Below, piece after piece: positions 1 to 64,000 of a stretch of 64,000 nucleotides of DNA. The notes under the pieces were generated by a model that saw only the letters and a list, made by a program, of their open reading frames with translations, ran no database searches and was not told the origin of the DNA. The position numbers and the translations under genes are program-made. The stretch's first letter is position 1. Each line of letters begins with the position of its first letter. This DNA is from Alphaproteobacteria bacterium (lineage in GTDB: Bacteria > Pseudomonadota > Alphaproteobacteria > Rhodobacterales > Rhodobacteraceae), in contig QOQE01000002.1 of assembly GCA_003331935.1 (NCBI GenBank), positions 1 through 64,000 on the forward strand. The letters run 5' to 3'.

Positions 1-512
<512 letters not shown>

Positions 513-567
513 ATCTAGTAGAAGGTATCAGAAATTTTTAGTGTATTTCACAGGTGGGTCTTTTTAA

Positions 568-684
568 ATTTGGTGGTTATAGCGCGAGTGAAACACTCGA
601 TTCCATCCCGAACTCGACCGTTAAGCACCGTTGCGCCGATGGTACTGCATCTTAAGATGTGGGAGAGTAGGTAACCGCCAATTT
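568..684 (+). rRNA. 5S ribosomal RNA
   Basis: The sequence has the normal 5S core, including CCATCCCGAACTCG and the GGGAGAGTAGG segment, and the terminal TGGTGG/CCGCCA pairing. The gene is flanked by an imperfect inverted repeat (GGGTCTTTTTAAA starting at 556, paired with a complement ending at 695). This would form a precursor stem extending the 5S terminal helix, as expected for an RNase-processed rRNA transcript. Ends are judged by comparison with other alphaproteobacterial 5S genes and may be off by a few bases. Confidence 0.95.
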
Positions 685-707
685 TAAGAAGACCCAAATA
701 TTTTTGT

Positions 708-784
<77 letters not shown>

Positions 785-836
785 ACAACACATTTATGAC
801 GTTATTGTTTAGCACCAACTTTTAATTTTGGGGCAC

Positions 837-2471
837 TTAGTTGCCTTGTTTTTTATATTTAAAAAAGTTTTCAAAATCCTCGGGTGTGTCAGTATCTTTA
901 ACCACCCATGGGTCTTCCATCTCCAATATATTGATTGCAGCGGGATGTTCGCTAAATAGGGTGCGTCCGCCTACATCTCCCTCAAGATTTGATAGATCGT
1001 CGAAAAAGGACCTACCCCATATGACAGGGTTGCCTTTTTGGCCCTTGAAAGAAGGTATAGTTATTTTTGATTTCCTATTGTCAGTAAGAAGATGCTCTTC
1101 GATGATACTATTTATGTGGATCGACTTTATACCCGGTAAGTCACCTAACATTATCAAAAGGTCACTATAGGTGGAATCTAGAGTATTAATAGCCGCCCTC
1201 AGAGAACTTGCTTGGCCCTCTTTCCACAACGGATTTAAAATTAGATTAACATTTAAGTCTTTTATAACATCCGCTACTTTATCGGACTGATAGCCAAGAA
1301 CTATAGAGCAGCTGTCAAGGTCGCTTTTTAGCATTTCGATGGCTGTGTTCCTAATTAAAGGAGCATCACCAATATTCCTCAGTAATTTATTATCCTTTCC
1401 CATTCTGGTGGAGTTTCCAGCGGCTAAGATCACTCCCATAACTTTTTTTTCGCGTTTGCTCACGCTTTTAGCTAGGGCTCTGGGTAAGGGACGTGATGCA
1501 ATTTCCATTAAAAGACCACCAGCCCCCATTTCCGCTAGTTCTTCTCTACTGATAGGAATATCTGCCATCAATAATTGCAAAACCCAGTCAAAGCCATTTA
1601 ATTTTGGTGATCTTGCACATCCTGGCATACCTATAACCGTAGTGTTACCAACTTTTCCGATTAAAAGGAGGTTTCCTGGATCTACAGCTAGACCATATTG
1701 AATTATTTCGCCTCCTTCCGACAGGATAGCCTTTGGAATATAATCAGAGCGGTCAGTAATTGCAGAAGCGCCACTTATAAGAAGAATATCTATACCGCTC
1801 CCTGTAGAAGACCTTATCTCGGAACAAAGCGCCTTGTAATCGTGGCAAATCAATTTTTCTTCATTTAGTGAGCAGTCTAAAGCTTCTAACCGATTTCTTG
1901 TTACATTCGATGTGGCTTTGAACATAGATTTTTTTTGCCACTCAAATGATGTTTGGATTAAGCTTACTTTCTTTCTATTCAAACTATGTGTATTAAAAAG
2001 TTCATTCTTAGCTAGTATTGAAATAACTTGGTCTACATATTTTTTTTGCGTGAAAAAAGGAATGATTTTCAAAGTAGCTATTAAGTCATTTTTTGCCAGA
2101 AGCTGATTATGTTCAACTATTGAAAAAGCGATACTCTCATCTACAAGGTTAACTTCCCTTATAAGAGCTCTTTCATACCGCACTAAACAAAGTGATTGAC
2201 TTTTGAAGTTAACTCTTCCAGTAGACGCTTTCTCCACATAGATTTGATTTTTATCGATGGCGTTACTTATAGCTTCAGCAGCTTCATCTTCATGTATATC
2301 ACCATTGGCTGGTACCGCACAAAGTATAGTCTGTACATCAAACTCTTTGAAATAATCTACAATCTCACTGGTCACGAAGGTACCTTTTGAAATTGTTTTT
2401 CCGGGCAAGTTATAGGTTTGTGCTATGACTGAACCAAGACTTTCTTGTGGGTCTAAACCTAAAATCTTCAT
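837..2471 (-). CDS. Fused molybdopterin-binding / MobA-MocA-like nucleotidyltransferase
   Basis: A 544-residue two-domain protein. Residues about 170-335 resemble the MoCF/MoeA-type molybdopterin-binding fold (LLISGASAITDRSDYIP and a glycine-rich VIGMPGC segment). Residues about 343-544 form a nucleotidyltransferase domain starting with the LAAGNSTRMGKDNKLL signature and continuing with an LGDLPG metal-binding segment. MocA-type domains add CMP to molybdopterin for xanthine-dehydrogenase-family enzymes. This fusion is known in alphaproteobacteria. It is the last gene of the minus-strand cox maturation set, starting directly after xdhC ends. The inferred role is making molybdopterin cytosine dinucleotide for the CoxL-type enzyme encoded upstream. 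CMP rather than GMP transfer is inferred from context. Confidence 0.88.
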   Translation of the reverse strand: MKILGLDPQESLGSVIAQTYNLPGKTISKGTFVTSEIVDYFKEFDVQTILCAVPANGDIHEDEAAEAISNAIDKNQIYVEKASTGRVNFKSQSLCLVRYERALIREVNLVDESIAFSIVEHNQLLAKNDLIATLKIIPFFTQKKYVDQVISILAKNELFNTHSLNRKKVSLIQTSFEWQKKSMFKATSNVTRNRLEALDCSLNEEKLICHDYKALCSEIRSSTGSGIDILLISGASAITDRSDYIPKAILSEGGEIIQYGLAVDPGNLLLIGKVGNTTVIGMPGCARSPKLNGFDWVLQLLMADIPISREELAEMGAGGLLMEIASRPLPRALAKSVSKREKKVMGVILAAGNSTRMGKDNKLLRNIGDAPLIRNTAIEMLKSDLDSCSIVLGYQSDKVADVIKDLNVNLILNPLWKEGQASSLRAAINTLDSTYSDLLIMLGDLPGIKSIHINSIIEEHLLTDNRKSKITIPSFKGQKGNPVIWGRSFFDDLSNLEGDVGGRTLFSEHPAAINILEMEDPWVVKDTDTPEDFENFFKYKKQGN

Positions 2472-3410
2472 TTAGGTTTCGCCACGCCAGTCTTTTATTA
2501 ATTCAGCAAGTATTGAAACGGCTATCTCGGCCGGGTTTTTCGCATTTATATTTAGTCCTGCAGGCCCATTTAATCGGCTAAGCTGTTCCTCGCTAATCCC
2601 CTGTTTCTGCAATCGAGCCCTTCTACTGGCATGGGTCTTCTTACTTCCCAAACAAGATATCGAAAATAAGGGACTATTTAATGCAATAAGTAATGCAGGG
2701 TCATCAATTTTTGGATCATGGGTTAAAGTGACCAAGCAATCATTCTCGTTTAAACGAAATTTCTTGAGAGCGTCATCTGGCCAGTCATTCACAATCTCAA
2801 TATTTGGGAAACGTTCACTTGTTGCGAAGTGGTTTCGTGGATCAATCAAAACAGCTTCAAATCCAGCTTCTTTAGCCATTGGTATTAAACATTGGGTAAT
2901 GTGAACAGCGCCGACTATAAATAATCTTGGTTTGGGTATCAACCTTAAGGGAAGGCAATCGTCATTCGAGTTTAAACTCTTACTTTCAAAGATTTCCCCA
3001 CGGCGAAAATCACATTCTATTTGGAAAATATCTCTATTCTCATTTGCGGAATTAAGTTTTGAAAACAAATTAGGTTGAATTTTTTTCCGTGGACAAACAA
3101 AGACAGAGATCTTGCCTCCGCAAGATAGTCCAACCGACCAAGCGTCTTGATCTGCGACTCCAAAATCTAAAATCTCGGCAGAGCTTTCAGAAAGAATTTT
3201 TTTTGCGCTCACAATCACCGAGCCTTCTACACAGCCCCCTGATACAGATCCAACGATGTGGCCATCGTCTCTGATAAGCATCATGCTGCCAACTTGCCTA
3301 GGGGATGAACCCCATGTTTTAACAACTACAGCCAGAGAGAAATCCCTCTTCTCTTTATCCCAAATGTGAGCTGTATTAATTACGTCTATGTCTATATCTG
3401 AAACCTTCAA
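2472..3410 (-). CDS. XdhC/CoxF-family molybdenum hydroxylase maturation protein
   Basis: A 312-residue XdhC/CoxI-type protein. The N-terminal half has the family signature GSSPRQVGSMM followed by VSGGCVEG. The C-terminal half has a Rossmann-like strand (LFIVGAVHIT) leading to LIDPR. Family members bind sulfurated molybdenum cofactor and hand it to the apo-enzyme of xanthine dehydrogenase or CO-dehydrogenase-like hydroxylases in the cytoplasm. Its start overlaps the end of the VWA gene by four bases, so the two are translationally coupled. The family assignment is clear; which hydroxylase it serves is inferred from the adjacent coxSLM. Confidence 0.92.
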   Translation of the reverse strand: MKVSDIDIDVINTAHIWDKEKRDFSLAVVVKTWGSSPRQVGSMMLIRDDGHIVGSVSGGCVEGSVIVSAKKILSESSAEILDFGVADQDAWSVGLSCGGKISVFVCPRKKIQPNLFSKLNSANENRDIFQIECDFRRGEIFESKSLNSNDDCLPLRLIPKPRLFIVGAVHITQCLIPMAKEAGFEAVLIDPRNHFATSERFPNIEIVNDWPDDALKKFRLNENDCLVTLTHDPKIDDPALLIALNSPLFSISCLGSKKTHASRRARLQKQGISEEQLSRLNGPAGLNINAKNPAEIAVSILAELIKDWRGET

Positions 3411-4639
3411 GCTGTCAGCTCCTTTTCCCTATCCAAAATTCGCGTTCTCCAATTTAAAATGTCTGAGTCTCCTTTTGGTTTTCGAGAGAGATATAATGTC
3501 AAGTTCTCGATGCTTTCCAGAGAATGTATCGGAAGTAATGCATCTACATTTTTTAAAATTCTTTTTATTGAGACACTTTTTGGTAAAAACTTTTTGTATC
3601 TAAGTAGAGGGTTAAGCCACAAGAGATATTTGCAGTTTTTTTTAAGTCTTTCCATCTGAATTAGCAGATCACTTTGGTGGTTTTTATCGAGACCGTCACT
3701 AATAAAAAGTACAAGTGAGCCTGAGACGGGAGTTCGTCTTACCCAAGTCTTATTAAATTCGTATATACTGTCTCGTATACGAGTTCCTCCAGCCCAGTCA
3801 TCAGTAACTTTAGAGATTTTCTGCAAAGCATCGTCGATATCTTTGTTTTTCAACAAATGTGTTATGTTTGTTAGCTTTGTCCCAAAAAGAAATACCAAGC
3901 AGTTTCTATGTCTTTGCATTAGATTATGCACAAAATGCAGCAGCATTTTTGAGTAATTCTCCATAGAGCCAGAAATATCGATCAAGAAAACAATTGGACG
4001 ATCTTTTTCTTTCTTTTTCATAAATTTCGGTAACACTATACCAAAATTCTTAACACTATCCTTCAACCCATGACGAACTGACAAGTGTGGTCCCATTTTC
4101 TTTGGTTCAAACCGACGAAATGGTTTTTGAGGCAAATGTACTGACAAATCTCGGATGACATCGGTTGCTTGTCGAAGCTCATTTTTCGACATGGTGCCAA
4201 AGTCTTTAGACTTTTTTAACTGTATATCTGAGGCGGAACCAGATGTATCGAAAATTATATTGTCTTCAAGTTCGTCTAATTTTTTAATTTTCTCTGTCTT
4301 TGGTAAGTTCTCTCTGATTCTCTGAGCAAGCTCTTCTTTTTGCTCATCTTGCTCACTTACCCTAGTTCTAGGCAGTAGCATATTCCTTGTCTTTTCCTGA
4401 AACTTTGGATTTTGCCAAAATAAATCAAAAGCCTGCCTAAAAATTATCTCGTCTTCTTTCTTCTTTGTAAGACACGTCAGTAAAGAAAAATAAAAGGCTC
4501 TTTTAGATTTGAGCCCAAGTGTCTTAATCGCGCTAATGGCATCAGTCACCCCATCCGAGCCAATTTTAATACCAGAAGCTCTTAACAAGTGTGTAAATAG
4601 TAAAACATTCTCCGGCAACTTTCCTTCCATAGTATCCAT
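3407..4639 (-). CDS. coxE: CoxE-like VWA-domain protein
   Basis: A 410-residue protein with a C-terminal von Willebrand factor A domain. The MIDAS metal site is DISGS at residues 221-225, and threonine- and aspartate-containing segments follow (WAGGTRI and FISDGLD). The N-terminal half is charged and low in recognisable motifs, as in CoxE proteins. CoxE works with the AAA+ protein CoxD in assembling the active site of molybdenum hydroxylases, in a way reminiscent of magnesium and cobalt chelatases. The partner MoxR/CoxD gene is immediately upstream, nine bases away. Confidence 0.88.
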   Translation of the reverse strand: MDTMEGKLPENVLLFTHLLRASGIKIGSDGVTDAISAIKTLGLKSKRAFYFSLLTCLTKKKEDEIIFRQAFDLFWQNPKFQEKTRNMLLPRTRVSEQDEQKEELAQRIRENLPKTEKIKKLDELEDNIIFDTSGSASDIQLKKSKDFGTMSKNELRQATDVIRDLSVHLPQKPFRRFEPKKMGPHLSVRHGLKDSVKNFGIVLPKFMKKKEKDRPIVFLIDISGSMENYSKMLLHFVHNLMQRHRNCLVFLFGTKLTNITHLLKNKDIDDALQKISKVTDDWAGGTRIRDSIYEFNKTWVRRTPVSGSLVLFISDGLDKNHQSDLLIQMERLKKNCKYLLWLNPLLRYKKFLPKSVSIKRILKNVDALLPIHSLESIENLTLYLSRKPKGDSDILNWRTRILDREKELTA

Positions 4640-4648
4640 TTTCTATTT

Positions 4649-5557
4649 TTACTTCTGCGTAACCACAGAAATTTTTACATCATTAAGTATTCTTGATGCC
4701 TCAGACCCTTGTATCTTTGCTATGTCGTCTTGGTATTTTAACAGAACACCAATCGTGGAGTCGATAGTTTGAGGGTCAAGGGCAACACAATTTAGTTCAA
4801 CCAGCGCTTCAGCCCAATCAATGGTTTCAGCAATTCCTGGAGATTTATACAATTCCTCCTCCCTGAGGCGTTGGACAAAATTTACCAGCTCTGTTTGAAG
4901 AGTAGGCCCAGTTTGAGGAACTCGATGTTTTAAAATTTCCAACTCTGTATCTTTATCGGGATAATCTACCCAGCTGTAATAGCATCGTCTTTTAAGTGCA
5001 TCATGTACTTCCCTTGTTCTATTAGAAGTTATGACTACAATGGGGGGCTCTTCCGTCTTTATAGATCCTATCTCTGGTATTGTAATCTGCCAATCGGAAA
5101 GAAATTCAAGTAAGTATGCCTCAAAAGCCTCATCTGCTCTATCTAGTTCATCGATCAAAAGAACAGCTCTCTCACTAGGTTTTTGTCTTAGGGCTTTTAA
5201 TAAAGGCCTTTCTATTAAAAAATCCTCAGAAAAAAGATCTATGTTTTTATTATCGGTGGACTGTATAGAAATTAACTGCTTTCCGTAATTCCATTCATAG
5301 GAAGACTGACTTATGTCAAGGCCTTCATAGCATTGAAGTCTAATCAAGGGAGTTTTTAGAATTGACGCTAGAGTTTTTGCAATTTCAGTTTTGCCTACTC
5401 CTGCTTCACCTTCTAGGAATAAGGGCTTTCCTTTGGCTAAGGCTAGATAGAGGGCGATTGATAATCTTTCACCAATAACGTAGCCCTCATTTTTTAATTT
5501 ATCGACTAATGTCTTGGTGTTCTTAAAAATTTTTTCCAATGTCTTCCCTTGCGTCAA
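4649..5557 (-). CDS. coxD: MoxR/CoxD-like AAA+ ATPase
   Basis: A 302-residue AAA+ ATPase of the MoxR group. Walker A is GEAGVGKT at residues 50-57, Walker B is LLIDELDRAD, and a sensor-like ITSNRTRE segment follows. CoxD is an ATP-dependent chaperone needed to build the sulfur-bridged metal centre of CO dehydrogenase in Afipia/Oligotropha. It heads the minus-strand set coxD-coxE-xdhC-mocA and diverges from coxS across 137 bases, which must hold both promoters. I could not pick a convincing promoter in that gap. Confidence 0.9.
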   Translation of the reverse strand: MTQGKTLEKIFKNTKTLVDKLKNEGYVIGERLSIALYLALAKGKPLFLEGEAGVGKTEIAKTLASILKTPLIRLQCYEGLDISQSSYEWNYGKQLISIQSTDNKNIDLFSEDFLIERPLLKALRQKPSERAVLLIDELDRADEAFEAYLLEFLSDWQITIPEIGSIKTEEPPIVVITSNRTREVHDALKRRCYYSWVDYPDKDTELEILKHRVPQTGPTLQTELVNFVQRLREEELYKSPGIAETIDWAEALVELNCVALDPQTIDSTIGVLLKYQDDIAKIQGSEASRILNDVKISVVTQK

Positions 5558-5694
5558 GTTTTCACTTTACATTATAACGAGGCAATATAAAATCTATACG
5601 TGATATATCAACGCTATTTTTTGACTGGGATAATCAAAAAATCTTAACAAGACAGTTTGCACGTTGTTGATGTGAATTATTGGAGGAGGAATTC

Positions 5695-6168
5695 ATGGGA
5701 GAGATTAGTCTCAAGCTTAACGGAAAAGTAGAAACAAGGGATGTTGCTGACAATACATTGTTAGTAGACTTTATTAGGGAACATGTTGGTTTAACTGGCA
5801 CTCACGTAGGCTGCGATACAAGTCAATGCGGGGCTTGTGTTATTCATTTGGATGGCGTATCGGTAAAAGCTTGTACAATTTTAGCAAAGCAAGCTGAGGG
5901 CGCTGATATAACTACAATTGAGGGGCTAGCTAACGGCGACGAGTTGCACCCAATGCAGGAAGCTTTCCATGAGAATCATGGCCTTCAGTGTGGGTTCTGT
6001 ACACCAGGAATGGTAATGAGCGCGGTTGAAATGGTTACGAAAAATAAAGATATAAGCGAGGATGAGATCAGAGAAGGGCTTGAAGGAAATATATGTAGAT
6101 GCACTGGCTATCATAATATTGTTCAATCAGTTAAAGCCGGTGCGGCTAAAATGGGAGGGAAAAATTAA
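5695..6168 (+). CDS. coxS: CoxS-like [2Fe-2S] small subunit of molybdenum hydroxylase
   Basis: A 157-residue electron-transfer subunit with two [2Fe-2S] domains. The plant-ferredoxin-type site is in [10 protein letters not shown] with a later cysteine in VKAC. The second, four-helix domain has QCGFCTPG and NICRCTGY. It passes electrons from the molybdenum site in CoxL to FAD in CoxM. The start chosen is the ATG at 5695, behind the strong ribosome site GGAGGAGGA. An in-frame TTG at 5680 lies in the ribosome site itself and is unlikely. The stop overlaps the coxL start by one base. The order S-L-M is that of form II cox clusters (form I is M-S-L). Confidence 0.95.
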
Positions 6169-8552
6169 TGAACGAAGTAACAAAAATTGATGGAATAGGA
6201 TCATCTGTAAGAAGAACTGAAGATAAGAAATTCTTAACCGGTAAAGGAAAATATACGGATGACATTAATAGGCCTGGCCAAGTTCAAGCCTATTTTTTGA
6301 GATCGGATGTGGCTCACGCAAAAATAAAGAAAATTGATATAAAAAATGCTCAATCTGCACCGGGCGTTATAGGAGTTTTTACAGGAGACGATATTGCTGC
6401 AGATAAGGTTGGCGGCCCAATCTGTGGATGGGTGGTTCCCTGTAGGGATGGGTCTGCTACTAAAGAGCCTCCACATCCGTTATTAGCACAAGGTAAAGTA
6501 AGGTTTGTTGGAGACGCTATCGCTGTTGTATTAGCAGAAACAGCAGAACAGGCTAAATCAGGGGCTGAACTTATTGATGTCGACTATGAGGAACTTTCAC
6601 CTGTAGTAGATTTTGAAAATGCAGGCGATGGAGCTCAAATACATGATGAAGTTCCAAATAACTGCTATTTTGACTGGGAATTAGGGGATGAAAAAGCGAC
6701 CGCCGATGCTCTTAGCGGTGCAAAGAAAATTGTTAAGCTGAGAGTGCGCAACAATCGATTGGTTCCAAATGCTATGGAGCCTAGGTCTGCACTTGCAGAA
6801 TTTGATAATTTAGATGATTCATACACTCTTCACACCACGTCTCAGAACCCGCATTTGACACGGCTTGTTTTGGCAGCTTTTATGTTTGCTATTCCAGAAT
6901 CCAAATTAAGAGTGATTGCTCCTGATGTAGGGGGTGGATTTGGATCAAAGATTTACGTCTATATTGAGGAAGCGGTTTGTGTTTGGGCATCCAAAAAGGT
7001 AGGCAGACCTGTGAAATGGACAGCAGACAGGACGCAAGCATTTCTTACTGATTGTCACGGTAGAGACCACGTTAACGATGTTCAGCTTGGTCTAGATGAA
7101 AACAATAAAATTGTAGGTTTACGTGTAGATACGGTATGTAATTTAGGTGCATATTTATCAGCTTTCTCAGTAGTAGTTCCTACATATCTTCACGGAACCC
7201 TACTGTCAGGACAATATGATATTCCAGCCATTTATACAAACGTAAAGGGTATGGCAACTAACACTGTTAATGTTGATGCATACAGAGGGGCAGGAAGACC
7301 TGAAGCAACATATCTTCTTGAGAGAACAATGGAGGCCGCAGCTCGAGAAGTAGGAATGGATCCAGCTGAATTCAGAAGAATAAATTTCATTCCTAAAGAT
7401 GCATTTCCTTATCAAACCCAGGTTGCTTTGCAATACGACATTGGAGACTATGAGCCGCACTTAGATAAGGCGATGGAAATGATAGACTACTCCAATTTTG
7501 AAACAAGAAGAGCAGAAGCTGCTAAGCGAGGCATGTATAGAGGCATAGGGATTTCAAGTTATATTGAAGCTTGTGGTCTTGCGCCATCTGCTGTGGTAGG
7601 TGCTTTGGGTGGACGCGTTGGTCAGTGGGAATCGGCTTCAGTGAGAGTAAATCCGACAGGAACAATTAGTGTTTTCACAGGTTCACACAGCCATGGACAA
7701 GGTCACGCAACAACGTTTGCGCAGATTGTTGCAGATAAACTCGGTATCCCCATGGAAAATGTCGAGGTGGTTCATGGAGATACTGACAAAACTCCATTCG
7801 GTATGGGCTCCTACGGTTCAAGATCACTTGCTTCTGGTGGGTCCGCTATAAGCAAAGCTGTTGATAAAATAATCAATAAAAGCAAAAAAATTGCCGCCCA
7901 TCTTCTTGAAGCGTCCGAAGATGACATTGACTTCAAGGACGGCAAATTTGTTGTTGGAGGAACAGATAAAGAAAAAGCGTTTGGAGAAATCGCATTGGCT
8001 GCGTACGTGCCGCATAATTATCCTTTGGAGACCCTCGAGCCGGGTCTTGAAGAAAATGCTTTTTATGATCCAACAAACTTTGTATATCCCTCGGGCACTC
8101 ACATTGCTGAGGTTGAAGTCGACCCAGCCACCGGTGTTGTACAAGTTGTAGACTGGGCTGCTTGCGACGACTTTGGAAATTTAGTTAATCCCATGATAGT
8201 CGAAGGCCAGGTTCATGGAGGTATTGCTCAGGGTATAGGACAAGCTCTGTTAGAGGATGCACATTACGATGAAAATGGTCAATTGCTTACAGCCTCATAC
8301 ATGGATTATTGTATGCCTAGGGCAGATGATCTACCATCATTTAAAGTTGGGTACACAACCACCCCTTCTACAGTTAATGACCTAGGCGTTAAGGGTTGTG
8401 GTGAAGCAGGAGCTATAGCATCACCTCCCGCTTTGATAAACGCGGTAATAGACGCATTATCACCGCTTGGAGTTACCGATATGTCTATGCCAGCCACTCC
8501 TCAAAAGGTGTGGAAAGCAATACAAGATAGTCAGTCAGTAGCTGCAGAATAA
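6168..8552 (+). CDS. coxL: CoxL-like molybdenum-binding large subunit, form II
   Basis: A 794-residue xanthine-dehydrogenase-family catalytic subunit carrying molybdopterin cytosine dinucleotide. The active-site loop at residues 371-377 reads AYRGAGR, the form II signature. True aerobic CO dehydrogenases (form I) have AYxCSFR with the copper-binding cysteine, which is absent here. The general-base glutamate is E746 in KGCGEAGAI. Other family features include GGGFGSK (about residues 256-262) and SHGQGHATTFAQ. The enzyme is thus a cytoplasmic hydroxylase of unknown substrate. CO oxidation by form II enzymes is disputed. The length is normal for the family. Confidence 0.93.
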   Translation: MNEVTKIDGIGSSVRRTEDKKFLTGKGKYTDDINRPGQVQAYFLRSDVAHAKIKKIDIKNAQSAPGVIGVFTGDDIAADKVGGPICGWVVPCRDGSATKEPPHPLLAQGKVRFVGDAIAVVLAETAEQAKSGAELIDVDYEELSPVVDFENAGDGAQIHDEVPNNCYFDWELGDEKATADALSGAKKIVKLRVRNNRLVPNAMEPRSALAEFDNLDDSYTLHTTSQNPHLTRLVLAAFMFAIPESKLRVIAPDVGGGFGSKIYVYIEEAVCVWASKKVGRPVKWTADRTQAFLTDCHGRDHVNDVQLGLDENNKIVGLRVDTVCNLGAYLSAFSVVVPTYLHGTLLSGQYDIPAIYTNVKGMATNTVNVDAYRGAGRPEATYLLERTMEAAAREVGMDPAEFRRINFIPKDAFPYQTQVALQYDIGDYEPHLDKAMEMIDYSNFETRRAEAAKRGMYRGIGISSYIEACGLAPSAVVGALGGRVGQWESASVRVNPTGTISVFTGSHSHGQGHATTFAQIVADKLGIPMENVEVVHGDTDKTPFGMGSYGSRSLASGGSAISKAVDKIINKSKKIAAHLLEASEDDIDFKDGKFVVGGTDKEKAFGEIALAAYVPHNYPLETLEPGLEENAFYDPTNFVYPSGTHIAEVEVDPATGVVQVVDWAACDDFGNLVNPMIVEGQVHGGIAQGIGQALLEDAHYDENGQLLTASYMDYCMPRADDLPSFKVGYTTTPSTVNDLGVKGCGEAGAIASPPALINAVIDALSPLGVTDMSMPATPQKVWKAIQDSQSVAAE

Positions 8553-8567
8553 AGGAGGACACCGATT

Positions 8568-9353
8568 ATGTATTCTACAAAATATGTAAAACCAAATAGT
8601 ACTACAGAAGCTTTAGAAGCTATAAAGTCTTTAAGCGAAGGTAAGTTTTTGGCCGGAGGAATGACCCTAATACCAACGCTAAAACAGAGACTTGCAAGCC
8701 CAGACGGTCTTGTTGATATTTCAGGATGCAAGCTTGACTCTATTGCTGACGAGGGTGAGACATTAAAGATTGGAGCAATGGCAAGACATATCAGTGTTGC
8801 AGAATCAGCTGTAGTTAAAATGGCTATACCCGCATTAGCAAAACTCGCAGATGGTATAGGTGACAGACAGGTTAGAAATCGGGGTACGCTAGGGGGGTCT
8901 GTAGCCAATAACGATCCGTCCGCTTGCTATCCATCAGCAGTACTAGCCTTGAAAGCTACCGTACATACGAGCAATCGTAGTCTAGCAGCAGACGATTTCT
9001 TTACAGGAATGTTTGAGACAGCGCTAGAGGAAGATGAAATAATTGAGTCCATTAGTTTCTTAAAACCAACAAAGGCTAACTACGTCAAATTTCCAAACCC
9101 TGCATCGCGTTACGCTATGGTTGGAGTTTTTGTAGCTCAATTTGGTGATGAAGTAAGAGTGGCTGTTACGGGGGCAGGAGAAGGCGGAGTATTCAGACAT
9201 CAAGAGATGGAATCTGCACTTTCAAGTAATTTTAGCGCTGACTCCCTGAGCTCTGTCAACATTGTTTCCGATGGCTTGATAAGTGATCTACATGCATCTG
9301 CGGAATATCGTGCTAACCTTATCAAGGAAATGACAAAGAGAGCTGTAGCTTAG
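8568..9353 (+). CDS. coxM: CoxM-like FAD-binding subunit of molybdenum hydroxylase
   Basis: A 261-residue FAD-binding medium subunit. The two flavin-contacting motifs are AGGMTLIPTLKQ near residue 28 and NRGTLGGSVANND near residues 104-116. The C-terminal third matches the CO dehydrogenase flavoprotein C-terminal domain. It accepts electrons from the iron-sulfur clusters of CoxS. It follows coxL by 15 bases with an AAAGGAGG ribosome site, completing a single coxSLM transcription unit. Confidence 0.93.
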   Translation: MYSTKYVKPNSTTEALEAIKSLSEGKFLAGGMTLIPTLKQRLASPDGLVDISGCKLDSIADEGETLKIGAMARHISVAESAVVKMAIPALAKLADGIGDRQVRNRGTLGGSVANNDPSACYPSAVLALKATVHTSNRSLAADDFFTGMFETALEEDEIIESISFLKPTKANYVKFPNPASRYAMVGVFVAQFGDEVRVAVTGAGEGGVFRHQEMESALSSNFSADSLSSVNIVSDGLISDLHASAEYRANLIKEMTKRAVA

Positions 9354-9418
9354 CTCCATTACGATGGAACAACTAGCTTTGGCGATTGTTATTACCAGCC
9401 TGAGTAAAGGTTTATTGA

Positions 9419-9880
9419 ATGGATATTAAAGATAGCTACGAATTACCTCTCCCAAAGGAAAGAATATGGGCTGCGCTTAATGATGAAGAGTTTCTTAAGA
9501 AGTCCATTCCGTGGTGTGAAAAGTTAGAAAGGCGTAGCGAAACTGAATTGGCCGCAGAAGTAAAGCTTAAGATAGGACCAATGTCTACTCGTTTTACAGG
9601 CAGTATTACTTTAAGCGATATCGACCCACCTAATGGATATACCATAACGGGAAGTGGTAAAGGTGGGATTGCTGGTGCCGCAAGTGGATCAGCGAAGGTT
9701 AAGCTGGTAGAAGCTAAAGATACGTCCTCGACTACCTTGTCTTATGAAGTCAGTGCACAGGTAAAAGGAAAGATTGCACAACTTGGATCGCGCCTAATCC
9801 AAAGTACGGCAAAAAAGTTATCACAAAATTTCTTTGGCAGTTTCGTCAAACAGCTAGAAGATATGGATAAACCTCAATAA
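9419..9880 (+). CDS. coxG: CoxG-like SRPBCC-family protein
   Basis: A 153-residue protein of the START/SRPBCC superfamily. It begins with the CoxG-type pattern of a short strand followed by KERIWAALNDEEFLKKSIP and has a glycine- and alanine-rich loop (KGGIAGAASGSAKV). In Afipia/Oligotropha, CoxG is reported to help anchor CO dehydrogenase to the cytoplasmic membrane. The gene follows coxM by 65 bases on the same strand. Function here is inferred from family and position. Confidence 0.88.
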   Translation: MDIKDSYELPLPKERIWAALNDEEFLKKSIPWCEKLERRSETELAAEVKLKIGPMSTRFTGSITLSDIDPPNGYTITGSGKGGIAGAASGSAKVKLVEAKDTSSTTLSYEVSAQVKGKIAQLGSRLIQSTAKKLSQNFFGSFVKQLEDMDKPQ

Positions 9881-9945
9881 ACGGCTTTATCTTTTCCAGA
9901 TTACATTTATATCTAATCACGAGTTGCAAAAAATGGTGTTTCAGT

Positions 9946-11202
9946 GTGATAGAGCAAAGACAGGGACTTATTGAATCCATACGGAAAAAATTTATGCACG
10001 TGGAAACTTGTCCGTTTGAGGGAGAACGGATTTTTTTTGAGAACGCCGGAGGTTCCCTAAGACTAAAATCAGTTGTTGAAACATCAGCTCTTTATGCTTC
10101 GTATCCAGATAACCAGGGAAGAGAAAACGAAGCTTCAAAAGCTTTAGTTAGATCTATTGAAAATGGTAAATCTAAGATGAGACTTTTTTTTAACGCCGAT
10201 CGTGGTGATGTTATCGTAGGTGAGAGTGGTACTGAGTTGCTTTTCAGGCTGATACGAACAGCAGCACTTGAGTTACCAAGAGGAGGAACTATGTTAAGTT
10301 CCACGCTAGAGCACCCTGCTTCCATGAGTGCAATGAAAAAGTGGGCAAAAAATACTCTTAGAAGTCATATAATAGTCGAGCATGATGACGAGCTAGGAAC
10401 AGTAGATGAAAAAGCCTATTTAAAAAAATTAACCCGTGATGTTCGAGTTGTGTCTATTGTTCATACATCCCCTGTAACTGGGATGACTGTCGATTTAGAA
10501 AAGATTACTAAAGAAGTTAGGAATGTAACGCCTGATTGCATAATTATAGTTGATGGCATTCAGCATTCCAGTCATGGCGCAATAGATGTTCAAAAATATA
10601 ATATTGATGGCTATGTGGTCTCTCCATACAAGATGTTTTCACGACACGGTTATGGAGTTGCATGGGCTTCTGACAGACTATGTGCTTTGGGTAAGGAACA
10701 ACTAGTAGGCGGTCCTTTCCAAAACTGGGAGCTAGGTACGCGAGATGCTGGTAGTTATGCGACTTTTTCAGATGTTGTAGACTATCTAGACTGGCTTGGC
10801 AGTAATTTTACAAACAGCGAAAGTGCCAGAGAAAGATTAGAAGCTTCCTCGGTAGCGATAAAAGCACATGAACAGGAGTTAGTAAATTTAGCGTTGCATG
10901 GATCTGAAAACCTAATTGGGTTAATAAAAATTGAGCAAATTGAAATTATTGGTGACTTAGCTTCGACTTCAAGAGAGGGAGTGGTGTCCTTCTATTTTAA
11001 AAATAAACCCTCCACTTTAATAGTTGAAAAGCTTAGACAACGAAAAATACGCGTCCACATTAGAAAAGATGATCATTATTGCGGAAATATACTTAGGCCT
11101 TTAAATCAGAAAGACTGCATTAGGTTTTCAATATGCCACTATAATTCAAAGGCAGAAGTAATTGAGTTTCTGAAAGCGATAAACGAAATTAGTGCTCACT
11201 AA
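9946..11202 (+). CDS. Class V (cysteine-desulfurase-like) aminotransferase family protein
   Basis: A 418-residue PLP enzyme of fold type I. The likely Schiff-base lysine is K229 in VSPYKMFS. The ring-nitrogen aspartate is D203 in IVDGIQHSSHG. The N-terminal FENAGGSLR and HTSPVTGM segments are typical of the class V/SufS-like group. The start is a GTG at 9946; an internal ATG at 9994 is an alternative. The substrate is unknown. A role in sulfuration of the molybdenum site is conceivable given the neighbours, but the sequence lacks a clear mobile cysteine loop of the NifS/SufS type, so a selenocysteine-lyase-like or isopenicillin-epimerase-like activity is equally possible. Its stop overlaps the stop of the convergent hydrolase (CTAA at 11199-11202). 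Confidence 0.8.
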   Translation: MIEQRQGLIESIRKKFMHVETCPFEGERIFFENAGGSLRLKSVVETSALYASYPDNQGRENEASKALVRSIENGKSKMRLFFNADRGDVIVGESGTELLFRLIRTAALELPRGGTMLSSTLEHPASMSAMKKWAKNTLRSHIIVEHDDELGTVDEKAYLKKLTRDVRVVSIVHTSPVTGMTVDLEKITKEVRNVTPDCIIIVDGIQHSSHGAIDVQKYNIDGYVVSPYKMFSRHGYGVAWASDRLCALGKEQLVGGPFQNWELGTRDAGSYATFSDVVDYLDWLGSNFTNSESARERLEASSVAIKAHEQELVNLALHGSENLIGLIKIEQIEIIGDLASTSREGVVSFYFKNKPSTLIVEKLRQRKIRVHIRKDDHYCGNILRPLNQKDCIRFSICHYNSKAEVIEFLKAINEISAH

Positions 11203-13208
11203 AGAACTCTTTTTATCTTGCTCTCCATTTTTTTCTTGAAGATGAGCTTCGCCTTTTCATAAGCCTCTACTCTTGCCTTAAGATAAAAATATGACTTATC
11301 TGATGTCATGCTTGAAAAAGTTTCAGTTCTAATGGACCAATCTCCTCTAGAGCGCTCTTCTGTCCAATGCGTTTCTCCTTTTGCCGATAGTGGATCATTT
11401 GGATGTATTGACCATTTTTCTCTTGCTGTGCTGCTTATAATTAAATTATTCTTAAGATCCTTATAACTACCAAAGTCATCTTCAATATCCAGGAATACCG
11501 CATCGGTAGCTTCATCAAATAGGACTTGCCTTTTATTACACGGTTTCCTAATTTCTTTCCCTTGCCACGGTTTAGAAACCACAGACTTAGGAAAAACCCA
11601 TTCGTCTGATTTAGCGCTTTGTCTTAAAGGCAAAGACAAATAACCCTCTTTTACGACTAGTTTAGCAGGATTACTTACTGGCCAGACTAAGGGCCAGTAA
11701 GCATTTGATAGAGAGAGGCGAAGTTTATTTCCCTTAGGTAATTTATATGCAATATGATCTAACTTTATCTTTACGGTGAATTCTTTCCCTAAAGAGATAT
11801 TTTTTGGACTATCGAAGGACTCACGAAACCTCAGGTTTAAAATACCATATGTTATTCTACTCGACTTACCATCAGGGAATACATCGCATAATCGAACAGC
11901 CAGTTGTCCGTTCGGCGAGTTTGCCTCGAGCGTTATTGTTAACTCAGGAGAGCCAACTATATCTTCTCCAAGGATCAAGTCGTTGGTATCAAAACAAAGT
12001 GAGAAAGCATCATCAAGACGCTGGTCTCCTGGAAGCTCTGGGCCTAACCAAATAGCACAATACTCTCCACCTTTAAGCCCACAATGCTGTGGGCTATCAA
12101 TTACGCCTAACTGGCACTTATTTTTCTTATTACTTAAAGAAAGTACATTGTTAGAACGTAAATAAAGCTTTTTGTTTTTACTTGCTTTACTTGGCCAACG
12201 ATCCTCTTTGATCCAATATCCGTCTCTAAAATTATAACTGCTTTTAGGCGGTTCACCTTTCATTACATACACTCTGTAGTCGGGATCTGTTTCACATCCA
12301 TTATCAATTTCTTTCAGCCATCTGTCCCACCATCGGATTGCTTCCTGTAAAAAACCTATCTGAGGTTTTGGTACAGCAAAGTGAGGGTATTTATGTACCC
12401 ATGGTCCAATTATCCCCTTAGCTTTTGCATTCTTGACCAGTTCTGGAACTGCATTTTTGTATGCATCTCCCCATCCCCCAATAGCTAGGATTGGAGTTTC
12501 AAGTTTAGAATAATCCTCACATACAGATCCATGTTTCCAATACTTATCTCTTCTTTGATGTTTCAACCAAATGTCTGAGAGATGGGGTTGGCTTTTCAGA
12601 CGCTCTAGCCACATCTTTTTCCATTTCTTTCCAACAATTAAGGGATCAGGTGGTCGCGAAGAATATGAAAGCATCGTAGCACCCCAGCCCAAGTTTTCAT
12701 TTAACAAGCAACCGCCCTTATAATGAATGTCATCGGTATATCTATCAACCGTTGAACATAAAGTTATTATTGCTTTTAAAGCCTTTGGTTTTCGAAAAGC
12801 CACCTGTAAGCTATTAAAGCCACCCCAACTAATTCCCATCATGCCAATGTTGCCATTACTCCATGATTGTTTACTTGCCCAATCAATTATATGTTCTGCA
12901 TCACTTAATTCTGTCTCTGTATACTCATCGAAAAGAAGTCCTTCGCTGTCTCCATTGCCTCTTAGATCTACACGCATACATACATAACCTCTTTCACAAA
13001 AGTATGGATGGGTTAAGGCGTCTCTAACGTGAGTTCCATCTCTTTTTCGATAAGGGATATATTCTAAGACTACTGGAAATCTTTCAGATTTTTTACTAAT
13101 GGGCTTCCAAATTTTAGCTGAGAGTTTAATTCCGTCTGGCATTGGTATTGCGAGATGTTCAATCTCCTCAACTTTAAAGAGCTTTTTTTTTATTGATACT
13201 TTTCCCAA
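11199..13208 (-). CDS. CocE/NonD-family serine hydrolase
   Basis: A 669-residue alpha/beta hydrolase of the X-prolyl dipeptidyl-peptidase S15/CocE group. The nucleophile is S127 in MGISWGG. An upstream DLRGNGDSEG segment is typical of the family, and a C-terminal beta-sandwich domain begins around residue 370. There is no signal peptide, so the enzyme is cytoplasmic. Family members hydrolyse esters or amides such as cocaine or acylated beta-lactam precursors. The substrate here is unknown. The gene is directly downstream of an FAD oxidoreductase with no gap, so the two are co-transcribed. Confidence 0.87.
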   Translation of the reverse strand: MGKVSIKKKLFKVEEIEHLAIPMPDGIKLSAKIWKPISKKSERFPVVLEYIPYRKRDGTHVRDALTHPYFCERGYVCMRVDLRGNGDSEGLLFDEYTETELSDAEHIIDWASKQSWSNGNIGMMGISWGGFNSLQVAFRKPKALKAIITLCSTVDRYTDDIHYKGGCLLNENLGWGATMLSYSSRPPDPLIVGKKWKKMWLERLKSQPHLSDIWLKHQRRDKYWKHGSVCEDYSKLETPILAIGGWGDAYKNAVPELVKNAKAKGIIGPWVHKYPHFAVPKPQIGFLQEAIRWWDRWLKEIDNGCETDPDYRVYVMKGEPPKSSYNFRDGYWIKEDRWPSKASKNKKLYLRSNNVLSLSNKKNKCQLGVIDSPQHCGLKGGEYCAIWLGPELPGDQRLDDAFSLCFDTNDLILGEDIVGSPELTITLEANSPNGQLAVRLCDVFPDGKSSRITYGILNLRFRESFDSPKNISLGKEFTVKIKLDHIAYKLPKGNKLRLSLSNAYWPLVWPVSNPAKLVVKEGYLSLPLRQSAKSDEWVFPKSVVSKPWQGKEIRKPCNKRQVLFDEATDAVFLDIEDDFGSYKDLKNNLIISSTAREKWSIHPNDPLSAKGETHWTEERSRGDWSIRTETFSSMTSDKSYFYLKARVEAYEKAKLIFKKKMESKIKRVL

Positions 13209-14594
13209 TTAAAAAACTCTTACATTCTGGGTGCCAAGAGCTTTTTGAACATTTAAAATATTCACACTGTTCAGAGATGTTTTAGTCTTTACTGCCTCGG
13301 CTGCAGCTACTCCTGCTCCTTGACCAGTAACTGTGCAGCAAGCCATATTTCTGGTGGCTGCATGAGCAATATTACTTCCCCCTATAGCTCTTCCAACAAC
13401 TAATAATCCTTTTATATTTTTGGGAAGTAGAGACCGATATGGAATATGCATATACCTACCTGTGGTCGGTAATACTAGAATGCCGAAGCCGTCTATGAAC
13501 TCAGGGTATATCCCAATACTGTCGTCAAACCTGCACTCATTTTCTACAGCTTCATCTGAGAGGTTGTATTCAGAATCAATCTTGTATGTATCGCGTATAC
13601 CGATTGTCATCCCAAAATTTCTTAATTTTCCTGCTGAACACCCAGGCATGTACTCCTTTAATGCAGCTATGGCCTCTAAAGCTGCTTTTCTACCCTCTAT
13701 TTCTCCTTTTGTTAAACTTTCGGGATCAGTTCCATCTATCCCATTAAGATGAACTAGATTTAAATAGGTTAGTTCACCTGAATCATGTATTGCGCCCCAC
13801 GTTCCAGAAATAGTTTGTAAATCACTATCTATCAAACCAGATTCTTTAGCCTTTTCAAATGGTTTGCGAAGGAAAGGTGAGAACATGTCATCTTCCTTAC
13901 CAGATGTTTGTACTTGCCAATTCTTGTTACTCCAGTCCCTATATTTTTGTGGACCACGTTTTATTTCGTCCATAAACTCTTCTTTATTCACACCAGACAT
14001 ATGAAACATAACGGAGGCAGATATCATGTCCTCTTTACTATTTTTGAATACTGTTACACCACTACGCCTAGCTACGTCGGCATCACCAGTTGCATCAACA
14101 ATAATTTTGCCCATAATAGCTTCTCTACCGGCTTTAGATTCGGTAATCACTCCTCTTATTTCATTACCTTCTAAAATGGGAGAGCAAAAGGCGCGATGAA
14201 GCATTGGGCGTACACCTGCTTTCAAAACAAGATTATCCGCTACTACTTTAAATCCCTCACTGTCAAGCTGATAACTTTTTGACTGAGACTCAGGGACTGC
14301 GGCATTATTTTCTATTGCTCTTTGTTCGTATTCAAAAGTTAAGCCGCCAGCTTCTATGGTTTTCTCATGGCGATACCATGCAAAGCCCTCGACTCCAACA
14401 CAAGTTATGTTGCCTCCAAAGCAACCAAATCGCTCAATAAGTATAACACTGACTCCAGCTCTGGCTGCGGCAATTGCCGCGGACAGTCCTCCTGGGCCTG
14501 AGCCAACAACTACTACATCGGCTTCTCCTACAACAGGGGTTAACCTCTCGGGCTCTCTAATTTCCATTTCAGTTCCAACTCCATCATACGGCAT
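13209..14594 (-). CDS. FAD-dependent oxidoreductase (FAD_oxidored family)
   Basis: A 461-residue flavoprotein. The N-terminal dinucleotide motif is VVVGSGPGGLSAA at about residues 29-41, followed by ERFGCFGGN. A second FAD contact is IVDATGDADVARRSG, and the C-terminal NMACCTVTGQGAGVAAA is characteristic of the PF12831 family. No membrane or export signal is seen. The substrate is unknown. It sits immediately before the CocE-type hydrolase and opposite the cox cluster, so the pair may process one small molecule, but nothing in the sequence names it. Confidence 0.85.
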   Translation of the reverse strand: MPYDGVGTEMEIREPERLTPVVGEADVVVVGSGPGGLSAAIAAARAGVSVILIERFGCFGGNITCVGVEGFAWYRHEKTIEAGGLTFEYEQRAIENNAAVPESQSKSYQLDSEGFKVVADNLVLKAGVRPMLHRAFCSPILEGNEIRGVITESKAGREAIMGKIIVDATGDADVARRSGVTVFKNSKEDMISASVMFHMSGVNKEEFMDEIKRGPQKYRDWSNKNWQVQTSGKEDDMFSPFLRKPFEKAKESGLIDSDLQTISGTWGAIHDSGELTYLNLVHLNGIDGTDPESLTKGEIEGRKAALEAIAALKEYMPGCSAGKLRNFGMTIGIRDTYKIDSEYNLSDEAVENECRFDDSIGIYPEFIDGFGILVLPTTGRYMHIPYRSLLPKNIKGLLVVGRAIGGSNIAHAATRNMACCTVTGQGAGVAAAEAVKTKTSLNSVNILNVQKALGTQNVRVF

Positions 14595-14629
14595 TGTCTA
14601 TTAAAAATATTTTTGAGGCAAAGTAATTT

Positions 14630-15412
14630 TTATTTCTTAAAAAAATAATTAAAGACATAACGCAGAATTAGAGGTGTGAGACCTAGAAGGCAGAAAATGA
14701 TTAATATTTTAGGAGACAATATTTCAGATACATGATGGATCTTATTAATTTGAGATCCAAAGTAAACATAGGCTATAGTCATCGGGGCAATACCTATCAA
14801 TGTCACAAGACCATATGGAATAACTCTAATTGGGGTAAAAGCCATAAAGACATTAACAAGATAGAATGGAAATACAGGTATCATTCTGATTGCGAACAGA
14901 TAAAAAACACCATTTTTTATAATCATTTTCTGAAAGGTATCAAAAGATGGTGTGTTTTGATTGTGCAAAAAACTTTTCAGAAAATAGCGAACAAGGATAA
15001 AACAAAATATTGCGCCAACCGTAGCAGATAAAGTTGATAATAAAGCACCCTGAAGAACGCCAAATAGTATTCCTGAAAATATAGACAGAACTGTTGCTAA
15101 CGGAATGGATGCAGAGACTATAATTACATAAAGAATGCAAAAGAAACCTCTGCATATAAATGGATATGATGAGCATGTTACCTCAATTTCGAGTTTCGCA
15201 TCCAAAAAATTTTTTAAAGATAACCCATCAAAAGAATAAAGAACCAAAGAAAAAATTATAGCCAGGGAAATGTAAGATAAAAATCGTTTCAAATTTCTCT
15301 CTTTAACTAAGATATTAGTAACCCAGTGTATTGTAAAATTACTTTTAATAAAAATAATATGTTTTAATAGAGATGTTTCATTATATTCCTGTAAAGAGGT
15401 ATATTCGGTCAT
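14630..15412 (-). CDS. TVP38/TMEM64-family (SNARE-associated/DedA-like) membrane protein
   Basis: A 260-residue polytopic membrane protein. After a short N-terminal arm there is a hydrophobic segment (LSYISLAIIFSLVLYSF), then a long hydrophobic block and the family core FSGILFGVLQGALLS and RMIPVFPFYLVN. The latter is the typical R-x-x-P-x-x-P-F loop of TVP38/DedA proteins. Relatives move lipids or polyprenyl phosphates across the membrane. The ATG at 15412 shares the palindrome CATG with the ATG of the divergent glycosyltransferase. A longer reading with ATG at 15478 would overlap that gene by 68 bases. Neither start has a strong ribosome site, so the N-terminus is uncertain. Confidence 0.82.
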   Translation of the reverse strand: MTEYTSLQEYNETSLLKHIIFIKSNFTIHWVTNILVKERNLKRFLSYISLAIIFSLVLYSFDGLSLKNFLDAKLEIEVTCSSYPFICRGFFCILYVIIVSASIPLATVLSIFSGILFGVLQGALLSTLSATVGAIFCFILVRYFLKSFLHNQNTPSFDTFQKMIIKNGVFYLFAIRMIPVFPFYLVNVFMAFTPIRVIPYGLVTLIGIAPMTIAYVYFGSQINKIHHVSEILSPKILIIFCLLGLTPLILRYVFNYFFKK

Positions 15413-16247
15413 GGAAGGCTTTAATGTTTCGGTAGTGATTCCTACATTCAATAGAGTAGATTTTGTACTCAAGGCCATTAAATCTGTTTCTAACCAGACT
15501 TTTCAACCATTAGAGATTATTTTAGTAGATAATAATTCTGATGATAACACCTTGGAAATGGTGGCGAAGCACTTTAAGACCGTAAAGATTATATTCCAGA
15601 AAAAGCAAGGTGTGAGTGCATCTAGAAATTTTGGAATACGAGAGGCTTCAGGAAATTGGATCGCTTTTTTGGACTCAGACGATCAATGGCACAAACGCAA
15701 GCTCGAAGAACAAGTAAAGAGTATTACGAACGATACGCTATCTGTTGATTTATCCCACACCAATGAAATATGGTACAGAAATAAGGTTTTCTTTAATCAA
15801 AAAGAAATTCATAAAAAACGAGGTGGTTTTATATTTGAACATTGCCTGCCACTTTGTTGCATTTCTCCAAGTAGTGTACTTATAAAAAAAAAGGTCTTTG
15901 ATGATATCGGATTTTTCGATGAATCTTTAGACGTCTGCGAAGATTATGACTTTTGGTTGCGTTTTTGTTGTAAATATCCAGTTAATTTTGTTGATCAAAA
16001 GCTTACAATTAAGAATGGTGGACATAATGACCAATTATCAAAAAAGTACTGGGGAATGGATAGATTCAGAATCCAAGCATTAGAAAATTTGTTGCAATCT
16101 TCAGTTTTAGAGGAGCGGCAGGAACAGTTAACAAAGAGTATGCTACTTAAGAAAATTGACATATTAATAGAAGGAGCAAAGAAGAGGTCCAATACAGCCA
16201 TTTACAATATGTATTTACAAAAACAAAAGCACTGGGAAGCAGAATAG
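15411..16247 (+). CDS. Family 2 glycosyltransferase
   Basis: A 278-residue GT-A-fold glycosyltransferase. It begins with VSVVIPTFNR and EIILVDNNSDDNT, then RNFGIREASGNWIAFLDSDD, with the metal- and nucleotide-sugar-binding DSDD at residues 88-91. No membrane segment is seen, so it is likely cytoplasmic or peripheral. It is the first gene of a tightly linked set: its TAG stop overlaps the GTG start of the next gene by one base. The donor and acceptor sugars are unknown. Coupling to a radical SAM enzyme and a nucleoside-phosphorylase-like protein is unusual for this family. Confidence 0.88.
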   Translation: MEGFNVSVVIPTFNRVDFVLKAIKSVSNQTFQPLEIILVDNNSDDNTLEMVAKHFKTVKIIFQKKQGVSASRNFGIREASGNWIAFLDSDDQWHKRKLEEQVKSITNDTLSVDLSHTNEIWYRNKVFFNQKEIHKKRGGFIFEHCLPLCCISPSSVLIKKKVFDDIGFFDESLDVCEDYDFWLRFCCKYPVNFVDQKLTIKNGGHNDQLSKKYWGMDRFRIQALENLLQSSVLEERQEQLTKSMLLKKIDILIEGAKKRSNTAIYNMYLQKQKHWEAE

Positions 16248-17077
16248 TGACTAATCAAAATTTTGAGGGAATGTCAGTTAGGTGGGTGATCGCATTAAAA
16301 GCTGAGGCAGAGGAGATAATAAAGAACTATGCGTTGGAGAGGGTAGCAACCAAACCTTTCCAAGTTTATAAAAATAGAGATATTGATATATGGCTTGTTC
16401 TCTCAGGGATAGGGCAAATCAATGCGGTCGCTGCTACCACTTACTTATATGTCAAAAGTGATGCATCAGATAATACGATCTGGATGAACCTTGGAATAGT
16501 TGGAAGCCGAAACTTTAAAGTTGGAGAACTAGTTCAAATAGATAAAATAACATCAAATGATTTTCCAGATAACCACTATCCTTCACCAGCAACTTTTAAA
16601 AATAATAATGTTGAACGTAGTAATTTGATAACGGTCAACAAACCTGAAGCGCTGTTCGAAAATGATGGTGTTTATGATATGGAGGGATATGCCTTTTTCA
16701 GCTTTGCAAAAAAAATTGCATCGTATGAGCTTGTCTCTGTTTTGAAAATAATTTCAGACATACCCGGAACAGATATATCAAAAATAGACAAAATTGCAGT
16801 GGAAAGACTAGTTCTTAAAAAAATGCCATTGATAGAAAAGGTCTTAGAAAATTTATTATCATTACAGGAAATTCTCCTTCTACAACAAAGAAACCCAAAC
16901 TATTTTGATGAAATCTGTCAGCAGAGGAAATTTTCCTTTAGTCAAAAGGTAACTCTAAAAAAATATTTAACCCAATGGCAGTCTAGATTTCCAATGAGAA
17001 ATCCATTAAGTGAAATTGAAAAAAAAATGACTACCTCTCAAATCTTAAAGAGATTTTCAGATAATTTGTTAAGATGA
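16247..17077 (+). CDS. Nucleoside-phosphorylase-superfamily protein
   Basis: A 276-residue protein with a PNP/MTA-nucleosidase-like N-terminal domain. Visible elements are VIALKAEAE at the N-terminus, the phosphate/sugar-site glycine loop LSGIGQINA (52-60), NLGIVGSRNFKVGELV (81-96), DMEGYA (144-149) carrying the ribose-binding glutamate, and KIISDIPG, in which D171 matches the catalytic base-contacting aspartate of nucleosidases. Residues about 180-276 form a lysine-rich helical extension absent from standard nucleosidases. The start is GTG at 16247; the ATG at 16271 is possible. The likely chemistry is cleavage of an N-glycosidic bond. The substrate could be 5'-deoxyadenosine released by the adjacent radical SAM enzyme, but this is inference. 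Confidence 0.75.
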   Translation: MTNQNFEGMSVRWVIALKAEAEEIIKNYALERVATKPFQVYKNRDIDIWLVLSGIGQINAVAATTYLYVKSDASDNTIWMNLGIVGSRNFKVGELVQIDKITSNDFPDNHYPSPATFKNNNVERSNLITVNKPEALFENDGVYDMEGYAFFSFAKKIASYELVSVLKIISDIPGTDISKIDKIAVERLVLKKMPLIEKVLENLLSLQEILLLQQRNPNYFDEICQQRKFSFSQKVTLKKYLTQWQSRFPMRNPLSEIEKKMTTSQILKRFSDNLLR

Positions 17078-17080
17078 ACT

Positions 17081-18070
17081 ATGGTTGATACTATTTATGC
17101 AGAAGACGAAATAATAGGTACAAAAAAAGCACAAGAAATTATTTCAAAGTTTAGACATGCAAAAGTTATTAGTATTAAAAGGTTTGGCGAAGTATTTAAT
17201 CCATCTAACCAAAACTTCAGAATTCAGAAAATAAATCCTGCTCTTATTCTTGCAAGAAAACAAAAAGGGTTTGTTCTCAATGCGCCAGAGGGATTTGGGA
17301 TTAGAGATCAAGATAATTATTATTTTTCTCATATGTACAACTGTTTATACGACTGCTCTTATTGTTTTTTGCAAGGCATGTATAATTCAGCAAATTACTT
17401 GGTATTTGTAAATTTTGACGATTATAAGAATGAGATTGAGAAAATTATTGGCAAGGATAAAGAGAAGGAAATGACCTTTTTTACGGGCTATGATTGTGAC
17501 TCTCTAGCTATGGAACCAATAACTAATTTTCTAAGCGATTTTATTCCTTTTTTTCGTCGGTATAAGAATGCTTTATTTGAAATAAGAACGAAAAGTATCA
17601 ATAACACGGTTTTTAGAAAGCATGACGCATTAACCAACTGTATTGTAGCGTATAGTCTTATGCCGGAGACATTAGCACAAACTTTGGATAAAAAAGCGCC
17701 ATCAGTATCTGCCCGAATTAAAAATATAAAATATATAGCAAATAAGGGATGGAGGATAGGATTGAGGTTTGATCCATTGATATATTGTAATAACTGGAAG
17801 GCTCAATACTCTGAGTTATTTGCAAATATTTTTAAAGAAATCAAAGAGGAAAGCATTCATTCAGTGTCTCTTGGCTCATTGAGATTTCCTAAAAGTTTCT
17901 TTAATAAATTACTTCAATATTATCCAAATAGCGAAGAATTTTCATTTTTAAGATCAAACGATAAAGGGATCATTTCTTATGATCAATCTATAGAAAATGA
18001 GATGAATGAATACTGTCGATTAGAGCTTATGAAGTATAGTGACGCTAGAAAGTTCTTTTCTTGTGGCTGA
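17081..18070 (+). CDS. Spore photoproduct lyase-like radical SAM protein
   Basis: A 329-residue radical SAM enzyme. The [4Fe-4S] ligands are C88, C92 and C95 in CLYDCSYC (C-x3-C-x2-C). The following residues (FLQ, then VFVNFDD) match spore photoproduct lyase. C139 in YDCDS falls 51 residues after C88, matching the hydrogen-donor cysteine (C141 with C91 in Bacillus subtilis SplB), and the nearby serine S141 is also kept. The tyrosine after the third cluster cysteine is replaced by F96. Y94 before it is kept. SplB reverses the 5-thyminyl-dihydrothymine lesion in spore DNA. No sporulation genes are seen here, so the substrate may be another lesion or another molecule altogether. The gene follows its neighbour by three bases. 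Confidence 0.85.
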   Translation: MVDTIYAEDEIIGTKKAQEIISKFRHAKVISIKRFGEVFNPSNQNFRIQKINPALILARKQKGFVLNAPEGFGIRDQDNYYFSHMYNCLYDCSYCFLQGMYNSANYLVFVNFDDYKNEIEKIIGKDKEKEMTFFTGYDCDSLAMEPITNFLSDFIPFFRRYKNALFEIRTKSINNTVFRKHDALTNCIVAYSLMPETLAQTLDKKAPSVSARIKNIKYIANKGWRIGLRFDPLIYCNNWKAQYSELFANIFKEIKEESIHSVSLGSLRFPKSFFNKLLQYYPNSEEFSFLRSNDKGIISYDQSIENEMNEYCRLELMKYSDARKFFSCG

Positions 18071-18794
18071 GAATCATTTTGGAGATAGCATTAAAAAAGT
18101 CATTGTTATAGGATCGACCGGCACAATAGGAGAAGCTGTATCAACACTTTTGCTTAACAGTGGTTTTTCTGTGATTGGTATAGGAAGAAAAGTTCCTTCT
18201 TTTGATAAAAAAAAGGAAAACTATATTCATCACATTCTAGATCTCCAAAATACTGACCTTCTAGAGGCGACGCTGTCTAATATTGTAAGGGACCATGAGG
18301 GGATTATTTGTTTGGTGCATTGTGCCGGGTTAGGAGAATTTTCTAATATAGAGAACCTTCCTATATCTAAAATAAAATCCATGTTAGATGTAAATTTACT
18401 TTCTGTTATTGTATCAGCGAAGGTTTTGTTACCTCATTTTAAGAAAATGGATAATGGAAAATTAATACTAATTGGCTCTGAAGCAGGCCTAAAGGGAGGA
18501 CAAAAAGGATCTGTTTATTCAGCTACAAAATTTGGTTTACGTGGATTTGCTCAATCAATTAGAGAAGAAACAGCAAAGAATAATATATTTGTGACAGTAA
18601 TAAATCCAGGGATGGTAAGAGGAAAGTTTTTTGATGATAAAAATTTTCGGCCTGGAAAAAGTGTAGATAATGCAATTGAGCCAAATGATATAGCAAAATT
18701 AGTAAATAACTTGCTAGATGAAGAGATAGGCATGGTTTTTGATGAAATAAATGTATCCCAAATGAAAAAAGTTATAGAGTTTAACAAAAATTAA
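18063..18794 (+). CDS. Short-chain dehydrogenase/reductase
   Basis: A classical SDR of about 243 residues. The cofactor loop is GSTGTIG near residues 17-23. Further motifs are HCAG, a catalytic serine in LIGSEAG and YSATK, with Y152 and K156 as catalytic residues. The NPGMVRGKF segment follows. The start is uncertain: GTG at 18063 gives a short overlap with the upstream stop, and GTG at 18039 is in the same frame. It is the fourth gene of the radical SAM cassette and is probably translated from the same message. The substrate is unknown. Confidence 0.85.
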   Translation: MAENHFGDSIKKVIVIGSTGTIGEAVSTLLLNSGFSVIGIGRKVPSFDKKKENYIHHILDLQNTDLLEATLSNIVRDHEGIICLVHCAGLGEFSNIENLPISKIKSMLDVNLLSVIVSAKVLLPHFKKMDNGKLILIGSEAGLKGGQKGSVYSATKFGLRGFAQSIREETAKNNIFVTVINPGMVRGKFFDDKNFRPGKSVDNAIEPNDIAKLVNNLLDEEIGMVFDEINVSQMKKVIEFNKN

Positions 18795-18805
18795 AGAGTC
18801 AAAAT

Positions 18806-20206
18806 ATGCGAAATGAGTTAATAGAAAAATATGCTTTTGAAGCAGTGGATTTAATTAGAAAAAAAGAAGTAAGCAGTTCCGAGCTTTTAAAAGCCTCACG
18901 AGATAGACATATAGAAGTTGACGAGCAAGTTAATGCATTACCTCACACTTTTTATGACATGGCTCTCACCAAAGCAAAAAATATCAATATTGATAGTGAA
19001 ATACCAAACGAAAAAAGCCTTTTAGGATTACCAATAGCAGTTAAGGATTATAACGATGTAGCAGGAGTTCCTACAACATTTGGCTCAAAAATTTTTTGTA
19101 ACAATATTCCGTCAAAATCAGACGCAACGATTGCCCGCTTAGAACAAAATGGTGCGCTACCTGTAGCTAAATCAAATGTTCCAGAATGGGCAGGGGGACA
19201 TACGTTTAATCCAGTTTATGGAGTTACAAAGAATCCTTTTGATAAAAATAAAATCGCAGGGGGTTCGTCTGGAGGTTCCTCAGTTGCCTTAGCTACAAAA
19301 CAGGTTTGGCTAGCCACGGGTAATGACTTAGGCGGAAGTCTTAGAACTCCTGCTAGTTTCAATAATATTGTTGGTTTGCGACCAAGCATAGGAGTTGTCC
19401 CGAGGGGCCTACGTTATAATAGATTTGATCCACTGTGGGTCGAAGGTCCTCTGGCAAGATGTGTTAAAGACATTGGTCTAATGCTTGATGCCATGGCTGG
19501 CTATTGCAAAACAGATCCATTATCTTTTGATCATACATGCAGTTCTTTTCTTGAAGCCGTTGATACTTTTGATTTGCCGGCAAAGGTAGCTGTTACAGAA
19601 GACTTAGGTCTGGTCCCCGTTGAACAAGAGGTGAGGAGTGTCTTTAGAACTGTAGTCCCCCACCTAAAGACTATTGGGTGTGAAGTAGGGAGTGATATAC
19701 CCGATTTTAACGGTGCGATAGAAAGCTTTCATACATTAAGGGGTTTATTAATGGCCTATATGTTGGGTGATCTTTACAAGAGTAAAAAAGATGAAATTCT
19801 GGTGGACATTGTAAAAAATATAGAGGTTGGTTTTAAAGTTTCGAATGACGAAATAATAACTGCAGAAAAAATCCGGCAGGACCTTTTTATAAAAATTGAT
19901 AGATTTTTTGAAGAGTACGATTTTTTGATCTGTCCAACATGTTCTGTTTTACCGTTCGATATTGAGACTCCCTTTGTAAAAGAAATAGACGGGGTCGCAT
20001 GTAAAACATATATTGATTGGTTCGCAATAACATTTGCACTGACCCTGACTTCGTGTCCAATTATTTCTCTTCCAGTTGGCTTTTCTAGTCATGGGTTACC
20101 TGTAGGAATTCAAATCGTGAGTAAGCCAAGACAGGAAGACAAACTTTTAGCCTTTGCAAAAGTTTTGGAAGAAAAGGTTTCCGTAAATAAAAGTAGTCCT
20201 ATTTAG
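18806..20206 (+). CDS. Amidase signature family protein
   Basis: A 466-residue amidase. The catalytic triad is visible as K80 (LPIAVKDYND), the cis-serine S154 in AGGSSGGS, and the nucleophile S178 in DLGGSLRTPA. The length and motif order match fatty-amide-hydrolase/GatA-like amidases. No signal peptide is seen. It lies 11 bases after the SDR gene and may be part of the same transcript, or only its tail. There is no GatB or GatC nearby, so it is not the tRNA amidotransferase subunit. The substrate is unknown. Confidence 0.87.
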   Translation: MRNELIEKYAFEAVDLIRKKEVSSSELLKASRDRHIEVDEQVNALPHTFYDMALTKAKNINIDSEIPNEKSLLGLPIAVKDYNDVAGVPTTFGSKIFCNNIPSKSDATIARLEQNGALPVAKSNVPEWAGGHTFNPVYGVTKNPFDKNKIAGGSSGGSSVALATKQVWLATGNDLGGSLRTPASFNNIVGLRPSIGVVPRGLRYNRFDPLWVEGPLARCVKDIGLMLDAMAGYCKTDPLSFDHTCSSFLEAVDTFDLPAKVAVTEDLGLVPVEQEVRSVFRTVVPHLKTIGCEVGSDIPDFNGAIESFHTLRGLLMAYMLGDLYKSKKDEILVDIVKNIEVGFKVSNDEIITAEKIRQDLFIKIDRFFEEYDFLICPTCSVLPFDIETPFVKEIDGVACKTYIDWFAITFALTLTSCPIISLPVGFSSHGLPVGIQIVSKPRQEDKLLAFAKVLEEKVSVNKSSPI

Positions 20207-20219
20207 ACACTTGTTAGAT

Positions 20220-21029
20220 TCATATAGGAAAAAAAGCGTTAGCGTTATTTAATCTAAACTTTGAAATAGCTCTTTTTCCATTATCAGATTTCAAGAAGGT
20301 AACAATTTTTTCAACTGCGCTAGTTTTAACGTTTTTACATTTCTTGGGGTTTACAGTTGTTACAGCGTAAGTATTTAAATCGTTATTATCATACCCAACT
20401 ATTTCTGAGTCTCCTTTGTTTTTAAAGGAATACCAAGTTGCTGTGTCAGTTATAGTAAATGCTCCAAGTTCATTTGCAATCATTAGAGTAGCTCCTTGCC
20501 CAGAGCCGGTTTCAAGATACCAGGTTTTCGAGAACTCTTCAGGGACAAGAGCTAGCTCTTTCCAAAGAGACAACTCCTTCATATGAGTCCCGGAATTATC
20601 GCCACGAGAAATGAATTTTTCTTTTTTATCATAAATTTTTTCCATTATTTCTCTTATTTCATGACCCCTAATATCTTTCTCTGTTTTAGCTTTTCTGGGC
20701 CCAACAATTACCCAGTTATTATACATAAACTCGAATCTTTTTAATCCATAGCCAGTTTTTAAAAACTCAATTTCTGCCTTTTTTGCATGAGTAATGAGAA
20801 CGTCTCCATCACAATTTTTCATATTTTTAATTGCCTGTCCTGTACCAACAGCGACAACCCTAATTTCAACACCAGTATAATGTTGTAAAATAGGAGCAAG
20901 GTACCGATAAAATCCAGAATTTTTTAATGAAGTAGAAGATTGAATAATAATATTATCAGCCAAAACATTGGAGCTTGATAAAGTTACAAAAACTGAGAGA
21001 AAAAGGATGCGCGAGAGTATATTTTTCAA
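20220..21029 (-). CDS. tupA: Tungstate-type ABC transporter substrate-binding protein
   Basis: A 269-residue periplasmic binding protein with a signal peptide at residues 1-24 (cleavage after VLA). The oxyanion site segment is SSTS at 31-34. VAVGTGQA at about 60-66 and SRGDNSGTH at 141-149 are characteristic of TupA/WtpA-like tungstate binders, as opposed to ModA. It captures tungstate, and possibly molybdate, in the periplasm and delivers it to TupB. The gene overlaps tupC by four bases. It ends 13 bases from the convergent amidase. Confidence 0.88.
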   Translation of the reverse strand: MKNILSRILFLSVFVTLSSSNVLADNIIIQSSTSLKNSGFYRYLAPILQHYTGVEIRVVAVGTGQAIKNMKNCDGDVLITHAKKAEIEFLKTGYGLKRFEFMYNNWVIVGPRKAKTEKDIRGHEIREIMEKIYDKKEKFISRGDNSGTHMKELSLWKELALVPEEFSKTWYLETGSGQGATLMIANELGAFTITDTATWYSFKNKGDSEIVGYDNNDLNTYAVTTVNPKKCKNVKTSAVEKIVTFLKSDNGKRAISKFRLNNANAFFPI

Positions 21030-21727
21030 TTTATTTTTCCCGATATGTACTTTTTTGCTTCCCTAGTTTTTGGATTTTCAAAGAAATTTTCAGCTGACGA
21101 ATGTTCGATTACTCTACCAGTGTGAATGAAAACAATTTCGTCTGCTAATCTACGAGCTTGATTTATATCATGAGTAACAAAGAATATTTTCCGAGATGAT
21201 CTTACTTTTTGAATAAGGTATTTTTCAATTAACGTAGTTGAATTAGGCTCAATATTGGCGGTCGGTTCATCTAATAATAAAATTTCAGGATCAGTAATTA
21301 TTGCTCGCGCCAGACATAATCTCTGTTTTTCACCAGCTGATAGAGTCAATGCGTTCTGATGCTCTTTTTTATCTAATCCCATGAGACTTAGTAGTTCTTT
21401 TGCCAGGGTACTTTTTTCAGATGTTATTTTTTCCAAAACAAATAACATGTTTTTTAGAACTGTTCTCCGTAGTATGACTGGTTCTTGAGATACGAAAGCG
21501 CGTGTTTTAATTGACAGATTCCCACCCTCAAAAGTTATGGATCCACTACATGGAGTCAAAAGTCCCGTTAATAGCTTTAAAAAAATTGTTTTACCTGCTC
21601 CATTAGCTCCGAGTAAAACTGTTATTCCATCTCTATTTAAAGAAAGATTGGTATTGTGTAAAAGGGTCTTTCCTTCAATATTAAAAGAAAGGTCATTTAT
21701 GGTAATTTGAGTATCTTCAAATGCCAT
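21026..21727 (-). CDS. tupC: Tungstate-type ABC transporter ATP-binding protein
   Basis: A 233-residue ABC ATPase. Walker A is GANGAGKT at 40-47, the signature is LSAGEKQR at 130-137, Walker B is LLLDEP at 151-156, and the switch histidine is in FVTHD. It powers oxyanion import with TupB. It overlaps tupB by one base and tupA by four, so the three genes form a coupled operon transcribed B-C-A. Specificity is inferred from tupA. Confidence 0.88.
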   Translation of the reverse strand: MAFEDTQITINDLSFNIEGKTLLHNTNLSLNRDGITVLLGANGAGKTIFLKLLTGLLTPCSGSITFEGGNLSIKTRAFVSQEPVILRRTVLKNMLFVLEKITSEKSTLAKELLSLMGLDKKEHQNALTLSAGEKQRLCLARAIITDPEILLLDEPTANIEPNSTTLIEKYLIQKVRSSRKIFFVTHDINQARRLADEIVFIHTGRVIEHSSAENFFENPKTREAKKYISGKIN

Positions 21728-22440
21728 TAAATGCTACTCCCAGGAGTTTTGAGATATTTTCCTCGCAAAAACAAAATGAAACCATTTAGTACTATTGCGG
21801 TGGCTAACAAAATAATTCCTAAACCCAAAGCTAAATCAAGATTGCCCTTTGAGGTTTCTAGTGCAATAGCGGTAGTCATGACTCGAGTAATATGATCTAT
21901 GTTTCCTCCTACAATTATGATTGCTCCAACCTCAGAAATAGAGCGGCCAATACCAGCAAGTATTACAGTTGTAAGTTCAAACCTGCTGTCAACAATATAA
22001 GCTATTACTGATTTTAACTTTGCTACTCTGTATGAACGGAAAAACTCATGATAACGGGTATGTAAGCTTTCAATTATTTGAAATGTTAGACAACACACTA
22101 TTGGTAAAATAAGGATTACCTGAGCAATTATCATTACTGTTGGTGAGTAAAGGAGCCCCATCCAACCTAACGACCCTGAACGAGAAAATATTAAATATAC
22201 AAATAAGCCAACAACTACGGGAGGTAAGCCCATCATTCCAAAAAGGATGGAAACAACAGTATTCCTAAATTTAAAATGTGTGCTTGCTAAAAATGCTCCA
22301 AGAGGTATTCCAAGTATGCTTGAAATTAGTACAGCATAGAATGTTATCCTGAACGATAGAAGTATTATCTCCAGTAATTCAGCATCTAGAAATAAAATTA
22401 GACCGAGAGAACTAACGAAAGCTTCTGATATATCGTTCAC
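21727..22440 (-). CDS. tupB: Tungstate-type ABC transporter permease
   Basis: A 237-residue inner-membrane permease with about five or six hydrophobic segments. The ATPase-coupling loop near residues 165-185 (GIGRSISEVGAIIIVGGN) is typical of TupB/ModB-like permeases. Residues near MGLPPVVVGLFVYL match the conserved TupB region. It heads the tup operon and begins three bases after the stop of no co-directional gene on its own side: the preceding acyl-CoA dehydrogenase gene ends there. Read-through from that operon is therefore possible. Confidence 0.87.
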   Translation of the reverse strand: MNDISEAFVSSLGLILFLDAELLEIILLSFRITFYAVLISSILGIPLGAFLASTHFKFRNTVVSILFGMMGLPPVVVGLFVYLIFSRSGSLGWMGLLYSPTVMIIAQVILILPIVCCLTFQIIESLHTRYHEFFRSYRVAKLKSVIAYIVDSRFELTTVILAGIGRSISEVGAIIIVGGNIDHITRVMTTAIALETSKGNLDLALGLGIILLATAIVLNGFILFLRGKYLKTPGSSI

Positions 22441-22443
22441 GTT

Positions 22444-23565
22444 TTATAGCGATATGTATTTTTGTAAGTGAAAGTCTTCATCTCCAAATTCATGATCAAT
22501 TAAGACCAATCTCTTTGCGTAATGACCAAGGTCATATTCCCAAGTCATTCCCATTCCACCATGCAACTGAATACTTTCCTCTGCTACCATAGTTCCTATT
22601 TTTCCAATTGAAAATTTCGCTGCAGAAATTGTTTTTTCTCTTTCTGTTTCGTCGTCAAAATAAATTGTAGCATTGATAACTGAAGAACGAGCCTGCTCTA
22701 TTTCGACTAATAACTGTGCCATTCTATGTTGAATAGCTTGGAACTTACCTATAGGTACGCCAAATTGCTTTCTGGTTTTAAGATATTCAAGAGTTAATTC
22801 CTTTATTCTTTCCATAATTCCGAGGGCCTCGGAACAAATTGCAAGTATACCAGTATCTATAGCATGAGAGACTATTGAATAGCTCATTCCAAGTTCACCA
22901 ACGAGTTCTTCTGAAGAGATACCTACATTTGTAAAAGTCAAATCAGACACTCGGCCCCCATCTATAGTAGCGAAGCTATCAATTTTTATACCTTCTCTAT
23001 CAGTTGGAATGCAAGCAATTGAAATACCTTCTTCGCTAGAAGCATCCCCAGTATTTCTACAGGTCACCAAAAAGTGTGTTGCCTCAGCTGCATGCTTTAT
23101 CATTCTCTTCGCTCCTGAAATCTTGTAACTCCCATCAGTCTCTACTGATAGTTTCGTTTCTACAAAACTTTTCGCGTACTCTGTATCGGTCTCGCTGTGG
23201 GCTAAGATAGGTAAACACTCGTTTTCAAGAATCTTTTTAACAAGCGATTTTTGAACATCATTACCTCTTGATAATACTTTGGCAGCAAGTATCCCGACCT
23301 CTAGAAAAGGCTCTACGACAAGACCTCTTCCTAAAGCTTCAAAAACGGTTGAAATATCTAGTGCTGTGCCCCCAAACCCATCTAATTCTGGGTCTATAAG
23401 AGATTCAAGAATTCCAAGATCTCTCATGGCTTCCCAAGCTTTTTTTGAGTACCCAAGGTCAGAATGCGCTGCGATATTGCGATCAGAAAGACTATATTCG
23501 TTTTCGAAATATTTCTTAAGAGTATCGAATAGAATTTGTCTCTCGGGACTCGGTTTGAAATCCAT
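22444..23565 (-). CDS. Acyl-CoA dehydrogenase (PimD-like small partner)
   Basis: A 373-residue acyl-CoA dehydrogenase-family flavoprotein. The C-terminal IQLHGGMGMTWEYDLGHYAKR region is the family FAD/substrate signature, and TRKQFGVPIGKFQAIQHRMA is the second one. The N-terminal half is more divergent, as in the PimD-type partner of a two-gene dehydrogenase. It follows the larger dehydrogenase gene by 13 bases. Together with the multifunctional FadJ-like protein upstream, the order matches pimF-pimC-pimD of Rhodopseudomonas, which degrades dicarboxylic acids such as pimelate. The substrate is inferred only from that resemblance. Confidence 0.85.
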   Translation of the reverse strand: MDFKPSPERQILFDTLKKYFENEYSLSDRNIAAHSDLGYSKKAWEAMRDLGILESLIDPELDGFGGTALDISTVFEALGRGLVVEPFLEVGILAAKVLSRGNDVQKSLVKKILENECLPILAHSETDTEYAKSFVETKLSVETDGSYKISGAKRMIKHAAEATHFLVTCRNTGDASSEEGISIACIPTDREGIKIDSFATIDGGRVSDLTFTNVGISSEELVGELGMSYSIVSHAIDTGILAICSEALGIMERIKELTLEYLKTRKQFGVPIGKFQAIQHRMAQLLVEIEQARSSVINATIYFDDETEREKTISAAKFSIGKIGTMVAEESIQLHGGMGMTWEYDLGHYAKRLVLIDHEFGDEDFHLQKYISL

Positions 23566-23578
23566 TAGTTTCTCTTTC

Positions 23579-24775
23579 CTATAAATTGAGCATTAGTTTT
23601 GAAATGATATTCTTTTGGATTTCGTTTGACCCTGCATATATTGATTTTTTTCGATGATTGAAATACTTTCCTGACGCGTACGCAGCAGCCTTAGGAAAAA
23701 CTTCTGCTCCGTTGTAACCTACAGAAAGTGCATCTGGTTCATTAACAAAAGCTCGTTTCCCAAGTGATTTTCTCGTTAGATTATCTATATCTTGCTCTAT
23801 CTCTGAACCTAAAATCTTTATTATGGAGCTCTCTGCCCCAGGTGCCTCACCATTTTCTACAGAAGCCAGTGTCCTTAAATTTGTTATTTCTAGATTTTGC
23901 AGATCAATTTCTATCTGTGCTAATCTGGATGCGAACATTGGGTCGTTAGACAATGGTTGCTCATTCTTTTTTGCGTCATCTGCCAACTTCTTCAGCTTTT
24001 GGATCTTTCGTTTTGACACTGCAACATTTGCATTGCCAGTTCTTTCATGAGTCAGTAAATATTTGGCATAGGTCCACCCTTTATTTTCTTCCCCTACAAG
24101 GTTTTTTGCCGGAACCTTTACGTCAGAAAAAAATATTTCGTTAACCTCATGACTACCATCTAATGTAATAATAGGTCTCACTTCGATTCCGGGAGAGTTC
24201 ATGTCAATCAGAATAAATGAGATTCCCTCTTGTGGTTTTCCCTCGTTTGAGGTTCTAACTAAGCAAAAGATCATATTGGCGTGTTGTGCAAATGTCGTCC
24301 AAGTTTTTTGACCATTTACGATGTAATGGTCACCATCTCTCACTGCACTTGTCTTTAAAGATGCTAAGTCTGAACCAGAGCCAGGCTCAGAGTATCCTTG
24401 GCACCACCAGTCTTCACCTGTCAGCATTCTAGGCAGCCAATAATCTCTTTGTTCTTGCGAACCAAATTTCATTAAAACTGGTGCGAGCATGCCTACTCCA
24501 AATGGTACAATTCGAGGCGCTCCTGCAGAACCACACTCTTCTTCAAAAATGAATTTTTCAACAACATCCCATTCTTGGCCACCATATTGTTTTGGCCATG
24601 TGCCTGCTAGCCAACCTCTTTCATTCAGCTTTTGATGCCACCTTTCAGAGTCCTCTTTAGTGATAGGTATACCATTTTTAACCTTTTCAACTACTTGGGG
24701 TTCTAAGTTGTCGTTCAAAAAACTACGTACTTCAATTTGAAAGTTCTCTTGTTCTTTAGTAAAATTTAAGTCCAT
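23579..24775 (-). CDS. Acyl-CoA dehydrogenase (PimC-like large partner)
   Basis: A 398-residue acyl-CoA dehydrogenase. The motifs WWCQGYSEPGSGSDLASLKT and GQKTWTTFAQHA are the FAD-binding acyl-CoA dehydrogenase signature, and the C-terminus has KKSIYAGSNEIQKNIISK. The ATG at 24775 is preferred over an in-frame TTG at 24787 because GGAG of the ribosome site lies between them. The gene lies between the FadJ-like gene and the smaller dehydrogenase. The two dehydrogenases probably form a heteromeric enzyme acting on medium-chain or dicarboxyl-CoA substrates. Confidence 0.88.
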   Translation of the reverse strand: MDLNFTKEQENFQIEVRSFLNDNLEPQVVEKVKNGIPITKEDSERWHQKLNERGWLAGTWPKQYGGQEWDVVEKFIFEEECGSAGAPRIVPFGVGMLAPVLMKFGSQEQRDYWLPRMLTGEDWWCQGYSEPGSGSDLASLKTSAVRDGDHYIVNGQKTWTTFAQHANMIFCLVRTSNEGKPQEGISFILIDMNSPGIEVRPIITLDGSHEVNEIFFSDVKVPAKNLVGEENKGWTYAKYLLTHERTGNANVAVSKRKIQKLKKLADDAKKNEQPLSNDPMFASRLAQIEIDLQNLEITNLRTLASVENGEAPGAESSIIKILGSEIEQDIDNLTRKSLGKRAFVNEPDALSVGYNGAEVFPKAAAYASGKYFNHRKKSIYAGSNEIQKNIISKLMLNL

Positions 24776-24787
24776 TTTTTTCTCCAA

Positions 24788-26884
24788 TTAGTTCAAGCTG
24801 TTAAAATCCTTACCTTCGTCTACAAGCTTTACAATTAGTTCTGCCGGCTTCCAAAAGTAAGGGTCTTCTTTTTCAAATTCTTTTAAATCATTAAGTATAT
24901 TTTCAATGCCATAAGTGTCTGCGTACCTCATTGGTCCTCCCATATGTCTTGGGAACCCATATCCGAATAGTTTAGTTACATCTATGTCGGATGGTCTCAA
25001 GGCCATCTTTTCTTCTAAAACTTTGGCACCCTCGTTAACCATTGCTGCAAAGTACCGCCTTCTTATTTCATCAGAGGATAGGCTCTTAGCTTCTATGCCC
25101 TTAACCTTTCTTTCTTCTTGGATAATCGACAGAACTTCAGCGTCTTCTTCGCCTCTTCGTGCCCCAGGAGTGTATTTATAGTAACCACGTCCAGTTTTTT
25201 GTCCAAACCAACCCTTTTCGCAAATACGGTCAGCAATAGAAACATATCGTTCCTCATTAGATCTAAATGCAGCTTTGCGTTTTCGATCGGCCCATCCTAT
25301 GTCTCCACCTGCCAGGTCAAACATTTGAAATGGTCCCATAGGATAGCCAAATTCTACTATCGCTTTATCTATATCATATGGTGAGGTACCATCTTCCATC
25401 ATGTAGTTTGCTGCCTTTGCATAATTTTCGAGCACACGGTTCCCAATAAACCCATCACAATTCCCTGCCCGGACTGGCACCTTCTTAAGAATTTTTGCTA
25501 GTTGAAAACCAGTAGCCACAACATCATCTTTCACATTAGTTGGAACAACTATCTCTAAAAGACGCATAATGTTTGCTGGAGAAAAGAAATGAAGACCAAT
25601 CACATCACCAACTCTCTCTGTCGCCGAGGCAATTTTGTCGATATCTAAATATGAGGTGTTTGATGCCAACACGGCTCCTTCTTTTGCAATATCATTAAGT
25701 TGTGAAAAGACTCCTTTCTTCACATCAAGTTCTTCAAATACAGCTTCAATTATCATGTCCTTATCCGAGAGGTCTTTTAGATAGGTTGATGTGGAGTAGT
25801 TAGATAAAATCTTATCCGCTTTCTCTTGGGACAATCTCCCTTTCTCTACGTCACGCCTATACACCTTTTTTACATTCTCAATGCCTCGCTCAAGACTTTC
25901 TTGATCCCTTTCTACCATAGTAACAGGTAGACCTGCGTTGAGTGCAGCGATCGTGATACCTGATCCCATAGTACCCCCACCAATAACACCTAGTTTCGAT
26001 ATAGGTCGGGGTTTTGCACCTCGTTCTAACTCAGGGATTTTGTTGCTCTTTCTTTCAGCAAAAAAGGCGTGGATAAGGCTTTTACTCTGTTCGCTATCCA
26101 TTAACCCCTGAAAGGTCTTTTGCTCGAAGTTCATGCCACCTGCATAATCGAGCAATACTGCTTGCTCTACACAGTCAATAATTTTCTGTGGAGCATTTAG
26201 GTGAGGACTATTTTTTTTCCACTTTGCCCTTTCTTGTGCAATTACTTCTAAGTTCTCGGAATTGTTCTCAACTCTTTCTTCACTTTTACTAACTCTTTTT
26301 AAAGGGGTAGCATTTTCAATGACTTTTTTTGCGAAAGCAATAGCACCGCTCTTGAGGTCATCAACGATTTCGTCAATTGCACCAATTGCGAGTGCTTTTT
26401 CTGCTTTAACAGGTTTCCCTGTTGTCATGATATCTATTGCACTTTTTACTCCCACTAACCTAGGCGTTCTTTGCGTTCCAGCAGAGCCTGGTAGCAAGCC
26501 TAAATGTACCTCTGGAAGTCCAATTGAAGCCTCTTTCGTCGCTATTCTAAAGTGTGTTGATAAAGCTATCTCAAAAGCACCGCCCAGAGCGAACCCGTGT
26601 ATTGCAGCAATTACGGGTTTCTCGCTTTGTTCAATTAAGTCGCAAACATCAGGTAAATGGGGCTCTACGGCAGGCAGATGAAATTCAGAAATATCAGCAC
26701 CTGCTGAAAATACATTACCATCACCGTGGATAACAATCGCCTTTATCGAATTATCACTCAATGCTTCTTCAACACCTTTCCTTAAACCAGCTCTTACACC
26801 TCGGCTTAAAGCGTTCATAGGGGCATTAGAGAGAGCTATAAAAGCTATTTCATTTTCTTTTGATAAATGCGCTGTTTTTGTCAT
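24788..26884 (-). CDS. Bifunctional enoyl-CoA hydratase / 3-hydroxyacyl-CoA dehydrogenase
   Basis: A 698-residue FadB/FadJ/PimF-type multifunctional enzyme. The N-terminal crotonase domain (about 1-190) has the oxyanion loop FSAGADISEF and HGFALGGAFE. The NAD-binding domain starts near residue 295 with LGVIGGGTMGSGIT. The helical C-terminal domains contain FGYPMGPFQMFDLAGGD and FGYGFPRHMGGP. It catalyses two successive beta-oxidation steps in the cytoplasm. It heads the minus-strand operon with the two acyl-CoA dehydrogenases. No thiolase or CoA ligase is in this operon. Confidence 0.92.
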   Translation of the reverse strand: MTKTAHLSKENEIAFIALSNAPMNALSRGVRAGLRKGVEEALSDNSIKAIVIHGDGNVFSAGADISEFHLPAVEPHLPDVCDLIEQSEKPVIAAIHGFALGGAFEIALSTHFRIATKEASIGLPEVHLGLLPGSAGTQRTPRLVGVKSAIDIMTTGKPVKAEKALAIGAIDEIVDDLKSGAIAFAKKVIENATPLKRVSKSEERVENNSENLEVIAQERAKWKKNSPHLNAPQKIIDCVEQAVLLDYAGGMNFEQKTFQGLMDSEQSKSLIHAFFAERKSNKIPELERGAKPRPISKLGVIGGGTMGSGITIAALNAGLPVTMVERDQESLERGIENVKKVYRRDVEKGRLSQEKADKILSNYSTSTYLKDLSDKDMIIEAVFEELDVKKGVFSQLNDIAKEGAVLASNTSYLDIDKIASATERVGDVIGLHFFSPANIMRLLEIVVPTNVKDDVVATGFQLAKILKKVPVRAGNCDGFIGNRVLENYAKAANYMMEDGTSPYDIDKAIVEFGYPMGPFQMFDLAGGDIGWADRKRKAAFRSNEERYVSIADRICEKGWFGQKTGRGYYKYTPGARRGEEDAEVLSIIQEERKVKGIEAKSLSSDEIRRRYFAAMVNEGAKVLEEKMALRPSDIDVTKLFGYGFPRHMGGPMRYADTYGIENILNDLKEFEKEDPYFWKPAELIVKLVDEGKDFNSLN

Positions 26885-27016
26885 TATTATCCCCCTGACG
26901 ATATTACACTCATATAGAATAGTGTTGAAAAATAAGAAATCTAGTGAAATGATACATCTGGTAAGTCTCTAGTCAAGAGATTGGAAGAATTATTAAAGTC
27001 AATTAGGGAGAGTATT

Positions 27017-28003
27017 ATGAGAGCGGTAGTTTGTTCTAAGTTTGGGTCGCCAGAAGATTTGGAAGTTAAAGAAGTTGAGGAACCAGTTACCGGCGCCAAT
27101 CAGGTTAAGCTTAAAGTAGAGGCGTGCGGCGTTAATTTTCCTGATACTCTAATAATTAACAATAAATATCAATTTAAACCGGACCTCCCTTTCTCCCCAG
27201 GTGGCGAGGTCGCCGGTATTGTTGAGGAAGTGGGAGAAGGGGTAAAAAATTTTGCAGTTGGTGACAAAGTGATGACGACTACTATACACGGGGGCTTCGC
27301 AGAAAAACTTGTTGTGGGTACTGAGATGTTAATGAAAAGGCCAGAAAAAATGAGCGGCGTTGTCGCCTCTGGTATTCAGATAACCTATGGTACTTCGATG
27401 CATGCGCTAAAACAAAGAGCGTCATTACAGAAGGGGGAAACTCTGTTGGTGCTCGGAGCAGCTGGAGGAGTGGGTATCTCCGCAGTAGAGATAGGTAAAG
27501 CAATGGGCGCTACTGTAATAGGAGCTGCAAGTACAGATGAAAAGCTAGAAGTAGTGAAGAAGGCTGGAGCGGATCATTTAATTAATTATGGAAAAGATGA
27601 TCTGAGAGAACGACTCAAAGAAATAACTGGGCAAAAGGAGTCATATGATGTTTTGTATGATCCGGTTGGAGCTGATCTATTCGAACCAGCACTTAGGTCT
27701 ATTAGGTGGAATGGTCGTGCTTTAGTCATTGGTTTTGCTGGTGGAGACGACAAGATACCCAGGGTTCCTATGAATTTGCCTCTACTTAAAGGTTGTGCAA
27801 TTGTAGGGGTTTTCTGGGGTTCTTTTAGAGTAAGAGAGTCAAAAGAGGAGCTTGCTAACTTTCAGCAACTATTTGAGTGGTTTAATAACGGTGATATTGA
27901 TCCTTTAGTTTCAGACGTATATCCATTAGAAGAAGCTGCTGTTGCTCTCAGAAAACTTATGAACCGGCAAGCAGTGGGAAAAATCGTTTTAACTACTGAG
28001 TAG
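27017..28003 (+). CDS. Quinone oxidoreductase-like medium-chain dehydrogenase
   Basis: A 328-residue medium-chain reductase of the NADPH:quinone oxidoreductase group without structural zinc cysteines. Motifs are GGEVAGIVEEVGEGV and the cofactor loop LGAAGGVGISAVE. The start is the ATG at 27017 behind AGGGAG. An upstream in-frame TTG at 26981 would add 12 residues with no homology. It diverges from the FadJ-like operon over 132 bases. Such enzymes often reduce enoyl-thioesters or quinones in fatty-acid catabolic loci. The substrate is unknown. Confidence 0.87.
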   Translation: MRAVVCSKFGSPEDLEVKEVEEPVTGANQVKLKVEACGVNFPDTLIINNKYQFKPDLPFSPGGEVAGIVEEVGEGVKNFAVGDKVMTTTIHGGFAEKLVVGTEMLMKRPEKMSGVVASGIQITYGTSMHALKQRASLQKGETLLVLGAAGGVGISAVEIGKAMGATVIGAASTDEKLEVVKKAGADHLINYGKDDLRERLKEITGQKESYDVLYDPVGADLFEPALRSIRWNGRALVIGFAGGDDKIPRVPMNLPLLKGCAIVGVFWGSFRVRESKEELANFQQLFEWFNNGDIDPLVSDVYPLEEAAVALRKLMNRQAVGKIVLTTE

Positions 28004-28026
28004 TTTTTATAAAACCAATAGAACTG

Positions 28027-29169
28027 TTAGTAACCCATTTGTCGCACAGCTAAATCTCTCATGATTTCCTCGGAACCACCTCCGATAGCCATGACCTTCA
28101 CCTCACGGTAAATCCTTTCTACTGGATTTCCTCTGAGATATCCAGCTCCACCCATTATTTGCATTGCCTCACTTGAGCAATACTCAAGCTCTTTAGTAGC
28201 AAAAAACTTTGCCTTTGAGATTTCTGCGACCGGAACTTCTCCATTATTCATATTCCAGCAAATATTATTGACTAATGCTTCAAGAGCATCAATTTTTGAG
28301 GACATGTTTGCTAGCTTATGACGTATAACTTGATGCTGAATTAGAGGTTTTCCAAAAGTCTCTCTAGTCTTTGCCCATTCTATGCTTTCCTCAAAGCAGA
28401 CTTTCATCATCCCTAAAGAACTAGCGCACATGCACATTCTCTCTATATTAAAATTCTCCATTATTTGTATGAAGCCCTTGTCCTCTTCCCCCATCATATT
28501 TTCAGCAGGCACTCTGACATTATCAAAGTACAATGTTGCCTGATCAGAGCACCACCAACCCATTTTTTTGTCAAGTGGTACCCGTGAAAAGCCATCCCTG
28601 TCGGCCTCCACGAAAAAAAGAGAAATTCCTTTCAACCCCGATCCACCAGTTCTAGCTCCGACAACAAAATAGTCAGATGTCATTGCTCCCGTTATAAAAG
28701 TCTTGCTGCCATTAATAACAAAATGGTTCCCGTCTCTTTTTGCTGACGTTTTCATATTTGCAACATCTGAGCCCCCACCCGGCTCGGTTATCCCCAAGCT
28801 TGATCCTTTTTTCCCAGTGACTATATCTTTAAGAACTCTATCTTTTATTTCCGATGAACACAGTCTTTGTATCGGTTCAAGTGAAATCATTCGCCCACCC
28901 ATGGCTGCGCCAACTCCTCCAGCTCCGCATTTCGCAAATTCTTCATTGTATATTGCTCTTAGGAAATTATCGTCTTCTCCTAATCCACCATACTTTTCAT
29001 CAATTCCAAAACCCCAGACACCTAGCGCGCCAGCTTTCTGATGAAGATCCCAAGGTATCTTTCCTTCTTCATCCCAATCGTTGACATATGGCTTGATTTC
29101 TTTATCAACAAACGCTTTTAGCTGGGCTCTGAATTCTTCTCTCTCTGGTGTATCAAATGGGTTCTTCAT
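28027..29169 (-). CDS. Acyl-CoA dehydrogenase (isovaleryl/citronellyl-CoA-like)
   Basis: A 380-residue acyl-CoA dehydrogenase. It has the LGITEPGGGSDVANMKT and GSKTFITGAM signature and a C-terminal IMGGAGYLRGNPVERIYREVK. The start at 29169 (MKNPFDTP) is chosen because the longer reading to 29223 runs into the divergent gene's promoter region and adds non-homologous residues. It diverges from the AtuA-like gene. In Atu and Liu clusters the dehydrogenase (AtuD or LiuA) makes the enoyl-CoA that the biotin carboxylase then carboxylates. That role is inferred from the neighbours. Confidence 0.88.
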   Translation of the reverse strand: MKNPFDTPEREEFRAQLKAFVDKEIKPYVNDWDEEGKIPWDLHQKAGALGVWGFGIDEKYGGLGEDDNFLRAIYNEEFAKCGAGGVGAAMGGRMISLEPIQRLCSSEIKDRVLKDIVTGKKGSSLGITEPGGGSDVANMKTSAKRDGNHFVINGSKTFITGAMTSDYFVVGARTGGSGLKGISLFFVEADRDGFSRVPLDKKMGWWCSDQATLYFDNVRVPAENMMGEEDKGFIQIMENFNIERMCMCASSLGMMKVCFEESIEWAKTRETFGKPLIQHQVIRHKLANMSSKIDALEALVNNICWNMNNGEVPVAEISKAKFFATKELEYCSSEAMQIMGGAGYLRGNPVERIYREVKVMAIGGGSEEIMRDLAVRQMGY

Positions 29170-29251
29170 AAATTTTCCTAATCTGTTATCAAAATTCAAA
29201 AAAAGGACTTTTATTAGTATCACATATTTATGTAGACTTAAAAAGACACAA

Positions 29252-31072
29252 ATGAGAGCTGGAAAGTTGAAAAAAGATTTATTGAAAATTGGGGGCGCAT
29301 CCGGTTATTGGGGGGATGCGTCACAAGCTACCGAGCAACTCCTTAGACATGATGATCTTGATTTCATTGTATATGATTATTTGGCCGAAATTACTATGGC
29401 TATAATGGCGCGCGTAAAGGCAAAAGACCCTAATGCAGGATATGCTACTGATTTTATTTCAGAGGCTATGGTTCCAAATTTAAAAAGGATATCCGAAACC
29501 AAAACGAAGATAATTTCAAACGCTGGAGGAGTGAACCCATCGGCTTGTGCTATCATTCTAAGAGAGAAAATTGAGGAACAGGGATTATCTCTTAGAGTAG
29601 CAGTAATCGAAGGGGATAATCTACTTCCAAAAATAGATAATATTAAGAGTTCGAACCCAATCGAAATGTTCTCAGGCAATGAATTCCCAGAAAAGGAAAA
29701 AATTGGCAGCATAAACGCATATTTTGGAGCTCAGCCTATTGTCAGGGCAATAGATAAAGGCGCTGACATAGTGATAACCGGAAGGTGTGTGGATAGCGCA
29801 GTGACGTTAGCTGCATGTATGCATAACTTTGATTGGGGCGCGGAAGATTTTGATCTTCTATCTGCGGGCAGTCTTATTGGACATCTTCTTGAGTGTGGAA
29901 CTCAAATTACAGGAGGCAATTTCACTGATTGGAAATCTATAAAAGGAACTTTTGATCAGATCGGTTATCCAATAGCAGAAATAGAAAAAGATGGAAAAGC
30001 TGTTATCACAAAAGCAAAAGATACTGGAGGAGTTGTAAGCTTTGGCACCGTCGCTGAACAGATGTTGTATGAAATAGCTGATCCAAAAAATTATCTACTT
30101 CCAGACGTCAACTGTGATTTTTCACATGTTGAAATTACTGAAATAGAAAAGGATCGAGTTCTCGTAAGTGGAGCAAAAGGAAAACCACCGAGTGAAAGTT
30201 ATAAGGTTTGCCTTACTTATGAAGCAGGATTTCGAGGAGGGCACTTATTTGGTTTCTATGGATCAGACGCTACAGATAAGGCTAATGCTTTTGCAAAGGC
30301 GGCGCTATCAAGATCGAAAAACTCATTGCAGAGAAAAAAATTAGAGCCTTTCATTGAAGAGAGCGTTGAGATAATAGGGTCAGGCAGTCAATTTGGACCA
30401 CGAAAGAATTCACAGAATTCTAGTGAGGTATTTGCAAAAATTGCTGTTAAACACGAAAACCCAAAAGGAGTTGGAGTTTTTTTAAAAGACGCGACCGGTC
30501 TCGGTTTGTCATCACCCCCAGGGCTGAGTGGTTTTGCTGGAGCACGACCGAAGCCATCTCCGATTCTTTCATTGTTTTCCTTTTTATATAAAAAAGAAAA
30601 TGTTGGATTTACCTTGCAATTTGATGATGCACCCAGCGAACCGATTGAAATCGCACATAGGGCCGGCGCACCTTCATACGATGCTGATGTAAATGTAAAT
30701 GAACCTAACATTTCTACTTTAGATTCAGGATATCAATTAATTGAAGTTCCGTTAGAAGCGATTGCTTGGGGTAGGTCTGGAGATAAGGGTAATAAGGCAA
30801 ATATTGGTATTATAGCGAGACACCGAAATCTACTACCCTATATCTGGGATACTTTCTCTGAAGAAAAAATAGTAGAAATTTTTTCTCATTTTTTGGAAAA
30901 TGATAAAGTTGACCGCCATTATCTTCCTGGAATTTCGGGAGTAAATTATGTGCTTCACGATGTGCTTGGTGGAGGAGGTACCAGTAGTTTAAGAAATGAT
31001 CCACAAGGAAAAGGGTATGCACAGATTTTATTGTCTTGTAAAATTAGTGTTCCAAAGAATTTATTAGTATAA
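29252..31072 (+). CDS. AtuA-family (DUF1446) protein with fused C-terminal AtuA-like domain
   Basis: A 606-residue protein of the acyclic terpene utilisation AtuA family. The N-terminal domain has IGGASGYWGD and ISNAGGVNPSACA and the conserved VITGRCVDSAVTLA segment. The C-terminal about 110 residues have WGRSGDKGNKANIGIIAR, which marks the small AtuA-like domain that is separately encoded in some species. The start is the ATG at 29252; a longer reading from 29081 overlaps the divergent dehydrogenase and is rejected. The biochemical function is not established; the family occurs with terpenoid and branched-acid carboxylase genes. It begins a plus-strand run of catabolic genes. Confidence 0.88.
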   Translation: MRAGKLKKDLLKIGGASGYWGDASQATEQLLRHDDLDFIVYDYLAEITMAIMARVKAKDPNAGYATDFISEAMVPNLKRISETKTKIISNAGGVNPSACAIILREKIEEQGLSLRVAVIEGDNLLPKIDNIKSSNPIEMFSGNEFPEKEKIGSINAYFGAQPIVRAIDKGADIVITGRCVDSAVTLAACMHNFDWGAEDFDLLSAGSLIGHLLECGTQITGGNFTDWKSIKGTFDQIGYPIAEIEKDGKAVITKAKDTGGVVSFGTVAEQMLYEIADPKNYLLPDVNCDFSHVEITEIEKDRVLVSGAKGKPPSESYKVCLTYEAGFRGGHLFGFYGSDATDKANAFAKAALSRSKNSLQRKKLEPFIEESVEIIGSGSQFGPRKNSQNSSEVFAKIAVKHENPKGVGVFLKDATGLGLSSPPGLSGFAGARPKPSPILSLFSFLYKKENVGFTLQFDDAPSEPIEIAHRAGAPSYDADVNVNEPNISTLDSGYQLIEVPLEAIAWGRSGDKGNKANIGIIARHRNLLPYIWDTFSEEKIVEIFSHFLENDKVDRHYLPGISGVNYVLHDVLGGGGTSSLRNDPQGKGYAQILLSCKISVPKNLLV

Positions 31073-31085
31073 AGGGTCGAAAGAA

Positions 31086-32741
31086 ATGGATTCAAACAAG
31101 AGGTCAAAAGAGTTTCATCGTGAGTTAAAAGAAGCATATTTCCCTGCAATTAAAACTGAGGAAATATTGAACACTACGATAGGAGAAGAGCTTAAAAAAG
31201 CCTCGAACGATTCTGGTAATATGATGGCATTGGTTCAAGTGCAAGACGATGGCTCTATCGGAAGGTCATGGACATATGAGGAGCTTTACAAAGATTGTCT
31301 TGAGTTGGCGAAGCGAATGTCTTTACGGCATAAAAAAGGAACACGAGTTGCAGTATGGGCACCAAATTACCCTGAATGGGTAATTATAGAATATGCAGCA
31401 TCTCTTGCTGGATTAATTTTAGTGACGGTTAACCCATCTTTTCAAGAGGATGAACTAAAGTATGTTCTTGAGAAATCGCAGAGTGAAGAGTTGTATGTAG
31501 CCAAGAGCTTTCGCGGTAATCCGATGTGGGATATCGCCAAGAAAGTTACAGACAAAATTCCGTTTGTAAAGAGGATGATAGATATACAAGATTGGGATGA
31601 ACTATTTGGTTTAAATGACAGTGGGAGTGAGTCACTTGCTAATTCTCTCCCAGAGGTCTCTCCTAGAGATCCTGTTCAAATACAATTTACGTCTGGTACA
31701 ACTGGATTTCCCAAGGGCGCAAAATTGCACCATATGGGTCTATTTAATAATGCAAAAAGTTTTCAAACTAGAATGGGTTTGGAAAAGGGCGATCGTTGGT
31801 TAAATTGCATGCCAATGTTTCATACGTCTGGTGCAGGGATGGCTACACTAGGTTGCTTAGCCATGAGAGCGACACATTACATTATGGAGAGATTCGATGC
31901 CAAGAACTGGTGTGAAGTAGTTGAGAAGGAAAAAATTAATTTTCTAACCGCAGTTCCAACTATGTTTGTGGAAATATTGGAAGAGTGGAAAAAGGGTAAT
32001 TATCAAGAATCTAAACTAAAGGGTATGACCTCTGGAGGTACGAGTGTTCCGCCTACCCTTGTAAAAGAGCTTCATCAAACATTTGGAGTTTGGCTCCAGA
32101 TCGTATACGGTCAGACTGAAAGTAGCCCAGTGATTACTTTAGCTTGGGCGGATGACAGTCTTGAAAACTTGACTAACTCATTGGGGCAACCCTTGCCAAA
32201 CTTGGATGTTTCAATACGTGATCCTCAGACAAATAGAGTGATGGGCCTAAATGAAGTCGGTGAAATTTGTAACCGAGGTGATAACACTATGCTCGAATAT
32301 CATCAAAATCCTGATGCAACATCTGAAACTATTGACGATGAGCAATGGTTGCACACCGGTGACTTAGGAACAATGGATGCAGAGGGCTATGTTCGCATAG
32401 CTGGTAGAGTTAAGGAGATGATCATAAGGGGTGGAGAGAACATTTATCCCAAAGAGATTGAAAATAGTTTGCTTGAGCATAATGATATTTCTGAGGTGGC
32501 GATTGTAGGACTGCCTGATGAAAAGTTTGGGGAAATAGTTGGGTGTTTTTTAAAGTTTGAAAAAGGACAGAAGCTTACATCTACAGATCTCAAGTCTTTT
32601 ATTAGAGAGAAAATATCACCACAAAAAACCCCAGCGGTCTGGGTTGAGATTGATGAATGGCCACTCACCGGATCAGGGAAAATTAAGAAATACGCTCTCC
32701 GTGAACAACTCTCGGCCGGCTTGCTACATGTTTTGACTTAA
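31086..32741 (+). CDS. AMP-forming acyl-CoA synthetase
   Basis: A 551-residue member of the ANL superfamily. The ATP-binding P-loop is FTSGTTGFPKGA near residues 199-210. The motif YGQTESSP and the hinge WLHTGDLGTMDAEGYVRIAGR follow, and a C-terminal catalytic lysine is in TGSGKIKKYALR. It activates a carboxylic acid to its CoA thioester. It lies 13 bases after the AtuA-like gene, so it presumably activates the substrate that the following carboxylase pathway degrades. The chain type is not predictable. Confidence 0.92.
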   Translation: MDSNKRSKEFHRELKEAYFPAIKTEEILNTTIGEELKKASNDSGNMMALVQVQDDGSIGRSWTYEELYKDCLELAKRMSLRHKKGTRVAVWAPNYPEWVIIEYAASLAGLILVTVNPSFQEDELKYVLEKSQSEELYVAKSFRGNPMWDIAKKVTDKIPFVKRMIDIQDWDELFGLNDSGSESLANSLPEVSPRDPVQIQFTSGTTGFPKGAKLHHMGLFNNAKSFQTRMGLEKGDRWLNCMPMFHTSGAGMATLGCLAMRATHYIMERFDAKNWCEVVEKEKINFLTAVPTMFVEILEEWKKGNYQESKLKGMTSGGTSVPPTLVKELHQTFGVWLQIVYGQTESSPVITLAWADDSLENLTNSLGQPLPNLDVSIRDPQTNRVMGLNEVGEICNRGDNTMLEYHQNPDATSETIDDEQWLHTGDLGTMDAEGYVRIAGRVKEMIIRGGENIYPKEIENSLLEHNDISEVAIVGLPDEKFGEIVGCFLKFEKGQKLTSTDLKSFIREKISPQKTPAVWVEIDEWPLTGSGKIKKYALREQLSAGLLHVLT

Positions 32742-32788
32742 ATTCGAAGGAATTGAATAAATTAAAAATATACTGAAATAGGTGTTAA

Positions 32789-34405
32789 GTGTTCGTAAGT
32801 AGAATTGATATTTCCTCTCGTTCTTTTGAAACTAATACAAAAGAAAATAAGGCTCTTTTAGATAAAATGAATTTACTTCTAGAAAGGGCAGCTCAGACTT
32901 CTGAAAAACGCAGGGATATATTTGAGAAAAGAAACCAATTATCTCCTAGAGAAAGATTAGGTGCGTTGTTAGATCCAGGTCTTCCGTTTTTAGAGCTTTT
33001 TAATATGGCAGGGTATTGTGTAGATGACCCAGACCCCGAAACTAGTATTCCTGGGTCTAGTCTAATTGGAGGTATTGGATACGTTTCAGGGGTCAAGTGT
33101 TTGATCTACATAGACGATAGTGGAATAAATGCGGGAGCAACTACTATTAAAACTATAGAAAAAGGGCTGTTACTTTTGGAAATGGCAAAAAAACATAAGT
33201 TGCCTCTTGTTCATTTGGTAGAGAGTGCGGGCGCAAATCTGATGCAATATAAAGTTGAATTATGGGCATTGGGTGGAGGAGCTTTTGCAGGTCTGGCTGA
33301 AATGAGTGCAATGGGTATCCCAATAATTACCGTGCTCCATGGCCTATCAACTGCAGGCGGTGCATACATGCCAGGTATGAGTGATTATGTAATTGGTGTA
33401 AAAGAAAATGGTATGGCGGCACTAGCAGGAGCTAACCTGTTGAGGGCTGCTACAGGGGAAGAGTCCTCAGATAAAGATCTTGGAGGAGCGGAAGTTCATT
33501 CAAAAATTACCGGATTAGTTGAGTACTTGGCAGAAGATGACAAGCACGCCATAGAAATTGCAAGAGAGGTGGTCAAGTCATTGGGTTGGGACAGAGATTT
33601 TACTGGCGTTAGTGCAAGGAACTTTTTGCCCCCAAAGTATTCGTCAGACGAAATCATAGGTATTGTTCCTACTGATTATAGAAAACCCTATGATGTAAGA
33701 GAGCTGGTATGCAGGGTCGTTGATAATTCGGATTTTATTGAGTTTAAACCTGATTACGGAGTTTCAACCGTGTGTATTCAGGCAAATATTTTTGGAATAC
33801 CGTGTGCACTGATAGGTAATAATGGTCCAATTGATCCAAACGGTGCAACAAAAGCTGCTCACTTTTTCCAATTATGCGATCAAGTAAACAGACCAATAAT
33901 TTTTTTACATAATACCACTGGATATATGGTTGGAACTCAATACGAGCATGCTGGGATGATTAAGCATGGAGCAAAAATGATCCAGGCCGTTATGAATGTT
34001 AATGTTCCCAAAATAGCGCTTTATATCGGTGCTAGCTTTGGCGCGGGAAACTACGGTATGTGCGGATATTCATACAATCCTGACTTTCTCCTGACTTGGC
34101 CCAATGCACAAACAGGCGTGATGGGAGGTCAGCAGGCCGCAAAAACAATGGAGCATGTGCTCAGAAATTCAGCTGCTCGGAAAGGCAAAGAAATTGATGA
34201 AGATAGTTTTAGTGCTCAAATCAAGGGGATCCAAGAGCACTTTGACAGCCAGTCCGACGCCTTTATAACGTCAGGTAGGTTAATTGATCATGGAATGATT
34301 GATCCTAGAGATACAAGAAAAGTGTTAGGTTTCTGCCTAATAACTTGCCTAGAATCAAAAATAAGAAAATTAAGGCCGAATAATTTTGGAATAGCGAGGA
34401 TGTAA
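32789..34405 (+). CDS. Acyl-CoA carboxylase beta (carboxyltransferase) subunit
   Basis: A 538-residue carboxyltransferase of the methylcrotonyl-/geranyl-CoA carboxylase type (LiuB/AtuC-like). The N-terminal and C-terminal carboxyltransferase domains are both present. Visible motifs include SAGANLMQ in the N-terminal half and, in the C-terminal half, HNTTGYMVGTQYE and ASFGAGNYGMCG. The start is GTG at 32789. It transfers carboxyl from biotin on the alpha subunit to the enoyl-CoA. The alpha subunit is encoded two genes downstream, with a hydratase between, in the order B-C-D of the liu operons and C-E-F of atu. Confidence 0.92.
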   Translation: MFVSRIDISSRSFETNTKENKALLDKMNLLLERAAQTSEKRRDIFEKRNQLSPRERLGALLDPGLPFLELFNMAGYCVDDPDPETSIPGSSLIGGIGYVSGVKCLIYIDDSGINAGATTIKTIEKGLLLLEMAKKHKLPLVHLVESAGANLMQYKVELWALGGGAFAGLAEMSAMGIPIITVLHGLSTAGGAYMPGMSDYVIGVKENGMAALAGANLLRAATGEESSDKDLGGAEVHSKITGLVEYLAEDDKHAIEIAREVVKSLGWDRDFTGVSARNFLPPKYSSDEIIGIVPTDYRKPYDVRELVCRVVDNSDFIEFKPDYGVSTVCIQANIFGIPCALIGNNGPIDPNGATKAAHFFQLCDQVNRPIIFLHNTTGYMVGTQYEHAGMIKHGAKMIQAVMNVNVPKIALYIGASFGAGNYGMCGYSYNPDFLLTWPNAQTGVMGGQQAAKTMEHVLRNSAARKGKEIDEDSFSAQIKGIQEHFDSQSDAFITSGRLIDHGMIDPRDTRKVLGFCLITCLESKIRKLRPNNFGIARM

Positions 34406-34407
34406 AA

Positions 34408-35211
34408 GTGAAAACTCAGTTTGAGACAATTCTGGTTAAAGATCACGATAGGTGGGTACGTCTAATTTTAAATAGACCAGATGTAAAAAATGCTTTATCG
34501 GAAAAAATGACTGCTGAATTATTATCTGTTCTTGAAAAGGTAAAGGAAGATAAAAATATTAGGGGAGTGAGTATTGAAGGTTCTGGTGACGCATTTTGTG
34601 CAGGAGCAGACCTGAAAGACTTTAGAAAGAATTTTGTTTTACAAACTCCCGACTTCGATCAAGTACGAACAATGAATTTAGAAGCAGGAAAGTTATTTAA
34701 GATACTATCACAGCTTCCTAAAATAGTCGTTGCTTTGGTACACGGACCAGCGTTTGCTGGAGGATTAGGAATGGTCGCTTGTGCAGACATTGTGGCCGTG
34801 ACAAAAGAGGCGCGTTTTTCACTTTCAGAAACAGCAATTGGACTTACTCCTGCTCAAATTTCGCCGTTTTTGATAAAAAGGTTGGGGCTGAGGGTAGCTA
34901 GTAAACTGATGCTAACTGGCATGGAATTTAATGCGATGGAGGCTGTAGAGTTCGGCCTTGCGGACAATCTAGTTGAAAATAAAGATGCATTAGAAGATTT
35001 TTTTGTAAGTTTTGATAAAGCAACAAAAAAGTGTGCCCCAATGGCTACCGCTGCTACGAAAGAAATACTGAGCTATTCAAGAGACTCGAGCTTGGAAGAG
35101 CTTTCTGAATTTGCCTCTGGTAAGTTCGCAGAGTGTATGCTGGGTGAAGAAGCAAAGGAGGGTTTAGCCGCTTTTGCAGAAAAGAGAAAACCCTATTGGT
35201 ATGGAGCTTAG
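34408..35211 (+). CDS. Enoyl-CoA hydratase/isomerase (LiuC/AtuE-like)
   Basis: A 267-residue crotonase-fold protein. The oxyanion-hole segments are FCAGADLKDF and HGPAFAGGLGMVACAD. The catalytic-region residues in ETAIGLTPAQIS match the hydratases of the methylglutaconyl/isohexenylglutaconyl type. The start is GTG, two bases after the carboxylase beta stop. Position between the two carboxylase genes indicates that it hydrates the carboxylated enoyl-CoA product. Its exact substrate is open. Confidence 0.9.
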   Translation: MKTQFETILVKDHDRWVRLILNRPDVKNALSEKMTAELLSVLEKVKEDKNIRGVSIEGSGDAFCAGADLKDFRKNFVLQTPDFDQVRTMNLEAGKLFKILSQLPKIVVALVHGPAFAGGLGMVACADIVAVTKEARFSLSETAIGLTPAQISPFLIKRLGLRVASKLMLTGMEFNAMEAVEFGLADNLVENKDALEDFFVSFDKATKKCAPMATAATKEILSYSRDSSLEELSEFASGKFAECMLGEEAKEGLAAFAEKRKPYWYGA

Positions 35212-35213
35212 CT

Positions 35214-37199
35214 TTGAGTGAGTTGCGTTCATTAAGGAAACTACTTGTAGCTAATCGAGGTGAAATAGCTTTACGAGTAATTAAAACAGCAAAAAAAATG
35301 GGGCTTTTAACGGTTGCTGTCTACACTGATGCTGATGAGCAATCACCACATGTAAATTTTGCAGATCAAAGTGTTAACATTGGTAAAGGTCCAATAGCTG
35401 AGTCTTATCTTTCAATTGAAAAAATCATGGAAGTAGCCTTGAGTACCGGATGTGATGCGGTACATCCTGGCTACGGATTCCTTTCCGAAAATAGCGATTT
35501 TGCAGAAGCGTGTGAAAAAGCAAAAGTTACTTTTGTAGGACCTTCGTCAAAAGCTATAGAGGCTATGGGAAATAAAGCAAAAGCAAAAGCGATTATGAAA
35601 GAAGCTGGTGTTCCTTGTATCCCAGGAGCTGAGGTGGCAAATAAGAACGATAGGGAACTTCAATTGGCGGCGGAGAGTGTTGGATTTCCTTTAATGATCA
35701 AAGCTGCGGCTGGAGGAGGAGGAAGAGGAATGCGGCTCGTTAATAATATTTCAGATCTGCAGAAAAGCTGTGAAATTGCGAAAGCTGAAGCTTTGAGCGC
35801 CTTTGGGTCATCTGAGATAATATTGGAAAAATCTATAGTTGAACCTCGGCACATCGAAATTCAAATTATGGCTGATAATTTTGGAAATATAATCTCACTT
35901 GGTGAGAGAGATTGTTCAGTACAGAGACGACATCAGAAGATTATCGAGGAAAGCCCATCCCCTGTTGTTGATACTGAGTTGAGAACAAAAATGGGAGAAA
36001 TTGCATGTCTTGCGGGAAAAGTGATTAACTATTCAGGAGCAGGCACAATAGAGTTTCTTCTAGATAAAGACAAAAATTTTTATTTTCTTGAAATGAATAC
36101 GAGACTTCAAGTTGAGCATCCTGTAACTGAGATGGTAACTGGACTTGATCTAGTTGAGTTACAACTGAATATTGCTGATGATCAGGAGCTACCACTTTCT
36201 CAGGAACAAGTTCAGTTATGTGGACATTCTGTTGAAGTTAGGCTCTACGCCGAAGATCCTTGGAAAAACTTTTTACCAAGCACAGGAAAGATAGAAGTTT
36301 GGAGAAAACATAAATCACCGGATACTCGATATGACGACGGGATTGTAGAAGGTCAGCTTATAAGCCCTTTCTATGATCCAATGTTAGCTAAAGTAATATC
36401 TAATGGAAAGAACAGAGAGCAAGCTATCGATACATTGAAGCAATCTTTGCAGAATACAGCTCTCTATGGAGTAAAAAATAATCGAGACTTTCTTATTGCT
36501 ATTCTTTCGAGTGAAGCCTTCAGACACGAAGATGTTAATACTTCTTTTTTAGAGACCAATGATTTTAGTGCATCAGGTAATAAAAATATAGAGTTCGATG
36601 AGGTAGCAGTTTTAGGTGCTCTTTTGATGACAAAGTACTCTGAAACACTTATCGATGAAGCTATTGGTTATGAAGATGAGCTTTACGGTTGGTCTAATTC
36701 AAAGACAATATATTTCCCTCTTTCTTTCAAAGCTAATGATAATATTTTCTCAGTTCATATTGAGCTTAAAAAACCTAATTCAATTACGATTATCTTTGAA
36801 GGAGAAAAAATAGAGGTACAGCTAAACGAAGATCACGTAGAATTAAATATTAAAAAAATAAGACTCGATTTTATTGAGTATAAGGAAAATAAATTGTTCG
36901 CTAGCTACCTTGGAAAATCTTTCAAAGCCGAAATTATAAAAGAAGATTTAAAAATTGAGGATATAGATAAAGGTGGGAAAATAAGAGCTCCTATGCATGG
37001 CGTAATTAGTGAACTATTTGTGACCGTGGGAGAAAAGGTGAAAAAGAATCAGGTAATATTAATTTTAGAGGCAATGAAAATGCAGCATGAAATAACAGCA
37101 TCTATAGATGGAGAAGTCTCGGATATTTATACTAATATAGGTAACCAGGTTTCTGTAGATGAGGATTTGCTAAATATTAAACAGGAGGGTGAAAAATGA
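35214..37199 (+). CDS. Acyl-CoA carboxylase alpha subunit (biotin carboxylase plus biotin carrier)
   Basis: A protein of about 661 residues, LiuD/AtuF-like. The biotin carboxylase part opens with LVANRGEIALRVI and has the ATP-grasp glycine loop KAAAGGGGRGM and EMNTRLQVEHPVTE. The C-terminal biotinyl domain has the attachment lysine in EAMKMQHE (codon at 37077). It carboxylates biotin with bicarbonate and ATP. No ATG is available near the homologous start. The TTG at 35214 is preferred because GGAG lies seven bases before it. Another TTG at 35196 would overlap the hydratase. It overlaps the next gene by four bases. Confidence 0.92.
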   Translation: MSELRSLRKLLVANRGEIALRVIKTAKKMGLLTVAVYTDADEQSPHVNFADQSVNIGKGPIAESYLSIEKIMEVALSTGCDAVHPGYGFLSENSDFAEACEKAKVTFVGPSSKAIEAMGNKAKAKAIMKEAGVPCIPGAEVANKNDRELQLAAESVGFPLMIKAAAGGGGRGMRLVNNISDLQKSCEIAKAEALSAFGSSEIILEKSIVEPRHIEIQIMADNFGNIISLGERDCSVQRRHQKIIEESPSPVVDTELRTKMGEIACLAGKVINYSGAGTIEFLLDKDKNFYFLEMNTRLQVEHPVTEMVTGLDLVELQLNIADDQELPLSQEQVQLCGHSVEVRLYAEDPWKNFLPSTGKIEVWRKHKSPDTRYDDGIVEGQLISPFYDPMLAKVISNGKNREQAIDTLKQSLQNTALYGVKNNRDFLIAILSSEAFRHEDVNTSFLETNDFSASGNKNIEFDEVAVLGALLMTKYSETLIDEAIGYEDELYGWSNSKTIYFPLSFKANDNIFSVHIELKKPNSITIIFEGEKIEVQLNEDHVELNIKKIRLDFIEYKENKLFASYLGKSFKAEIIKEDLKIEDIDKGGKIRAPMHGVISELFVTVGEKVKKNQVILILEAMKMQHEITASIDGEVSDIYTNIGNQVSVDEDLLNIKQEGEK

Positions 37200-38344
37200 A
37201 TTCTAAATTGTGCAAGGAACTAGGTATAGAATTTCCACTATTTGCTTTTTCGCATTGTAGAGATGTGGTTGCTGCGGTTACGAAGGCTGGGGGTTTTGGG
37301 GTATTTGGAGCAACTAACCTCTCAGGACCCGAATTAGAGATTGAGTTAAATTGGATAGACTCCCAAGTTAACGGAATGCCTTATGGGGTTGATCTGATTG
37401 TTCCAAATAATTTTGTGGGAAAGGGAGAAAATCTATCCGATGAGGATATGCTTGGAAAAATTCCTCAGAGCCATAAGGACTTTGCGCACAACATACTTGA
37501 AAATAATGGAATTGATGTAGATCCGAATGAATTGGAAGAGGATCGAAAAAATCATTTGCGATTTGGAAAAAACATGACACCAGAGGGTGCTCATGAGTCA
37601 TTAGCAGTTGCATTTAACCACCCAATTAAGATGATTGTAAATGCACTTGGCATGCCTCCAAAACAAATGGTTGATATGGCAAAAGATGCGGGAGTGAAAG
37701 TTGGCGCACTAGTCGGGGCAAAAAAACATGCAATCAACCAAATCAATGCAGGAGTTGACGTTTTGATTGTGGCTGGTGGAGAAGCCGGAGGGCATTGTGG
37801 CGAAGTGTCATCAATGGTTCTCATTCCAGAAGTGTATAACGCGATTAAGGATATAAAAGATGTACCTATATTGGCTGCAGGGGGTATAGCTTCTGGAAGT
37901 CAGATGGCCGCCGCTATGGCTATGGGAGCATCGGGTGCATGGTGTGGCTCTGTTTGGCTTACAACAACGGAAGCCGAAACTAATCCAATCGTCAAAGAGA
38001 AAATGCTAAGTGCTTCTTCTGCTGACACCGTAAGATCAAAAAGTAGAACTGGAAAGCACTCTAGGCAACTAAGATCACCGTGGACAGATGCATGGGAAAA
38101 CAGTGACCAAGTTCAGCCTCTACCATCGCCAGTTCAACCTTTAGTGGCTGAGCCAGCATTGCGAAAGCTTGACAAGCTTTCATTGGCTGGAAATAAGCAA
38201 GCTGCTGACCTTGCAACCTATTGGGTTGGTCAAGCGGTTGGTTTGATGAATGAAACGAAGTCCGCTGGAGAAGTAGTGCAAGACTTTAAGACAGATTTTA
38301 TCGAAGCTTATGAGAGACTAAATGGTGCACTAGAGGAGGTATAA
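37196..38344 (+). CDS. Nitronate monooxygenase-like FMN oxidoreductase
   Basis: A 382-residue TIM-barrel FMN protein of the 2-nitropropane dioxygenase/enoyl-ACP-reductase-like family. Motifs include GGFGVFGAT near the N-terminus, VAGGEAGGHCGEVS with a histidine in the position of the family base, and LAAGGIASGSQMAAAMAMGA for phosphate binding. It overlaps the carboxylase alpha gene by four bases (ATGA) and so belongs to the catabolic operon. True nitronate activity is not implied; homologues in such operons have unassigned redox roles. Confidence 0.87.
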   Translation: MNSKLCKELGIEFPLFAFSHCRDVVAAVTKAGGFGVFGATNLSGPELEIELNWIDSQVNGMPYGVDLIVPNNFVGKGENLSDEDMLGKIPQSHKDFAHNILENNGIDVDPNELEEDRKNHLRFGKNMTPEGAHESLAVAFNHPIKMIVNALGMPPKQMVDMAKDAGVKVGALVGAKKHAINQINAGVDVLIVAGGEAGGHCGEVSSMVLIPEVYNAIKDIKDVPILAAGGIASGSQMAAAMAMGASGAWCGSVWLTTTEAETNPIVKEKMLSASSADTVRSKSRTGKHSRQLRSPWTDAWENSDQVQPLPSPVQPLVAEPALRKLDKLSLAGNKQAADLATYWVGQAVGLMNETKSAGEVVQDFKTDFIEAYERLNGALEEV

Positions 38345-38345
38345 G

Positions 38346-39146
38346 GTGGAGCAAGCAAAAGATTTTTTTGACGAGAGTAAAGACTTATATGAGTTGCTGA
38401 ATGCTGAGGGTGTGGGTTGTTTGTCAACTGCGACATTGTTCAAAAATTGGACAATAGAGGATGTGATTGGGCATTTATACCTCTTTAATCACGGCGCGGT
38501 TGAGACTTTAAAAGGCGGAGATCACTTTGATAATTTTTGGAAACCAATAAATGACCAAGTCTTAGATGGTAAATCTTTAGTTGAGGCGCAAGTGCCGTGG
38601 TTAAATGGTGTGACCGGGGATCAATTGTTAGATGACTGGTGGCAAAGTGTCGAAGATGTTTTCAATGCGTATAAAAATGCCGATCCAAAAAAAAGAGTTA
38701 AATGGGGAGGACCAGAAATGAGTGCTCGTTCTAAGATAACTGCACGACACATGGAAACATGGGCTCATGGTCAAGAAGTCTTTGACGCGCTAGGCAAGGA
38801 CAGAGAAGAGAAGGATAGAATAAAAAACATAGTACATATGGGCGTTATTGCTTACGGATGGACTTTTGTTAATAGGAAATTAGCAATCCCTGAGCCAACA
38901 CCTTATATTATTTTAAATGCACCATCTGGTGAAGTCTGGGAGTGGAATGACAAAGAGAGTTCTTCAAAGATTGAAGGAACCGCAGTTGAATTTGCTCAAG
39001 TAGTAACCCAGGTGCGAAATTTTGCCGACACAAAATTATCTATAACTGGTGAACCAGCTGTAGAGTGGATGAAGTATGCTCAGTGTTTTGCTGGCCCTCC
39101 AGAGGACCCTCCAGCCAAAGGGACTAGATATAAAGTCGCTAGTTAG
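38346..39146 (+). CDS. DinB/maleylpyruvate-isomerase-fold metal-binding protein (TIGR03084-like)
   Basis: A 266-residue protein with a DinB-like four-helix N-terminal region. The histidines in VIGHLYLFNH and HMETWAHGQEVFDAL are the probable metal ligands. The C-terminal part resembles the extension found in TIGR03084 proteins. Relatives with known function are mycothiol-dependent isomerases; alphaproteobacteria do not normally make mycothiol, so the thiol partner here, if any, is different. The start is GTG one base after the preceding stop. It is the last gene of the plus-strand operon and ends three bases from the convergent reductase. Confidence 0.8.
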   Translation: MEQAKDFFDESKDLYELLNAEGVGCLSTATLFKNWTIEDVIGHLYLFNHGAVETLKGGDHFDNFWKPINDQVLDGKSLVEAQVPWLNGVTGDQLLDDWWQSVEDVFNAYKNADPKKRVKWGGPEMSARSKITARHMETWAHGQEVFDALGKDREEKDRIKNIVHMGVIAYGWTFVNRKLAIPEPTPYIILNAPSGEVWEWNDKESSSKIEGTAVEFAQVVTQVRNFADTKLSITGEPAVEWMKYAQCFAGPPEDPPAKGTRYKVAS

Positions 39147-39149
39147 AGT

Positions 39150-40148
39150 TTATATCGTTATAACCGTTGATCCCGTTGTTTTTCGTGCTTCTAAAGAGTC
39201 GTGAGCTAAAGCAATATCGTTCAATGAGAAGGTTTGGTCTATTTGTATTTTAACATGACCAGAAACTACTTTTCCGAAAAGAACCTTTGCCATCTCTTGG
39301 CAGCGGGTAAAGTCACCTATATGTGTAAAGAGACCAGTTCTTGTTATTTTAAGTGATTTTTTTGCTAAGATTCCTATATCTATAGGATCAATATTCCCTG
39401 ATGCATTCCCAAACGAGATAAATATCCCAAAGTCTTTTAAACAACTTAAAGAATCATCAAAGGTAGTTTTACCAACAGAATCCATGACAACCGGAACTCC
39501 AATACCATTCGTTAGTTTCATTACTTCTTCGGAAAAGTTTTTCGTAGAATAGTTTATAGTTTGAGATGCACCAAATTTTTTTGCCAACTTACACTTTTCA
39601 TCAGAACCGGCAGTGCCTATCAATTCTAATCCTTCGCTTCTAGCCCACTGACAGGCAATCAATCCGACACCACCTGCAGCAGCATGGAATAAAATCTGGT
39701 CTCCACTTTTCAATTCTGTTGTATCATGAAAAAGATATTTTACAGTTAACCCCTTAAGCATCATCGCGGCACCTTCCTCAAATGATATCTCATCAGGAAG
39801 TTTACAAACTTGTTCAGCGGGCATAACCCTGGCCTCACAATAGGCACCTGGCGGTGTAGCTGCATATGCAACGCGATCGCCAGAAACTAAGTGAGTGACA
39901 CCATCTCCCACTTCTTCAACTATTCCCGAAGCCTCCATGCCCAGCACGGCAGGTAGTGCAACGGCATAGTTATCTGAGATTCGCGTTCTGTGATAAACGT
40001 CAATAAAATTTAGGCCTATAGCCTTATGCTTAATAAGTATTTCACCACTGCCTGGAGAGCCAACTTCTTGTGTAACTATCTTAAACTTCTCACTTCCACC
40101 ATTTTCATCTATTATTGCTGCCTTTACGTTTTGAGTTGACATTTGCAT
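39150..40148 (-). CDS. Quinone oxidoreductase (NADPH-dependent, Qor-like)
   Basis: A 332-residue medium-chain reductase of the quinone oxidoreductase type. It has GMEASGIVEEVGDGV, a HAAAGGVGLIACQWA cofactor loop and VPVVMDSVGKTTFDDSLS, all close to E. coli QorA. No zinc cysteines are seen. It likely transfers electrons from NADPH to quinones or electrophilic carbonyls in the cytoplasm. Start could be the first (40148) or the third codon (40142). It diverges from rpe over 38 bases. Confidence 0.9.
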   Translation of the reverse strand: MQMSTQNVKAAIIDENGGSEKFKIVTQEVGSPGSGEILIKHKAIGLNFIDVYHRTRISDNYAVALPAVLGMEASGIVEEVGDGVTHLVSGDRVAYAATPPGAYCEARVMPAEQVCKLPDEISFEEGAAMMLKGLTVKYLFHDTTELKSGDQILFHAAAGGVGLIACQWARSEGLELIGTAGSDEKCKLAKKFGASQTINYSTKNFSEEVMKLTNGIGVPVVMDSVGKTTFDDSLSCLKDFGIFISFGNASGNIDPIDIGILAKKSLKITRTGLFTHIGDFTRCQEMAKVLFGKVVSGHVKIQIDQTFSLNDIALAHDSLEARKTTGSTVITI

Positions 40149-40186
40149 TATCTCCCATAGTAATCAAAAATATGTTTTTATTATAA

Positions 40187-40897
40187 ATGGAACCACTATT
40201 GTCCAGAGAGTCAATAAAAATTGCACCATCTATACTATCTGCTGATTTCGCAAATTTTGGCAAAGAAATTGAAGCTGTAGAAGAACAAGGCTGCGATTGG
40301 ATTCACATTGATGTTATGGATGGTCATTTTGTGCCGAACATAACTTTCGGACCAGAAACCTGCAAGGCAATTAGACCCCATATCAAAACATTTATGGATG
40401 TCCATCTGATGATTTCACCTGTGGATCAATATCTTGAAGCTTTTGCTGAAGCGGGTGCGGATATGATAACAGTTCATTTCGAAGCAGGGCAACACATTCA
40501 TAGATCTCTTCAGGCAATAAATAGTCTTGGTGTAAAGGTGGGATTAGCTTTAAACCCGGGCACCTCTTATGAGGTGGTTGACCAGTTAGTAGATTTGGTA
40601 GACTTAATATGTGTGATGACGGTTAACCCAGGTTTTGGGGGTCAGAAGTTTATCTCATCTCAACTAAGAAAAATTGAAAGATTAGCTAATCTTAAAAAGC
40701 ATAAAGATTTTTTAATCGAGGTTGATGGGGGAATAACTGCCGATACTGCACCAGGTGTGGTTTCAGCAGGAGCAGATATTTTGGTAGCTGGGTCGGCTGT
40801 TTTTTCAAATGGTAGCGTCAATAAGCCCAATGTCTACGGACAAAATATAAAGAGAATAAGGGACGCTGCTGAAAGCGCCCTAAAATTAAAAGGATAA
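40187..40897 (+). CDS. rpe: Ribulose-phosphate 3-epimerase
   Basis: A 236-residue TIM-barrel epimerase of the pentose phosphate pathway. Metal and catalytic residues are in IAPSILSADFANFG, WIHIDVMDGHFVPNITFG, DVHLM and VNPGFGGQKFI. The C-terminal EVDGGI and AGSAVF segments bind phosphate. Length is normal for bacterial Rpe with a short C-terminal tail. It is followed after four bases by a thioredoxin-like gene; the two may share a transcript. Confidence 0.95.
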   Translation: MEPLLSRESIKIAPSILSADFANFGKEIEAVEEQGCDWIHIDVMDGHFVPNITFGPETCKAIRPHIKTFMDVHLMISPVDQYLEAFAEAGADMITVHFEAGQHIHRSLQAINSLGVKVGLALNPGTSYEVVDQLVDLVDLICVMTVNPGFGGQKFISSQLRKIERLANLKKHKDFLIEVDGGITADTAPGVVSAGADILVAGSAVFSNGSVNKPNVYGQNIKRIRDAAESALKLKG

Positions 40898-40901
40898 AAA
40901 A

Positions 40902-41456
40902 ATGGCAGAAATTCCTCCAGTTTGTGAGTTTGGTTGGCAAGCAAAAGAGTTTAACTTGCCTTCTGTTGATGGGAAAAAATATACTCTAGAAGAAGTTGGT
41001 GGGTCTAATGGTTTATTGATTATGTTTATATGTAATCATTGTCCTTATGTGCTGGCTATTTTGGATCGAATTGTTCGAGACGCCAGCGATTTACAACAGC
41101 TTGGGGTTGGTATAGCAGCCATTAGTTCAAACGACGTAATTAGTTACCCAGAGGATTCCTTCGATAACATGAAAAAGCTGGCGGCAAGCCATAATTTTAC
41201 TTTTCCATATATGTATGACGAGACCCAAGAAGTGGCTAAGCTATACAATGCTGTATGTACTCCTGATTTTTTTGGATTTAACAAGAATCATGAACTACAG
41301 TACAGAGGAAGATTAGACGCATCTAGGAAAGAGGCCGGTCCAGTCGATTTAAAAAGAGATCTCTTCGAAGCGATGAAAGAAGTAGTGAGAACTGGTAATG
41401 GTCCAAAAGACCAAGTTGCGTCAATGGGCTGCTCGATAAAGTGGATAGTTAACTGA
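40902..41456 (+). CDS. Thioredoxin-fold (AhpC/TSA-like) family protein
   Basis: A 184-residue redoxin of the thioredoxin family. The active site is CNHC at residues 44-47 in FICNHCPYV, followed by AAISSNDVISYPEDS and FPYMYDETQEVAKLYNAVCTP, with a cis-proline after cysteine. No signal peptide is seen, so it acts in the cytoplasm. This family is widespread and little studied; disulfide or peroxide reduction is likely. It ends 40 bases from the convergent cobP. Confidence 0.88.
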   Translation: MAEIPPVCEFGWQAKEFNLPSVDGKKYTLEEVGGSNGLLIMFICNHCPYVLAILDRIVRDASDLQQLGVGIAAISSNDVISYPEDSFDNMKKLAASHNFTFPYMYDETQEVAKLYNAVCTPDFFGFNKNHELQYRGRLDASRKEAGPVDLKRDLFEAMKEVVRTGNGPKDQVASMGCSIKWIVN

Positions 41457-41496
41457 AGCGATTGAGTCAGGTAGATATTACAAAAAGCTATTGCAT

Positions 41497-42015
41497 TCAT
41501 TTAATCTTTATAGAATGTCCTGCGATGACTAGAGTTACGCTATTGGCAAAACTGCCGATATCTTGATTCAATTTTCCTGATACTTTTAAAAATTTTCTAG
41601 ATAGCTCGTTAGCTGGTAATATGCCAAGGCTGGTTTCTTGCCCGACTATAATCAAGGTGGATTTACACTTTTTTAGATCATATTTAATATCATCAATGCG
41701 GCGATCTCTAAACTGACTTAGTGTTAAAATGTTCGATACAGACATTGATATACAATCAATCAAAATTATGTCCTGCGGTTTTGAGCTTTTGAGTATATCT
41801 GCAGTGAGGTCAGGAGAGTCTATAGTTTCAAATTTTTGGTTTCTTTTCCTCTTATGCTCATTAATTTTCTCTTGCATTTCTAAGTCATATGCAAGGCCGG
41901 TAGCTATGTAATACAATTTACCATGAGTATTTTTTTGTAAGCTTAGCGCTGATTTTTCTGCAAACCTAGATTTTCCAGAGTTGCTTCCCCCAAGTATCAG
42001 ATATGTTTCAGACAT
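41497..42015 (-). CDS. cobP: Adenosylcobinamide kinase / adenosylcobinamide-phosphate guanylyltransferase
   Basis: A 172-residue CobP (CobU in Salmonella naming). The P-loop is GGSNSGKS at residues 9-16. IDCISMSVSNIL contains the second conserved segment, and IIVGQETSLGILP is the family signature. It phosphorylates adenosylcobinamide and then attaches GMP, preparing for lower-loop addition. It is the last gene of the large minus-strand cobalamin operon, four bases after cobF. Confidence 0.93.
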   Translation of the reverse strand: MSETYLILGGSNSGKSRFAEKSALSLQKNTHGKLYYIATGLAYDLEMQEKINEHKRKRNQKFETIDSPDLTADILKSSKPQDIILIDCISMSVSNILTLSQFRDRRIDDIKYDLKKCKSTLIIVGQETSLGILPANELSRKFLKVSGKLNQDIGSFANSVTLVIAGHSIKIK

Positions 42016-42019
42016 AAAC

Positions 42020-42799
42020 TCAGTTCCTTATTAGTCGTTGCAATTTGTAGACATCTAAAATCCATCCTTTATCAGAACGCAGCGTATTTCTTGTTTTAAT
42101 AATTTCATTTCCAATTTTTGGAACCTCGCCTTCAATAAGGGTTTGCTCTTTCATTCCGAGATATGCAGCCCACCAGATATAGATATTATTGTCTTTTAAA
42201 AATGTGAATGAGCACTCTCCATCTAAAACAACGTAAATTGTTTCCGTTCCATCTGGCCATCCTCTATCCTTTAAAAGCCGGCCTGTAGTAATCAAGACCG
42301 ATTTTCCGATTTCGTTAAAGGGAATTCCAAACGCAGAAACAAGCAACTGTATTGAAGAGAGACCAGGAATCAATTTGATGGAGGTATGGTGTAAAGTCTT
42401 TTTAACTCGCGAAGCAATTCTTTGGCTACTATCGTACAATGAAGGGTCCCCCCATATGGGAATTCCGACGTTTATGTTTCTTCTTGCAGTGCTGGAAGTA
42501 TATTCATTAATTATGTCGACCCATGTTTTCGCGATATCATCATGCCAGTCTATAACTGAATTGATATATTTTTTATTGGTTAATTGCCGCTCCGGTATAA
42601 TAAATTCCCTAAACTTCACCATATTTATTTTTATGAAAGATCTACAAATATTTTTTTTAAGGTCAGCAATCTCGGATTTTTCGTCTTTTTTCTTTCCGAT
42701 TAGTATCAAATTACAACTCTTGATTGTCTCAGCTGCTTCTTCTGTTACATGCTTTGCATCTCCAAAACCTAGTCCTATTAGATATAAGTTAATACTCAA
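42020..42799 (-). CDS. cobF: Precorrin-6A synthase (deacetylating)
   Basis: A 259-residue SAM-dependent methyltransferase of the aerobic pathway. It starts with LYLIGLGFGDAKHVTEEA and carries GIPIWGDPSLYDSS and LIPGLSSIQLL, the conserved methylase segments. It methylates C1 of precorrin-5 and releases the acetyl group. CobF exists only in the oxygen-dependent route, which fits the presence of CobG. It overlaps cobA by four bases. Confidence 0.93.
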   Translation of the reverse strand: MSINLYLIGLGFGDAKHVTEEAAETIKSCNLILIGKKKDEKSEIADLKKNICRSFIKINMVKFREFIIPERQLTNKKYINSVIDWHDDIAKTWVDIINEYTSSTARRNINVGIPIWGDPSLYDSSQRIASRVKKTLHHTSIKLIPGLSSIQLLVSAFGIPFNEIGKSVLITTGRLLKDRGWPDGTETIYVVLDGECSFTFLKDNNIYIWWAAYLGMKEQTLIEGEVPKIGNEIIKTRNTLRSDKGWILDVYKLQRLIRN

Positions 42800-43503
42800 A
42801 GTAGCGGCCCAAAAATTATAACTGCAGGATGATTGCTTTTAATATCCTTTAGGTAGATTAATATCTCCTCAATCGTCCCCTTTTTAATATTTTCCTCTTT
42901 TCTTGAAATGTCTTCCGCTATCAGGACTTTTGTTTTGATATCAAGACCATTTTCTAAAAGAATTTGAGCGAGATTAGGGAAAGTTTTTTTTCCCATGAAG
43001 ATTACGGTTGTACAATTTGGATCAATTAAGGATGCAATATTTAAGTCATCGGGAAGTTCACCATTAAAATCATGTCCAGTGATAAACTGCACACGTCTCG
43101 ACATAACTCTTCGGGTTAATGGGATTTTTGCAGCCGCCGCCGCAGCCATTGCTGAAGATACTCCTGGGATTATTTCAAACTCTAACCCATTCTCATTTAA
43201 TGCTGTAATCTCTTCCTCTAATCTTGAAAAAATACTACTATCACCCGACTTCAGACGAACAATTTTTTTTCCTGTTCTACCATATTCTACAAGTAATCTA
43301 GATACTTGATTTTGCTTTGGTGATGCAAGCCCCGCTCTTTTCCCCACACTCAAAAGTGTGGCGCTTTTTTTTGCAAGATTCAGTATTTCACCTGCGGATA
43401 AATCATCATAGAAAATAATATCCGCATCACTAATTCTTTTTACCGCCTGTACAGTAAGCAGGTCTGGATTGCCGGGACCAGAACTGACAAAGCTTATAGT
43501 CAT
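42796..43503 (-). CDS. cobA: Uroporphyrinogen-III C-methyltransferase
   Basis: A 235-residue SUMT. Segments SSGPGNPDLLTVQAVK, VRLKSGDSSIFSR, IPGVSSAMAAAAAAKIPLTRR and TVIFMGKK are the canonical SAM and porphyrin-binding motifs. It converts uroporphyrinogen III to precorrin-2 and thus feeds the whole pathway. No siroheme-type CysG fusion is seen. It overlaps cobB and cobF by four bases each. Confidence 0.94.
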   Translation of the reverse strand: MTISFVSSGPGNPDLLTVQAVKRISDADIIFYDDLSAGEILNLAKKSATLLSVGKRAGLASPKQNQVSRLLVEYGRTGKKIVRLKSGDSSIFSRLEEEITALNENGLEFEIIPGVSSAMAAAAAAKIPLTRRVMSRRVQFITGHDFNGELPDDLNIASLIDPNCTTVIFMGKKTFPNLAQILLENGLDIKTKVLIAEDISRKEENIKKGTIEEILIYLKDIKSNHPAVIIFGPLL

Positions 43504-44825
43504 TGTTCGCTCCCAATAAGATGAAAAAATGTTCCAGTAGCATTAGAGTTTTTGGAGCCTAACTGACCTAACTCATTTTGGTAAGCGTCCTTTACAAAGA
43601 CTATAGGAGCATCATTTATTTCGACAACTGTTGTATAGTGAAACTCATGTCCAAGAACAGTGGAACCCTTTTTGATACCAAAAAAAGGCTCAATAGCCTT
43701 GGCTTTTCGATATCCTAGATTGAGCTTGCGTTTTTCAAAAGAAGTAACCAAATCAAACATACCAATCATGTCATATGCCTGACCACTTTTTCCAATAATT
43801 TTTCTGCCCAAAACCATATAGCCACCACACTCTCCGTGCACCGGTCTTTTCTTACTAAAATCAATAAGTCCATTCTTAAATTTTTTGCATTCAGATAAGC
43901 GACCGAGGTAAAGTTCAGGGTATCCTCCTGGCAACCAGACCATGTCATCACTCTTTGAAGGGGGCTCATCGTTTAGCGGAGAGAAAAAGGAGATTTCAGC
44001 ACCTTGCTTCTTCCATCCCTCTATCAAATGGGAATAAGTAAAGGTAAATGCATTATCTTTCGCAATAGCTATTCTCTGCGCGGGAGGAGTAATTTTTTGT
44101 AACGTTGATATTGGAGGAAAGCTGTTTCTTGCACTACAAGCTATTGCTTCTAGGTCACAATTTTCTTCAATGAGTGTTCCAAGCTTAAAAATTAGTTGCT
44201 CCAAGTCAGATAAATCTTCTGCTTGGACCAGACCTAAGTGTCTTTCTGGGATAGTTAGTTCGTTAGATCTAGGGATAACCCCTAGGATTGGAACTTTTGT
44301 TTTTGAAACTTCACTGACTACTAAAGCTTCGTGCCTTTTGCTTGATATATTATTTAGAATTATTCCACCGATTGTTATGTCATGTCTGAATGAAGTGAAA
44401 CCGGTAATCAAAGCAGCTACAGATTGAGCTTGCTTTGCGCAGTCGACTACTAAAATTACTGGCCAATTCGTTATACTTGCTAGGTCTGCGGTGGAACCAT
44501 TTCCACCTGCACCCTTGCTTATTACTCCATCAAATAATCCCATTGACCCTTCAGCAATACAGAGATCCGAAGGGCCCACCATGCCTATCATATTAAGGAT
44601 ATCGCTAGATGACATTGCCCATGTGTCTAAGTTATATGAAGGACAATCCGCCGCAACACTTTGAAATTTTGAATCTATATAGTCAGGACCACTCTTGAAA
44701 GGTTGTACAGATCTTTTGCGGGCAAAAGCGTTAATAAGCCCCAGAGTTACAGTCGTTTTTCCAGCTCCCGACGCCGGTGCCGAAATAATTATACCTTGCC
44801 TATTTATGATTTCTTCCAGTGGCAT
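43500..44825 (-). CDS. cobB: Hydrogenobyrinic acid a,c-diamide synthase (glutamine-hydrolysing)
   Basis: A 441-residue two-domain amidotransferase. The N-terminal ATPase domain has the P-loop ISAPASGAGKTT and the C-terminal glutaminase has its nucleophile cysteine in VHGECGGYMVLG. A late histidine in GHEFHYT completes the triad. It amidates carboxylates a and c before cobalt insertion in the aerobic route. It overlaps the end of cobM by 26 bases and cobA by four. Confidence 0.94.
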   Translation of the reverse strand: MPLEEIINRQGIIISAPASGAGKTTVTLGLINAFARKRSVQPFKSGPDYIDSKFQSVAADCPSYNLDTWAMSSSDILNMIGMVGPSDLCIAEGSMGLFDGVISKGAGGNGSTADLASITNWPVILVVDCAKQAQSVAALITGFTSFRHDITIGGIILNNISSKRHEALVVSEVSKTKVPILGVIPRSNELTIPERHLGLVQAEDLSDLEQLIFKLGTLIEENCDLEAIACSARNSFPPISTLQKITPPAQRIAIAKDNAFTFTYSHLIEGWKKQGAEISFFSPLNDEPPSKSDDMVWLPGGYPELYLGRLSECKKFKNGLIDFSKKRPVHGECGGYMVLGRKIIGKSGQAYDMIGMFDLVTSFEKRKLNLGYRKAKAIEPFFGIKKGSTVLGHEFHYTTVVEINDAPIVFVKDAYQNELGQLGSKNSNATGTFFHLIGSEQ

Positions 44826-45588
44826 CTATTTCTCTAAATCTCCTATCATAGGTTTCATCATACAATTTGCTTGCTGTAAAATTAGCAGTGTCTAAATGCG
44901 GACCAATAAGTATCAAAGCTGTTCTATCCATATATTCAGGTATCGCTTTTTCTATATTACTTAAATCTGAATGAATAATTTGTTCCTCTGGCCAAGATGC
45001 TTTCCAAACAACTTTTACTGGGCAAGAACCGTTATAGAAAGGCTTCACTTTTTTGACCACTTTTGCAATATCATGAATTGATAGATGTATGGCAAGAATA
45101 GCGCCACTTTTAGCAAAATTTTCCAAAGTTTCATTTTCAGGCATCTTTGATGCCCTACCTTCGGTTCTAGTGAGAACTATAGATTGGGCTATTTGGGGCT
45201 TGGTTAGTTCCTGTTTTAAACTTGAAGCGGCAGCTGAAAAAGAAGTTACTCCTGGAGTCATACTAAAAGGGATTTTTAATTTTATTAATTCACGTATTTG
45301 TTCATTCACCGCCGACCATATAGATAGATCACCAGAGTGAAGCCGGGCAATTTCATGACCCTCATTATGAAATTTTTCTATTTTTTCTATAATTTGAGAA
45401 AGTGATAGGGGTGCTGTATTTATTTTTTTTGTTGAAGGGCCGCAATGGGATAATATTTCTTCTGGAATAATCGATCCTGCAAAAAAACAGATAGAGCATT
45501 GCTCCAAAAGTTTTTTTCCTTTAAGCGTTATGAGTTCGGGATCACCAGGACCTGCCCCTATGAAGTGTACTGTCAATTTAATCTCCAT
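44800..45588 (-). CDS. cobM: Precorrin-4 C11-methyltransferase
   Basis: A 262-residue methyltransferase. Motifs are VHFIGAGPGDPELITLKG at the N-terminus, ARLHSGDLSIWSA and MTPGVTSFSAAASSL. The start at 45588 is chosen because it places the first motif close to the N-terminus as in other CobM proteins; a longer reading reaches back through cobE and lacks homology. It overlaps the end of cobE by 11 bases. It methylates C11 of precorrin-4. Confidence 0.93.
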   Translation of the reverse strand: MEIKLTVHFIGAGPGDPELITLKGKKLLEQCSICFFAGSIIPEEILSHCGPSTKKINTAPLSLSQIIEKIEKFHNEGHEIARLHSGDLSIWSAVNEQIRELIKLKIPFSMTPGVTSFSAAASSLKQELTKPQIAQSIVLTRTEGRASKMPENETLENFAKSGAILAIHLSIHDIAKVVKKVKPFYNGSCPVKVVWKASWPEEQIIHSDLSNIEKAIPEYMDRTALILIGPHLDTANFTASKLYDETYDRRFREIDATGRNHK

Positions 45589-45943
45589 CCGTTTCTGCGA
45601 TTGCGATGGTAGCAAGCCTATCAGAAGAGATTTTCCGCTCACAAATAATTTTGGATGCGCTACCTCCTGCAGCAAGTGCTGCAGCTTCACAAAAACTGCC
45701 AACATTTTTAAACTTTTTACTCAAATGGGAAACAGTAGGTGTGATAATATTGTATATAGCGTCTTCCTCAATCTGGACCAATTTTAGGTGGTTTGTACTG
45801 ACAAATTTTAAAAAGACTGCATTAATTGCTTTTTCCTTTGAGGTAGCAACTGTAAAAGCACTATACCTTTTGATATAACTTTCAAATAACTCGTTAAATG
45901 AAGTAATAGTAACTGTAGATTTAAAGCCAATTCCTGCAATCAT
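45578..45943 (-). CDS. cobE: Cobalamin biosynthesis protein CobE (CbiG C-terminal-like)
   Basis: A 121-residue small protein matching the C-terminal domain of CbiG. It starts with IAGIGFKSTVT and carries the family motif GSFCEAAALAAGG. CobE is required in the aerobic pathway, but its exact step has not been firmly assigned; in the CbiG protein of the anaerobic route this region helps open the ring lactone. It overlaps cobL by four bases and cobM by 11. Confidence 0.88.
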   Translation of the reverse strand: MIAGIGFKSTVTITSFNELFESYIKRYSAFTVATSKEKAINAVFLKFVSTNHLKLVQIEEDAIYNIITPTVSHLSKKFKNVGSFCEAAALAAGGSASKIICERKISSDRLATIAIAETDGD

Positions 45944-47142
45944 GTTTTAAAGCTCCATTGGATTATATTATATTGAGCTGACCAAATTGTTTTTCCCCCA
46001 ATAGGCTTAGGCTTGGATATATTAATTTTTTTCAAATTACCGCCGAACTGCTTATATTTTTTTAACAAAAGAGCCTCGGATTCAAGAGTGACAGCATTTA
46101 TTACAAGTCGACTATTTTTACCAAGGGCTTTAATCACTTGGTTAATTAAATCTGAAGTTACTCCCCCGCCTATAAAAACAGCATGTGGCGTTGGTAAATC
46201 TTTGGCTATCGTTTCAATATTACCATGTTTTACAGTTAATCTTTCTTGTAAGCCAAATTTTTTTCTATTAGCTTTGATTAAAGAAATACGATCCCTTCTC
46301 CGCTCAATGGCAAAGGCTACGTTTTTAGGGTGCCCCAAACACCATTCAATTGAGATTGAGCCAGAACCAGCTCCTATATCCCATAACACTTCACTTCCAA
46401 AAGATTTTAATTCTGAGAGAGTCAGAGCTCTTATATCTTTTTTAGTTATATTCCCATCAGTTTTGAAAGTATCATCATCCTGCCCTTGAAAATAACTGAT
46501 GTCTGATGGAGGTTTTTTATATGTTATGCCCAATGCTAGTGGTTTCAAAGATTTGGATGCTTGTTTAAAATCAGATAGTTTTGAGTCTGTAAGTTTTACT
46601 ACTTTTTCCTCTGGGCAGCCAAGTCTCGACAACATAAAACTTTCTCCAACATTAACATTATGTTTCTCTAGTACAGAAAGAATCTGCTTTATTTGCTTAA
46701 ACTCTCTGAGAAGAATTATTGCTTTCCCAGCTTCCGACAGTTTTGTAGGAAGGGTTTCTACTGGTTTTGCATGGAAGGCTAAGCAGTCAACAGCGTTTAT
46801 AGGCCAGCCTATTTTATTGGCAGCTAGAGAAAAAGTAGATGGCACAGGGTAAGAGCGCCATTCATTTTTCTTTAAGTTTTTAGTAAGGAGAGGTCCTACA
46901 CCAAACCAAAAAGGATCGCCTGAAGCCAGTACCACAGCCAGTTTATATTTATAACTGAATACTTCATCAATGCTAAATGGTGTAGGCCATGATTTACCTT
47001 TTGATTTAACCTCTGCAAGAGCCAATTGGCGAGCACTACCAAAAACGACGCTCGCCCTGTTCAATAAATCAGTGCTTGATTTATCAAGGCCATTTAGTCC
47101 ATTCTCACCTATACCAATAATATGAAGCCAGGTTTTAGTCAT
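45940..47142 (-). CDS. cobL: Precorrin-6Y C5,15-methyltransferase (decarboxylating)
   Basis: A 400-residue fusion of a CbiE-like methylase (about 1-195) and a CbiT-like methylase/decarboxylase (about 205-400). Motifs are LHIIGIGENGLNGL, LASGDPFWFGVG and VPSTFSLAANKIGWP in the first part, and LWDIGAGSGSISIEW and AVFIGGGVTSDLI in the second. The ATG at 47142 shares the palindrome CATG with the ATG of cobK on the other strand; a start at 47169 would extend into cobK. It methylates C5 and C15 and removes the acetate carboxyl at ring C. Confidence 0.93.
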   Translation of the reverse strand: MTKTWLHIIGIGENGLNGLDKSSTDLLNRASVVFGSARQLALAEVKSKGKSWPTPFSIDEVFSYKYKLAVVLASGDPFWFGVGPLLTKNLKKNEWRSYPVPSTFSLAANKIGWPINAVDCLAFHAKPVETLPTKLSEAGKAIILLREFKQIKQILSVLEKHNVNVGESFMLSRLGCPEEKVVKLTDSKLSDFKQASKSLKPLALGITYKKPPSDISYFQGQDDDTFKTDGNITKKDIRALTLSELKSFGSEVLWDIGAGSGSISIEWCLGHPKNVAFAIERRRDRISLIKANRKKFGLQERLTVKHGNIETIAKDLPTPHAVFIGGGVTSDLINQVIKALGKNSRLVINAVTLESEALLLKKYKQFGGNLKKINISKPKPIGGKTIWSAQYNIIQWSFKT

Positions 47143-47875
47143 GACAAAAATTCTTATAATAGGAGGCACTGCCGAGGCAAAAAATCTGCATTTTAGACTT
47201 CAAGAAAAGAAACTTTTTACAATACTTTCTTATGCAGGTCTTACTGAAAGCATTGATAAAGAGATAAAAAATATTCGGGTCGGTGGCTTTGGCGGGGCGA
47301 CGGGAATGTCTGCGTTTATTAAAGATGAAGGTATAACCCATATCCTTGATGCCTCTCATCCTTTTTCTAAAAATATTACAGTAAACTCTCTTCTCGCCGC
47401 GCAACTCGCAAAAATTGAATATTTGGGTTTTGAACGTCCAAAGTGGCAGAGACAAAATGGCGACAAATGGAAGCTGGTGAGTGATATGAATAAAGCTATA
47501 AAGCTTATCGACGAAACTGACAGGGTTTTTGTAACAATCGGTAGTAAAGAAATACGTTTTCTGAATAGGAAGCCCAAACCATTTTATCTGATCAGAATGA
47601 TTAACGAACCAGAAAACAAGATGCTTCTCGATAGATTTAAGCTTATTTTTGATCAAGGCCCGTTTACTTTTGAGCAAGAGCTGGAAATTATGAAAGAGTT
47701 TTCTATAAATAAACTTATAACAAAGAATTCTGGCTCCAATGCAGTAGTTGAGAAAATACATGCAGCTAGGGAACTTGGCATTGAAGTCATAATGATTGAA
47801 AGACCTACGTTGCCGAAAAGAAAGCTTTTTACTGATGAAAATCAAGTAGTTCAATTTTTTTCTACCCCTGAATAA
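47141..47875 (+). CDS. cobK: Precorrin-6A reductase
   Basis: A 244-residue NADPH-dependent reductase. It opens with KILIIGGTAEAKNLHF, carries DASHPFSKN and YLGFERPKWQ and ends with TKNSGSNAVVEKIHAARELGI and VIMIERP, all diagnostic of CobK/CbiJ. It reduces precorrin-6A to precorrin-6B. It is the only gene on the plus strand between cobJ and cobL. It begins at the palindrome shared with cobL and its end overlaps the end of cobJ by 25 bases. Its promoter must lie inside cobL, and its message is complementary to the operon message. Confidence 0.94.
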   Translation: MTKILIIGGTAEAKNLHFRLQEKKLFTILSYAGLTESIDKEIKNIRVGGFGGATGMSAFIKDEGITHILDASHPFSKNITVNSLLAAQLAKIEYLGFERPKWQRQNGDKWKLVSDMNKAIKLIDETDRVFVTIGSKEIRFLNRKPKPFYLIRMINEPENKMLLDRFKLIFDQGPFTFEQELEIMKEFSINKLITKNSGSNAVVEKIHAARELGIEVIMIERPTLPKRKLFTDENQVVQFFSTPE

Positions 47876-48606
47876 CGTGGCGTATATATATAACCTGTGT
47901 TTCTAATCTTTTTAGTGCGTGATGATCCAATAATTACTAGTGTCTTCATTGATACAGAAGAAGCATCAGCTTCTGACAATGTAGTCTCAAAAACAGCCTC
48001 AGATTCAGTAGAAATTGAATTTGCATAAATAACCATCCGGTCACTTTTACAATTTTTTCTTAAAACATCATAAATTTCTGAAAGCTGATTTTTACGAGAT
48101 TTCGATCTTGGATTGTAAAACGCTATTACAAAGTCCGCCTTTGCGGCTGCGATAACTCTTGATTTCAAAATATCCCAAGATTTAAGATTATCAGACAAAT
48201 TAATAACACAGAAATCATGTCCTATAGGAGCGCCCAATCTGGCGGATGCTGCTAAAAGAGCGGTAATCCCTGGCAGAACTACAATTGGTAAGTCATCTAT
48301 AGAAATATTTTTTTTATCTACAACTTCAAATATTGCTGAGGCCATTGCAAAAACTCCAGGATCTCCAGAAGAAACAACAACCACCTTTTTTCCTTGCAAA
48401 GCAAGATTAATAGAATGTTCAGCTCTATCAATTTCCTCCCTATTATCGCTTGGGTGAAATGACTTGCCGCTAGAATCCTTCACTCTTTCAATGTACTTAG
48501 AGTAACCCACAATGTCTGTTGAATCTTTTAATGCATCGGTTACTGCCGGTGTGATAAGTTCTGGTGCTCCTGGTCCTAAACCTACTATGGTTAAGCTTCC
48601 CTTCAT
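47851..48606 (-). CDS. cobJ: Precorrin-3B C17-methyltransferase
   Basis: A 251-residue methyltransferase without the extra C-terminal domain found in some CobJ proteins. Motifs are TIVGLGPGAPELITPAV, VVVVSSGDPGVFAMA and LPGITALLAASARLGAPIGHDFCVINLSD; the last is a CobJ-specific stretch. It methylates C17 and contracts the ring. It overlaps cobI by four bases at its start and cobK, on the other strand, at its end. Confidence 0.94.
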   Translation of the reverse strand: MKGSLTIVGLGPGAPELITPAVTDALKDSTDIVGYSKYIERVKDSSGKSFHPSDNREEIDRAEHSINLALQGKKVVVVSSGDPGVFAMASAIFEVVDKKNISIDDLPIVVLPGITALLAASARLGAPIGHDFCVINLSDNLKSWDILKSRVIAAAKADFVIAFYNPRSKSRKNQLSEIYDVLRKNCKSDRMVIYANSISTESEAVFETTLSEADASSVSMKTLVIIGSSRTKKIRNTGYIYTPRYSGVEKN

Positions 48607-49322
48607 TCGTAATATTCCTCTGTAATTAGAATTATCGAGAAATATGGTGCTTCACTTTTAGTATATTCCCTTAGAGGAATAATTTTTTGTTCAGGCATAG
48701 TTGCTTTTTCAATTACTAATGCCTCCTTAAGCCGATCCGTTTCTTCTAGTACAGATTTTACTTTTTCTAATTGGGTACCCACTTTCATGATTACAACATT
48801 TTTGGAACTCTCAAGATGACTCTTTAATTCTTCGCGACTTTGTATACCCATTAAGATAGTTAGGGGTTGATCTCCCATTGCTATTGGTAACTTAGAATTG
48901 TTCCAAGCACCTGACATAGCAGTTATTCCAGGCACGAATTCTATATTCACATCTTTTTTCAAAAGTCTAAATAGATGAACAAATGATCCATAAAAAAGAG
49001 GATCACCTTCTGATATTACCACCACATCGTCGTTCAATAAGAGTTTCTTTAGTTGATTGGCACAGTCATCATAAAATCGATTAATTGAATGCTTATATTT
49101 ATCAGATCGAAAATCAACTTCATTAGTTACAGGGTATTCCATAGCATATTCAAAGGGCGCACTATTGGAAATTAATGTATCTATGATCGCTCTAGCTCTG
49201 CCCAACGTATTTTTTTTTCTAAAATATGCTATTTGTCTTGCATCTGATATTATTCTGGATGCCTTAATTGTCAGTAACTCTGGATCACCTGGCCCAACCC
49301 CGACGCAATATATATTATACAT
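48603..49322 (-). CDS. cobI: Precorrin-2 C20-methyltransferase
   Basis: A 239-residue methyltransferase. Motifs are YCVGVGPGDPELLTIKA, VVVISEGDPLFYGSFVHLF and FVPGITAMSGAWNNSKLPIA. It adds the C20 methyl group to precorrin-2, giving precorrin-3A. It is separated from cobH by two bases and overlaps cobJ by four. Confidence 0.94.
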   Translation of the reverse strand: MYNIYCVGVGPGDPELLTIKASRIISDARQIAYFRKKNTLGRARAIIDTLISNSAPFEYAMEYPVTNEVDFRSDKYKHSINRFYDDCANQLKKLLLNDDVVVISEGDPLFYGSFVHLFRLLKKDVNIEFVPGITAMSGAWNNSKLPIAMGDQPLTILMGIQSREELKSHLESSKNVVIMKVGTQLEKVKSVLEETDRLKEALVIEKATMPEQKIIPLREYTKSEAPYFSIILITEEYYE

Positions 49323-49324
49323 AT

Positions 49325-49954
49325 TTACTCTTTCTCCTGTGCCAATGCGTTAACAGCAGCTACTGCTACAGCACTTCCCCCCAACCGGCCTTTAACAACT
49401 AGACTGTTCAGCGTTTTTACGTCGATTAATGCTTGTTTAGACTCCGCCGCTCCAACAAACCCGACAGGGCAACCAATTATGCCCGCAGGTTTCAAGTTTT
49501 TTCTCTTACCAAGAAATTCTAACAAATAAAATAATGCAGTGGGGGCATTACCAAAAACAATCAGAGAGTCTTCTATGTAGTCTTCCCATAGATGAATTGC
49601 TGCAGCCGTTCTGGTATTCGATATTTTTTTTGCAATGTCTGGTACGGACTTATCATTCAAAGTACAGATGATTTCATTGCCCGCAGGTAGTCTCGCTTTT
49701 GTTATTCCCTCACTTACCATCCTCGTATCGCAAATAATCCGAGCTCCTCTCTCTAAAGCATCCCTTACTTTGCTAACAAAATCTGGTGTAAATTGAATAT
49801 ATTTCTCTAGCCCAATAAAACCAAGGGCATGTATCATCCTCACAGCAATTTTCTCTTCAAGGTTTGAAAAAGAAGAAAGGTCCGCTTCTTTTCGAATAAT
49901 AGAAAAAGATTGCTCATAAATTTTTTCTGGGCTTCTTTCATATTCAAATGTCAT
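49325..49954 (-). CDS. cobH: Precorrin-8X methylmutase
   Basis: A 209-residue mutase. The catalytic histidine is H42 in VRMIHALGF. Other conserved segments are ICDTRMVSEGI, LFGNAPTALFYLLEFL-like (read as VFGNAPTALFYLLEFL) and PVGFVGAAESKQALI. It moves the C11 methyl to C12, producing hydrogenobyrinic acid. It overlaps cobG by four bases. Confidence 0.95.
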   Translation of the reverse strand: MTFEYERSPEKIYEQSFSIIRKEADLSSFSNLEEKIAVRMIHALGFIGLEKYIQFTPDFVSKVRDALERGARIICDTRMVSEGITKARLPAGNEIICTLNDKSVPDIAKKISNTRTAAAIHLWEDYIEDSLIVFGNAPTALFYLLEFLGKRKNLKPAGIIGCPVGFVGAAESKQALIDVKTLNSLVVKGRLGGSAVAVAAVNALAQEKE

Positions 49955-51081
49955 TTATTCAATTCCATAGAAATTTTTGATGCTAAATTCTGAAATTTAT
50001 CATCTTTTACGCTTACAGACTTTTCCCCTCTGGAACTGTTAATAAGTATCGATGTCTGCTTTGAGAGACCACAATTTTTTAAACAACCACTTATGTGAAT
50101 CTTTGCTTTATTTTTTCTATTTTTAAATCTTTCTTCAAGGACCGTAGTGACCACTTTTGCCACCTGACTGGTTTCCAAAATGCCTTGACTACAATAGGGT
50201 TTACCTGAGCAATAGCTCACGCTCAGATCGTGACCTGTATTCTTTGAGAGAAAACTTAAAGGTGGTTTTGTTTTGGCTGAATAAATAAAAAAAGACTTCC
50301 ATGGGGTCACGGCTACTCCTTTAACATGCGAAGCTAATTCCCTAAGTTGGTAACTTGAAAATTTTCCTCCAGGTACCGTAATCATATATCCTCCAAAACA
50401 TGGACCGAGTCTCGGAGAAAAATTTTGTTTTCTTGGTTTAATGTGTGGAAAATAAATATGGTCTATCTCTCCAATTGAATTTATTAAATCTCTGCTTTTC
50501 AGTTGGTCCGAGACAGCTATAACATTACTTAAAATCATTCCCATTTTTTCAATTAATGTTTCTGGCTCTATAGCTATACCGCGATCTAAACCGTCAATTC
50601 TCAATATTAGAATTTTTTCTTTGTTTGTCTCTATCCTGAGGTCTGCATTGGTTTGTTGCAGGCTGGCCACTTCTCCTAAGTCAACAGCAATACCGAATTT
50701 CTTATGGGGTTTGGGAATATTATTAAGATTATCTTCTAAAATACTTGCTATCTTTTGTGTTAGTTTTTTATTTTTCGTAGAAAAGGGACTATAAATGATA
50801 TTTGAAATATTCTTCCTTTTTTCAGCAGCATTTATAATACCTGCCTGGTTTAAAAAATTTGAAAGCTGGTCGAGATATTCTTTTTGTAGACCTCTTATTG
50901 TTATGTTTGCTCTTGATGTCAGTTCAATAAAGTTATTTCCAAAATTAGAAGTCGCCTCAGCAAGAGTAGAAAGTTGGTCGGAAGAGAGATATCCATATTT
51001 TGGTCTGAACCGTATCAAGTAACCATCTTTGGATTTAACAGGAGAGTCAATGGTTGGACACATTCCTAACACCCTAGCCAT
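49951..51081 (-). CDS. cobG: Precorrin-3B synthase (oxygen-dependent)
   Basis: A 376-residue iron-sulfur monooxygenase related to sulfite/nitrite reductases. The cluster ligands are visible as C-x5-C in YCSGKPYCSQG and C-x3-C in HISGCLKNCG. The N-terminal GYLIRFRPKYG and ELTSRANITIRGL are ferredoxin-like nitrite reductase segments. It uses oxygen to form precorrin-3B and so defines the aerobic route. It overlaps cobN by eight bases and cobH by four. Confidence 0.92.
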   Translation of the reverse strand: MARVLGMCPTIDSPVKSKDGYLIRFRPKYGYLSSDQLSTLAEATSNFGNNFIELTSRANITIRGLQKEYLDQLSNFLNQAGIINAAEKRKNISNIIYSPFSTKNKKLTQKIASILEDNLNNIPKPHKKFGIAVDLGEVASLQQTNADLRIETNKEKILILRIDGLDRGIAIEPETLIEKMGMILSNVIAVSDQLKSRDLINSIGEIDHIYFPHIKPRKQNFSPRLGPCFGGYMITVPGGKFSSYQLRELASHVKGVAVTPWKSFFIYSAKTKPPLSFLSKNTGHDLSVSYCSGKPYCSQGILETSQVAKVVTTVLEERFKNRKNKAKIHISGCLKNCGLSKQTSILINSSRGEKSVSVKDDKFQNLASKISMELNK

Positions 51082-54000
51082 TTTCTATCAATCTTTCCTC
51101 ATGACGAATAGAGTTATGATAACTTTTCCATAATCCGAGCTCTCTTAATTCACTAAAAGTATTTTCCAAACCTACAAGAGCATCTTTGTTTTCCTTTGCA
51201 AGGAAATCAGCAACTTTTGTATTGGCTAAAGTCGCGTTAAATACCATATCTATCAGGTGATTAGGTAAAGTTACACCAGATTTACCAAAATTTGACATAT
51301 TGAATACAAGGTCTGTTATTTCAGCTGCCCCTCTATATCCATGGTCCATCATCCCTGAAACCCATCTATCATCAGAAAGTTTCCCTCTAATAATTCTCGC
51401 TAATTCTTGGTTCGTAGACCGAACTCTTGGCTTTCCGTCAAATGAAATATCTAAATGATAAAGTTTGGGTTTGACTTTTTGTATATCGGTAGCGGCGGCG
51501 TTGAACCCACCTATATGGTCTGCATAATCTTTCGCTGACAGCAAATCACTTTCGCACAAATCATGAGAGTGGATTAGCCCTGCAGTATTCGTTAACCTTT
51601 TTTTAAGACTTTCAATATTTTCATCAAACTGTCCATTTTTTTGGTAAGCCCAAGCCGAGCTCTTCAACCACCTTTCACCAGTTTTTGCTGTATGTTCTAG
51701 CAAAGAACCCTCAACTTTATCGCTAATATTTACCCCAAAAGACCCAGGCTTCGGTGCAAATATTCTATCGCCTTTACTTTTATAAGGATTGTCTTCTAAA
51801 GTTTCATCTCTTTGACTGAGTTTGTCTATTGCATCGAAAAATAATTTATTTAGCTCAGGAAATATATCTCTAAATAGACCTGACTCTCTGATAGTAATAT
51901 CAATTCTTGGCCTACCCAACTCCGCCAATGATAAAATTTTAAATCCAACTATGCGAGCACTATTGCTATCCCAAATTGGTACAAGGCCTGCAAAAGCTAG
52001 TGCCATTGAGTATTCTTGCCCCCCCGTTCGCATAGACGCTGATCCCCACAGATCAATAGTTAAATTTTTTGGATAATCTCCATTATCTTGCAGATATTGC
52101 CTGAGGAATTCATCCGCCATTGATTGTCCGCTTTGAAAAGCTATTTTTGTTGGTATTGATCTTGGATCTACAGCAAATATATTTCTGCCTGTCGGCTTAA
52201 TATCTGTACGATTTCTATATGGTGACCCTGACGGACCACTATCAATTCTCTTACCTTCTAGACATCCAATTAAGCCGTTCAGTTCAGAGCTTCCGCAAGT
52301 TCCCTTGCCAAATATATGAAGACCATTTGAGAATTGTGATTCTTTTAAATCGCAAACAAAAGAGTCTATTTTCGTTAACCATTCACCATCGGAAGTTATA
52401 GGCTCGACTGACAGCTCTTGATCTAACCTAATTTTTTTTGCTTCATGAATTATTTTTTTTTCAATCCGTTCTTTTCGTATTTGATTGAGGTCGCCACTTG
52501 TTGAATACTCATCTAATAGAAATTCGAGATCTCTTAATTCTTTCGGAAGATCTACATTCCGAATTTTTGGGGGCATGTGCCCTAACGTTATTGCACTCAA
52601 TCTTCTTTTTGCCTGCGAGGCTTCTCCTGGATCATTTACAATAAACGGATAAATAAAAGGGGTATTGTTTACCAGTAACTCGGGCCAGCACCGGTCGGAA
52701 AGACCTACAGCTTTCCCTGGTAGCCATTCAAGGCTTCCGTGCGTTCCCATATGCAGAAATGCGTCAATGTTTTGTGTTTGCAGCCAGAGATACAAAGCCA
52801 CATAGCTGTGACAAGGTGGTTTTGCTAGATCGTGGTAATCGGCCTTTTTGTCTTCTATTAAGCCCCTTGAAGGCTGCACAAGTACAAAAAAATTTTCATC
52901 TTTGTAACCTTGAACAACAAATTTGTTATTTTCAAAAAGAACATCTTCTTCGAAACTACCCCATGTTTTAAATAATTCAGCTCTAAGCTGTAAAGGAACA
53001 TTGTTCAAAAGTTTTTCATATAAAATGATGGGAATTTCTATTTTAGATTTTTGTAGCTTTTCAAAAAATAGGTCAGGTTGTGAAAATTTGAATCCATGCT
53101 TTCTTAAAAAATGTAGAATATGTGTGGTTGATTTGATTGTGTCTAAACCTAGTGCATGGGCTAATTGAAAGTCACGACCAGGGTATGAAGACAAAACAAT
53201 TGCTATTTTTTTCTCTTCATTTTTCTTAGATTTGAGAGCACACCACTTTTGAACTTTATTTATTACCTTAATAGCAAGGGTTTTTTCAACTTTATGCTTT
53301 GATATTGGAAACTGTAATTCTGGGTCTATGGTCTGATCTGATTTAAAACTTACAATTCCACCATTTATGCGCCCGTCTACCTCTGGTATTGCTATATGCA
53401 TAGCCAAATCTGAGGAATTTAAGCCGATCGCATTTCGGCTCCAAGATGCTTTCTTGGATGTAGATAAAATTATTTGAAAAACGGGTACACCAATATGATC
53501 TAATGGAGACTTACCCGTCTCTGGACTTTTTGCTGAAAAAGCTGTGGCGTTTAGTATTGCAATTGGTGATATTTCTTGCAGTTTGGCTTCAACCCACTGA
53601 GCAGTTGATTTTATTTTGAGCGAGTTGACAAAAATTCCAATGCATTGAATGTTTCGTTTTTTAAAAGCTCCAAACAAATGGTTTATAGGCTCTAGATCAT
53701 CCGCCATTAGATATGATCGATAGAATATTAAGCAAACTGTCGGTTTATTTTTAATACTCTGTGAGAAATTTTCAAGAGGGCCCTTTTTATTGCAATATAA
53801 ACCGTGAGATTCTAATTTGCTAAATTTAGTAATAGCGGGAAAGTGAAGTGACGCTGCTAGAGCCATTTGAGCCAATACAGCTTGTGCGGATAATTCTCCG
53901 CCATCATCACATAGATTTTTTAGGTTGTCTAACGTAGACTTTGGCAAATTTGAATAGGAGTCTAAAACCTTGTCTTCCCTTCCATCCGCTGGTATCACTG

Positions 54001-54349
54001 CCACCGGTATCTTTTTCTCAATTGCTATACTCTTTAAATAATTTAATCCATATGGCCAATATTGTTCTCCCCCAATTAGTCTCACCAGAATACCTTTGGA
54101 TTTTGAAATTGTTTTTTCAAAATAGGTATCAATCGATAGGTTATGGGTAAGCTGTTTTATATTGGCTAGTCTTAATGTTGGAACAGAAGTTTTACCAAAG
54201 TCTCTTATAGTTTTCTTCCATGCATTTGCGAATGCATTTAAGTCACTATCTGAAAAGGACAAAATGACAAGGTCCGCAGGCTCTTGCTTTAAGTCAATGG
54301 GAACACTGGCGTTATCTAAATAATGATCTTCATTAAAAACAATATGCAT
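51074..54349 (-). CDS. cobN: Cobaltochelatase subunit CobN
   Basis: A 1091-residue large chelatase subunit related to magnesium chelatase ChlH/BchH. Recognisable conserved parts are QNIDAFLHMGTHGSLEWLPG, FIVNDPGEASQAKRR, RNIFAVDPRSIPT and DLWGSASMRTGGQE. Paracoccus-type CobN is about 1275 residues, so this one is shorter. It binds hydrogenobyrinic diamide and, with the AAA+/VWA pair CobS-CobT, inserts cobalt. CobS and CobT are not encoded in the window. It begins one base after cobW. Confidence 0.93.
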   Translation of the reverse strand: MHIVFNEDHYLDNASVPIDLKQEPADLVILSFSDSDLNAFANAWKKTIRDFGKTSVPTLRLANIKQLTHNLSIDTYFEKTISKSKGILVRLIGGEQYWPYGLNYLKSIAIEKKIPVAVIPADGREDKVLDSYSNLPKSTLDNLKNLCDDGGELSAQAVLAQMALAASLHFPAITKFSKLESHGLYCNKKGPLENFSQSIKNKPTVCLIFYRSYLMADDLEPINHLFGAFKKRNIQCIGIFVNSLKIKSTAQWVEAKLQEISPIAILNATAFSAKSPETGKSPLDHIGVPVFQIILSTSKKASWSRNAIGLNSSDLAMHIAIPEVDGRINGGIVSFKSDQTIDPELQFPISKHKVEKTLAIKVINKVQKWCALKSKKNEEKKIAIVLSSYPGRDFQLAHALGLDTIKSTTHILHFLRKHGFKFSQPDLFFEKLQKSKIEIPIILYEKLLNNVPLQLRAELFKTWGSFEEDVLFENNKFVVQGYKDENFFVLVQPSRGLIEDKKADYHDLAKPPCHSYVALYLWLQTQNIDAFLHMGTHGSLEWLPGKAVGLSDRCWPELLVNNTPFIYPFIVNDPGEASQAKRRLSAITLGHMPPKIRNVDLPKELRDLEFLLDEYSTSGDLNQIRKERIEKKIIHEAKKIRLDQELSVEPITSDGEWLTKIDSFVCDLKESQFSNGLHIFGKGTCGSSELNGLIGCLEGKRIDSGPSGSPYRNRTDIKPTGRNIFAVDPRSIPTKIAFQSGQSMADEFLRQYLQDNGDYPKNLTIDLWGSASMRTGGQEYSMALAFAGLVPIWDSNSARIVGFKILSLAELGRPRIDITIRESGLFRDIFPELNKLFFDAIDKLSQRDETLEDNPYKSKGDRIFAPKPGSFGVNISDKVEGSLLEHTAKTGERWLKSSAWAYQKNGQFDENIESLKKRLTNTAGLIHSHDLCESDLLSAKDYADHIGGFNAAATDIQKVKPKLYHLDISFDGKPRVRSTNQELARIIRGKLSDDRWVSGMMDHGYRGAAEITDLVFNMSNFGKSGVTLPNHLIDMVFNATLANTKVADFLAKENKDALVGLENTFSELRELGLWKSYHNSIRHEERLIENG

Positions 54350-54350
54350 A

Positions 54351-55394
54351 TTAACTCTGACCAGAGAGGAGATGAGCCTCTATTATTTTTTGATTAATCT
54401 TTTCTTTCTCACCTATAAAAACAAGGTTTCCTGTACTATTATTAGTCATTTGAGTATCTGTGAAATTCACCGATAATCTTTTTCCAACTGCCTGGACAAT
54501 TAAACTCAATGGCTTGTCTTCGACCCTTAAAAACCCTTTTATTCTCAGCACTTCATTTTCATCAATGAGCTTCTTGATTTTCATCTTAAAGCTTTCCAAG
54601 TCAGAGATAGTTGGAATGCTTACACTAAAAGTCTCAAAATCATCATGTTCATGGTCATCAAAGCCATCATGATGTGATTTTCTATTTTCTAAATCCGTTT
54701 CAGCAGCAGCATTTATTCCCAATATTAAATCTGCTTCAATATTTCCACTTTGTACTTCTAAAATGGGAACATTGCGCTCCATTTCTTTCATAATGATATC
54801 TCTTGCAACAGATGTGTTTTCAACCAGATCTGGTTTCGTTAACAAGACGATATCCGAGCAGTTTATTTGATCTTCAAAAACCTCAGAAAGAGGTGTTTCG
54901 TGTTCAACGTATGTTTCTTTTTGCCTATTTTCAATCTCACTAGACATTTGCGGAGCAAACACACCGTTTACTACTGCTTCTGCATCTACAACAGCCAAAA
55001 CACTATCAACAGTTAATTTACTTCGTATTTCTGGCCATTCGAACGCTTTAAGAAGAGGTTTTGGAAGCGCAAGCCCAGATGTTTCAATAAGTATATGCTC
55101 TGGAAGGTATTTTCCATCCAGCAGTGTCTGCATCGTGGGGACAAAATCATCTGCAACTGTGCAACAAATACAACCATTTGCTAACTCAAGAATGTTTTCT
55201 TCTGGACAAGTTTCATCTGAACATTGTTTTACTATCTCGCCATCAACACCCAGATCCCCAAATTCATTTATAATAACCGCTAATCTCTTTGACTTATTTT
55301 TAATGATTAAGTTGCGGATCAAGGTGGTTTTACCTGCTCCCAAAAATCCAGTTAATATTGTTACCGGAATTTTTTCTAGATTACTCATCTTCAA
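54351..55394 (-). CDS. cobW: CobW-family GTPase, probable cobalt chaperone
   Basis: A 347-residue G3E GTPase. The P-loop is GFLGAGKT at 16-23. The metal-binding GCICC is at 74-78, and the switch/NKxD-type segment is LLTKPDL. A histidine- and aspartate-rich insert (KSHHDGFDDHEHDD) near residue 240 is another metal-binding region. CobW is thought to deliver cobalt to the chelatase, which fits its place just before cobN. The start overlaps the end of the DUF1636 gene by 14 bases. Confidence 0.93.
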   Translation of the reverse strand: MKMSNLEKIPVTILTGFLGAGKTTLIRNLIIKNKSKRLAVIINEFGDLGVDGEIVKQCSDETCPEENILELANGCICCTVADDFVPTMQTLLDGKYLPEHILIETSGLALPKPLLKAFEWPEIRSKLTVDSVLAVVDAEAVVNGVFAPQMSSEIENRQKETYVEHETPLSEVFEDQINCSDIVLLTKPDLVENTSVARDIIMKEMERNVPILEVQSGNIEADLILGINAAAETDLENRKSHHDGFDDHEHDDFETFSVSIPTISDLESFKMKIKKLIDENEVLRIKGFLRVEDKPLSLIVQAVGKRLSVNFTDTQMTNNSTGNLVFIGEKEKINQKIIEAHLLSGQS

Positions 55395-55752
55395 CTACCT
55401 CATAATTTTCTGGTGGTACTCTGGCTAGTGAGCGTTTTTTAAAAGCCTCAGGTCGCTTAGAAAAAGGAATTTTTCCATCCGAAGTGTTTTTGTATTCAGT
55501 AAAACCTTTTATAATCTGTTCCTCGTCTTGATTAGGGGTCAGATTTCCTATCACGTAAGACCACTTGCGTTTATTATTCAGAGACAGAACGCAACCCTGC
55601 GAGCATCCAGCTAAGCACCTCACAGGTTTAATGTTTTTACTCGCACTCGTTCTTTTCAGATTTTCGTATAGAACTTTGCCAGGACGTGGTTCAACAGCTA
55701 CACCATTCTTTTTGCATGTAATGCAAACATATAAAATATCATCGGATTCCAA
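55381..55752 (-). CDS. DUF1636-family cysteine-rich protein
   Basis: A 123-residue small protein. Cysteines 10, 13, 46, 50 and 54 (YVCITC and VRCLAGCSQGC) suggest a metal or [2Fe-2S] site of the thioredoxin-like ferredoxin type. The family is regularly found in cobalamin operons next to cobW but has no proven function. It is the first gene after the cobalamin riboswitch, so it is probably B12-regulated together with the whole operon. Confidence 0.88.
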   Translation of the reverse strand: MESDDILYVCITCKKNGVAVEPRPGKVLYENLKRTSASKNIKPVRCLAGCSQGCVLSLNNKRKWSYVIGNLTPNQDEEQIIKGFTEYKNTSDGKIPFSKRPEAFKKRSLARVPPENYEVVEDE

Positions 55753-55837
55753 TTATTTCTCCTTATTGGAAAACGGGATCAAAAAAACAATATCTAACTG
55801 TTTTCAGACACGAATATCCCGTTCGCTCTTCTTTTTT

Positions 55838-55992
55838 TTACTGGCAGGTCTCCCGGCTATTAAAAGTAAAGCACAGCTTTATGAATACCAACTTCCCAAG
55901 AGTATTTCTCAGTGTTAATATTCTCTTTTATTTACGGTCGCGGGTACGGCTACGATTTGTTTTTAGTCTTTTTCGTATTCCCATTTAACCAA
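55838..55992 (-). promoter_or_regulatory. Cobalamin riboswitch upstream of the cob operon
   Basis: Read on the minus strand, the leader has the conserved order of a B12 riboswitch. It begins with a TGGGAATACG-type start, continues through ACCCGCGACCG (corresponding to the CCCCGCAACTG core) and an AAATACTCTTGGGAAG stem region, and ends with the B12 box AGCCGGGAGACCTGCC at about 55843-55858. The region occupies most of the 305-base gap between the DUF1636 gene (minus) and cobO (plus). It should shut off the minus-strand operon when adenosylcobalamin is abundant. Downstream of the box is a T-rich run in the message (read as plus-strand A- and T-tracts at 55820-55840), which may be part of an expression platform; I could not decide between terminator and ribosome-site sequestration. 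Confidence 0.88.
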
Positions 55993-56057
55993 AAAAAAAG
56001 GACCAGTTAACACCAGTTGAGCAGTAAAAATATGCACTTGTCAAGAGGATAAAATAA

Positions 56058-56663
56058 ATGTCTGAAAACGAAAAACATAATGAAAAAATGAAAAGGCTAA
56101 AGACGTCCAAACAAAAAATTTTCGCAAAGAAAACTAAGAAAAAAGGTCTCATAATAGTGAACACTGGAACAGGCAAGGGAAAGAGTACAGCTGCCTTTGG
56201 TATGGTTTTTAGGGGGATAGCACACGGTATGCCGTGTGCAGTTGTTCAATTTATTAAAGGAGCTATGGCAACTGGTGAGCGTGACTTAATTCAACAGCAC
56301 TTTCCCGAACTTTGTGAATTTCATACTCTTGGAGATGGGTTCACCTGGGATACTCAAGATAAAGAGAAAGACATTGCTTCTGCGAAAAAGGCATGGTGTA
56401 AAGCTAAGGAGCTTATTTCGGATAAGAAAAAAAAGATAATTCTACTTGATGAAATTAATATAGCACTCAGGTATGGTTATGTTGAGATCGATGACGTGAT
56501 CACTTTTTTACTTGAAAAAAAGCCTAAGATGACACACGTGATTCTCACGGGTAGAAATGCGAATGAAAAATTAATTGGTATTGCTGATTTAGTAACAGAC
56601 ATGACCCTGGTTAAGCACCACTTTCGAAATGGCGTAATGAGCCAAGCAGGTATAGAATTTTAA
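56058..56663 (+). CDS. cobO: Cob(I)yrinic acid a,c-diamide adenosyltransferase
   Basis: A 201-residue CobO/BtuR-type adenosyltransferase. The P-loop is NTGTGKGKST at 35-44, with VVQFIKGAMATGE, LLDEINIALRYGY and VILTGRNA as further family motifs. It attaches the 5'-deoxyadenosyl group to cobalt. It is divergent from the riboswitch-controlled operon and is followed after two bases by cobQ. An AGAGGA ribosome site precedes the ATG. Confidence 0.95.
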   Translation: MSENEKHNEKMKRLKTSKQKIFAKKTKKKGLIIVNTGTGKGKSTAAFGMVFRGIAHGMPCAVVQFIKGAMATGERDLIQQHFPELCEFHTLGDGFTWDTQDKEKDIASAKKAWCKAKELISDKKKKIILLDEINIALRYGYVEIDDVITFLLEKKPKMTHVILTGRNANEKLIGIADLVTDMTLVKHHFRNGVMSQAGIEF

Positions 56664-56665
56664 CT

Positions 56666-58126
56666 ATGGGAAAAGCTTTAATGATTCAGGGGTGTGGTTC
56701 AAATGTCGGCAAATCACTTTTAGTTGCCGGTCTGGTTAGAGCGGCCAAGAAACGAGGTATGCGTGTTTCTCCATTTAAACCGCAGAATATGTCAAACAAT
56801 GCCGCTATAACGGTGGATGGAGGAGAAGCTGGAAGAGCTCAATCATTTCAAGCTTATGCAGCTGGTATTGATTTTCACTCAGACATGAATCCAGTCTTAT
56901 TGAAACCAGAAAACACTATTGGGTCTCAAATTATTTTGAATGGGAAAAAGTATAAATCATTAAAGGCACGCGAATATTATTCCCATAAAGATGAATTTTT
57001 GGCTATTGCAATAAAGAGTTTTAGGAATTTACTTAATAAGTTTGATCTTGTGATCGCGGAAGGTGCGGGAAGTTTAGCAGAAGTAAATCTTAGAAAGAGC
57101 GATATTGCAAATATGGGCTTTGCCACTGAGTTGGGTATTCCCGTAATAGTAGTTGCGGATATTGAAAGGGGAGGAGTTATTGCCCAGATAATAGGTACAA
57201 AAGAAGTCCTTGACCAAAAGGATATTAATTTAATTGAAGGATTTATAATAAATAAGTTTCGTGGAGATCAAAGCTTGTTTGATGACGGGGTTGCTTTCAT
57301 TAATAATAAAACAGATTGGAAGAGTTTTGGCGTTATGCCCTTCTTTGATAAGGCAAAATTATTCCCGGCAGAGGATAGTCAAGATCTTAAGAATAGTTTT
57401 GGAACAGGTAAGTGTGTAATTTCGGTCCTAAAGCTATCTCGTATCGCAAACTTTGATGATTTTGATCCTCTCAAAATCGACAAGAGGTTAAAATTAAGGT
57501 TTGTCGAAGCTGGAAATCCTATACCAGCAGACACGAATTTAATCATAATACCAGGAACAAAGTCAACAATAGCAGACCTAAACTTTCTTAAGTGCCAAGG
57601 CTGGGATATTGATATTAGGGCACATCTTAGACGAGGAGGTTTTATTTTGGGTATTTGTGGAGGATTTCAAATTTTAGGTAACGAAATCACAGATGATCAG
57701 GGGTATGACGGTATACCATCAAATGCAAAGGGACTTGGTCTTCTTGATGTGCAAACGATAATGGGGAAAGAAAAAAATCTTGGAAAAAAAGAATTTATCA
57801 GCACCGTTAATGGAAAAAAAATTTCTGGTTATGAAATACATTTGGGTATTACTTCTGGGAACGATTGTAATAAGCCCTTCGCCACTTTAAGAGGAAGGAA
57901 GGATGGTGCAATATCATCCAATGGGCTCGTTATGGGCACCTATCTCCATGGTTTGTTTTTTTCTGACGAATTTAGAAACAAATTTGTGACTAAAATAAGT
58001 GGAAACGAAAAAGAAGAAAATGTCGACTTCAATGATAATATTGAGTATATTTTAGAAGAGTTTGTGAATGTCCTAGAAGAAAATCTTGATGTAGACTCTA
58101 TGTTATCTACTGCCAGAAATATATAA
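56666..58126 (+). CDS. cobQ: Adenosylcobyric acid synthase (glutamine-hydrolysing)
   Basis: A 486-residue amidotransferase. The N-terminal ATPase domain has MIQGCGSNVGKSLLVAG and FKPQNMSNN. The C-terminal glutaminase has the cysteine in LGICGGFQILG and a late GTYLHGLFFSD. It amidates carboxylates b, d, e and g of adenosylcobyrinic diamide. Its stop abuts the stop of the convergent cobC with no base between. Confidence 0.95.
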   Translation: MGKALMIQGCGSNVGKSLLVAGLVRAAKKRGMRVSPFKPQNMSNNAAITVDGGEAGRAQSFQAYAAGIDFHSDMNPVLLKPENTIGSQIILNGKKYKSLKAREYYSHKDEFLAIAIKSFRNLLNKFDLVIAEGAGSLAEVNLRKSDIANMGFATELGIPVIVVADIERGGVIAQIIGTKEVLDQKDINLIEGFIINKFRGDQSLFDDGVAFINNKTDWKSFGVMPFFDKAKLFPAEDSQDLKNSFGTGKCVISVLKLSRIANFDDFDPLKIDKRLKLRFVEAGNPIPADTNLIIIPGTKSTIADLNFLKCQGWDIDIRAHLRRGGFILGICGGFQILGNEITDDQGYDGIPSNAKGLGLLDVQTIMGKEKNLGKKEFISTVNGKKISGYEIHLGITSGNDCNKPFATLRGRKDGAISSNGLVMGTYLHGLFFSDEFRNKFVTKISGNEKEENVDFNDNIEYILEEFVNVLEENLDVDSMLSTARNI

Positions 58127-59107
58127 TTACTGATTGAGAGCCAGTTTAACTCTTGTCCACTCGTTCTCTGAAGTGGGGATACCAAGCCTTACCCAGGTTT
58201 GAGAATAATCAAAAGTCCTAATCCATATACCATGGGCTGCGAATTGTTTTTCAACTTCGAGACAACTTGAAGTGGCGTATGTATGAAATAAAGAAGTTTT
58301 TCCAATCAATTCCCAATTTTTTGAACTACAAGCTTCATGCAACGTATTACTTTCAGTAACCAATATCTTTTCCATTTCAGATATCCAAACTTTGTCATTG
58401 AGAGCAACTATACCAATCTCGGCTGCTAAGGTAGATACTGGCCAAGGCCCTAAAATTGCTTTAACTGTCTTAATAAAATCAGATGGGCCCGAAACAAATC
58501 CCAGCCTTACGCCGGCTAAGCCGAAGAATTTTCCCAGTGAGTTAATTTGTATAATATTGTTAAACTTTTGAGTTCTTCTAGTAGAGAACATTTTAAAGCT
58601 CTCATCAATGATCAAAATGCTTACTTTTTTTGACAACTCGCTAAGTGTCTCGTCGGCAATCACTTTACCTGTAGGATTATTAGGATTTACTATAATAGCA
58701 ATATCGCTAGAAGATAGTTCTGATACCTCAGATACTGTCTGCGTTTTAATACCAGAGTTTTTGAAAGCTTTTTCATACTCATTATATGTTGGTCCAAGTA
58801 TAGCAACTGAATTACAACTCTTTAAGCATAAAGGTAAGAGGTTAATAATCTGTTGGGCTCCTGAAACGGCCGCAGTTTCGGTGTTTTCGGCAACTTTATA
58901 TGCCGTCGATGCAGCTTGCTCTAAGTTTACCAGAAGCTTATTACTGGGCAAATTTCTTAACTCGACCTTAATATTTTGCTGCCATGGATATGAGGCTCCA
59001 TTTATACCCGTAGAGAGGTCTATCCAATTTTCTTTTGCCCCTCCATACTTTTTTATTGCAAGTTCGATATCGCCCCCATGCTGCATCTTTAGATCCTCAT
59101 TATCCAT
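58127..59107 (-). CDS. cobC: Threonine-phosphate decarboxylase CobC/CobD-like
   Basis: A 326-residue PLP-dependent class I aminotransferase-fold enzyme. NPNNPTG is at 141-147, the PLP aspartate is at D168 in IIDESF, the Schiff-base lysine is K193 in SLGKFFGLAGVRLG, and R201 binds the substrate carboxylate. It makes aminopropanol phosphate from L-threonine phosphate for the nucleotide loop (the cobC of Paracoccus naming, cobD of Salmonella). It overlaps the cobD gene by eight bases. Confidence 0.92.
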   Translation of the reverse strand: MDNEDLKMQHGGDIELAIKKYGGAKENWIDLSTGINGASYPWQQNIKVELRNLPSNKLLVNLEQAASTAYKVAENTETAAVSGAQQIINLLPLCLKSCNSVAILGPTYNEYEKAFKNSGIKTQTVSEVSELSSSDIAIIVNPNNPTGKVIADETLSELSKKVSILIIDESFKMFSTRRTQKFNNIIQINSLGKFFGLAGVRLGFVSGPSDFIKTVKAILGPWPVSTLAAEIGIVALNDKVWISEMEKILVTESNTLHEACSSKNWELIGKTSLFHTYATSSCLEVEKQFAAHGIWIRTFDYSQTWVRLGIPTSENEWTRVKLALNQ

Positions 59108-60071
59108 TCATGAACCAAAAATTGAGAGCTAGAAGTATTACGTATATTTCAATAATAATACAAATGTAATATTTAAGAGCTGTTGAAAGGGTTTCTTTAC
59201 TAGGTAAAGGTTGACCAATGTTGATAGTAGGTTGTTCGATAAGTACACCTTTTGATCGCTTAGGCCCAAGAAGAGATACCCCAAGAATGTACGCGAACGT
59301 AGCTTGTGGCCATCCAGCGTTAGGAGAAGTGCTTGCTTTCGCATTCTTAAAGGAAAATAAAAATGTTTTTATTGGTTTAAGTGTGAGAAAACAAACTAGA
59401 ATAGAAGACAATCTTGCTGGCACCCAATTCACAAAGTCATCGACTTTCGCGCTACACCAGCCAAAGTTTAAGAATTTATCGTTCCTATACCCTATCATAC
59501 TGTCTAAAGTATTAACTGTCTTATAAAAAACTATTCCGGGAAGTCCAAAAAGAAATGCCCAAAATAAAGGAGAAATTATTCCGTCAGAGGTATTCTCAGA
59601 TAAGCTTTCGATTGCTCCACCACAAATAGTGTTCTCATCAGAATTTGTTAAATCTCTACCAACTATCTTTGAGAGTGCTTCTCGAGAAGCAATTAAATTT
59701 TTTTTGTCAAGTGCATCGGCTACATCTTTAACATGGGTATAGAGAGATTTGGCTGCTAAGAATGGCCAAATTAATATTGCCTGCAAAAAAAAGCCGTAAT
59801 GAAAACTTATAAGCATCTTATCTACCAAAAATGCTACCACCGTTATTGGAGCCACGGTCAGAAAAAAAGTTAAAATTCCAAATAGTTTACGTAACTCCCC
59901 GGGGTATTCCCTCTTGTTAAGTGAGCGCTCAAAATATGATATCACTTTACCGATCCAAGAAACCGGGTGCCCAATATTTTCATAAATTTTTTCTGGCCAG
60001 CCTATCACAATATCGAGTGTCAGGGCTATTAGGAGTATTAAGGGCATCATAAAATAAATTTCAGAGTACAT
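59100..60071 (-). CDS. cobD: Adenosylcobinamide-phosphate synthase (CbiB-like)
   Basis: A 323-residue integral membrane protein with several hydrophobic segments. Family stretches are IGWPEKIYENIGHPVSWIGK, SLSENTSDGIISPLFWAFLFGLPG and YKTVNTLDSMIGYRN. It links cobyric acid to aminopropanol phosphate. It is the first gene of a two-gene minus-strand unit with cobC and diverges from cobT over 78 bases. Confidence 0.94.
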   Translation of the reverse strand: MYSEIYFMMPLILLIALTLDIVIGWPEKIYENIGHPVSWIGKVISYFERSLNKREYPGELRKLFGILTFFLTVAPITVVAFLVDKMLISFHYGFFLQAILIWPFLAAKSLYTHVKDVADALDKKNLIASREALSKIVGRDLTNSDENTICGGAIESLSENTSDGIISPLFWAFLFGLPGIVFYKTVNTLDSMIGYRNDKFLNFGWCSAKVDDFVNWVPARLSSILVCFLTLKPIKTFLFSFKNAKASTSPNAGWPQATFAYILGVSLLGPKRSKGVLIEQPTINIGQPLPSKETLSTALKYYICIIIEIYVILLALNFWFMNG

Positions 60072-60149
60072 AGTAATAATTTGTTGTCTTTGACTTTAAA
60101 GTTTTATATCCACACTACAGTTGTTTTAACATACTCGTGTTTAGTTCTT

Positions 60150-61175
60150 ATGAAAAAGATATCATTAGCAAATTCTTTAGGTGACATTTTTAAATTATTA
60201 GATGACGCGCCAACATTGTCCAAAGAACTAAAAGAAATTGCTTTAGAAAGACAAAAGAATTTGTTGAAACCTGCAAATTCCTTGGGGCAACTCGAAGACA
60301 TAGCAGTTTTTCTTTCATCATGGGGCAAAAAGACTATGAAGGACATGGAGAAAATATCTACTATTGTATTTGCTGGTAATCATGGTGTGTGTAGACAATC
60401 AGTAAACCCATTTCCCCAAGAAGTAACTTTTCAAATGGTAGAAACCTTTAAATCGGGAAAAGCGGCGATCAATAAGATATGCGAGTTGAACGAAATCAAT
60501 CTTGAGGTTATCCCGATCGATTTAGACAAACCGACGGCGGATATATCCATTGGTCCCGCCATGGATGAGTCGGAGTTTCTTGACGCTTTTAATATTGGGT
60601 TGAGCGCAGTTTCGGAAAGCATGGACCTAATAACATTGGGAGAGATGGGGATTGGTAATACAACGATCGCATCAGCATTATGTTATCATTTTTTTAACAA
60701 TGAGGTAAGTTCGTGGGTTGGGCCTGGAACTGGATCTACAAAAAATCAGATAATCCATAAAGGTGAAATAATTGAGAGAGCAGTAAAGATAAACAAGCAG
60801 TCTATTGGAAGGCCACTACAAGCAGGGGTATTTCTAGGGGGCAGAGAACAAGCCGCGATTTGTGGGGCTGTTGTAGCGGCGAAGCATTATTCAGTGCCAG
60901 TAATTTTAGATGGTTTTATTTGCACAGCAGCAGTATTACCGATTTTCTTTGAAAGGAAGGATATCCTTGATCATTGTTTAATTGGGCACTCTTCAAAGGA
61001 ACCAGGGCATCAGTCGCTATTAAAGATGTTGAAAAAAAAGCCTATTTTGAATTTAGATATGGCCTTGGGGGAAGGATCTGGCGCTGCTTTAGCTACCTCC
61101 ATAGCTAAAGCAGCTTTCAAGTGCCATGTAGAAATGGCGACTTTCCAAGATGCTGGAGTTTCCGGAAAACAATAA
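60150..61175 (+). CDS. cobT: Nicotinate-nucleotide-dimethylbenzimidazole phosphoribosyltransferase
   Basis: A 341-residue CobT (cobU in Paracoccus naming). Conserved parts are KPANSLGQLEDIA, FAGNHGV, GEMGIGNTTIASAL and the catalytic glutamate E308 in MALGEGSGAALA. The start at 60150 puts the first conserved helix near the N-terminus; a reading from 60081 adds a non-conserved stretch. It makes alpha-ribazole phosphate for the lower ligand. It ends four bases from the convergent cytochrome gene. Confidence 0.93.
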   Translation: MKKISLANSLGDIFKLLDDAPTLSKELKEIALERQKNLLKPANSLGQLEDIAVFLSSWGKKTMKDMEKISTIVFAGNHGVCRQSVNPFPQEVTFQMVETFKSGKAAINKICELNEINLEVIPIDLDKPTADISIGPAMDESEFLDAFNIGLSAVSESMDLITLGEMGIGNTTIASALCYHFFNNEVSSWVGPGTGSTKNQIIHKGEIIERAVKINKQSIGRPLQAGVFLGGREQAAICGAVVAAKHYSVPVILDGFICTAAVLPIFFERKDILDHCLIGHSSKEPGHQSLLKMLKKKPILNLDMALGEGSGAALATSIAKAAFKCHVEMATFQDAGVSGKQ

Positions 61176-61179
61176 GCTA

Positions 61180-61704
61180 TTATTTCCAGCTGGTTATCCT
61201 TTCCATAATATTATCGGCAAGAAAAATTTGATGATAAGCAACCCCAATGAGGTGAATTATTACAAATATATATAAGACATTAACTAGATCCTTGTGAGCT
61301 ATACCTAGTTCGACATTGACTGTTGAAAAGGCCAATAGACCGGTAATAGGAATAGCAAAAAGAATTAGATAAATTCCCAAATGCACAAAAGTTGATAAAA
61401 ACTTCAATGGGTCATTTGTTTTCCTGGTGGGAGCAGGGACTCCGAATTTTATTCGTAGAAAAACTCTAATAGCCATAAGTAGGATTAAAAGTAAGCCCCC
61501 TAATATGTGAATTTGACTGTTGCTTGTATTCCCATCATTCTTGATGCCTTCATTACGAAGTGCTAAAAACTCTAACGCAATTTTATCTCCAGTGTTCATT
61601 TGTAATAATATGACGATAACTACGAGCCAATGGATAAGAAGATGAAATTTATTGTAGTGTGTTGGAACATTTAACCTTTTATCTGCAAACATCATGTCCC
61701 ACAA
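61180..61704 (-). CDS. Cytochrome b561-family protein
   Basis: A 174-residue membrane protein with four hydrophobic segments. The haem-binding histidines are suggested by FHLLIHWLVV, QIHILGGLL, VHLGIYL and IHLIGVAYH. Two haem b groups are expected, and the protein should move electrons across the inner membrane, for example from quinol. Its start overlaps the end of selO by 13 bases, so it follows selO in one transcript. Confidence 0.88.
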   Translation of the reverse strand: MWDMMFADKRLNVPTHYNKFHLLIHWLVVIVILLQMNTGDKIALEFLALRNEGIKNDGNTSNSQIHILGGLLLILLMAIRVFLRIKFGVPAPTRKTNDPLKFLSTFVHLGIYLILFAIPITGLLAFSTVNVELGIAHKDLVNVLYIFVIIHLIGVAYHQIFLADNIMERITSWK

Positions 61705-63176
61705 AAAGTTTTATGAACAACTTCTTTATTTGTTGGTGCCTTGTAAAACGCTTCATGGTTTTCTTTTATTTCATAAGGATTAATTAATAAATCACTCAAA
61801 ATCTCAAAATCAGAAAAGTCATCCTCTGTGGCTTTAACAATAGATTTTTCAACAAGATGGTTTCTCATTATAAATTCAGGATTACTTGAACTTAACAAGT
61901 CAATTGCTTTTGCTTTACTCTCATTATTTTCCTTCATGAATTTTTTCCAATCACCTAACCATTTATTTAAAGCACGTTGGTTGTCTTCATCTAAACCTAT
62001 AAAGTTATTCAAGAAAATAGAGGTGTCTTCTTTAATTAAAATTGCTTTGAGTGATTTGAAGGTGTGGGTAAAATCTGCTTTACCAGCCTCCATTAAATTA
62101 AGTAGCTCGGAATAAAGTGAGCTTGTGTTTTTTGAGTTATTTTTGATCCCTAATTTGCGTGAGGATAAAATATCTAAAGAATTATTAAAATGTTTATCAA
62201 AATCAAAAAGAATTTCCTCAACGACTTTTATCGCCTCTGACGTATTCTCTGAAATTAAAAATAAAATGGTTTCTGCTAATCTACTTAAGTTCCATGGAGC
62301 AACACGTGCTTGGTTAGAAAAAGCATATCTTCCAAACTGATCAATTGAGCTAAAAACTTTATTTGCCTCATAAGAGTCCATAAACGCACAGGGCCCATAG
62401 TCGATGGTTTCGTAAGATATGGAGGTATTATCTGTATTCATTACGCCATGAATGAAACCAACTGAGTTCCATTGTGCCACTAATCGAGCTTGACCTATGA
62501 CTATTCTCTCAAAAAATAATTCATATTTTTTCTTTTTTTCACACAGATCTGGATGGCTTCTTTCAATCATAAAATCTGCCAGCTTTCTTATATTTTCTCT
62601 TTGATTTCTTAATGCGAAAAATTCAAATGTACCAACTCTAACATGACTTGTTGCAACCCTTGCCAACATTGCTCCAGGAGTCACTTCTGCTCTAACAACC
62701 TTTTCTCCAGTTGATAAAACAGCTAAAGATCTTGTTGTGGGAACTCCCAAATGATGCATACTCTCTGAAATAAGATACTCTCTGATTACAGGTCCTATTC
62801 CCGCTCTCCCATCGCCTCCTCGGGAGAAGTATGTCTTGCCACTGCCTTTTAATTGGATATCTCGTCTCACACCATCTTTACAAATTTTGTCTCCCAAAAG
62901 AACAGCACGTCCATCGCCCAATTGCGGCACTAAGTGCCCGAATTGATGCCCTGCGTATGCTAGAGAAATAGAATTGGGAAGATTTTCGGAATTTTTCCCA
63001 CTTAGAAATCTAAGGCCAGCTTGGCTTGTTAAAAAACCAATGTCGATATCCAATAAGTCAGCCAATTGTTCGTTAATCTTTATCAGTTTTACATCTGGCA
63101 TAGTCTCCGCCTCGGTATATCTAAAAAACTCTTGAGGCAGAGATGTATAAGTATTTTCCAAATTAATGGAATTCAT
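61692..63176 (-). CDS. selO: Protein adenylyltransferase SelO (YdiU family)
   Basis: A 494-residue pseudokinase-fold enzyme that transfers AMP to protein side chains, linked to oxidative stress control. Motifs include LGDGRAVLLGD, LKGSGKTYFSRGGDGRA, HGVMNTDN at 243-250 (the metal-binding asparagine) and DYGP at 259-262. The C-terminus ends in FCGT, so the redox residue there is cysteine rather than selenocysteine. Length agrees with bacterial SelO. It is upstream of and overlaps the cytochrome b561 gene. Confidence 0.93.
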   Translation of the reverse strand: MNSINLENTYTSLPQEFFRYTEAETMPDVKLIKINEQLADLLDIDIGFLTSQAGLRFLSGKNSENLPNSISLAYAGHQFGHLVPQLGDGRAVLLGDKICKDGVRRDIQLKGSGKTYFSRGGDGRAGIGPVIREYLISESMHHLGVPTTRSLAVLSTGEKVVRAEVTPGAMLARVATSHVRVGTFEFFALRNQRENIRKLADFMIERSHPDLCEKKKKYELFFERIVIGQARLVAQWNSVGFIHGVMNTDNTSISYETIDYGPCAFMDSYEANKVFSSIDQFGRYAFSNQARVAPWNLSRLAETILFLISENTSEAIKVVEEILFDFDKHFNNSLDILSSRKLGIKNNSKNTSSLYSELLNLMEAGKADFTHTFKSLKAILIKEDTSIFLNNFIGLDEDNQRALNKWLGDWKKFMKENNESKAKAIDLLSSSNPEFIMRNHLVEKSIVKATEDDFSDFEILSDLLINPYEIKENHEAFYKAPTNKEVVHKTFCGT

Positions 63177-63194
63177 GACTATATCTTCGTTCGA

Positions 63195-64000
63195 TTAGTT
63201 CCCGTGTTTGTTTAGGGTGCTCCTAAACTTTTCAATAATCTCATCAATATGTTTATTCTCAGAAATGAACATTGGAGCTACAATTCCTGAGTCACCAGTA
63301 AATTTGACATGTAGACCTTCCCAGAATAACTCTTTTTGGAATTTTGTTCCTCTTTTTCCGGGATGGCCGTCAGCATGGAGCTCTACTCCCCCCATCATTC
63401 CAATCCCTCTTACATCTTTTACTAGTGGGTGATCGCAAAGTGAAAATAGCGAATTAAGAAAATAGTCAGACATTTCATTCGCTCTATTAAATAGATCCTC
63501 CTCCTCATATATTTCAAGGGTTGCTAAACCAGCTGCGCACGAACCTGGATGACCAGAATACGTGTATCCATGAAAAAACTCAATTGTATCTGGGTTAGAG
63601 TTATCAGTAACAGTTTCATAAATATGGTCCTTAACACATACGGCTCCCATCGGCATCGAACCATTTGTAATTGCTTTTGCCATTGTCATGATATCTGGAG
63701 TTACATCAAATTTTTGAGAAGCAAAAGGTGTCCCCATTCGGCCAAAGCCAGTAATTACCTCGTCAAAAACAAGTAAAATCCCATGTGCATCACATATTTC
63801 TCTTAGTCTCTCTAAGTAACCCTCTGGCGGTACTAAAGTTCCTGTGGACCCTGCCACCGGCTCAACAAAACAAGCAGCGATCGTATTGCCCCCATAAGCT
63901 TGAGCAAACCTCTCTAAGTCGTTGGCTAGCTCAACACCATTTTTGGGTTGCCCCTTGACTTTTAGCTCTTCCCCAGTCCATGTATGTCGCATTAAAACTA
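63195..64000 (-). CDS. Class III aminotransferase, omega-amino acid:pyruvate type (partial)
   Basis: The C-terminal about 268 residues of a PLP enzyme; the reading frame is still open at the window end. It has EPVAGSTGTLVPP, LVFDEVITGFGRMG with the PLP aspartate, the Schiff-base lysine in MAKAITNGSMPMGAV, and FFHGYTYSGHPGSCAA. These match beta-alanine/omega-amino-acid:pyruvate aminotransferases, whose full length is about 440 residues, so about 170 residues lie outside. It precedes selO by 18 bases on the same strand. The amino donor is not determined. Confidence 0.9.
   Translation of the reverse strand, partial: VLMRHTWTGEELKVKGQPKNGVELANDLERFAQAYGGNTIAACFVEPVAGSTGTLVPPEGYLERLREICDAHGILLVFDEVITGFGRMGTPFASQKFDVTPDIMTMAKAITNGSMPMGAVCVKDHIYETVTDNSNPDTIEFFHGYTYSGHPGSCAAGLATLEIYEEEDLFNRANEMSDYFLNSLFSLCDHPLVKDVRGIGMMGGVELHADGHPGKRGTKFQKELFWEGLHVKFTGDSGIVAPMFISENKHIDEIIEKFRSTLNKHGN

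Follow-up and report, generated by a model that had tools for sequence, protein, structure and literature searches.

Radical SAM enzymes and enzymes that cleave nucleosides act in sequence in more than one described pathway. In the MqnE-MqnB pair, the radical SAM enzyme forms an adenosyl adduct and a nucleosidase follows; the substrate of futalosine hydrolase derives from a radical SAM adenosyl adduct. The fold of spore photoproduct lyase (SPL) normally carries out hydrogen abstraction, and in SPL a Cys-Tyr relay regenerates SAM. The hydrogen-donor Cys of SPL is C141 in the Bs enzyme and C140 in the Gt enzyme, according to excerpts of PMC3742179. In hopanoid synthesis, the excerpted text of PMC12583986 places after HpnH-HpnG a conversion by a not-yet-established enzyme and then a glycosyltransferase step. 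We describe here a nucleosidase (NP) and an SPL-like radical SAM enzyme whose coupling points away from UV repair and towards a SAM-based pathway that has not been described. The literature searched yielded no description of this pair.

The window, that is the whole stretch of 64,000 nucleotides analysed, carries a packed array of four genes on one strand (Table 1). An earlier note had called these GT2, nucleoside-phosphorylase-like, SPL-like and SDR; families and coordinates were confirmed, and its claim of tight spacing holds. GT2 and NP overlap by 1 base, NP and SPL-like are separated by 3 bases, and SPL-like and SDR share 32 bases if the SDR begins at its called GTG. An alternative in-frame GTG at 18063, possibly the true start, would bring the last overlap down to just 8 bases. 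The scans for promoters (26, with shuffles averaging 20.5, sd 4.3) and for terminators (1 against 2.4, sd 1.6) gave nothing clearly higher, and we therefore infer co-transcription of the cassette genes solely from their spacing. The amidase, which the earlier note leaves out, starts 11 bases downstream of the SDR end, and amidase matches ≤5 kb from SPL-like occur in loci of the window's genus only (L050-L072); the same restriction to genus loci applies to the VTT matches. The VTT ORF as called runs 68 bases into the start of GT2, and since most genus relatives carry a shorter ORF, its start has probably been over-called.

Table 1. The cassette and its immediate neighbours in the window
Feature	Place in the unit	Position	Strand	Basis
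VTT-domain membrane protein, divergent	outside unit	14630..15478	-	PF09335 75.6 bits
GT2-type glycosyltransferase	accessory member	15411..16247	+	PF00535 118.7 bits
MTAN/futalosine-hydrolase-like nucleosidase (NP)	core member	16247..17077	+	PF01048 20.0 bits, conserved residues, predicted fold
SPL-like radical SAM enzyme, distinct clade	core member	17081..18070	+	PF20903 62.8 bits
Classical SDR	usual member	18039..18794	+	PF00106 121.2 bits
Amidase, genus-only neighbour	outside conserved unit	18806..20206	+	PF01425 312 bits

The SPL-like protein exceeds the PF20903 cut-off of 27 bits, and reaches 86.5 bits against the spore-photoproduct-lyase equivalog TIGR04070 (cut-off 400) and 83.5 bits against the TIGR03886 equivalog (cut-off 437.55). 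Three SplB-type rows that have the donor Cys, from bacteria such as Roseomonas, also lie below the TIGR04070 cut-off (251-282 bits). The protein is predicted to have the SPL fold: its model matches SPL entry 4fhc with a Foldseek E of 6e-17 and a TM of 0.76, six SPL entries lie at E 6e-17 to 5e-16 (TM about 0.75), and the next match, a PFL-activating enzyme, comes at E 6e-6 with TM 0.47. In the tree, built after removal of rows L004 and L143, the SPL-like proteins form their own clade (support 97/94), and the six TIGR03886-type rows form a separate one (100/99). The labels SplB-type and TIGR03886-type were given at the tree stage and the profile scores came later, with L004 excluded; against TIGR03886, five reference rows score 569-628 bits and L028 scores 331 bits.

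The CX3CX2C [4Fe-4S] motif (C88, C92, C95) is present in 85/85 SPL-like rows. The position of the SPL hydrogen-donor Cys is occupied in all 85 by a tyrosine (Tyr137), likewise found in the Fusobacterium row and two faecal rows; four SplB-type rows have Cys there, and among the TIGR03886-type rows five have Glu and L028 has Cys. At the position of the relay Tyr (Y99 Bs) the 85 rows carry Phe96, and Tyr is found in the Fusobacterium row, the two faecal rows and the SplB-type and TIGR03886-type rows. In the C. acetobutylicum SPL enzyme, an alternative Cys can act as the donor. This residue is C74 in the excerpts of PMC5368176; in our alignment, where the exact C74-equivalent column was not located, no Cys before C88 is invariant, and column 32 alone has Cys in over 30% of rows (40%). 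Since the Cys-Tyr relay is not whole, the SPL-like enzyme probably consumes SAM at each turnover.

NP stays below the PF01048 cut-off of 25.1 bits. Its AlphaFold2 model (pLDDT 91.9) finds its best Foldseek matches among MTA/SAH nucleosidases and futalosine hydrolase at E about 1e-12 (for 3bsf, E 1.7e-12, probability 1.00, TM 0.58), and the predicted fold is of this type. Residues E20, E146 and D171, each present in 58/59 rows, are equivalent to Glu12, Glu174 and Asp197 of MTAN in a register that includes a weak second stretch (6 bits). All three are catalytic in MTAN. MTAN E12 and D197 are named in the titles of PDB entries matched by NP. The best score against the curated MTA/SAH nucleosidase/futalosine hydrolase equivalogs is 30.0 bits (cut-off 161). 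Futalosine hydrolase is the curated family that most NP members match, weakly (19/21), the window's NP reaching 21.4 bits against a cut-off of 124.7. The alignment shows NP to be extended by about 80 residues at its C-terminus, the NP of L045 being shorter (195 aa). NP is expected to remove the purine base of a nucleoside. On one faecal scaffold (L200), what is left of NP beside SPL-like is 160 aa long and lacks the catalytic part, so that NP catalysis is either dispensable somewhere or provided by another enzyme. The idea that NP is HpnG was rejected: TIGR03468 (HpnG) is absent among the families reported for the window's NP at E up to 0.1, and Methylobacter marinus has a separate HpnG. A housekeeping MTA/SAH nucleosidase lying here by chance was also discarded, because NP tracks SPL-like among genomes and Fusobacterium has a canonical MTAN as well.

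The motif D88-S-D90-D91 of GT2 is well kept (D88, S89, D90 and D91 each in 56/57 rows, one row being gapped), and among the weak matches of this protein is the arsenosugar glycosyltransferase family TIGR04283 (64.2 bits, cut-off 182). A GT2 orthologue scoring >370 bits was found in 6/12 genomes tested. The catalytic residues of the SDR (S147, Y160, K164, N119) and R50 are present in 77/77 rows, and R50 suggests NADP(H) as the cofactor.

The best 80 of at least 558 relatives' loci were compared, a sample in which distant types are under-represented and the window's own genus accounts for 10 loci (L063-L072); Planctomycetota and Halothiobacillaceae membership each comes from one MAG. Conserved co-occurrence of the four families, for which the earlier note had proposed a survey, is indeed found. 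All four genes were called on the same strand within 5 kb in 49 of these best 80 loci; L126, whose NP falls in the NP cluster and was missed by phmmer, makes a 50th, and the order GT2, NP, SPL-like, SDR is kept in all 50. The flanking genes of four-gene loci vary between lineages, and the arrangement is beyond chance. SDR follows SPL-like in 76 of the best 80. A larger gene cluster was considered and rejected: flanks such as YggT-like and ProC-like genes (identified by eye), a DAO/GCV_T protein, arginase, CoA transferase and others are lineage-specific, none recurring among distant lineages in the compared loci. L046, where NP and SPL-like lie 3 kb apart, has a carbamoyltransferase gene within its cluster, and a phosphoribosyltransferase-family gene lies upstream in L125, the same ORF cluster occurring in L111, L113 and L132; such neighbours would fit a pathway that releases a base and yields a hydroxylated product.

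The link between NP and SPL-like persists where the two genes are apart. Among 201 Methylococcales genomes, 123 have both, one (G1194) has SPL-like only, none has NP only and 77 have neither (Fisher p about 1e-55, with related genomes treated as independent). Just 8 of the 123 have the two genes ≤1 kb apart, and in 79 they are on separate contigs. Thus SPL-like genes standing alone, which the earlier note held would break the case for a single system, do occur in methanotrophs as far as position goes, yet 123/124 of these genomes also carry NP. In a draw of 289 Alphaproteobacteria, NP was found in 6 genomes and an orthologous SPL-like in 5, all of which have both; in the sixth carrier, a contig end truncates NP. 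Of 22 genomes of the window's genus, 16 have NP and 15 SPL-like, again all with both, and in the one with NP but without SPL-like the locus lies at a contig end. Contig-end cuts account for the exceptions G398 and G575. The order draw gave 3/390, with a high score solely for the window's own genome and 22-24% identity for the other two; the phylum draw gave 1/378 and carries little information, the 20 negatives listed all belonging to the window's own family. In a record from Fusobacterium, a distant bacterium, the two proteins become a single fusion of 623 aa, with the NP part N-terminal, followed by SDR. Carriers also include human faecal scaffolds, and a Bathymodiolus gill symbiont carries SPL-like, SDR and NP.

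We propose from these data that NP and SPL-like are an obligate pair. Persistence when unlinked and fusion in Fusobacterium bear out the earlier suggestion of a functional unit centred on an SPL-like enzyme and a nucleoside-cleaving protein. The idea that its four genes are equally core did not survive, since 5 of 11 tested NP-bearing genomes have no orthologue-level GT2 match and two loci (L047, L048) have NP-SPL without GT2 or SDR nearby: the core is NP + SPL-like, SDR is a usual member and GT2 an accessory one that precedes the pair in several lineages. A mobile or viral origin was set aside. Viral contigs gave one distant match (25% identity) and, searched with a gut SPL query, no match; of 11 plasmid records 10 were listed, one from Fusobacterium and the other nine showing 22-25% identity, four of which were placed in the tree, in other clades; and two faecal 'phage' scaffolds are bacterial in appearance.

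Genetic coupling, fusion, predicted folds, kept nucleosidase residues and a lost SPL donor Cys were all computed here. The reading that we favour, with a probability of roughly 0.4, is a route like those of HpnH-HpnG and MqnE-MqnB, in which NP and SPL-like act on the adenosyl group derived from SAM. SPL-like would cleave SAM and add, or otherwise join, the 5'-deoxyadenosyl radical to an unsaturated acceptor; NP would then hydrolyse the N-glycosidic bond, with adenine leaving and a ribosyl product remaining; the SDR would reduce this product with NADPH, and GT2, where present, would glycosylate it. What we infer is the adduct and its acceptor, which way the SDR works and what GT2 modifies. Besides the genetic coupling and the fusion, this reading draws on the weak futalosine hydrolase matches of NP, on its kept catalytic residues and on the incomplete relay of SPL-like. 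A more specific form of this reading is possible and only tentatively put forward: an SPL-fold enzyme would adenosylate a common metabolite or lipid, a reaction new for its fold, and a dedicated and in places fused nucleosidase and an NADPH reductase would convert the adduct to an undescribed ribose- or polyol-tailed product, common to ocean bacteria, human-associated anaerobes and methane oxidisers. We know of no SPL-fold enzyme that adds the adenosyl radical. Outside near genus kin, identity to the window's protein is 25-45% for NP and 43-60% for SPL-like, and such fast NP evolution speaks against a pocket closely fitted to an adduct. L047 and L048, without SDR and GT2 nearby, and the NP remnant in L200 were also counted against the adduct.

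The same rapid evolution, with mainly catalytic residues kept, would suit a generic role, and this brings in a second reading, nearly as good and quite conceivably the right one. In it, NP would be a bound or fused enzyme clearing the 5'-deoxyadenosine made by a hydrogen-abstracting SPL-like enzyme, and SDR and GT2 would act on the real product. One inhibitory 5'-deoxyadenosine would arise per turnover and be removed on site by an NP whose fold is that of MTA/SAH nucleosidases. Fusion and overlapping genes suit a local clearing partner, and the degenerate NP in L200 suits replacement by the cell's own nucleosidase. Excerpts of PMC8102628 report that radical SAM enzymes are inhibited by 5'-deoxyadenosine, whose disposal is needed, which favours clearance. 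Against it, we know of no case in which a single radical SAM enzyme has its own nucleosidase purely for this purpose. The excerpts of PMC8102628 also report that a Synechococcus MTA phosphorylase cleaves 5'-deoxyadenosine; a second enzyme therefore seems superfluous where an MTAN or MTAP-type enzyme is present. Such is the case in Fusobacterium, whose record has a canonical MTAN and DeoD besides the fusion, and in Methylobacter marinus, which has an MTAP-type enzyme and HpnG in addition to NP; NP is an extra enzyme in both, which speaks for the adduct. This argument fails in the window's genome (~90% complete), where a PF01048 search at E 0.01 found no gene, a result that fits clearance and slightly lowers our confidence in the adduct; the PF01048 model does not detect the cassette NP either.

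A third possibility, which we consider unlikely, is that NP acts first on a modified nucleoside, and that the base or sugar so released goes on to SPL-like and SDR, either in salvage or on the way to a small signalling or cofactor-like molecule. NP is encoded ahead of SPL-like, is N-terminal in the fusion, and the unit seems self-contained with its varying flanks, but reaction order is not given by gene order, and among distant lineages in the compared loci the unit has no additional gene as a repeated companion. UV-lesion repair, which the earlier note had offered for a lesion other than the spore photoproduct, is unlikely, and even when oxidative nucleic-acid lesions are included we hold repair to be very improbable, in spite of the predicted SPL fold and of many carriers from the SAR116 cluster and other bacteria that live in sunlit seawater. 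Excerpts describe a UV-induced SPL-family protein, not necessarily of this clade, in Curtobacterium (PMC12029717) and SPL-like genes of other bacteria found with SOS repair genes (PMC3765255), but repair was set aside as the main reading because Tyr137 replaces the donor Cys in 85/85 rows, the SplB-type and TIGR03886-type rows lie outside the clade, several habitats are at odds with it (Fusobacterium, human faecal scaffolds, the mussel gill symbiont), and it is not obvious what nucleosidase, SDR and GT2 would do in direct reversal.

Because Pfam groups members of the SPL-like clade under 'spore photoproduct lyase', they are easily taken for UV-repair enzymes. The evidence places them in a small, widespread enzyme set with its own nucleosidase. 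The adduct reading, if true, would add one more pathway of radical-SAM adenosylation, using a new fold and with a product in marine bacteria and methane oxidisers; clearance, if true, would provide a radical SAM enzyme paired with, or fused to, an enzyme that removes 5'-deoxyadenosine, a useful tool. Under either, the question is testable using three or four small genes.

Among known systems, arsenosugar synthesis employs an ArsS-type radical SAM enzyme, a nucleoside phosphorylase and a glycosyltransferase, a similar order of reaction types; no ArsM/ArsS family match was among those listed for the cassette proteins, and no arsenic gene among the annotated neighbours in the window and relatives' loci examined. 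SplB (TIGR04070, PF20903) has in common with SPL-like the predicted fold, the CX3CX2C motif, the cluster-adjacent Tyr (Y94) and a conserved Lys (K171); it differs in its clade, its donor Cys (Tyr137 in SPL-like) and its relay Tyr (Phe96 in the 85 aligned rows), and SPL-like, unlike SplB, is found with a nucleosidase. MqnB (futalosine hydrolase) is resembled by NP in the weak family matches and in structure (4bmy); MqnE is a low-ranking match in the SPL-like fold search, SPL being far closer. Early futalosine menaquinone synthesis shares its step order with the proposed pathway, and so does the making of the hopanoid side chain (HpnH, HpnG, reduction, glycosyltransferase). HpnH-HpnG likewise pairs a radical SAM enzyme with a PNP-superfamily enzyme, and the comparison drawn in the earlier note fits the logic of a radical SAM enzyme and a nucleosidase genetically tied. 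The HpnG of Methylobacter marinus is a separate protein (187.6 bits to TIGR03468), and the radical SAM partner in the cassette, in contrast to HpnH, has the predicted fold of SPL.

The four ORFs that the earlier note had read at this locus as a GT2 glycosyltransferase, a nucleoside-phosphorylase-like protein (NP), a radical SAM enzyme resembling spore photoproduct lyase (SPL) and an SDR were all borne out, and their families were confirmed by profile matches. The genome comprises 1.56 Mb in 28 contigs and is about 90% complete. Its nearest relatives with named records are uncultured Alphaproteobacteria, represented by single-cell or metagenome assemblies of an isolate series of marine origin. 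The SPL-like protein is the single PF20903 match found in the genome. Downstream of the SDR gene, an amidase gene lies on the same strand; its linkage to the cassette is found in the window's genus only.

Coordinates of the cassette genes and of features at other loci
Feature	Sequence	Position	Strand	Remark
GT2	window	15411-16247	+	
NP	window	16247-17077	+	
SPL-like	window	17081-18070	+	
SDR	window	18039-18794	+	start ambiguous: called GTG 18039 or alternative GTG 18063
Three-gene ABC transporter (PBP-like binding protein, ATPase, permease)	window	20220-22440	-	beyond the amidase; perhaps of the tungstate type
Locus with inserted genes	L046 (genome G672)	9513-14949		carbamoyltransferase and TPR-repeat-like protein (by eye) between NP and SPL-like
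GT2 orthologue of a methanotroph	G709:C1	391596-392414		one in-frame TAG
Two distinct SPL-family genes, arranged head to tail	L252 (Roseomonas plasmid)	2299-4420		directly after repB

A scan of the SPL-like alignment against one genome per species yielded at least 558 relatives. The analysis retained the top 80, ten of them loci of the window's genus. Among these best 80 of at least 558, the GT2, NP, SPL-like and SDR genes stand in that order, on the same strand and within 5 kb, at 49 loci, or 50 with L126, whose NP falls in the NP cluster; SPL-like and SDR occur alone at 25, and an SDR lies downstream of SPL-like at 76. All but one (L128) of the 25 two-gene loci are named as methanotrophs or their families. 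At L111, L113, L125 and L132, GT2, a small ORF, NP and SPL-like are found without an SDR downstream, and an ORF of the SDR cluster lies upstream on the opposite strand; at L125 the upstream ORF proves to be an SDR, and the small one resembles a phosphatase (DSP-PTPase type). The small ORF of these four loci sits between GT2 and NP, and upstream there is a phosphoribosyltransferase that looks adenine phosphoribosyltransferase-like by eye. Locus L096 is interrupted by a contig end. Junctions between cassette genes are short or overlapping at most loci, and the genes flanking the cassette vary by lineage. The carbamoyltransferase at L046 hints at free hydroxyl groups on the product.

NP and SPL-like are co-inherited even where they are unlinked. 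Among 201 genomes of Methylococcales, the order of Methylobacter marinus, 124 carry SPL-like and 123 carry NP: both occur in 123 genomes, SPL-like only in 1, NP only in 0 and neither in 77 (Fisher p = 1e-55, a value that overstates independence, the genomes being related). The two genes share a contig in 44 of the 123 genomes and lie on different contigs in 79; they are at most 1 kb apart in 8. Among 289 Alphaproteobacteria, NP was found in 6 and an orthologous SPL-like gene in 5, all 5 shared, and the sixth NP is terminal on a contig of 3269 bases. Three genomes of this sample (G658, G670 and G702) have SPL matches of 24-31% identity, and no NP was found in them. Within the window's genus (22 genomes), NP occurs in 16 and SPL-like in 15, all 15 shared; in the one member with NP but not SPL-like, NP is again at a contig end. 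Of 12 genomes tested individually, 11 carry NP in single copy and the twelfth, a 1.0-Mb record, lacks it. A GT2 orthologue scoring above 370 bits is present in six of the 12, the best score in the other six being at most 154 bits. The one with an in-frame TAG (G709) is perhaps a decaying accessory gene. No description of the NP and SPL-like pair was found in the literature searched, judged largely by title, a search that left subscription papers and preprint servers outside.

NP was modelled with high confidence (pLDDT 91.9), and its structural matches are MTA/SAH nucleosidases and futalosine hydrolase. Residues E20, E146 and D171, aligned with the catalytic residues of MTAN, are present in 58 of 59 NP sequences. 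PF01048 detects 8 of 21 NP members (E 0.001), and the futalosine hydrolase family detects 19 of 21, always weakly.

The AlphaFold2 model of the SPL-like protein (pLDDT 82.4) matches spore photoproduct lyase over its length (TM score about 0.75); similarity to other radical SAM enzymes is far weaker. In a tree that carries composition and long-branch warnings, the 15 cassette sequences, among them those from Fusobacterium and the faecal scaffolds, group together (support 97/94), separate from the SplB-type and TIGR03886-type sequences. In the B. subtilis SPL, C141 is described as the likely hydrogen donor and Y99 as relaying the radical, which allows SAM to be regenerated; one SAM is consumed per turnover in a C141 or Y99 mutant (PMC3742179). 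The donor position is Tyr137 in 85 of 85 cassette-clade sequences and in all three outlying ones (Fusobacterium L199, faecal scaffolds L200 and L201), whereas it is Cys in 4 of 4 SplB-type sequences and, among six TIGR03886-type sequences, Glu in five and Cys in one (L028). The relay position is Phe96 in 85 of 85 cassette-clade sequences and Tyr in the three outlying ones. Cys139, near Tyr137, is present in 82 of 85 sequences, but the outlying ones have Thr or Ala in its place, so that it is not a clade-wide donor. In the C. acetobutylicum SPL the donor is reported to be C74 (PMC5368176), so that the missing C141 equivalent is by itself compatible with SP repair; no invariant Cys N-terminal of the cluster motif was found in the 85 aligned cassette-clade sequences. 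SplB-like repair genes of other bacteria are treated in PMC3765255 and PMC2628731, and a UV-tolerant Curtobacterium in PMC12029717.

Several other SPL-family genes were met. L027/L049 (genome G658), 31% identical and truncated where its contig ends, is placed next to the cassette clade but has Glu at position 137, and is a possible further SPL subfamily. L028 (genome G670) groups with TIGR03886 at 331 bits, under that family's cut-off. Of the L252 pair, one gene is above the TIGR03886 cut-off and the other is nearest TIGR04070, the SplB equivalog family, with the Cys motif.

In the Fusobacterium vincentii record L199 (NZ_CP084075.1), NP and SPL-like are fused in one 623-residue ORF, followed by an SDR. 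This 2.1-Mb "plasmid" is chromosome-sized, and its label is probably wrong. On the human faecal scaffold L201 (MT835770.1), three ORFs that overlap one another encode NP, SPL-like and SDR; L200 (MT835514.1) has an SDR, a 160-residue NP remnant and SPL-like. Similarity of the remnant to the L201 NP is confined to two short stretches (E 6e-6 and 1e-5), and the segments with the catalytic Glu and with DME are missing from it, so that NP catalysis is either dispensable in some lineages or supplied elsewhere. Both scaffolds are labelled 'Bacteriophage sp.'; their neighbouring genes look by eye like bacterial metabolic or transport genes (a SulP-like transporter, a cation transporter), so the DNA is probably bacterial rather than phage.

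Two main roles for NP can be weighed. It would remove adenine from an adenosyl adduct made by the radical SAM enzyme, or it would locally destroy the by-product 5'-deoxyadenosine. We place the adduct slightly ahead. NP occurs where enzymes of the kinds that remove 5'-deoxyadenosine already exist: in the Fusobacterium record there is DeoD as well as a canonical MTAN (271 bits against a cut-off of 169), and in Methylobacter marinus there are an MTAP-type enzyme and HpnG. Moreover, NP tracks SPL-like, although other radical SAM enzymes are, to our knowledge, near universal, and an SDR is usually downstream, with an invariant Arg at what would be a frequent place of NADP(H) recognition. Clearance of 5'-deoxyadenosine comes just behind; the fast evolution of NP and its reduction to a remnant in L200 speak for it and against the adduct. 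So does the window's genome, about 90% complete, where no other PF01048 gene was found: at E 0.01 there was no match, the cassette NP itself also going undetected, while the genus relatives G391 and G396 have matches. The cassette NP may thus be the sole enzyme of its kind there, which leans towards clearance, or another may be hidden in the missing tenth. The adenosyl-adduct reading resembles, in its series of steps, the hopanoid route, in which HpnH transfers the adenosyl group, HpnG removes adenine, an enzyme still to be established produces the tetrol, and a glycosylation follows (PMC12583986).
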